Source: a virus | DNA: 24,801 nucleotides | Strand: one strand, 5' to 3' | IMG/VR virus record: IMGVR_UViG_3300037493_000776 | Coordinates: 1-24,801 of that record | In this document: positions 1-24,801 of the stretch, piece after piece | How the letters are laid out: each line of letters begins with the position of its first letter | How positions within the stretch are numbered: position 1 is the first letter of the stretch | Notes under the pieces: model-generated | The model's database searches: none | What the model saw: the letters and a program-made list of their open reading frames with translations, nothing else | What the model was told of the DNA's origin: nothing | Program-made: the position numbers and the translations under genes

Positions 1-1
1 A

Positions 2-94
2 TCTATAATAGATATTGATTCATCAAGATTTGAGGTAAATTTTGATTATAAAGAACTTCCTAAAGAGCTTATTAATAAAATAAAGCAATTATAA
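2..94 (+). CDS. 3' end of an unknown plus-strand gene (partial)
   Basis: Reading frame 2 is open from the window edge to a TAA at 92-94 and gives 30 residues, ending in KELINKIKQL. The peptide is charged and amphipathic, like a normal soluble protein C-terminus. It is the only convincing plus-strand coding sequence and converges on the phage genes, so it may be a host gene or an oppositely transcribed phage gene. The start is outside the window. Function cannot be inferred. An open frame of this length can arise by chance in AT-rich DNA, which limits confidence. Confidence 0.4.
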   Translation, partial: SIIDIDSSRFEVNFDYKELPKELINKIKQL

Positions 95-178
95 ATAATA
101 GCCGTAAACGGTATCTGTATTAATATCATAAGTTGACCAATCAATAACAGCTTGTACTTTTTTAGTTTTTTTATACAT
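89..178 (-). CDS. Candidate 29-aa microprotein
   Basis: An ATG at 178 opens a frame that begins MYKKTKKVQAVIDWSTYD and closes at TAA (89-91), overlapping the end of the convergent plus-strand frame. The composition (basic N-terminus, then a Trp/Tyr/Asp-rich part ending in tyrosines) looks protein-like, and the start lies 6 nt after the stop of the 39-codon frame upstream. There is no Shine-Dalgarno, only an A-rich run, which is normal for this phylum. No family is recognised. It may be chance, because short frames are common in AT-rich DNA. Confidence 0.3.
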   Translation of the reverse strand: MYKKTKKVQAVIDWSTYDINTDTVYGYYL

Positions 179-184
179 TTTTTT

Positions 185-304
185 CTAAGTTAAATCAATA
201 AAAAACAGTTTTGAAAAAACTGCGTGTGGCAATTTAATATAACGTAAATTATAACGACAAGAGTCCTTTACGATTGTCTTATAATGTATGACGTTATGTT
301 TCAT
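185..304 (-). CDS. Candidate 39-aa basic microprotein
   Basis: An ATG at 304 starts a frame beginning MKHNVIHYKTIVKDSCRYNL and ending in TAG at 185-187. It is basic with a hydrophobic C-terminal third (AVFSKLFFIDL). It is followed 6 nt later by the 29-codon frame, so the two could form a small operon. A U-tailed hairpin (206-222) lies inside this frame; either the hairpin is a terminator or this is a gene, and both being fully functional is less likely. No family is recognised. Confidence 0.3.
   Translation of the reverse strand: MKHNVIHYKTIVKDSCRYNLRYIKLPHAVFSKLFFIDLT
206..222 (-). terminator. AT-rich hairpin with U-tract, possible terminator
   Basis: On the minus strand CAGTTTT, loop TTC, AAAACTG forms a 7-bp stem followed directly by TTTTTT. 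This is the geometry of a weak intrinsic terminator for transcription leaving the lysis end. The stem is A/T-rich, so stability is modest, and it overlaps a candidate 39-codon frame. Confidence 0.4.
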
Positions 305-544
305 TGCTTTGGTTTTTTTGTTTAAATTTGTCGGTCTTTCAATTCAAAAGAAAGGAAAATAATTGTTTTCTATTTCAGAAAATAAATTTACTTTCGTCCC
401 GTAGGGTTTGAATTGCTTAAACTCATATTGTAAATATAACAATTTTTTATATACGATGAGGTAATTTTATTTAAAAACCCCATCATTTCTGACATGGCTT
501 TGTTAAATACTGTTTACACTAAACGGTTAATTGTAAACACTATT
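305..544. other. AT-rich stretch without a convincing gene
   Basis: Between the metallophosphoesterase stop and the candidate microORFs I see no reading frame that looks like a protein. The stretch holds an inverted repeat (511-539), an imperfect GATG/CATC hairpin near 452-484 that has a G-U pair on the minus strand and no U-tract after it, and a TAAATTTG plus-strand box at 323-330 without a properly spaced upstream TTG. No tRNA is visible. Confidence 0.4.
511..539. promoter_or_regulatory. Inverted repeat TGTTTACA...TGTAAACA
   Basis: TGTTTACA (511-518) and TGTAAACA (532-539) are perfect 8-bp inverted arms separated by 13 nt, just beyond the end of the metallophosphoesterase gene. The arms share the GTTTAC core with palindromes at 1104-1118 and 1818-1843. 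It could be a protein-binding operator or a hairpin. No U-tract follows, so a terminator is less likely. Confidence 0.4.
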
Positions 545-1258
545 TTACAACTCCATCAACTCATTAACTGCAATCTTACCACCGTACACAACTCCACAAC
601 CGATAACAGGCTTCTTACCTGCTTTAGCATACGACATCGCATAACTATCGTGGTCTATTCCGCAACCTACTTGCATACCAAACACTTTAAAGTTAGCACC
701 AACAAACCATTCCGTATATGCCTGAGTGTGTAGGTGACCTTGTACTGTTGACATCATATCAGCTCTACATTTAGCCTTAGCCGTTCCAGCTTCACCGTGA
801 ACGTATTGAACATCATCAACTACAACTCTATGTGTAAAGTTCCAGTTAGGCGTTTCTAGTACTTCTTTATACGCTTTAATCCACTTGGTAGGTATTCCCC
901 CCGTTTGTGCCTTACGCATGATTAAACGGTCATGATTACCTATTGTAACATCAGCGTTTGGAAATGCTTTATACCATTCATCGATCTTACTAATTGCTAA
1001 GTCTAATTCTTGACCTCCTCCTAATCCATCACTATCGGTTTCATGATATGACGAATAATGGCAGTCGATAACGTCACCTATAAATATAACCTTGTTACAT
1101 TGGTGTTTACTGTAAACAGATTTACAAAACTCCAAATAACCATCTAAGCAGAAAGGTTCGTGCAAATCACCAATAACTAACACCCTTGTTTCGTCTTTCT
1201 GTCTATGCTTTAATATTAGATTGTACTCACTTTCGTTTAATCGTGGTCTATACTCCAT
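545..1258 (-). CDS. Calcineurin-like metallophosphoesterase
   Basis: This 237-aa protein carries the ordered motifs of the calcineurin-like phosphoesterase fold: GDLH (30-33), GDVID (61-65), GNHD (107-110), HGE (154-156) and GHLH (174-177). All expected di-metal ligands appear present, so it should be an active hydrolase of phosphomono- or diesters. Substrate cannot be read from sequence; nucleic acid, a cyclic nucleotide signal or protein phosphate are all possible. There is no signal peptide, so it is probably cytoplasmic. It is the last clear gene of the minus-strand run, after the endolysin and separated from it by a terminator-like hairpin, so it may be expressed at lower level or from its own promoter. 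The start is the ATG at 1258, with an A/T-rich leader. Confidence 0.88.
   Translation of the reverse strand: MEYRPRLNESEYNLILKHRQKDETRVLVIGDLHEPFCLDGYLEFCKSVYSKHQCNKVIFIGDVIDCHYSSYHETDSDGLGGGQELDLAISKIDEWYKAFPNADVTIGNHDRLIMRKAQTGGIPTKWIKAYKEVLETPNWNFTHRVVVDDVQYVHGEAGTAKAKCRADMMSTVQGHLHTQAYTEWFVGANFKVFGMQVGCGIDHDSYAMSYAKAGKKPVIGCGVVYGGKIAVNELMEL
1104..1118. promoter_or_regulatory. 15-bp palindrome TGTTTACTGTAAACA inside the phosphoesterase gene
   Basis: TGTTTAC-T-GTAAACA is a perfect palindrome around one central base and is exactly the reverse complement of the palindrome at 1818-1832. It lies within coding sequence (codons for VYSKH). The exact recurrence suggests a binding site, although being in a coding region it could be coincidence. 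Confidence 0.35.
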
Positions 1259-1269
1259 AGGTTATAATT

Positions 1270-1294
1270 AAAAAAACCTTCATTAAGAAGGTTT
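1270..1294 (-). terminator. Intrinsic terminator after the endolysin gene
   Basis: On the minus strand AAACCTTC, loop TTAAT, GAAGGTTT makes an 8-bp stem with a 5-nt loop, and the T-run continues to seven Ts. It starts 6 nt after the endolysin stop and lies upstream of the metallophosphoesterase ATG. It probably ends or attenuates the lysis transcript. Confidence 0.75.
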
Positions 1295-1299
1295 AAAGG

Positions 1300-1800
1300 T
1301 TAAATATTCGGGTAAAGTATCTTACCTTGTGTGATTACTTGACCTTTGGTAACTAAAGGTAATAACGTTCTCCATGTGTGACCAAACGTCTTTTCAAAGT
1401 GTGGTGCATCCTTAAACGATTTCCAATCACCACCCCAAACCCAACCTTTCGATTTAAAGTAATTAACTACCTCAGTCCATTCAGGTGTTTTGTCTTTATC
1501 AATATCCTTTACTAAACTCCATGATGCCTCTTCAAATGTACCGTTTCCATCGTTATCATATAGAAGTACAATGTCAAAAGCTAAACCGTAATTATGAATT
1601 GACTGCCATTTATCCGCATTAGTTACTTTAGGTCTTTTCAAAAACAAAGCGTGTTGTTCTTCAGCAGTTCTAAGTACATAAGCAAATCTAAGTCTGCAAT
1701 TTTTAGGAAGCATTGAATTGATTTCTAGGTATTGCTCACGAAGTTCCTGGCGAATCTTTGGATGTGCAAACTCTATTCTTTCTAAGGTTATTTTATCCAT
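1300..1800 (-). CDS. Endolysin, M15-type (VanY/L-Ala-D-Glu) peptidase
   Basis: A 166-aa zinc peptidase that would cut the peptide part of peptidoglycan at the end of infection. Family signatures are RTAEEQ (44-49), SIHNYGLAFD (67-76) with zinc ligands His69 and Asp76, and DAPHFE (131-136) with the third ligand His134; GWVWGGDW (119-126) precedes the last motif, as in phage M15_4 enzymes. There is no signal peptide, so it needs a holin to reach the wall. Its neighbours are holin-like and spanin-like genes upstream and a terminator downstream. The ATG at 1800 follows a 44-nt spacer that contains palindromic operator-like sites. Confidence 0.9.
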   Translation of the reverse strand: MDKITLERIEFAHPKIRQELREQYLEINSMLPKNCRLRFAYVLRTAEEQHALFLKRPKVTNADKWQSIHNYGLAFDIVLLYDNDGNGTFEEASWSLVKDIDKDKTPEWTEVVNYFKSKGWVWGGDWKSFKDAPHFEKTFGHTWRTLLPLVTKGQVITQGKILYPNI

Positions 1801-1817
1801 AACTATTTACACTTAAT

Positions 1818-1843
1818 TGTTTACAGTAAACAAATTTGTTTAC
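1818..1843. promoter_or_regulatory. Overlapping palindromes in the spanin-endolysin gap
   Basis: TGTTTACAGTAAACA (1818-1832) overlaps GTAAACAAATTTGTTTAC (1826-1843), an 18-bp perfect palindrome, giving three GTTTAC/GTAAAC half-sites in 26 bp. It fills most of the only sizeable gap in the lysis cassette. This looks like an operator for a dimeric regulator, or an RNA hairpin limiting endolysin expression. No cognate regulator can be named. Confidence 0.5.
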
Positions 1844-1844
1844 A

Positions 1845-2282
1845 CTATCTTCTTATATAAACTTTTGCCAAAGCTATAATTAATCCTAATACAAAACAAA
1901 TAATTAACACAATCCACGGAAATTTATATTTTGCCTTCTGTATTTTATACTCAGTTTTCACCTTATACTTAACAACTTCAATTGAATCTCGCTTTATCTT
2001 GTATTCAGTCTTTACTTGATACCTCGTCTTAGGTACAAATACTTCATTATAACGCACTATTGTATCGTACTTGGTAACATACTTCACCCATTCGTTATTA
2101 ATGAAGATAGAATCAATCTTTTGAATCTCGATTGTATCGGAAATAGTTTCACATCGTAATCCTTTCTTAACCGCTTTACCGTAATGATACGAAGCTGAGC
2201 AACCAGTCATAAATATTAACCAAAGCAATGAGATCAAACAAGCCCAAATAAAGGCTATTAAATGTGTAAAATTTACTTTCAT
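1845..2282 (-). CDS. Lipoprotein with C-terminal TM, candidate unimolecular spanin
   Basis: This 145-aa protein has an N-terminal signal with a lipobox-like FMTGC ending at Cys28, a basic and beta-prone middle rich in V-K-T-E-Y-K-I repeats (about 85-118), and a C-terminal membrane helix (about 123-139) followed by YIRR. A lipid anchor at one end and an inner-membrane helix at the other is the topology of unimolecular spanins such as T1 gp11, which join the outer and inner membranes and fuse them at lysis. Its place between a holin-like gene and the endolysin supports this. The ATG overlaps the holin-like stop (ATGA). It ends in TAG, rare in this window. Confidence 0.68.
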   Translation of the reverse strand: MKVNFTHLIAFIWACLISLLWLIFMTGCSASYHYGKAVKKGLRCETISDTIEIQKIDSIFINNEWVKYVTKYDTIVRYNEVFVPKTRYQVKTEYKIKRDSIEVVKYKVKTEYKIQKAKYKFPWIVLIICFVLGLIIALAKVYIRR

Positions 2283-2503
2283 TTCTCTATTTTTTTAGCT
2301 TGTGCATCAATTAATTTAGAACCGTATGCAAATCCTATCAAAGTAAGCCATACATCCAACCTAAGTCCTTGTTGACAAAAGTCTATAATTGCAAATGATA
2401 TAGCCACAACAAATGACACGAACATTGTCAGCTTCATTCTATCCCACTTCCTTACACCGTTAACATCTTTCTTTAACGTATCGTTTATTATATCTCGTAG
2501 CAT
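2279..2503 (-). CDS. Holin-like two-TM protein
   Basis: A 74-aa protein with a charged N-terminus, a hydrophobic helix at about 27-42, a short polar loop (CQQGLRLD), a second weaker hydrophobic segment at about 51-62, and a basic tail (AQAKKIEK). Size, topology and position directly before spanin-like and endolysin genes fit a holin, which forms inner-membrane lesions at a set time. The assignment is from context and topology, not from a recognised family motif. It starts at ATG 2503, overlapping the upstream gene by 16 nt, and overlaps the spanin candidate by 4 nt. Confidence 0.6.
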   Translation of the reverse strand: MLRDIINDTLKKDVNGVRKWDRMKLTMFVSFVVAISFAIIDFCQQGLRLDVWLTLIGFAYGSKLIDAQAKKIEK

Positions 2504-2745
2504 ACTTTTATTTTCTCAGGAAGAACCGCTACAACTTGAGTTGTCTCAATAACGTTTGTACTTAGTCCTTTAGTAGGTTGTAACGTTCTAATTTGGTCTT
2601 TATAGCAGTCATTTAATAACGCTTGTATCTGCTTAACATCGTCTTTCGTGTCTTGCAAATCGGATCGAGTCCAAAAAATTACGGTTAGAGCAAGTGGTAT
2701 AACTCCAAATTTAATTGTATAATCTATTAGTTTGTCAGGTGTCAT
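2488..2745 (-). CDS. Small one-TM protein of the lysis cassette
   Basis: An 85-aa protein with one hydrophobic segment (about 11-26, ending FWTR), then a charged, helical stretch (SDLQDTKDDVKQIQALLND, about 28-46) and a less structured tail. It could be a second holin, an antiholin or a lysis accessory factor; sequence alone does not decide. It is coupled on both sides: its ATG overlaps the upstream stop (ATGA at 2745-2742) and it overlaps the holin-like gene by 16 nt. No family is recognised. Confidence 0.55.
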   Translation of the reverse strand: MTPDKLIDYTIKFGVIPLALTVIFWTRSDLQDTKDDVKQIQALLNDCYKDQIRTLQPTKGLSTNVIETTQVVAVLPEKIKVCYEI

Positions 2746-2972
2746 TTTTTAATATATTTATTCAGTTCTTCATTAGCCCACTTAACCACATCTTTATCCT
2801 CCCAAGTTGTTGTGTAGCTAAATCCATTCAGCACCACGCCAAATTTAGCACTTTCAGTTGATAATACTATTTCAATATTACAAGTCTTTGATGTAATACT
2901 ATCGTTAACCGCTACTACATTAATAACGGGGTTGGTAATTTCTGTTTTAAATTGCTCGAATTTATATGTCAT
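2742..2972 (-). CDS. Small hypothetical protein after the tail gene
   Basis: The start chosen is the ATG at 2972, giving 76 aa beginning MTYKFEQFKT, because it overlaps the TGA of the large upstream gene in the ATGA arrangement used throughout; an upstream in-frame start at 3026 would add 18 residues inside that gene. The product is soluble, mostly beta-prone, with a C-terminal helix (VVKWANEELNKYIKK). No family is recognised. It lies between the virion appendage gene and the lysis genes, so either a virion or lysis-accessory role is possible. Confidence 0.65.
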   Translation of the reverse strand: MTYKFEQFKTEITNPVINVVAVNDSITSKTCNIEIVLSTESAKFGVVLNGFSYTTTWEDKDVVKWANEELNKYIKK

Positions 2973-4489
2973 GATAATACGTTTGAAGTTGATAAAGTCA
3001 TTGTTCTGCAAGATAGGTAGTGGCAATTAGCACCCGATTTAGCTAATGCATAAAACCAACCCGTACTATTTGAACCTAAAATCCAAGCCCTCGTAGTGTC
3101 GTATCTTGGTGTTGTTGATGTCCAATAATTTAAATCTGTATTTAGACTGAATGGGGCGTAATTAAGGACTCCTGTTGTAGCGCTTTCATTTACAATATTC
3201 TCTAACTCTTTTCTATTTGTTAGCCTCCAACCGCTAGAAAAAGTACCTATAGTACGAGATAAAGAACTATCAATAGCTGTATTCCACACTACATTCGCTC
3301 CATTATTAGTCTTACTATAAGCAAGTAAAGTAGTTCCATTCCATGTTGACCAATCTAAAACTATTGCAGTCGCATATGTTTGACCGCCTAATATATCAGT
3401 GAATCTATTTGTCGTTGTGTTTATTGTAGCTGCTCCACTATTATGTAAAGGTGCAGTATCTAACACAAGAAACGAAGTCGCTCTACCCGCTTCAGTATCT
3501 CCATCATCACCCGTTCTGTATGAAGTAGTTTGCCCCGTTTTGATTAACGTTGCAGTACTTCGTGGAGTAGGTGTAGGCGCATCAGGCAGCACCACCTGAA
3601 AGTCATTCCCGACTTGTGTAACGCTTGTTGGAGTTACTACACCACCTGAATCAGAAAGTTGAATATCAACAGTTGCGCCACTTGTAACAGTTCCCTCAGT
3701 TGTTCCGTTTACTTCTAAGGTGGTGTTGGCACATACAATAGGATTAGGTACAGTAACCGTAACGCTTCCACCACTCAGAATCGAACCGCTTTGAATATCC
3801 GTTCCGTTAACGTATTCAACTAGATAGGTGCTATCAGGAGCAGTTATATCCTCACTCCCTTCAGCTAGTATTGGTGTAGTACTTATCGTTGCTCCTAGAG
3901 TATCTTTTAACACCGCAGTACTATCTTGAATAACTTGTGTTTCAGTTACACCACTTGGAATAGCGTTTGAATATAATTGATTACCTAATGAATCTTCAAT
4001 GACTTGTGTAGCATCGGCACAACTTGGTGTAGGTATAGGAGTTGCGTTAACTGGAACGGTACATCTACCATGTGAAGGAATCTCGAAACGTATATCCGCA
4101 AAGTAACCAACTAAGTTATCTAATTCTTTATCGCATCCAAATTGACCAATTGGATCTTCAACAATATTAATATCATCCACCCCGTAATCATTCCACCAAA
4201 CTCGAATATCTCTAAGGATTAAACTTGTATCGTTTGCATTTTCCCAAACGTCTAAACGATCATCGTTGATACGCTCATAAACATACACTCTTAAAGTGTG
4301 TACATTCATAGCTCTATTTACAGCAACATCAATAGGCGCAACGAATAACAAAGGATAAGTATTTTCTTCTGTTATGTATGCGCTTCTATGGTCGTCCGCT
4401 TCAAATATAACACGACCTTGTAGTTGACCATGACCAACTGCAAAGTCAGTTATAGCGTCTTTAATAGTTATGAGTGTATTTATAGCCAT
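2969..4489 (-). CDS. Tail-terminator-like N-terminus fused to DUF1566 lectin-like domain
   Basis: This 506-aa protein looks modular. Residues 1-145 resemble the short neck or tail-terminator proteins that follow the connector gene in phages (ITIKDAI start, YPLLFV, TLRVYVYER). A Pro/Thr linker (150-156) leads to repeats rich in T, S, V and G (about 157-300) resembling segments of Bacteroidota phage virion proteins. A second Pro linker (304-310) leads to a DUF1566 domain: TGQTTSYRTGDDGD (318-331), GWRLTNRKELENIV (420-433), LNYWTSTT (453-460) and a Cys-containing end. DUF1566 adopts a C-type-lectin-like fold used for binding, so this could be an adsorption protein carried at the neck. It overlaps the connector gene by 10 nt. 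Confidence 0.65.
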   Translation of the reverse strand: MAINTLITIKDAITDFAVGHGQLQGRVIFEADDHRSAYITEENTYPLLFVAPIDVAVNRAMNVHTLRVYVYERINDDRLDVWENANDTSLILRDIRVWWNDYGVDDINIVEDPIGQFGCDKELDNLVGYFADIRFEIPSHGRCTVPVNATPIPTPSCADATQVIEDSLGNQLYSNAIPSGVTETQVIQDSTAVLKDTLGATISTTPILAEGSEDITAPDSTYLVEYVNGTDIQSGSILSGGSVTVTVPNPIVCANTTLEVNGTTEGTVTSGATVDIQLSDSGGVVTPTSVTQVGNDFQVVLPDAPTPTPRSTATLIKTGQTTSYRTGDDGDTEAGRATSFLVLDTAPLHNSGAATINTTTNRFTDILGGQTYATAIVLDWSTWNGTTLLAYSKTNNGANVVWNTAIDSSLSRTIGTFSSGWRLTNRKELENIVNESATTGVLNYAPFSLNTDLNYWTSTTPRYDTTRAWILGSNSTGWFYALAKSGANCHYLSCRTMTLSTSNVLS

Positions 4490-4980
4490 TCTGTATCGCT
4501 TCTAAAATTTTGCTCTCTGTCGGGTGCTGAAATCTCGTTATTAGTATCAGCCATGTAAACGGGGAAATTATCTTTGTTTAACTCTAGGAACGCTCTCATG
4601 TTTCCTTCGTGTACCTTTGCAAACTTCAATACGTTTGTTCGGATATACTCCACCGCTTGTATTCCCTCACTTGCTGAATAATCACCGCTTTGAGATTGAA
4701 CACCTTTGTTTGATACTCTGAATGATAGATTAGGAATAGCATCATAAACCGAATAGAAAGCCGTAACGAATTGCACGAACTCAATTAACTCATCTTCTAA
4801 AGGAACGGTTGTACCCGCATTAAATTTAGTCAATAAGTCATTCGTAAAGTTGTACCCTAATATCGGTTGTATGTACGTCTTAACGCTTAATGCGATATAT
4901 GGCGCAAGGTCTTTAGCATCTACGTTTTGTGTGATGTTAGTATTCGTCTTTAGAAATTGCTCTGTTACAAAGTAAATCAT
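4480..4980 (-). CDS. Head-tail connector (adaptor-like) protein
   Basis: This 166-aa, mainly helical protein begins with FVTEQFLKTNTNITQNVD and contains AKDLAPYIALSVKTYIQPILG, resembling the helical adaptor proteins (gp6/gp15-like; DUF6712 in Bacteroidota) that bind below the portal. The position directly after the portal gene (4-nt ATGA overlap) and before a tail-terminator-like gene supports the role. The acidic C-terminus ends SDTEWL. The assignment is by fold resemblance and context; no catalytic motif is expected. Confidence 0.6.
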   Translation of the reverse strand: MIYFVTEQFLKTNTNITQNVDAKDLAPYIALSVKTYIQPILGYNFTNDLLTKFNAGTTVPLEDELIEFVQFVTAFYSVYDAIPNLSFRVSNKGVQSQSGDYSASEGIQAVEYIRTNVLKFAKVHEGNMRAFLELNKDNFPVYMADTNNEISAPDREQNFRSDTEWL

Positions 4981-6578
4981 TCTGAGGCTAATAATTGGTT
5001 AATAGTATCTTGGTCTATTCCGTATGCTGCCAAACGTGTACGTGCTAATGGTTCTGCTAAACGACCCTTTGAGAAATCTCTCATTATTCTCATCATATCC
5101 ATGTTATCCTTTGCGGATAAGCCTCTCAAATTTGCATTGCCCGTATCGGTTAACTGTTCCGCTTGTGGTTGCCCCGCTTGTGTTGGTGGTGCAATTACAC
5201 CCTCTTGAACGTTACCAAGTAAACGTGTTGCGTCAACTGTTGAGAATCCAAATATCAATTCAAGTAATGCAATCGCAGAACCTCTATCTGTTAACCCTTG
5301 TGCGACTGATGTTTGAATTTGTATAATACCTTGAACACCTCCAACACTTCCTTTAAGCTGCGCTCTTGCTTCAGCTTCTCTGTCAATCGCTACTGGCTCA
5401 CCACCATTTGAAACAATACCACCCTCTAACATATCTTTAACCGTAAGTATATCCGTTTCATTTATTGTTAGTTCACAAGGTACACCGCAAATTGTAGCCA
5501 ACTCATTTAGGAAATCTTGTATAGTTTCTCTATTAGAATTTACCCATAGCTTCTTAAACTGTTCAGCACTAAACTCAATCTCTTCAGTCGCTCCCAAACT
5601 TCCCGCAATCCTAACACCCATTAAAGCAGGGTTTAAATTGTGAGATATAGCCACCTCTTCTTTATATTCCTTGCTCGTTTGCTCGAACAAAGCATGGTTA
5701 TCTGTTGTGCTTACAATATCAACTTCAGGTAGATTATCTTTACCATTCGCTTCTACCTTCATTGCACGACCGTAGTTCTTAGCCCCTTTAGCATTTTGAC
5801 GCATACCACTTGACCAAACATCACGCTCATCGGGTGACATTATGTAAGGGTATTTGTAGATAACACTCGGTTGTATTCCGTTCTCAATTGCGCTCTTATG
5901 AAGCAAAGCAATATCAGCTCCTACCTTTTGCCAGTTTGCCGAAGAAACCCAATCAGGCATTCCGTAAGCACGAAAACCACCTACCCAATTTTTAAGCTCC
6001 AAAACTTGCCACTCATCCGTATTACCAATTTTGTAAGGTGTGAAAATAAGTTGACTAGTTGACCTGGTCCAATCTCTAGAATAGAAATAATGTGAAGGCG
6101 TATCGTTAAACAAACCGACCTGGGCATTTCTTATGCTTTCAGGATCAACTAATTTGAAATGGGTGTATTTCTTGTATTGTTTTGAATAGTGAACAAGCGC
6201 AATTACTCGACCATGCTTAACAAAATCTAGAACAACATTCTCACTAGACTTCTTAAATTTAGACATCGTTTCAAATTGCTTAATAGCTATCTTTTCCGAA
6301 ACATCTAAAGAATCGTAATCGTTCCATTCATAACCGTTACCAATTACGCTGTACTTTTTAAAGTTGCAACAAGCCTGGTGCATTGGTGCTGAAATGTATA
6401 ACTGATTTAAAATCATCGGATACAAATTTTGCTCCCCAAACCACACTCCGCCCGTTCGATTAACGTAATCATCAACGAATGGCTGTGATAAATCTTGACC
6501 CTCAGTATTGATTGTTCTAAAACATTCTAATTCCTTATTCTCTACTTGTGGTGTAACCGCTTTACTAAACCAACCCAT
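4977..6578 (-). CDS. Portal protein
   Basis: This 533-aa protein has the size and pattern of SPP1/HK97-type portals: an N-terminal region with NLYPMILNQLYISAPMHQACC, aromatic-rich wing segments (about 150-215), then the clip/stem region with EYKEEVAISHNLNPALMG and SLGATEEIEFSAEQF (about 310-345), and an Ala/Gln-rich C-terminal tail. It would form the dodecameric DNA channel at the capsid vertex. It lies downstream of the capsid gene rather than upstream, which is unusual. Its stop overlaps the connector start by 4 nt, and its ATG lies 1 nt after the upstream stop, so translation is probably coupled. Confidence 0.85.
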   Translation of the reverse strand: MGWFSKAVTPQVENKELECFRTINTEGQDLSQPFVDDYVNRTGGVWFGEQNLYPMILNQLYISAPMHQACCNFKKYSVIGNGYEWNDYDSLDVSEKIAIKQFETMSKFKKSSENVVLDFVKHGRVIALVHYSKQYKKYTHFKLVDPESIRNAQVGLFNDTPSHYFYSRDWTRSTSQLIFTPYKIGNTDEWQVLELKNWVGGFRAYGMPDWVSSANWQKVGADIALLHKSAIENGIQPSVIYKYPYIMSPDERDVWSSGMRQNAKGAKNYGRAMKVEANGKDNLPEVDIVSTTDNHALFEQTSKEYKEEVAISHNLNPALMGVRIAGSLGATEEIEFSAEQFKKLWVNSNRETIQDFLNELATICGVPCELTINETDILTVKDMLEGGIVSNGGEPVAIDREAEARAQLKGSVGGVQGIIQIQTSVAQGLTDRGSAIALLELIFGFSTVDATRLLGNVQEGVIAPPTQAGQPQAEQLTDTGNANLRGLSAKDNMDMMRIMRDFSKGRLAEPLARTRLAAYGIDQDTINQLLASE

Positions 6579-6579
6579 A

Positions 6580-6930
6580 TTAATTTCCTATTTGTGCCGT
6601 AACGACAATAAAACCTTTCTGTAAAATCCTGCCTGTTGTTTCTGCAACTACCAAAGTAGGCAATGCGCTTTCATAAACGCTATATGACCATTCGCCTTCA
6701 ATCAAATAAACCTCACCATCTAAGGCTATTGGATTAGTTGTTTCAGTTATGATAATTAGATCGTATCGAATATTTGAAGTAGCTTGAAGTGAACAACTAA
6801 CTGTTGAACCATCTAAATCGAATTTGTTTGTGAATACGATTAGATAGTACGGGTTATTAACTTGTGAACGCTCCGACAAAGTGACACAAATATTGTTAAC
6901 CGTATTTTTTTCTATGACAAAATTACTCAT
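6580..6930 (-). CDS. Small virion structural protein
   Basis: This 116-aa beta-rich protein contains VTLSERSQVNNPYYLIVF, YDLIIITETTNPIAL and GEWSYSVYES, a pattern I recognise from small proteins in Bacteroidota phage structural operons; exact function is unknown to me. It is probably part of the virion. It sits between the tail tube candidate and the portal, 1 nt before the latter. A terminator-like hairpin and a repeated TTTTTTGTACATATA element lie directly upstream, so this gene may begin a separately controlled transcript. Confidence 0.6.
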   Translation of the reverse strand: MSNFVIEKNTVNNICVTLSERSQVNNPYYLIVFTNKFDLDGSTVSCSLQATSNIRYDLIIITETTNPIALDGEVYLIEGEWSYSVYESALPTLVVAETTGRILQKGFIVVTAQIGN

Positions 6931-6935
6931 TACTT

Positions 6936-6950
6936 TATATGTACAAAAAA
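6936..6950 (-). promoter_or_regulatory. Upstream element TTTTTTGTACATATA (copy 3)
   Basis: One mismatch from the copies at 10102-10116 and 19627-19641. It ends 5 nt before the ATG at 6930 and its T-run doubles as the U-tract of the terminator at 6951-6973. It may be a promoter, a translation-initiation element or a processing site. Confidence 0.45.
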
Positions 6951-6973
6951 AGGGGCTTGTTTGACAAACCCCT
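6944..6973 (-). terminator. Strong intrinsic terminator after the tail tube candidate
   Basis: On the minus strand AGGGGTTTGT, loop CAA, ACAAGCCCCT forms a 10-bp stem (one G-U) followed by seven Ts. It begins 22 nt after the stop of the upstream gene. It is among the strongest hairpins in the window and should end or attenuate transcription before the portal block. Confidence 0.8.
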
Positions 6974-6995
6974 CATTTTAATGCAAATTAACTTT

Positions 6996-7553
6996 TTAAA
7001 CAGCTGCTACAAGCAAACCAGCAATTATTGCACTATCCACTTGGTACATCATGTGACGCTCGTTTTCTGAGGTCAATGTTACGGGCATTTGTTGACCCGC
7101 TGCACGTGTGTTATTAGTTGTTGCTGAATTAGCCGATAATCTCAAACCTTGGTCACTTCCAAGCATCCACCAATCATCATTGTTATCTTGAACAACTGCG
7201 ATTAAATCTCTACGCCCCGCAGCTAGTAAGCTAATTGCATTACGTTTTCTTAAATCAATTCGTCTAAATCCTAACTCACAAGTTTGAGAGTAAGAATGTG
7301 TATCTGCTACTAAATCACCCGACCAATCTTGACTGAACATTGAAGTGTCTTTAGGTAAAGGGAAATCTTCAAATTTAGTTCCAACTGTTCGTGTAACCGC
7401 TGTTACTTCGCCATCAGTATCAGGTGCTGAAGTTGCTGTTACGGTTAATCCCGTTACATCTTCAAAAGAACCGATAAGCGCACGTTTAATTGCTCCGAGG
7501 TTATTATCCCCGCAGTCTTTAGGTATTCCCACTAATGGGCTACAAATTGCCAT
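6996..7553 (-). CDS. Putative major tail (tube) protein
   Basis: This 185-aa protein begins with PLVGIPKDCGDNNLGAIK and contains LGFRRIDLRKRNAI, IAVVQDNNDDWWMLG and a beta-rich C-terminus. The pattern recalls a Bacteroidota phage family often listed as tail tube or structural protein. The gene is flanked on both sides by intrinsic terminators, as expected for a highly expressed virion component. A capsid decoration protein is the main alternative. It starts at ATG 7553, behind an A/T-rich leader and immediately downstream of the capsid terminator. Confidence 0.6.
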   Translation of the reverse strand: MAICSPLVGIPKDCGDNNLGAIKRALIGSFEDVTGLTVTATSAPDTDGEVTAVTRTVGTKFEDFPLPKDTSMFSQDWSGDLVADTHSYSQTCELGFRRIDLRKRNAISLLAAGRRDLIAVVQDNNDDWWMLGSDQGLRLSANSATTNNTRAAGQQMPVTLTSENERHMMYQVDSAIIAGLLVAAV

Positions 7554-7573
7554 ATCTTTCTATATTAAATGAT

Positions 7574-7602
7574 TAAAAAATAGGAGGGCTTTTACACCCT
7601 CC
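7574..7602 (-). terminator. Intrinsic terminator after the major capsid gene
   Basis: On the minus strand GGAGGG, an 8-nt loop and CCCTCC form a G/C-rich 6-bp stem followed by TATTTTTTAA. It begins 5 nt after the capsid stop. It may set the ratio of capsid to downstream products or protect the 3' end of the capsid message. Confidence 0.75.
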
Positions 7603-7607
7603 GTTTA

Positions 7608-8645
7608 TCAGAAGATGTGGAAATAAATCTCTTCAGCGTTTGTATAAGATGGTTGGAATTTGAAGTCAACACGTACACCAACTTTACGGTCAAGTGTAGT
7701 TTTCATAAAGTCAACAATATTAAATCCTAATTCCTCATCCATCAAGTCCATTACGTTTACTAAGTTTTCCCAGTATGTAGCAATGATAACGTTATCAGAA
7801 GCACCATCAGCCTTGTAGATTGGTGTACCTTGGAATGTTAAAGTTACATTCTCAATGTAATACAATCCACTTGCTTTGTTATCTGCAACAGCATCAGCCA
7901 AAGCGTCATAAACATTTGTAGAAACGATATAAGTAAAATCTTTCTTACGTCTTACTGCTTTAGGCAATACGTTACGTGCTTGCTTTAATTTAGCAATAAC
8001 GTTTGCATCTGTGATAGCTGAAGCAACACCACCGTTTAATGCAGTTGGAACAAGAATGTTCAAATCAGCAGCCATCAATACTTCTAATCCATCAACACCA
8101 TTTGCAGCAACTGTTCCTGTAAATGTGATTTCTTCCATTAACTCAGTAACTTGTGCGCTCAATTGCTCAAAAAAGAAGTTCATGAAAGCAAATTGTTGAC
8201 TAAAGTTATTAGAACCTTTTGCTAATTGGTCAGAGAAAAACGCAATCTCTAAAGAACGTACATCGAATACAGTACCGAACATTAAAGGCTTAACTTCGTA
8301 TTCTTTTTGTTTAGCAGTTGTGTTATCAGGGTTGAAAGTTGTAGCACCCGCTTTGATACCAACAGATGAAGCATCCAACGTACCTAATTTAACACGGTCT
8401 TTGACACCCAACAATTGACGGAATTTAGAACGAGTTTTCTCGTCACCAATCATAGCTTTACGGTAGTACTCCGTTGCGTTAGTAGTGTAATCAGCAGACG
8501 CATCAATTGTCATAGCCATCTCTACTTCTTTACCTTCAACATCTGAAATGTTACCAAAGGATTTCTTTGCGTTGTTGAAATCGTCTTTTGAAAGAGTGAT
8601 TTCTTTTCCACCTAAGTGAAAAGTTAGTTCATTTACTTTTGACAT
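7608..8645 (-). CDS. Major capsid protein, HK97-like
   Basis: The start chosen is the ATG at 8645, 345 aa beginning MSKVNELTFHLGGKEITLSK, because it falls just after the protease/scaffold stop; a longer frame starts at 8678 inside that gene. Length and pattern fit an HK97-fold capsid protein: E-loop-like region with TTFNPDNTTAKQKEYEVKPL, a long spine-helix region (about 140-165), and the C-terminal domain with FTYIVSTNVYDALADAV and a final RVDFKFQPSYTNAEEIYFHI. Its position right after a capsid protease and before a terminator is strong support. It would form the icosahedral shell. Confidence 0.85.
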   Translation of the reverse strand: MSKVNELTFHLGGKEITLSKDDFNNAKKSFGNISDVEGKEVEMAMTIDASADYTTNATEYYRKAMIGDEKTRSKFRQLLGVKDRVKLGTLDASSVGIKAGATTFNPDNTTAKQKEYEVKPLMFGTVFDVRSLEIAFFSDQLAKGSNNFSQQFAFMNFFFEQLSAQVTELMEEITFTGTVAANGVDGLEVLMAADLNILVPTALNGGVASAITDANVIAKLKQARNVLPKAVRRKKDFTYIVSTNVYDALADAVADNKASGLYYIENVTLTFQGTPIYKADGASDNVIIATYWENLVNVMDLMDEELGFNIVDFMKTTLDRKVGVRVDFKFQPSYTNAEEIYFHIF

Positions 8646-8646
8646 T

Positions 8647-10095
8647 TTATTTTTGATTTTTGATTGAATTAATACCATCAGAAATTACTCTCCATAACGG
8701 GCGCTTTTCTGACATCTCAACAGGAAGTTCCTCTAATTTAGGTGCTTCCAATTCACCTTTTAACTTTGCAATTTCACCCATAAGGCTTTCTTGAGCAGCT
8801 TCTAACTTTGCTAATCTGTCATCCTCAACAATTGGTGCTTCTTCAACGATTGGTGCTGGTGTTTCTGCCATTACTTCCAAAGGTTTCTCTTCCTCAATTG
8901 CGGGTGCTTCACATAAGCCCTCAGCTACTTGTTCAACTACTGCTTCTTGTTCGGGTGTTACTTCTTTCTTTTCGACAACTACACCATCTTTAACGATGTA
9001 TATTGTGCCATTGATTAAGTGTTCACCGTCAGGAAGCAAGATTTGTTCTTTCTCCATTTTACTTAATTTAACTATTGATAAATTTATTAGTGCTTCTATT
9101 GAATAAGCGTGTTTTTTATTTGCTTTAATTTCATTCTCCCAATAACCCTTGTCAGTTACTTGTGATAGGACAAACAAAGTTCCGAATGGTAATTTACTAG
9201 AATCGAATCCGTATTGGGTGTATGCTTTATCATTCTCACTTTCTGAAATCCAACTATCTAAAACATAGCTAGGTGCAACACCGCCTTTATGAGTATCTTT
9301 AAATAGATCGTCTTTTTCTAGCGTTCCATTAGACAAAGCTATTTCGTGCATTTCTCTAATCGTTTCAGATGAAAAGCGCATATTGTAACGACCTATTTCG
9401 TCATCTCTAAATATATCTTTGTCAGGAACAAGTAAAGGGGCGCATACTTGCATTAACTCATCTTTCGATAAGTAAGCATTTAAAGTAGTTGCTTCGTAAT
9501 CGTCTAGTCTTGCAGTAACTTGTGGTACAAATCCAACTCGCCTAACTTCGCCATCTTCGTAATCTTCAAAGTAGATTTGACGCTTCCATTTATGACGGCA
9601 ACCGTAAGAACCTTTGTAATCCCAAATAGAATAATTACCAAACTCAGGGTTGCTCAATCCGTTCTTGATTTCCTCTTCAGTATAAAGTCTACCTAGTGAA
9701 AGCACCTCCGAACAGAACGATCTTGTTTTATCATCATTAGGTCCTGTATATTCATAACGAACAAGCCATTGACCTCCTCCACCTTTCTTTTGAAAATCGT
9801 TATAACTTTCAGAATCTTCAACACCTAGATTAATTGAACGCTCCGAAAGATAAACTTCTTCACTTACCTCAGTCCAATTACTAGGTTTAACAACTCCACA
9901 AGATTTTAGGTATTCTAATATTTTAGCCTGTACTAATTCATCAGCTACAAGTCTAGGGTCGTGTGCGTTAAGATAAACACCAACCTCTTCAATAGCAGGG
10001 TCGTTAACGTATGCGATATTACGCCAACCGAAAGCGGGTTTAGCACCCTCTCGAATTGGTTTTAACGTCACATAGTAAGTCGCAATTTCTGCCAT
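8647..10095 (-). CDS. Fused minor head (MuF-like) / XkdF-type protease / scaffold-like protein
   Basis: This 482-aa protein appears to combine three modules. Residues about 105-175 look like the C-terminal part of Mu F-like minor head proteins: TRSFC (124-128), YSIWDYKGSYGCRHKW (155-170). Residues about 225-340 resemble XkdF (peptidase S78_2) capsid proteases: DTHKGG with His269, SYVLDSWISESENDKAY, and HAYSIEA with Ser332 as likely catalytic Ser. Residues about 375-460 are Glu/Pro/Ala-rich, ending in a coiled-coil stretch (DDRLAKLEAAQESLMGEIAK), suggestive of a built-in scaffold. It lies immediately before the capsid gene. A repeated 15-bp element sits 6 nt before its ATG. Confidence 0.75.
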   Translation of the reverse strand: MAEIATYYVTLKPIREGAKPAFGWRNIAYVNDPAIEEVGVYLNAHDPRLVADELVQAKILEYLKSCGVVKPSNWTEVSEEVYLSERSINLGVEDSESYNDFQKKGGGGQWLVRYEYTGPNDDKTRSFCSEVLSLGRLYTEEEIKNGLSNPEFGNYSIWDYKGSYGCRHKWKRQIYFEDYEDGEVRRVGFVPQVTARLDDYEATTLNAYLSKDELMQVCAPLLVPDKDIFRDDEIGRYNMRFSSETIREMHEIALSNGTLEKDDLFKDTHKGGVAPSYVLDSWISESENDKAYTQYGFDSSKLPFGTLFVLSQVTDKGYWENEIKANKKHAYSIEALINLSIVKLSKMEKEQILLPDGEHLINGTIYIVKDGVVVEKKEVTPEQEAVVEQVAEGLCEAPAIEEEKPLEVMAETPAPIVEEAPIVEDDRLAKLEAAQESLMGEIAKLKGELEAPKLEELPVEMSEKRPLWRVISDGINSIKNQK

Positions 10096-10101
10096 ACATA
10101 C

Positions 10102-10116
10102 TATATGTAGAAAAAA
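10102..10116 (-). promoter_or_regulatory. Upstream element TTTTTTCTACATATA (copy 2)
   Basis: An exact copy of the element at 19627-19641, ending 6 nt before the ATG at 10095 at the start of the head block. There is no hairpin next to it. The fixed distance to the start codon suggests a role in expression of the downstream gene. Confidence 0.5.
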
Positions 10117-10117
10117 C

Positions 10118-10834
10118 TTATTTGTTTGATTTTATATAAGATAATTGATTAAATGCTAGGTAAAGATTTTGGTCTAGCACATCGTTAAACTTTGTAATAT
10201 CGAAATCACTAAGCATATTTAAAACAACCATCCATTGATTATCTCCTTGCTTTGCCCTTGTTTTCATTTCTAAATCATATTCCGCTTTTTCCTCTTCATT
10301 TAACTCATCAACTTTCACATCTGCGTAAGGGTCTGAGAATAATTCATAGCTATTAAAAAACGTTTCACGAAATTTATTATACTTTTTACAAGCTCCTAAA
10401 ATCTGATTAATTGGTAACTCATCAATCAACTCACTTCGATAATCTATATTCACAAGTTTGTAATCTTCAATGATATGGTCGTACATACCTCCACCACTTT
10501 CAGACAAGTAGATAGTCGAAGCTATTTTAGATATATTTTCGGTGAATCCATTAGATACATATTCCTCTAAGTTAATGAATTGTCGAAGTGTTAATTTAGT
10601 AAACGGTTGTAAAGTTAAACTAACATCATCTATTAGTATAGTTTCCGAATACCTATCCGATACTTTGACTTTCGTTTGTGCTATTTTATAGGCACTTACT
10701 AACTTATCAACTCGCCATGTTTGAACGTCAATAGGATCTAAATCATCAACAACAGAAACAAGGTGTATCATCTTATCAAATACACCTTCTAACTGTTCTG
10801 AATTAATTTCTTTATACTGTCTTGTCAGAAGCAT
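10118..10834 (-). CDS. Hypothetical protein after tape measure, possible tail chaperone
   Basis: This 238-aa, mostly helical and acidic protein starts at ATG 10834 inside the end of the previous gene (23-nt overlap). It contains TLQPFTKLTLRQFINLEEYV and KYNKFRETFFNSYELF, and ends YLAFNQLSYIKSNK. A helical product next to the tape measure gene suggests tail assembly, perhaps the second of a G/T-like chaperone pair, but the pair lies downstream of the tape measure gene rather than upstream as usual. No family motif was recognised with certainty. Confidence 0.6.
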   Translation of the reverse strand: MLLTRQYKEINSEQLEGVFDKMIHLVSVVDDLDPIDVQTWRVDKLVSAYKIAQTKVKVSDRYSETILIDDVSLTLQPFTKLTLRQFINLEEYVSNGFTENISKIASTIYLSESGGGMYDHIIEDYKLVNIDYRSELIDELPINQILGACKKYNKFRETFFNSYELFSDPYADVKVDELNEEEKAEYDLEMKTRAKQGDNQWMVVLNMLSDFDITKFNDVLDQNLYLAFNQLSYIKSNK

Positions 10835-11378
10835 CTATAAGACTTTGTACATATTCAACGTACTGTTTAGACAAATCAAATATTACGGGGCTTGCAATGT
10901 CAGCCGTAACTTCTTTACCGAATAACTCCGCTTTGTACTTTAAATGTGCATCGGTATAATGTTCTGTATTAGTTAACTGAACATCTTTGTAAACAACTGC
11001 AAACGCTTTATTTCCCCATGCTCCACCACTTCTTGCTAGGTTTTCAATCTTCGCTATATCTTGCGCTGACAAATACAGTTTGCCATCTTCTAACTCACAA
11101 GCGTATTCTCTACCATTAACCTCAATAATAGGTTTAATCTCGTTTGTTATTTCTGTAATTTGTACACTTTGCACCGCTTCACCGAACATCTTTAACGGTA
11201 TAACCTCTACAAGTTCTTTACTCCCTAGAATAGATAATACCTCTAGCCATCTATCTGCATGGTCTTTTTTAGTGTCAGCTTCTAAAATATGACTAATCTG
11301 TGCTAGTTCATTCAACGTAACCTCACTCCCAAGGTTGCGCAATTGGTAATCATTACCTTTTATCTTTAATGTTTTCAT
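10812..11378 (-). CDS. Hypothetical protein, possible tail assembly chaperone
   Basis: This 188-aa protein begins MKTLKIKGNDYQLRNLGSEV, a beta-hairpin-like start followed by helices (TLNELAQISHILEA, DRWLEVLSILGSKELVEVI), similar in feel to tail chaperones or tape-measure-associated proteins. The second half includes ENLARSGGAWGNKAFAVVYK. Its ATG overlaps the tape measure stop as TAATG, and its 3' end overlaps the next gene by 23 nt in a different frame. I see no classic slippery heptamer in the overlap. Function is inferred from position only. Confidence 0.55.
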   Translation of the reverse strand: MKTLKIKGNDYQLRNLGSEVTLNELAQISHILEADTKKDHADRWLEVLSILGSKELVEVIPLKMFGEAVQSVQITEITNEIKPIIEVNGREYACELEDGKLYLSAQDIAKIENLARSGGAWGNKAFAVVYKDVQLTNTEHYTDAHLKYKAELFGKEVTADIASPVIFDLSKQYVEYVQSLIDASDKTV

Positions 11379-13297
11379 TACGCTAAAGTAACTTTATTAT
11401 TCATCATTTGCAACTCATTCCCTTTATCTTGTATATCATGGTAATCTACAACGATAACTTTCTCACGCTTAGAACTACTTTGAGCCGTTTGTTCCGCTGA
11501 ATTATTCAAGTTCATTTGAGGTGTTTGCGAGGCTTGTTGAATACCACCCATTGAAGGCATAGAAGCACCACCCATAGAAGCACCACCACCACCACCCGAA
11601 GCACCACCGTTATACTTAGTACTTGCTATCTTTGCAATACTTGATGCTGTTGTCGCAATCGCAAACGCTAAAGAGGCAATACCCGCAGGTGATGGTATCG
11701 GACCTATTGCGATAGGTGCTTGAGCAAGTGACGAAGTAATTGACTTGTAACCATCAACAACTGCCATAGCTAAGTTCATAGCTTTTTGAACGTTGAATTG
11801 TCGCTTTGCTCTTGCTTCTTTAGACTTTTCGTCTTGCTTACCTAGACTATTCGATATAGTGAAAATCGTTTCAGCTAGTGCCACAACTGAATCTCTATAC
11901 TGTTGTTCAATCTTTGCTTTAGTAGCTGCTTTCTCTTCGGCTTGTGCAACCTCTTTAGCTGCAATTTCCTCATTCTTTTTAGCTATTTCGTCAGCCGAAG
12001 CAATAACGGCTTGTTTTTGTGTTTCCGCATCGGAGGCTTTCTTATCCGCTGCATCTTTTTCTAGTGCTGCTTTTTCATCTAAATACTTTTTATCTAGTGC
12101 TAATTCAGCCGCTAATGATTGTTGTTTAAGTATAAATGCTAACTTATCTTTTTCTGCTTTAAGTAGTTTTTCATTAGCTAAAGTATCAGCAATTAAACGC
12201 TCATATTTTATTCTGTTTTCTTCGTATTCCTTAAATTGTGCGTCTTTTATCAATTCAAGCTCAGCATCTTGAATAGCTCTTAACGCTGCTAATCTGTCGG
12301 CTTTCTCTTGCTTACGTCTATCACTTGCTGCCTTTGCCGCTGCTTTATTATCCGCTGCTTGTGTTTCGTTTTTCTTCTTGTTATCCGCTACCTCAGTTGC
12401 ATTGATTACCTCAACTTCTTGTTTAGCTTCGTGAATACCCGCTTTTAAATCCGTTATTGCTTTACGAATCTCATCGGCTTTCTCCTTAGTTAAATCGCCA
12501 GCCAATTTTAGCTGCTCCATTTGAACACGTAACGCTGCTATTTGCGCTCTTGATGTTTCAATGATAGCGTATTGCTTTTGGCGTTCCATCTCCACAACAT
12601 TCTCACCCGCTATTCCTGCCAACTTAATCTCATGGTCGTAACTATCTACAACCTTGTTTCGTTTCGCTTCGTGGCTTGCTGCTATCTTTTCTTGTGCCGC
12701 TGCTTGTTTACGTGCGCTTTCTTCAGCTGCATAGTCAGTTAAACCAATCCAATCTAGAAAGTCTTTAAGTTGTTGTATTACCCATCCAATAGCCTTTCCT
12801 ACTGCATTGAATATATCTTGAAGTATTCCAAGTTCATCTAACAAAGCTATAACTGCTGCAATAATAGCACCCACCACCGCAACAATTAAGAATAGTGGAT
12901 TAGTTAAGATTGTTTTACCAATCGAAACGAAAGCCGAACCCATTTGTTTTAACGAGCCTATCGCATCTTTGAATGTGATTGACTTAGAAGTTTGAGCAAA
13001 TAGTTTAGCACCATTCGTTACACGATCAAAATCCATGTCACGTAACCCCGCCCCAATTTCACCTAATGAATTAGAAACCGCTTCATACTTCGACCCCGTA
13101 GCAAATACCGCAACTTGCTCATTAACTTCAGCCATTCTGTCTTTAAGGGCAGCGGCTTTTTGATTGAGTTTGTCAAATGCTTCCGTACCAATTTCGGCTT
13201 GTTGAAGTTGTTGGATTGTTTCCCGTAGTTCAGCCTTTAAACTTTTAACGGGTCTATCGTCTACGTCAACTTTGATTTTAATTGTGTTATCTGCCAT
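11378..13297 (-). CDS. Tail tape measure protein
   Basis: This 639-aa protein has the tape measure layout: an N-terminal helical region beginning IKIKVDVDDRPVKSLKAELR, a hydrophobic segment (about 134-153), long Ala/Lys/Glu-rich coiled coil (about 190-460), a second hydrophobic region with AIGPIPSPAGIASLAFAIAT (about 541-560), a Gly/Ser/Met-rich linker, and a short beta-like tail. Tape measure proteins set tail length and are injected with DNA; at roughly 0.15 nm per residue this would suggest a tail near 95 nm, an inference from the known rule. It lies 2 nt after the upstream gene and is TAATG-coupled to the next. Confidence 0.85.
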   Translation of the reverse strand: MADNTIKIKVDVDDRPVKSLKAELRETIQQLQQAEIGTEAFDKLNQKAAALKDRMAEVNEQVAVFATGSKYEAVSNSLGEIGAGLRDMDFDRVTNGAKLFAQTSKSITFKDAIGSLKQMGSAFVSIGKTILTNPLFLIVAVVGAIIAAVIALLDELGILQDIFNAVGKAIGWVIQQLKDFLDWIGLTDYAAEESARKQAAAQEKIAASHEAKRNKVVDSYDHEIKLAGIAGENVVEMERQKQYAIIETSRAQIAALRVQMEQLKLAGDLTKEKADEIRKAITDLKAGIHEAKQEVEVINATEVADNKKKNETQAADNKAAAKAASDRRKQEKADRLAALRAIQDAELELIKDAQFKEYEENRIKYERLIADTLANEKLLKAEKDKLAFILKQQSLAAELALDKKYLDEKAALEKDAADKKASDAETQKQAVIASADEIAKKNEEIAAKEVAQAEEKAATKAKIEQQYRDSVVALAETIFTISNSLGKQDEKSKEARAKRQFNVQKAMNLAMAVVDGYKSITSSLAQAPIAIGPIPSPAGIASLAFAIATTASSIAKIASTKYNGGASGGGGGASMGGASMPSMGGIQQASQTPQMNLNNSAEQTAQSSSKREKVIVVDYHDIQDKGNELQMMNNKVTLA

Positions 13298-13299
13298 CG

Positions 13300-13653
13300 T
13301 TAAATTATTTTTGCGCTAAAACCATAGTCAATAAACTTTTCAACTGAGTAGGCTAATGCAGTATCAATTGACTGTATTTCAGTTTCCAAGATATTCACTT
13401 CAAATGCATTCGTGTTTACGTTTGTCACTAACTCATTACCCTCTGAGTATTCAAACTCATTCAAAAACACTTTAGGAGTAACCGTTAAAGTTTGCCCGTT
13501 TAAACTTGCGTTAAACTCAATCCGCACATAGCAGTTGTCTAGTTCGATATCCGTTCCTTTGATGAAGATTGATTTTCCTAAAACTATAATTTCCTCACCC
13601 GTTTCAGGGTCAATAATTACCTTGTCAATTCCTTTACTTAGTAGTATTCCCAT
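13300..13653 (-). CDS. Small beta-rich tail-region protein
   Basis: A 117-aa protein, largely beta-prone, beginning with LLSKGIDKVIIDPETGEEII and containing YVRIEFNASLNGQTLTVTPK. It lies between the fibre-like gene (TAATG overlap) and the tape measure gene (2-nt gap). A virion accessory, fibre attachment or baseplate role is plausible from position, but no family is recognised. Confidence 0.6.
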   Translation of the reverse strand: MGILLSKGIDKVIIDPETGEEIIVLGKSIFIKGTDIELDNCYVRIEFNASLNGQTLTVTPKVFLNEFEYSEGNELVTNVNTNAFEVNILETEIQSIDTALAYSVEKFIDYGFSAKII

Positions 13654-14867
13654 TAGTCTAATCGTTTATATTTTAATATTGAGCCTTTCCATGTTCGTGC
13701 AGTTGTGGCAGCTATTGCACTATTTTGTGCAAATTGATATGAAAATGTAGCGTTTGATGAAGCCGTAAATGAAAACATTATTCTTGCACTTGCTAGTAAA
13801 TCTAAATCAGCAGCATTTGTTCCACTTGCAATAGTTCCTGTTGCATTAGTACCGTTTACATTATAGGCTGTATTTTGAGCAACTGCCGTATTAGATGTTC
13901 CTGTAAAAATTCCGCTTCCTTTCATAGTTCCTGCGCTTACTTTGAACCCACTTTTATAATCACCAGCTGCACTATTACAAGAAATAACTATATCCATCAT
14001 AACCATATAATGCCCACCCGCAACAACTGAAAACTGCAAGTCAGTATCATTAACAAGTGTTGCACTATTCGTAACATCTTGATTCGCACTTTTGACTAAT
14101 ACGCTCCAACCTTCAGGATTAACGGGTGCTTTATCCTCCCATAATCCAGTACTACTGTTATACGTTAATACATCACCATTAGAAGGTGATACAACCGCTA
14201 CACCCTCATCGTTTTTTATGTTACTTGCCGTTGTTGTTCTAACTTGAATAATACCATTTGAAGCAGCATGAATAACAATAGCTACCATTACAATATTATT
14301 TGGAGCAACAGGTGGTGTGGCTGTGAATCCACCCGCAACAGTTGACGAAGCATAAAGAATAGCACCATCTGTATAAGCTGAAGTATTATAGTGTTTTACT
14401 TGACCGAAATGTACTACCATTCCATCATCTCCATTAAGTATATTCTCAGCAGTTACCCCCATAACATACTCACTCGGATATGTTCCGTCTGCTAGAAATG
14501 GAGTTATAAGTATTCGACCACTAGCACCAAGTGTTCCATTTGCTCTTACTACTGTTCCCTTTGGAATAGTTACTCCCGTTTGATTTTTAGCTATGTATAA
14601 TGTATCTTCTAATACTCTACCTACTGTTCCATTCATTACAAGTTGTAACGTGTTATGGTCAGTGTCCCAACTTAATGTGCCTTGACTTGTTGGTGTGCTT
14701 GTTGGTGTTGTATCGAATCCTATAAATCCAGCATCTAAACCGAACTCACCTAAATCTACATTACCCGTTGCACCCGTATAAGGAACACCACCTCCACCAC
14801 CTACTACTAGATTACCACTACCCTTAATGGAATCTCCGTTAATTGTTTTTAATTCTGTATAACTCAT
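13653..14867 (-). CDS. Tail fibre or appendage protein
   Basis: The start chosen is the ATG at 14867 (404 aa, beginning MSYTELKTINGDSIKGSGNL), because it overlaps the upstream TGA as ATGA; a TTG at 14879 is an in-frame alternative. ELKTINGDSIKGSGNLVVGG followed by VPYTGATGNVDLGE is a hallmark N-terminus of phage tail fibre proteins. The middle has a SWDTDHNTLQLVMNG segment, and the C-terminus is Ala/Ser/Thr/Asn-rich and beta-structured (about 270-400), like trimeric receptor-binding tips. It probably contacts the host surface. Confidence 0.75.
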   Translation of the reverse strand: MSYTELKTINGDSIKGSGNLVVGGGGGVPYTGATGNVDLGEFGLDAGFIGFDTTPTSTPTSQGTLSWDTDHNTLQLVMNGTVGRVLEDTLYIAKNQTGVTIPKGTVVRANGTLGASGRILITPFLADGTYPSEYVMGVTAENILNGDDGMVVHFGQVKHYNTSAYTDGAILYASSTVAGGFTATPPVAPNNIVMVAIVIHAASNGIIQVRTTTASNIKNDEGVAVVSPSNGDVLTYNSSTGLWEDKAPVNPEGWSVLVKSANQDVTNSATLVNDTDLQFSVVAGGHYMVMMDIVISCNSAAGDYKSGFKVSAGTMKGSGIFTGTSNTAVAQNTAYNVNGTNATGTIASGTNAADLDLLASARIMFSFTASSNATFSYQFAQNSAIAATTARTWKGSILKYKRLD

Positions 14868-17782
14868 ATTATTAACCAATTAGTACCATCCGAAATAAAA
14901 GTTTTGCTTTCATTTGGCACAAGTGTTTGTGTTACTATTCCATCAATTAAATTAGGACTTGTTACGCTTATGTTTGCAGCACTATAATTCTTTACTGTAT
15001 ATCTTTTACTGCCATCATCAAAGAAAGTTGAATCTAGTAAAGTGATCGTTATCGCTGAAGTTGTAGCTACTATCAAATCATCGCTGAATAGTGCCGTATA
15101 ATTCACATTCATTTTAACAAATGATAATCCCTCACTAATTACCCCACCCACATAAACACCGCTTCTTGTTGGTGTTGTTTGGTCGCCTACTATCTTTGTT
15201 CCATTAAATCCAACGGGAACGTTATTAATCGAACCCATTATTTGAACATCACTCGCTAAAACAGTATTAACATCGCCTTGTATCTTAATGCGGTCACCAG
15301 CTGCAAAGTTATACTTACCGCTTATTAGAATATCATTACCAAGTCTTATATTCGTGTCACTTCCAACCGTATCAAAGTGTTTGTTAATAACTCCACTAAA
15401 CGAAACAGTTGTACCTCCAAATGGTCTAAATGGTCGCTTGTATTTTAGTCTTAGCTTTTCATCAGCTGTAATCAAATCAACTTTTGTTATAGTTCTTTTA
15501 CCTGAGTTATAACCGTATATTTTTGATACAAAAAACCATCCGTTATCTTGAATGTAAATCTTCCAATCTAGTGTCTTTGATAGCTTCTGAAAATCCGCCT
15601 CACTTAAATTAAAATAACCAGTTAAGCGTTTGCCTTCATTGATTGTGGTTAACTCTTGTTGGTGGTGTAAGTTGTATAAATAGTTGGTTGTTTGCCCTTG
15701 CTGAAATGAATGAAATAATATGTTTGGCGAATCGTAGCAAATACTAAAGTTTGGAATCAAATCATTATCAAACATTGACGTATTATTGTAATCAGTTACC
15801 TGAGTAACTTGTAAAGGATTTGGTAGCAAGTCATCGTAAAAAGGATATTGCGATACTGTACCCACTCCATTGTGTAAAAGAACACGAACATTACAATCAG
15901 GATTAACACCATTGATTGAAGGTAAAGGTATATTAATACCACTTCCTACACTCGGAGTTGGTGAATAAATTACCTCTCTTTTGTCCGTTCCAACCGTATA
16001 TTCGTTATCTAGTATCAATGTAGTTTGTCCATAAGTCTCAACAAATTCCGCTTGATAAGCTGCGTTTAATTCGTCTTTATCGTCTTTATATCTATACTCT
16101 TGACGTTGCTTAACATCGTTGTTTAGAAACGTAATTGAGTTCGGCTGCGATTCATCAAACTTATCAGTCCAATCCCATTCTAAACCATCGTTATAAAATT
16201 TGTCTCTAGTCTTAATAATGATATTAGTTTCATTGTCAGGGTCAGGAACAAATACTAAATTATAGCTATTCTTAATCGCACTAATTAGATCACGTTGTTT
16301 AATCTTCTTTGGTATAAAAGCGTTCACATCTACATTGGTCCCGCTGATTAATTCAGTAATATCAGGAATGGCTCTAAATTGTAGATTGGTAATATCAATA
16401 TCAAATTCTAAACGTACTGGGCTACCCGTTGAACTATCTAAAAATTGAACAAGTTGAGTTGATAACGATTGAACACTAAAGGAGTTCATCAATGTATACT
16501 GTGGTGAGTTAACAACTTGCGCACCTGTTGATGTAAAGTAGCGACCAAATATTAAAGCGTGAACATCAAACTTTTCGTTTGCATCAAATATTCCCAGGTT
16601 AGCAAAAGAGGCATTATTTCCACTCGCTAAAGGTTGCCACCCCGCAGCATAAGGAGTTGTACCCGTACCAAATGAAATTGCAGTTTGACCAGCATCGATA
16701 TAAGCAACTTTGTTTACATTCGTTGTTGACTGAGCAACTAAACATATTTTAACGTCACATCTTCTTAAACCAGTAAAAAGTCCTCCATCAGCTTCCCAAG
16801 CCACACCACCCAAAGCACGAACTTGAATGTTATAATCGTAGTTAGTTAATATCTGAAAGTTTCTACCTTGACCGCCTAAATTAGTTAGGTCATTGTTTAC
16901 TGTTGACCATTGAGATTGTGCATCTTCAAATATATTTGATAAGTCAATTTTAGAGTTTGCAGCTGTTGCGTAATTGTTCACACTTGTTGCGCTCAGATAA
17001 TCTAACATTGGTAACCATCCGATTGGATAAGTTGGATTATTTGTATTGTCAATTACATAGTTAGCCGAAGCCATTTCACCACGAACTGAATAAATTTGTT
17101 TCAATGAAGCCGCTATTGTATCATCGCCTTGCTTACCATTGTACGGAACAATACGCTTATCCATTTGGATAGTATCTTCATTATATTCTGCAAATGTGAA
17201 CGTATAGCCATTTGAAGCGAATATCTTTTTAAAATACTCCCATTCATAGATGGCAGGTTTAAAGTCTCTTAGCGTGTAGATATTATCACTCTTTGCGTAT
17301 TGAGGATAAGTATATCCGCTTGTATTGGACCAACTAGATATTATATTAGCTCGGTTAAAAACATGGCTTAACTCAGGAAATGAAAGCTCAGTCAATTCCT
17401 TGTCGCCCATCTCATTGAAGAAATTACTAACCTCATCAAATACGTTTATCTTGTACTTAACTAATTTGTGATTAGTACCTCGAACTTTATTAACTCGGAT
17501 AACCTCCAACAACTGAATGAAACCCTCGAATACTTCAACACCGTTTTGAATGACTGAAGCACTTGTTTTCTTGTTACGGTCAAATGTATTATTAGTTAAA
17601 TCAATATCGAATAAAGCACCTAATATAGTTGTATTGTTTTCCGTTCCATCAACTTCAAGTGAACGTGAAGCACCGCCCGTTCTTGCACCGCTTTTAGTTA
17701 TTTCAGCGAAGGACAAGTCAATAGGAAAATCCGTTCCAATTGGTAAATCAATAAAGCCAGTCTCTAATTGTATTCTAGTCAT
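14864..17782 (-). CDS. Large tail protein, likely distal tail/adsorption component
   Basis: This 972-aa protein is the largest in the window. The N-terminus (GFIDLPIGTDFPIDLSFAEI, then SRSLEVDGTENNTTILGALF and EVFEGFIQLLEVI) matches a pattern I know from large tail or baseplate proteins of Bacteroidota phages. The C-terminal 180 residues change character: a low-complexity beta-helix-like stretch (about 805-880) and a final domain with KRYTVKNYSAANISV and SDGTNWLII, typical of fibre tips. It would thus be both structural and host-contacting. No hydrolase motif was seen. It is coupled to the previous gene by TAATG and to the next by ATGA. Confidence 0.7.
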   Translation of the reverse strand: MTRIQLETGFIDLPIGTDFPIDLSFAEITKSGARTGGASRSLEVDGTENNTTILGALFDIDLTNNTFDRNKKTSASVIQNGVEVFEGFIQLLEVIRVNKVRGTNHKLVKYKINVFDEVSNFFNEMGDKELTELSFPELSHVFNRANIISSWSNTSGYTYPQYAKSDNIYTLRDFKPAIYEWEYFKKIFASNGYTFTFAEYNEDTIQMDKRIVPYNGKQGDDTIAASLKQIYSVRGEMASANYVIDNTNNPTYPIGWLPMLDYLSATSVNNYATAANSKIDLSNIFEDAQSQWSTVNNDLTNLGGQGRNFQILTNYDYNIQVRALGGVAWEADGGLFTGLRRCDVKICLVAQSTTNVNKVAYIDAGQTAISFGTGTTPYAAGWQPLASGNNASFANLGIFDANEKFDVHALIFGRYFTSTGAQVVNSPQYTLMNSFSVQSLSTQLVQFLDSSTGSPVRLEFDIDITNLQFRAIPDITELISGTNVDVNAFIPKKIKQRDLISAIKNSYNLVFVPDPDNETNIIIKTRDKFYNDGLEWDWTDKFDESQPNSITFLNNDVKQRQEYRYKDDKDELNAAYQAEFVETYGQTTLILDNEYTVGTDKREVIYSPTPSVGSGINIPLPSINGVNPDCNVRVLLHNGVGTVSQYPFYDDLLPNPLQVTQVTDYNNTSMFDNDLIPNFSICYDSPNILFHSFQQGQTTNYLYNLHHQQELTTINEGKRLTGYFNLSEADFQKLSKTLDWKIYIQDNGWFFVSKIYGYNSGKRTITKVDLITADEKLRLKYKRPFRPFGGTTVSFSGVINKHFDTVGSDTNIRLGNDILISGKYNFAAGDRIKIQGDVNTVLASDVQIMGSINNVPVGFNGTKIVGDQTTPTRSGVYVGGVISEGLSFVKMNVNYTALFSDDLIVATTSAITITLLDSTFFDDGSKRYTVKNYSAANISVTSPNLIDGIVTQTLVPNESKTFISDGTNWLII

Positions 17783-19266
17783 TATCCGTTTATTTCGTCT
17801 TGTACTGACATAGTGAATACTAAGTTAACCTTTCTATCTCGTTGCGTTCTTTTGAGGTGTAGCGGCATCGAAGCACTCGTTATCTTAATAGATTGAAATT
17901 CGCCACTATCAATTGATACGAATGCTTGAGGTGAAGATAATAATTCACGCATAAACTGACATTCTGTCTGTGATAGTATGCCCGTATTAACTGTATAAGA
18001 AATAGTTTCTTCAACATGATATGTTTCATCTCCGTTATCCGTTGCGTTGTAAGTCCAATTACCACCATCTAATGTACCATACTTCTTTCTAATATCATCT
18101 CGTTGTACTGATTGATTCATATACGAACCTTTGTAGAATGGTATAGTAATCCAACTACCTAAACGATCTAAAAACGCTATATCGTAAGTCGTATGTTCGT
18201 CGCATTCGTTGTACAAAGTAATCGTTTTAGCTTCTGACTTTACAAGCCCTGTATTAGTTTGGATTTGTACCGTATAGCTTGTTACGTTTGTTAAGTCAAT
18301 TGTTCCTACAAATGCTACCCATGTACCCGTAAATGTTTGTGTGATTATTCCTGTACTTGGTAAGGCATCGAATAGTATAACATTCTCAGCAAATCCGCCC
18401 AATCCATATCTGTATAATGTACCGCCAATATTAAACACGGCATAATGAGTAGCTGCATTATCTAAGTAACAACTTAACCATGTTGATTTCTGTCTACTTA
18501 TTCCTATATCATCTGTAATCGTTGTTAAGAACTTCTTTGTAACACCATCACAAATATAGTCGGTATGGTCGTAATCTTTGAACGTAAGGAATCCAAACGC
18601 TCCCTTGTATGCTTTCTGTATGCTTGTAGTAATTCCGCTTACTGTTGTTTTCTGTCCATCAGCATAAGATGATACACCCGCACTAACTCCACCCGAACCA
18701 ATCCAAAGTAAATCTAAAACTGTATAGTAAACACCCGCATTTAGAAACACATCTAAAACTGTATGCACACCCTCTAACTCAGGACGAAAGTTAACACCAG
18801 GCGTTTGAGCAACTAGAATAACGTCACCCGCTGAATAGACTGGCAAAGTCGCTTGTGCTAACATTGTACGTGTAAATCCACTCGGATTAATAGAAGGCGT
18901 ACCGAAATCAGCCCATGTAGCAGCACCCGCAAATCCGTAATCCGTAAACGCTAAACTAACATAGTAACTCTCATCAATTGTAACTGTATAACTCATTTGG
19001 TGACCCGAAGCAATATAAGCCGTTAACTGTTGGAAGTCATTATACAATTGTGTTTGAACTAATTTAGCTATATCAATCTCACCGTATAAAGTGTTAGGAA
19101 TTGGTTTTAACTTATACGTTCCAATCACCTCTGAAGTTGTATCGTTGGTTACTGTAATAATATATCTAAAACCTAAATTCGCTTTAACCGTACTATCAAA
19201 ATAGAAGTACATAGGATTATAAGCGGGTGTTAAATACTGAGGTTCTGCTAGTGTTGTTATTGCCAT
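17782..19266 (-). CDS. Tail structural protein, Bacteroidota phage type
   Basis: This 494-aa, beta-rich protein begins with TLAEPQYLTPAYNPMYFYFD and contains YIITVTNDTTSEVIGTYKLK and GEIDIAKLVQTQL, a layout seen in large structural proteins of Bacteroidota phages that precede the big tail protein. Repeated Tyr/Thr-rich strands suggest several stacked beta domains. There is no membrane segment or catalytic motif. Its position between the neck-like gene and the large tail protein suggests a tail or baseplate role; exact function unknown. Both boundaries are TAATG overlaps, so translation is probably coupled. Confidence 0.65.
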   Translation of the reverse strand: MAITTLAEPQYLTPAYNPMYFYFDSTVKANLGFRYIITVTNDTTSEVIGTYKLKPIPNTLYGEIDIAKLVQTQLYNDFQQLTAYIASGHQMSYTVTIDESYYVSLAFTDYGFAGAATWADFGTPSINPSGFTRTMLAQATLPVYSAGDVILVAQTPGVNFRPELEGVHTVLDVFLNAGVYYTVLDLLWIGSGGVSAGVSSYADGQKTTVSGITTSIQKAYKGAFGFLTFKDYDHTDYICDGVTKKFLTTITDDIGISRQKSTWLSCYLDNAATHYAVFNIGGTLYRYGLGGFAENVILFDALPSTGIITQTFTGTWVAFVGTIDLTNVTSYTVQIQTNTGLVKSEAKTITLYNECDEHTTYDIAFLDRLGSWITIPFYKGSYMNQSVQRDDIRKKYGTLDGGNWTYNATDNGDETYHVEETISYTVNTGILSQTECQFMRELLSSPQAFVSIDSGEFQSIKITSASMPLHLKRTQRDRKVNLVFTMSVQDEING

Positions 19267-19622
19267 TATCTAAACATTTGATCTATTTGGTATTCCATGC
19301 TAATCGCTGCTATCTTTTCTATTTGGTCTAATACTTTCTCCCTCTTCATAAATGCCTTTGTTAAATCACGTTTAACCTTGCCACCCTTCCACTTTCTACT
19401 ATAACCCTCATCAACATAGATATAATAAAACGCTCTATTTCCATCTATTTGTAATTCAATATCATTGCTCATTACATCCCACTTCACCTTAACAACCCTA
19501 GTTACATTCTTCATTAAACCAGTATCAACTGCGTGTTGTCGTATTATCTCTTTCTTGATTTCAGTATTGAATACTCTCGTTGCCGTTCCTATTCTTCGCC
19601 ATACATCATTCTGAGTTGCCAT
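19266..19622 (-). CDS. HK97 gp10-like neck/tail-completion protein
   Basis: This 118-aa protein contains IRQHAVDTGLMKNVTRVVKV and, after a beta stretch, FYYIYVDEGYSRKWKGG; the VDTG...Y..YVDEG pair recalls the gp10-like family that helps join head and tail. The C-terminal half is basic and helical. It lies directly after the large terminase, away from the portal and connector genes, so the assignment rests on motif resemblance. The ATG at 19622 is preceded by a repeated 15-bp element and a 27-nt gap from the terminase stop. Confidence 0.6.
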   Translation of the reverse strand: MATQNDVWRRIGTATRVFNTEIKKEIIRQHAVDTGLMKNVTRVVKVKWDVMSNDIELQIDGNRAFYYIYVDEGYSRKWKGGKVKRDLTKAFMKREKVLDQIEKIAAISMEYQIDQMFR

Positions 19623-19626
19623 AACT

Positions 19627-19641
19627 TATATGTAGAAAAAA
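19627..19641 (-). promoter_or_regulatory. Upstream element TTTTTTCTACATATA (copy 1)
   Basis: An exact copy of the element at 10102-10116. It ends 4 nt before the ATG at 19622, within the short gap after the large terminase gene. It has no adjacent hairpin. It is a candidate start of the tail transcript or an initiation enhancer. Confidence 0.5.
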
Positions 19642-19649
19642 TACGTTTG

Positions 19650-20840
19650 TTAAACAAAAAATCTAGGCGCATCAGGACTGAATGTATTTGTTTGGAAGTA
19701 ATAACGGCAACTGTCAATTCCGTGATTGTAATTATCAATCGGTTTATTAGTTGCATTTCCATCTCTATCAGTCGCCCAGGTATATTTTCTAAACTCATTG
19801 ATTAAATTTAGACTGCGTGATGTTACCCTAAGGTCTAGTTCTTGCATTCTTGAAACACCATACACAATTGAATCAGCACCCTTCTTTGCGTCTTGCATCC
19901 TCCACCCCAAAGTTTGAAGCTCATCATTGGATTTCATTTCTGCACTATCACCAGTAATTGTAGTATAACGGTCAACACCTAATTCAATCATCTTATTAGA
20001 AATGGCTTGGTTTAATAACCCCGTTTGATATATCAATTCGTCTAAATAATAAATGTTATCAGCGTAGTATATTCCTACCAATGCCGTAGGGTCATTACGA
20101 TAACCGTAATCTAATCCATAACCTAATAACTTAGCATATTCAGGAATCTTATCTACTTGCGACCAATTGTTAAACACAACGCCTTGCAAGTTACCAATCT
20201 CACCAAGTCCATAAACTTGCCACCAATTCCACCAATACCCTCTTTGACCTCTTGCATCTTCTTGTTCCGCTTTGGATTTCTTATACATTAAATCCTCAAA
20301 CGTTGGTTGTGGTATTGCTTCGTTATCTAAGTAAGTCAGTTTTAAGAACTCGCTGTTCGGCTGTTGTAGTATCTCAGTATGCGCCCAAAATTCACTATCT
20401 GCATTAAAGTCAATCCAAACTTCTTGCGATCTAATTATTAAAGCATCTGCAATAGGATAAGGAATGTGATTACCCTCATTCAGAAATAGTATATCTCGTT
20501 TACCCGCTGCCTTTGCTTTACCAACCGAATCGAATGATTTGAATTGTATCTTTGATTTGTTTAGTGATGTATAGACTAGCTCGGTTGCGTTCCATTGCTC
20601 ATCCATCCATCTACCCTCATCCATCATAAAGTTTTTGAATATATCAACACAACCCTCTTTTACAGCTGGTAACGTTTCAGCAACTACCGTAACTTTTAAA
20701 CGTGGTGTTGCTAAACATTTATCGTAAATGATTGGAATGATTCCGTAAGTCTTACCACTAGAAGTTGCGCCTTGAATAACCTTCTTACGGGCTTTCATGG
20801 CTAACATCTTCTTTAATGAGGTGGTAACTTCAAATGCCAT
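19650..20840 (-). CDS. terL: Terminase large subunit
   Basis: This 396-aa protein is the DNA-packaging motor. The ATPase domain has a Walker A GATSSGKT (24-31) and a Walker B-like DILFLNE (116-122) with Glu122 as likely catalytic residue. The nuclease domain begins near GLDYGYRNDP (242-251), with Asp244 a probable metal ligand, followed by TGDSAEMKSNDELQTLGWR and a late Asp/His-containing DNYNHGIDSCRYYF. Both domains appear intact, though the protein is somewhat short for the family. It would pump DNA through the portal and cut the concatemer. The start overlaps the upstream stop as TAATG. It is separated from the small subunit gene by one tiny gene. Confidence 0.92.
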   Translation of the reverse strand: MAFEVTTSLKKMLAMKARKKVIQGATSSGKTYGIIPIIYDKCLATPRLKVTVVAETLPAVKEGCVDIFKNFMMDEGRWMDEQWNATELVYTSLNKSKIQFKSFDSVGKAKAAGKRDILFLNEGNHIPYPIADALIIRSQEVWIDFNADSEFWAHTEILQQPNSEFLKLTYLDNEAIPQPTFEDLMYKKSKAEQEDARGQRGYWWNWWQVYGLGEIGNLQGVVFNNWSQVDKIPEYAKLLGYGLDYGYRNDPTALVGIYYADNIYYLDELIYQTGLLNQAISNKMIELGVDRYTTITGDSAEMKSNDELQTLGWRMQDAKKGADSIVYGVSRMQELDLRVTSRSLNLINEFRKYTWATDRDGNATNKPIDNYNHGIDSCRYYFQTNTFSPDAPRFFV

Positions 20841-21061
20841 TATAAATCTCTAATAAGAACTAACATCTTTTCTTTTAAGATAATCATTTCGTCATCATTC
20901 CAAATTGACATCCATTTCTGCTCATCTGAAAATGTAGTTTCTTGTGGTTTAGTTAGTACAACCAATCCTTGAAGTATAGATAGTTTATCCATCTTTAATC
21001 GAGTAGGCATAAACCGAAGCTCTAACTCATCTTTAACCTCTGCAATCATTTCTCTATCCAT
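20840..21061 (-). CDS. 73-aa protein between the terminase genes
   Basis: A small, helical, charged protein (begins MDREMIAEVKDELELRFMPT; ends EKMLVLIRDL) located exactly between small and large terminase genes with TAATG overlaps on both sides. The tight coupling suggests that it is expressed with them and may assist packaging, but no family is recognised and no motif was seen. Confidence 0.6.
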   Translation of the reverse strand: MDREMIAEVKDELELRFMPTRLKMDKLSILQGLVVLTKPQETTFSDEQKWMSIWNDDEMIILKEKMLVLIRDL

Positions 21062-21459
21062 TATAAATTGAAGATACGTGGCTCGCCTTTAACATCTAAT
21101 TCTTTCTTATCAGCTAATCCGTTTAGACGTTGTGTAATTGATGCGTTGTAAATGCTTGCCATACCACCTTCTATTTGATCTTGACGAATCTCTTCCTTAC
21201 ATGCGTAACAGATGTTAATATATTCATCATATCGACCATCTGCATTATCAAAATATTGATTAATACAACCTACTTCTTTTCGTGCATAATTCTTAAATCC
21301 TTCAAATGTTAACGGTCTTTCTCTTTCACGATAAACCATTTCACCATCCTTACCTACATAGTCTTGAACTAGAAATGGATTGCTCTTTGTAGCATATTTA
21401 TACGCTTCAAATAACTCCCACATCTTCTCAGGACTTTCTATGTATTTATACTTCGCCAT
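21061..21459 (-). CDS. terS: Terminase small subunit, gp3-like DNA-packaging protein
   Basis: This 132-aa protein shows the typical gp3-like packaging pattern: SPEKMWELFEAYKYATKSNP at the start, then RERERPLTFEGFKNYARKEVG, YDEYINICYACKEEIRQDQI and EGGMASIYNASITQRLNGL. It should recognise phage DNA and recruit the large subunit. The gene begins inside the end of the preceding small gene (14-nt overlap) and ends in a TAATG overlap with the 73-aa gene. There is no apparent truncation. Confidence 0.85.
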   Translation of the reverse strand: MAKYKYIESPEKMWELFEAYKYATKSNPFLVQDYVGKDGEMVYRERERPLTFEGFKNYARKEVGCINQYFDNADGRYDEYINICYACKEEIRQDQIEGGMASIYNASITQRLNGLADKKELDVKGEPRIFNL

Positions 21460-21634
21460 CTGAATCTTTATCTTTCTTTACCTTAGTATAGCTTACAATA
21501 TTCTTATGACCATCGTTGTAAAGTTGCTCTAATTTCTCCTGAGTATAGATATGTCCTCCGATAATCGTTTCTTGAAATCCACCACGCTTTCTGATGATGG
21601 TGTTTTCTCCTAATTTAATCTTCAGTTTGTACAT
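21446..21634 (-). CDS. 62-aa hypothetical basic protein before terminase
   Basis: A small protein rich in Lys/Gly, beginning YKLKIKLGENTIIRKRGGFQ, then GGHIYTQEKLEQLYNDGHKN, and an acidic end (DKDSDGEV). The fold looks like a short beta unit followed by one helix, similar to small proteins I associate with Bacteroidota phage morphogenesis regions; no function is assigned. It overlaps the upstream 51-codon gene by 20 nt and the terminase small subunit gene by 14 nt, so expression is likely coupled. Confidence 0.6.
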   Translation of the reverse strand: MYKLKIKLGENTIIRKRGGFQETIIGGHIYTQEKLEQLYNDGHKNIVSYTKVKKDKDSDGEV

Positions 21635-21770
21635 TGCCTTCTAATTCAAGTAAAAACTCTTTAACTGATACCGCTTTGATATGTGGGAACAACTCACGAA
21701 GTTCTTTCAATTTCAGCTTAGTTAGATCAACAACTTTAGGAGTAACTTCTACTCCTTTAATTAGTTTCAT
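21615..21770 (-). CDS. 51-aa small protein between the sigma-like gene and the 62-aa gene
   Basis: A frame from ATG 21770 to TAA (21615-21617) encodes a basic-to-acidic amphipathic peptide: MKLIKGVEVTPKVVDLTKLK, then LKELRELFPHIKAVSVKEFL, ending NVQTED. The composition is clearly protein-like, with a leucine-rich helix pattern. It overlaps the preceding sigma-like gene by 14 nt and the following gene by 20 nt, filling what would otherwise be a 122-nt gap in a tightly packed operon. No family is recognised. Confidence 0.65.
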   Translation of the reverse strand: MKLIKGVEVTPKVVDLTKLKLKELRELFPHIKAVSVKEFLLELEGNVQTED

Positions 21771-22275
21771 TTTGCCTTTCATATTCTTTCAATTTAATTT
21801 TAAAATCCTTAATAAGTGTGTATGCTCCATGATGAGATACTTTCAGATACTTCGCTAATCCTCTAACCGTTGTAATTCTCTTGTTCAAGTATAAGTCAAT
21901 GAATCTCAACTCATGTGGTTCTGCATTAATCTTATACAGTTCGATAGCGTATAATCTGTTTTGATAGTGACTATCGTTTACTTCGTCCTCTTCCATATAT
22001 ATGTTATCATTTATGGTTTCGTTTGCGAGAATCTTATTATTTATATTAAATTCTGAATTATTCCACTTGTAAGTGTTAGACGATACCATACGAATAAAGC
22101 CGCCTAAACTCCTTTCATTCGGAATCTTAGCGGCTCTACTTATGCACGTTAAATATATTTCTGTTGTTATATCATCCTTGTTGATTGTAGCGCATTTAGA
22201 GGAGTTAGCTTTTACTACGGCTTGTATTTCTTGCCAATTATTAGTAAAGTAATCGTCTATTTGGTCTTTATTCAC
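21757..22275 (-). CDS. Sigma-like helix-turn-helix DNA-binding protein
   Basis: The start chosen is GTG at 22275 (172 aa, beginning with V-N-K-D-Q), because the preceding 27-codon microgene ends there in a GTGA overlap; an in-frame ATG at 22401 would add a cysteine-rich N-terminus with little protein-like character. The protein has an N-terminal helical region with KDDITTEIYLTCISRAAKIP, and a C-terminal helix-turn-helix (RITTVRGLAKYLKVSHHGAY) followed by a basic helix, the arrangement of sigma-70 regions 2 and 4. It could be a phage sigma-like factor or transcription activator, perhaps driving the structural operon. It overlaps the 51-aa gene by 14 nt. Confidence 0.6.
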   Translation of the reverse strand: MNKDQIDDYFTNNWQEIQAVVKANSSKCATINKDDITTEIYLTCISRAAKIPNERSLGGFIRMVSSNTYKWNNSEFNINNKILANETINDNIYMEEDEVNDSHYQNRLYAIELYKINAEPHELRFIDLYLNKRITTVRGLAKYLKVSHHGAYTLIKDFKIKLKEYERQNETN

Positions 22276-22355
22276 TCGGCTAATATAAGTAAATATATCG
22301 AACAAACAAATATAATTGCAGAAATTATGATAAATGTGTTGTATAGTTGTTTCAT
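22272..22355 (-). CDS. 27-aa membrane microprotein
   Basis: A frame from ATG 22355 to TGA (22272-22274) begins MKQLYNTFIIIS, continues as a hydrophobic stretch (AIIFVCSIYLLI), and ends LAE. That is one complete membrane helix with polar ends. Its ATG overlaps the stop of the upstream gene (ATGA) and its stop overlaps a GTG that starts the sigma-like gene (GTGA). Precise coupling at both ends, matching the style of all neighbours, argues that it is translated. Function is unknown; a small membrane regulator or superinfection-exclusion peptide are guesses. Confidence 0.55.
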   Translation of the reverse strand: MKQLYNTFIIISAIIFVCSIYLLILAE

Positions 22356-22543
22356 TTGTCAAAGGTTTCGTTGTAGTATTGTTCCGCATCGGATAAATCA
22401 TAATATCCTAAACTATCTCCATATTGAAATGATTGAATTATTTGTACTCTTTCCATTTCTTTGGCTTGTTCAAACGCTTCTGATAAACTAAATTCTTTAT
22501 AACCGTAAATAATTTCTTCTAAATATTCTACTGCTGTTTTCAT
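22352..22543 (-). CDS. 63-aa hypothetical protein
   Basis: A small acidic, helical protein beginning MKTAVEYLEEIIYGYKEFSL, with EAFEQAKEMERVQIIQSFQY and ending DAEQYYNETFDK. The AVEYLEE...QAKEMEKxQI...AEQYYNETF pattern is one I know from many Bacteroidota phage early regions, always as a small protein of unknown function. ATGA overlaps link it to the genes before and after. There is no membrane segment or enzyme motif. Confidence 0.7.
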   Translation of the reverse strand: MKTAVEYLEEIIYGYKEFSLSEAFEQAKEMERVQIIQSFQYGDSLGYYDLSDAEQYYNETFDK

Positions 22544-22728
22544 ATCTCCATCTCATTAAGTTCATCCATAACACCACCCCAATATTGAAAAGCGTGTGAA
22601 TAAATCTCAGAGTCAAGAAAAGAAATACACTTGTAAGATATATCAATTAACTCCTTACATTGTTCCTTTGCCTTATCAAGTCCTAACCTATCCACCATCT
22701 CTTTAGCTTTTAGTTTTGCTTCGGTCAT
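22540..22728 (-). CDS. 62-aa hypothetical helical protein
   Basis: A small mostly helical protein beginning MTEAKLKAKEMVDRLGLDKA, with KEQCKELIDISYKCISFLDS and ending MDELNEMEI. It is linked by ATGA overlaps to both neighbours in the small-gene cassette. No family or motif is recognised; the helical composition would suit a protein-protein interaction role. Confidence 0.6.
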   Translation of the reverse strand: MTEAKLKAKEMVDRLGLDKAKEQCKELIDISYKCISFLDSEIYSHAFQYWGGVMDELNEMEI

Positions 22729-22991
22729 AACTCTCTAATATAATCTTCGTTACTCTGATAGTGGTAGTCCAATGCTTCCTGCTCCATCTCTGACCAATCA
22801 ACATACTCGAACATAGTCTTTGCTAGAATTTCTAAATTAACCAGGCAACAATCTGATTCATGTACAAAATCAATTGAATGAATCGTAATGTAGTCAGGTT
22901 TCAAAGTAAAGTCGCAATAACTTACTTCGATGTCATCGTCTAATCGTATCTCAAATGCTGTTTGTGTTCCGTTAAATCCAAATAATTTCAT
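22725..22991 (-). CDS. 88-aa hypothetical acidic protein
   Basis: A small acidic protein beginning MKLFGFNGTQTAFEIRLDDD, containing a cysteine pair (SDCCLV) and an acidic, aromatic C-terminal part (EYVDWSEMEQEALDYHYQSN). It has no membrane segment. Strong acidity could fit a DNA-mimic or anti-host protein, but many small phage proteins are acidic and no family is recognised. It is coupled by ATGA overlaps to the amber-interrupted gene upstream and to the next gene downstream. Confidence 0.6.
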   Translation of the reverse strand: MKLFGFNGTQTAFEIRLDDDIEVSYCDFTLKPDYITIHSIDFVHESDCCLVNLEILAKTMFEYVDWSEMEQEALDYHYQSNEDYIREL

Positions 22992-23209
22992 AGTGTTAAG
23001 TTATTATCGTTTGCAAATTCTAATAGTTTTTCTCTAAGGTGTTCAGCCATTGCATATTCGTCTTCACTTGGCTCTCGACCTTGGTAAACATCATGCTTAG
23101 TTGTTTCCCTTAATAATGCATCAATCTGCAAAACTGTGTGCTTCCAATCGAAAGCCTACATTGCTAACTTAGCATCCTCTTCTTCGTCAAATTCAATCGT
23201 TATTTTCAT
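22988..23209 (-). pseudogene. Small phage gene interrupted by an in-frame amber codon
   Basis: From ATG 23209 the frame reads MKITIEFDEEEDAKLAM, meets TAG at 23156-23158, then continues open for 55 codons (AFDWKHTVLQIDALLRETTK, later EHLREKLLEFANDNN) to a TGA that overlaps the next gene's ATG. Together the two parts match the layout of a small phage family I recognise: an MKITxEF start, a DWK/LR middle and a REKL end. The AAAAGGATT leader and the promoter box upstream look functional. The TAG could be a C-to-T change from CAG (Gln), a sequence error, or a suppressed codon. Without readthrough only a 17-aa peptide is made. Confidence 0.75.
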
Positions 23210-23231
23210 AATCCTTTTAGTTTTGTTTCTA

Positions 23232-23239
23232 CAAATATA
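23232..23239 (-). promoter_or_regulatory. Bacteroidota -7 box TATATTTG
   Basis: TATATTTG on the minus strand matches the Bacteroidota TAnnTTTG consensus, 22 nt upstream of the ATG at 23209 that heads the small-gene cassette. No TTG lies at the usual -33 distance; a palindrome (23252-23268) occupies that area instead. It is a likely start of the cassette transcript. Confidence 0.55.
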
Positions 23240-23251
23240 GGTTAAATAATG

Positions 23252-23268
23252 TTTAGAATGATTCTAAA
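23252..23268. promoter_or_regulatory. 17-bp palindrome, possible operator
   Basis: TTTAGAAT-G-ATTCTAAA is a perfect inverted repeat with one central base. It lies directly upstream of the TATATTTG box, where the -33 element would be, so a bound dimer could repress or activate the cassette promoter. It also lies 1 nt after the stop of the 40-codon frame. Confidence 0.5.
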
Positions 23269-23391
23269 TTACAACTCAGTATCTTTACCAACTTGTTTCA
23301 TTTGTCTTGCAATATCTTCTAATTGTTCTTTTATTTCACCTTCATACCTTTTACTCATTTTTTTAAAAACCCTTGACAGTTTAATCCACAT
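23269..23391 (-). CDS. Candidate 40-aa basic/helical small protein
   Basis: The start chosen is ATG 23391 (begins MWIKLSRVFKKMSKRYEGEI), preceded by AGAAAG; a longer frame runs to 23463 and a shorter one starts at 23358. The product is basic at the N-terminus and helical, ending RQMKQVGKDTEL. It could be a small DNA-binding or membrane-associated protein. It lies between the methyltransferase terminator and the cassette promoter. No family is recognised. Confidence 0.4.
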   Translation of the reverse strand: MWIKLSRVFKKMSKRYEGEIKEQLEDIARQMKQVGKDTEL

Positions 23392-23414
23392 AATTCTTTC
23401 TATTATGTAAGGGA

Positions 23415-23480
23415 TTAAAAAACTATTAAAAAAAATACAATTGAAATAATGGCTAATTCCCAAATAATATAATGTGTCAT
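23415..23480 (-). CDS. Candidate 21-aa hydrophobic microprotein
   Basis: ATG 23480 opens a frame reading MTHYIIWELAII, then SIVFFLIVF, and a TAA at 23415-23417. It is almost entirely a membrane helix. It begins shortly after the methyltransferase terminator, with no clear promoter or Shine-Dalgarno. It resembles the 27-aa microprotein in style but lacks the diagnostic overlaps, so it is less certain and could be chance. Confidence 0.3.
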   Translation of the reverse strand: MTHYIIWELAIISIVFFLIVF

Positions 23481-23484
23481 ATCT

Positions 23485-23513
23485 TAAAAATTAACCCCCC
23501 GATTAAAGGGGGT
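23485..23513 (-). terminator. Intrinsic terminator after the methyltransferase
   Basis: On the minus strand ACCCCC, an 8-nt loop and GGGGGT form a strong G/C stem followed by TAATTTTTAA. It lies about 90 nt after the methyltransferase stop, after a second long hairpin (23546-23575). Confidence 0.75.
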
Positions 23514-23545
23514 GTTGTTAATACTTATTCAATTACGATAACAAA

Positions 23546-23575
23546 GTATAAGCGCAATTGAAACTGCGCCTATAC
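23546..23575 (-). other. Long hairpin in the methyltransferase 3' region
   Basis: On the minus strand GTATAGGCGCA, an 8-nt loop (GTTTCAAT) and TGCGCTTATAC form an 11-bp stem with one G-U pair; on the plus strand that position is an A-C mismatch. The wobble suggests the structure is meant to form in minus-strand RNA. It may be a 3' UTR element or part of a small RNA ending at the nearby terminator. Confidence 0.5.
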
Positions 23576-23604
23576 GACTGTTACCAGCAATGCCAGTGAC
23601 ACCG

Positions 23605-24333
23605 CTAAAACAACCGCAGTTGTGATTTAAAGTCATTAAAACGCTTTTCTTGTTTCTCATAATATTCTTGGTCTATTTCAAATCCTACAAAGTTGAACCC
23701 GCCTTTATACGCTGCTATCCTACTACTTCCACTTCCTAAATGGGTGTCTAAAATCAAATCATTTGGCTTTGCGTAATTGTGTAATATCCAATCGTATAAC
23801 TTCACTGGTTTTTGTGTTGGATGAAAAACTTTGTCAGTTCCTTTTGCCATAAAACCTTTATCTAATCCGTGACACCTTGAAAATGTTTTAATGCTTACGT
23901 CAAAAGAAGTCCACATTAATTCATTGTTTACACTCGTAACTCCTTCGCCTTGTTTATCCCAAACAATCCACCCTCTACTCACTGGAAGTTTTTCGGCAAA
24001 ATAATTTCCACCACAAACGATTTGATTTTTTGACACCCTCAACAATTCATTCCAATATTCATTTTCAGGTCTAAATTTATCCCACCTTTTTTCATTGTAT
24101 AATTGTGCAAATTTATTGCCTTTGTTTAAGCTACTTGTTGTGCTTATTTTACTATCAATCCCATAAGGCGGGTCTACAATAGCTAAATCAAAGTAGTTAT
24201 CAGAAAAGCGTTTCAAACCCTCTACACAATCTTCCAAATAAACCTCCGAAGTAGGCACTGCTGGTAACACGTGCTTTGCAAAAGCGGGGTTTTCTGTTTT
24301 CAAAGAAACATTCTCGTTAAATATATCATTCAT
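23605..24333 (-). CDS. DNA methyltransferase, N6-adenine/N4-cytosine, beta-class
   Basis: This 242-aa protein has motif IV DPPY (54-57), HPTQKP (171-176) and the SAM-binding motif I DTHLGSGS (196-203). Motif IV before motif I is the beta-class order of the N6/N4 methyltransferase family. All key motifs are intact, so it should modify phage DNA, likely protecting it from host restriction. There is no partner endonuclease nearby, so it is a solitary phage enzyme. Target sequence cannot be read. The ATG at 24333 is preceded by AGAAAG and a structured 115-nt gap; it ends in TAG with hairpins and a terminator after it. Confidence 0.9.
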   Translation of the reverse strand: MNDIFNENVSLKTENPAFAKHVLPAVPTSEVYLEDCVEGLKRFSDNYFDLAIVDPPYGIDSKISTTSSLNKGNKFAQLYNEKRWDKFRPENEYWNELLRVSKNQIVCGGNYFAEKLPVSRGWIVWDKQGEGVTSVNNELMWTSFDVSIKTFSRCHGLDKGFMAKGTDKVFHPTQKPVKLYDWILHNYAKPNDLILDTHLGSGSSRIAAYKGGFNFVGFEIDQEYYEKQEKRFNDFKSQLRLF

Positions 24334-24375
24334 CTTTCTAATTAAGTTTAGTGGTTAAAAGCCCCACCTTCGCAA

Positions 24376-24431
24376 AGCTGCGGAACGTTACCTACCTACC
24401 ACGCTCCAAATTGAACGTGGTAATAAGTAGG
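24376..24431. repeat. Nested inverted repeats upstream of the methyltransferase
   Basis: CCTAC (24391-24395) pairs with GTAGG (24427-24431) and ACCACG (24398-24403) with CGTGGT (24416-24421), giving a nested stem of about 41 nt. Next to it a small CGCA/TGCG hairpin lies near 24371-24382. On the minus strand this is the leader of the methyltransferase message. The sequence recalls short structured repeats seen between genes in some flavobacteria, but I cannot confirm that here. It may be regulatory or a mobile repeat remnant. Confidence 0.45.
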
Positions 24432-24448
24432 TTTACATTCTCGTTATC

Positions 24449-24751
24449 TCAAAATGGTAAATCATCATCCGCCTCTGTACTCGGTGCGCTTTGGGTTGCA
24501 TCCGATAACGTACCTTGTGCTTGGTGCATCTTTAAGTTACCAAAGTAGATAGGTTTCATATCGCTATCTTTAGGCTTCGATAATTGTAACGCTGCATGGT
24601 TACCGTATTGGTCGGCTTCATCGTTAATCCAAACTGTGACATTAACGTACACCTTGCCGTTCTTTTCTGATTTCGTGAAAGCTGGGTGACCTGCTTTGAA
24701 TTGCTCTGATAAATCGCTCAAACACATTGAGCCGTAAAGTAGTTTACTCAT
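24449..24751 (-). CDS. Small protein with SSB-like acidic tail
   Basis: The start chosen is ATG 24751 (100 aa beginning MSKLLYGSMCLSDLSEQFKA), which overlaps the stop of the upstream frame; an in-frame ATG at 24793 is possible. The body is beta-rich (KVYVNVTVWINDEADQYGNH) and it ends in TEADDDLPF, an acidic-aromatic tail like that of single-stranded DNA-binding proteins. It fits a pattern I know from Bacteroidota phages, where it lies near replication genes. Function as ssDNA-binding or replication accessory protein is inferred from the tail and context. Confidence 0.65.
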   Translation of the reverse strand: MSKLLYGSMCLSDLSEQFKAGHPAFTKSEKNGKVYVNVTVWINDEADQYGNHAALQLSKPKDSDMKPIYFGNLKMHQAQGTLSDATQSAPSTEADDDLPF

Positions 24752-24801
24752 AATAATATTTTGGTAATTGTAATGTAATAACTCCGAACTCATTATAGGA
24801 T
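24744..24801 (-). CDS. 3' end of an upstream gene (partial)
   Basis: The frame from the window edge reads SYNEFGVITLQLPKYYYE and stops at TAA (24744-24746), overlapping the ATG of the SSB-like gene by 8 nt. The 18 residues are protein-like, and the overlap fits the compact style of the region. This supports 24751 as the next gene's start. No function can be inferred. Confidence 0.35.
   Translation of the reverse strand, partial: SYNEFGVITLQLPKYYYE

Follow-up and report, generated by a model that had tools for sequence, protein, structure and literature searches.

The late promoters of phage T4 are read by the sigma factor gp55, precede late structural genes and have a short A/T-rich -10 with no -35 element. 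ECF sigma factors (group 4 sigma-70) combine sigma2 and sigma4 in their fold and go with bipartite promoters that have AAC in the -35 and a T-rich spacer. Such proteins can be encoded by phages: the ECF sigma of phiEco32 has been shown to bind the host RNA polymerase, and Privateer has a homologue (PMC7881722). The sigma-A promoters of Bacteroidota have the form TTTG / TAnnTTTG. Their downstream box spans -12 to -5 in F. psychrophilum (PMC9723704), and in F. johnsoniae transcription starts 4-5 nt beyond the box (PMC6847099). We found no described late promoters for Bacteroidota phages in the literature searched, which included few subscription papers.

The window, i.e., the whole 24.8-kb stretch of a virus record that was analysed, carries three copies of an element that we take for late promoters of this known general kind, a phage sigma factor with its cognate promoters. 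It is rather likely that they represent a new form of it: ECF-like, nearly leaderless, and subject to fast concerted divergence in phages of Flavobacteriia. As in T4, a phage sigma factor would act on late structural genes through a short A/T-rich -10, but the window element has a conserved -35-like block, unlike the T4 type (TATAAATA as the -10, no -35). The candidate reader would share with phiEco32-type sigma factors its ECF type and its being phage-encoded; it differs in belonging to a phage of another host phylum and in having no detectable sequence match in 50,697 phage records.

The 15-mer TTTTTTCTACATATA is found exactly at 19627-19641 and 10102-10116 and, with one change (C to G at position 7), at 6936-6950, always on the minus strand and 4-6 nt before an ATG (Table 1). 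These are the copies described in the original prediction, and they clearly exceed chance, with three matches in the window at up to one mismatch where 0.02 were expected. At up to three mismatches the count (7 vs 4.8 expected) is near chance, and therefore only three copies were considered. The genes that follow had been proposed to head the tail, head and portal blocks, and the gene layout agrees with this; the 8647-10095 gene matches in position a gene annotated as capsid maturation protease in phage TCUEAP1. The majority of the window's genes, that of the capsid included, lack the element. Neither is there any site of this type upstream of the terminase genes, so these must be expressed otherwise.

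Table 1. Coordinates of the putative late promoters, the genes that follow them, and the candidate sigma-like gene in the window
Feature	Position	Strand	Remarks
Host-type -7-like sequence TATATTAG	22280..22287	-	4 nt before GTG of sigma-like gene; read by eye
Sigma-like protein, 172 aa, GTG start at 22275	21757..22275	-	Candidate reader of the three putative promoters
Putative promoter 1, -35-like block TTTAACAAA	19646..19654	-	EM model, PWM score 14.1; conserved in relatives
Putative promoter 1, -10-like block TACATATA	19627..19634	-	4 nt before ATG 19622
First tail-block gene, 118 aa	19266..19622	-	Directly 3' of putative promoter 1
Putative promoter 2, -35-like block TCAAACAAA	10121..10129	-	PWM score 14.3; conserved in relatives
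Putative promoter 2, -10-like block TACATATA	10102..10109	-	6 nt before ATG 10095
First head-block gene, 482 aa	8647..10095	-	Directly 3' of putative promoter 2; then capsid gene
Terminator-like hairpin + T run	6950..6974	-	Overlaps putative promoter 3; fold -15.3 kcal/mol, z -4.1
Putative promoter 3, -35-like block TCAAACAAG	6956..6964	-	PWM score 13.6; within loop and 3' arm of terminator-like hairpin
Putative promoter 3, -10-like block TACATATA	6936..6943	-	5 nt before ATG 6930
First portal-block gene, 116 aa	6580..6930	-	Directly 3' of putative promoter 3; portal next at 4977-6578

Relatives were gathered by searches with the terminase, the capsid protein, the 8647-10095 protein and the sigma-like protein, so that the collection is independent of the motif. 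In front of the three orthologous genes they show two conserved blocks, and the 15-mer, whose second half is the -10-like block TACATATA, is just the downstream half of a longer element: TAACA, 13 nt (14 at the third site), TACATATA, 4-8 nt and ATG. The upstream TAACA/CAAACA half, 13-14 nt further 5', had escaped the original prediction, as had the hairpin overlapping the third copy. An expectation-maximisation fit gave [T][CGT]TAACA[AG]N, followed by N10 at two sites or N11 at the third and by NTACATATA, with frequencies of 0.82/0.91/0.91 for A-A-C in the -35 block. Scored with the full-element PWM, nothing else in the window exceeds 8.4 (the three sites reach 13.6 to 14.3), and a shuffled control yielded 0.01 matches above a score of 12. 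All three window sites have a T run in the spacer, and the element thus has the AAC -35 and T-rich spacer of ECF-type promoters. It differs from these in the -10, which in the window clade is ACATATA instead of CGT, and in the start codon lying only 4-8 nt after the -10 block.

The spacing within the element is fixed, but the ATG follows after a variable 4-8 nt. The upstream stop codon has no set place either, its extremes being 203 nt ahead of the -10 block and 10 nt past the start of the -35 block. The element is thus found in coding or noncoding DNA alike: in the window, the TAA of the first -35-like block is the stop codon of the terminase large subunit, and the second -35-like block overlaps the coding end of gene 10118-10834. 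Many random copies in coding DNA, which would have argued against a functional element, were looked for in the window and the relatives and not found. In a 31-kb relative, ACGTTATAAG is present exactly three times in the whole record, all at these three sites; in relatives of 33 and 40 kb, the form with the T run and TACATATA is likewise confined to them (the 40-kb record contains two late regions that overlap). Among the distant terminase relatives (L032-L056) and phages FpV9 and TCUEAP1, no clear equivalent of the element was recognised by eye. The bare 15-mer followed by ATG was rejected as a diagnostic, since across viral contigs most matches outside the phage group precede tiny ORFs or none. 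In a 40-kb contig (3300020044_002851; L008, L037, L163), two diverged copies of the late region lie ca. 29.9 kb apart, which suggests a chimeric assembly of two strains with a permuted genome close to 30 kb in size; in that case, the window would amount to about 80% of a genome.

The sequence of the element changes in concert within each phage. The -10 variants TACATATA, ACACTTA (L167, L182), CCACATA (L176, L067), ACACATA (L069) and ACGTTATA (L174, L173 and others) interchange together at a phage's sites, and in L131 GTGAAATGA replaces TAACA at both of its available sites. Between the sites before the 6580 and 8647 genes, the -10 blocks had a mean mismatch of 0.54 within a phage and 2.33 across phages (p<5e-5, permutation of phages), and the -35 blocks 0.46 and 2.15, respectively (p<5e-5, permutation). 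For the other pairs of sites, the permutation test gave p=0.002 and 0.006 in the -10 block; in the -35 block it detected no co-variation of the 19266 site with the others, perhaps due to its overlap with the terminase stop codon. Agreement within phages is what a shared reader predicts and independent drift does not. Taken with the fixed inner spacing and the free position of the stop codon, the concerted change suggests that a trans-acting specificity factor recognises the element as DNA, i.e., that the element is a late promoter. Of the three functions originally offered, the comparative data thus favour the phage-specific promoter, through the second block at fixed spacing, the concerted variation and the placement in coding and noncoding DNA; the translation enhancer and the RNA processing site fare less well.

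On structural grounds, the best candidate reader of the three putative late promoters would be the product of 21757-22275, whose gene is conserved upstream of the terminase in relatives. Its earlier description as sigma-like is supported by the fold and by a chain of profile matches to sigma70-ECF. AlphaFold (AF2) models of the 172 residues have two helical domains (pLDDT 75-77), whose relative orientation is not reliable at a pTM of 0.43. These appear equivalent to sigma regions 2 and 4, without regions 1.1 and 3, i.e., the ECF-type layout. Region 2 aligned at residues 1-81 and matched RpoE and SigK (Z 8.7 and 7.8, rmsd 2.5; for helical domains, Z values around 8 are modest), and region 4 at residues 96-172 and matched sigma-E (Z 7.7). 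The leading Foldseek matches are all sigma factors, and so are the best PDB matches; with a deeper sigma alignment the pLDDT rose slightly and the Foldseek significance fell, the best matches still being sigma factors. In sequence, the protein differs from ECF sigma factors in being too diverged to reach any Pfam or NCBIfam cut-off, and matches a phrog_1740 sigma factor at an E of 0.02. A sister family from related phages (A6), which aligns with it over the full length (hhalign, 98.4%), matches TIGR02937 (sigma70-ECF) at 6e-5, itself below the cut-off. Over nine phages, the association between -10 type and sigma sequence was suggestive, not significant (Mantel p=0.06). A NIYRW segment is present in the sigma-like proteins of L016 (2436-2948), L017 (8521-9012) and L019 (161-673), all with a CACTTA-type -10, while NTYKW pairs with ACATATA and TEYRW with CGTTATA; this segment is a possible specificity determinant.

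The sigma-like gene itself probably has a host-type promoter. Besides the -7-like sequence in Table 1, there is a TTTG 19 nt upstream of it (22307-22310), a perfect TATATTTG covers 22307-22314, and relatives carry TACATTTG or TATATTTG at the same place. This arrangement is suggestive of a cascade in which the host sigma serves the phage sigma gene and the phage sigma the late genes. A scan for promoters of the E. coli sigma-70 type gave a background result (72 found vs 68 expected), and this type was rejected. At 22992-23604 there are some 600 bp without a clear gene, with hairpins at 23546-23575 and 23494-23513 and a host-type TATATTTG box at 23232-23239 (minus strand), possibly an early or middle control region.

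It is unlikely that the promoter activity of the late element depends instead on a host sigma factor, either sigma-A or one of the ECF type, perhaps aided by a phage activator, with the 21757-22275 protein having some other role. In its favour, TACATATA partly resembles TAnnTTTG, hosts carry several ECF sigmas (PMC9723704), and the sigma-like protein stays below profile cut-offs. The downstream box of the element is also similar in position to that of sigma-A promoters. However, the invariant T at -7 and G at -5 of the host box (TAHHTTTG) are absent from TACATATA at all three sites, and TAACA is found instead of TTTG. Furthermore, the concerted -10 change between related phages fits a phage-encoded reader better, and a sigma-like gene near the terminase accompanies the element both here and in the Nonlabens phage described below.

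The copies are therefore probably phage late promoters, with TAACA as -35-like block, a T-rich spacer of 13-14 nt and TACATATA as -10-like block, most likely read by the host RNA polymerase with the phage ECF-type sigma-like protein and giving near-leaderless transcripts. A host-type promoter would drive the sigma-like gene earlier in infection, and its product, on the host RNA polymerase, would switch on the tail, capsid and portal blocks. Because the -10 block ends 4-8 nt before the ATG, and given the geometry of the host box, late transcripts should begin 0-4 nt from the start codon, leaderless or nearly so, which may be tolerable for a host that initiates without Shine-Dalgarno sequences; by eye, the genes of the window show no evident ones. 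Leaderless mRNAs are a minority of 5.5% in F. psychrophilum (PMC9723704), so that near-leaderless late mRNA would be a special feature of the phage. As for the host, the terminase is most similar, among phage records, to those of Flavobacterium and Elizabethkingia phages (ca. 44% identity). In genome contigs, the 8647 protein had no match and the terminase distant relatives only, in a Flavobacteriales bin and in Salinimicrobium, from which the host seems to be Flavobacteriia-like.

A translation enhancer, by which the element would recruit ribosomes from within the mRNA leader in a host without Shine-Dalgarno sequences, is very improbable. It would account for the constant vicinity of an ATG in a host of this type, and the element has A at favourable positions (in F. 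johnsoniae, A helps translation at -3 and -6; PMC6847099). Yet it is the distance to the ATG that varies (4-8 nt) and the -35 to -10 spacing that is fixed, the distant TAACA block co-varies with the -10 block, and most window genes, even that of the capsid, do without the element. In addition, the element at the 6580 site comes immediately after a strong hairpin and T run, so little read-through RNA would carry it. Five relatives keep this hairpin with stems of other sequence (z -3.7 to -4.7). Under the late-promoter reading, it would end upstream transcription, and the overlapping promoter would restart it. In L171 and L172, the phage element after the hairpin is replaced by the host -7 sequence TATCTTTG, which lies roughly as far from the ATG; this speaks for a promoter position of the element. 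The idea that the T run is just the tail of an intrinsic terminator or a processing site, with the remainder incidental, draws on this same true terminator-like hairpin before the 6936 copy but is hardly credible, and a terminator-only reading was rejected, because the other two sites lack a hairpin (-0.4 and -0.2 kcal/mol) and the T run is the least conserved part (TTTTAT, ATTTAT or AAAAAA in relatives) whereas TACATATA and TAACA are kept.

Some other features were seen along the way. A second terminator-like hairpin and T run, between the capsid gene and gene 6996-7553, is located at 7583-7602 and is kept in relatives with different stems; gene 6996-7553 is preceded by a conserved A-rich leader of its own (TTTAAAAATTAGAAATT), in which the promoter element is lacking. 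The tail-end protein encoded at 2969-4489 ends in an Lcl_C-like domain (PF07603, just below the cut-off) and is possibly receptor binding. In a related phage, L017, a 492-aa ORF (4384-5862) has a long S-L-A/D-S-S repeat run.

The cultured Nonlabens phage P12024S, with little protein similarity to the window, carries an independent version of the element. All six coding-strand copies of CGTTA[AC]TA are located exactly 4 nt before annotated late genes (01, 05, 08, 41, 44 and 45), with 0.025 expected near starts, and each has AAACAAA or AAACACG 13-14 nt upstream. P12024L keeps five of these sites. Gene 33 of P12024S passes the Pfam cut-off for sigma region 2 and sits just upstream of the terminase. 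The two phages thus share with the window an arrangement AAACAAA-N13/14-CGTTAATA-N4-ATG before late genes, a sigma gene near the terminase and a similar late gene order, while differing in the -10 sequence and in having more copies and little sequence similarity. CGT is not found in the -10 of the window sites and appears only in the L174-type relatives (ACGTTATA) and in P12024S (CGTTAATA); both of these -10 blocks start with CGT, as does the ECF-like SM6 motif of F. psychrophilum (PMC9723704). The small minus-strand genes 04, 07 and 43 annotated in P12024S (L209; 2750-2980, 5123-5365 and 24839-25135) occupy the gaps that immediately precede promoter copies and are probably spurious.

Late transcription in flavobacterial siphophages might follow a common system, with a fast-diverging ECF-like sigma factor of the phage and a small, near-leaderless regulon that shift specificity together and so give each lineage a private promoter code. 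The genome-wide switches of the -10 among TACATATA, ACACTTA, CCACATA, ACGTTATA and CGTTAATA are in line with this idea, for which we see the chances as evenly balanced. The analysis provides a specific motif, a candidate sigma factor, a prediction of the start point and a cultured phage-host pair (Nonlabens P12024S), and a regulon of three to six sites with a fast-diverging sigma-like protein offers a compact natural series for the joint change of sigma and promoter specificity. If the late-promoter reading is true, the structural genes of these phages would be expressed from near-leaderless mRNA in bacteria that dispense with Shine-Dalgarno sequences.
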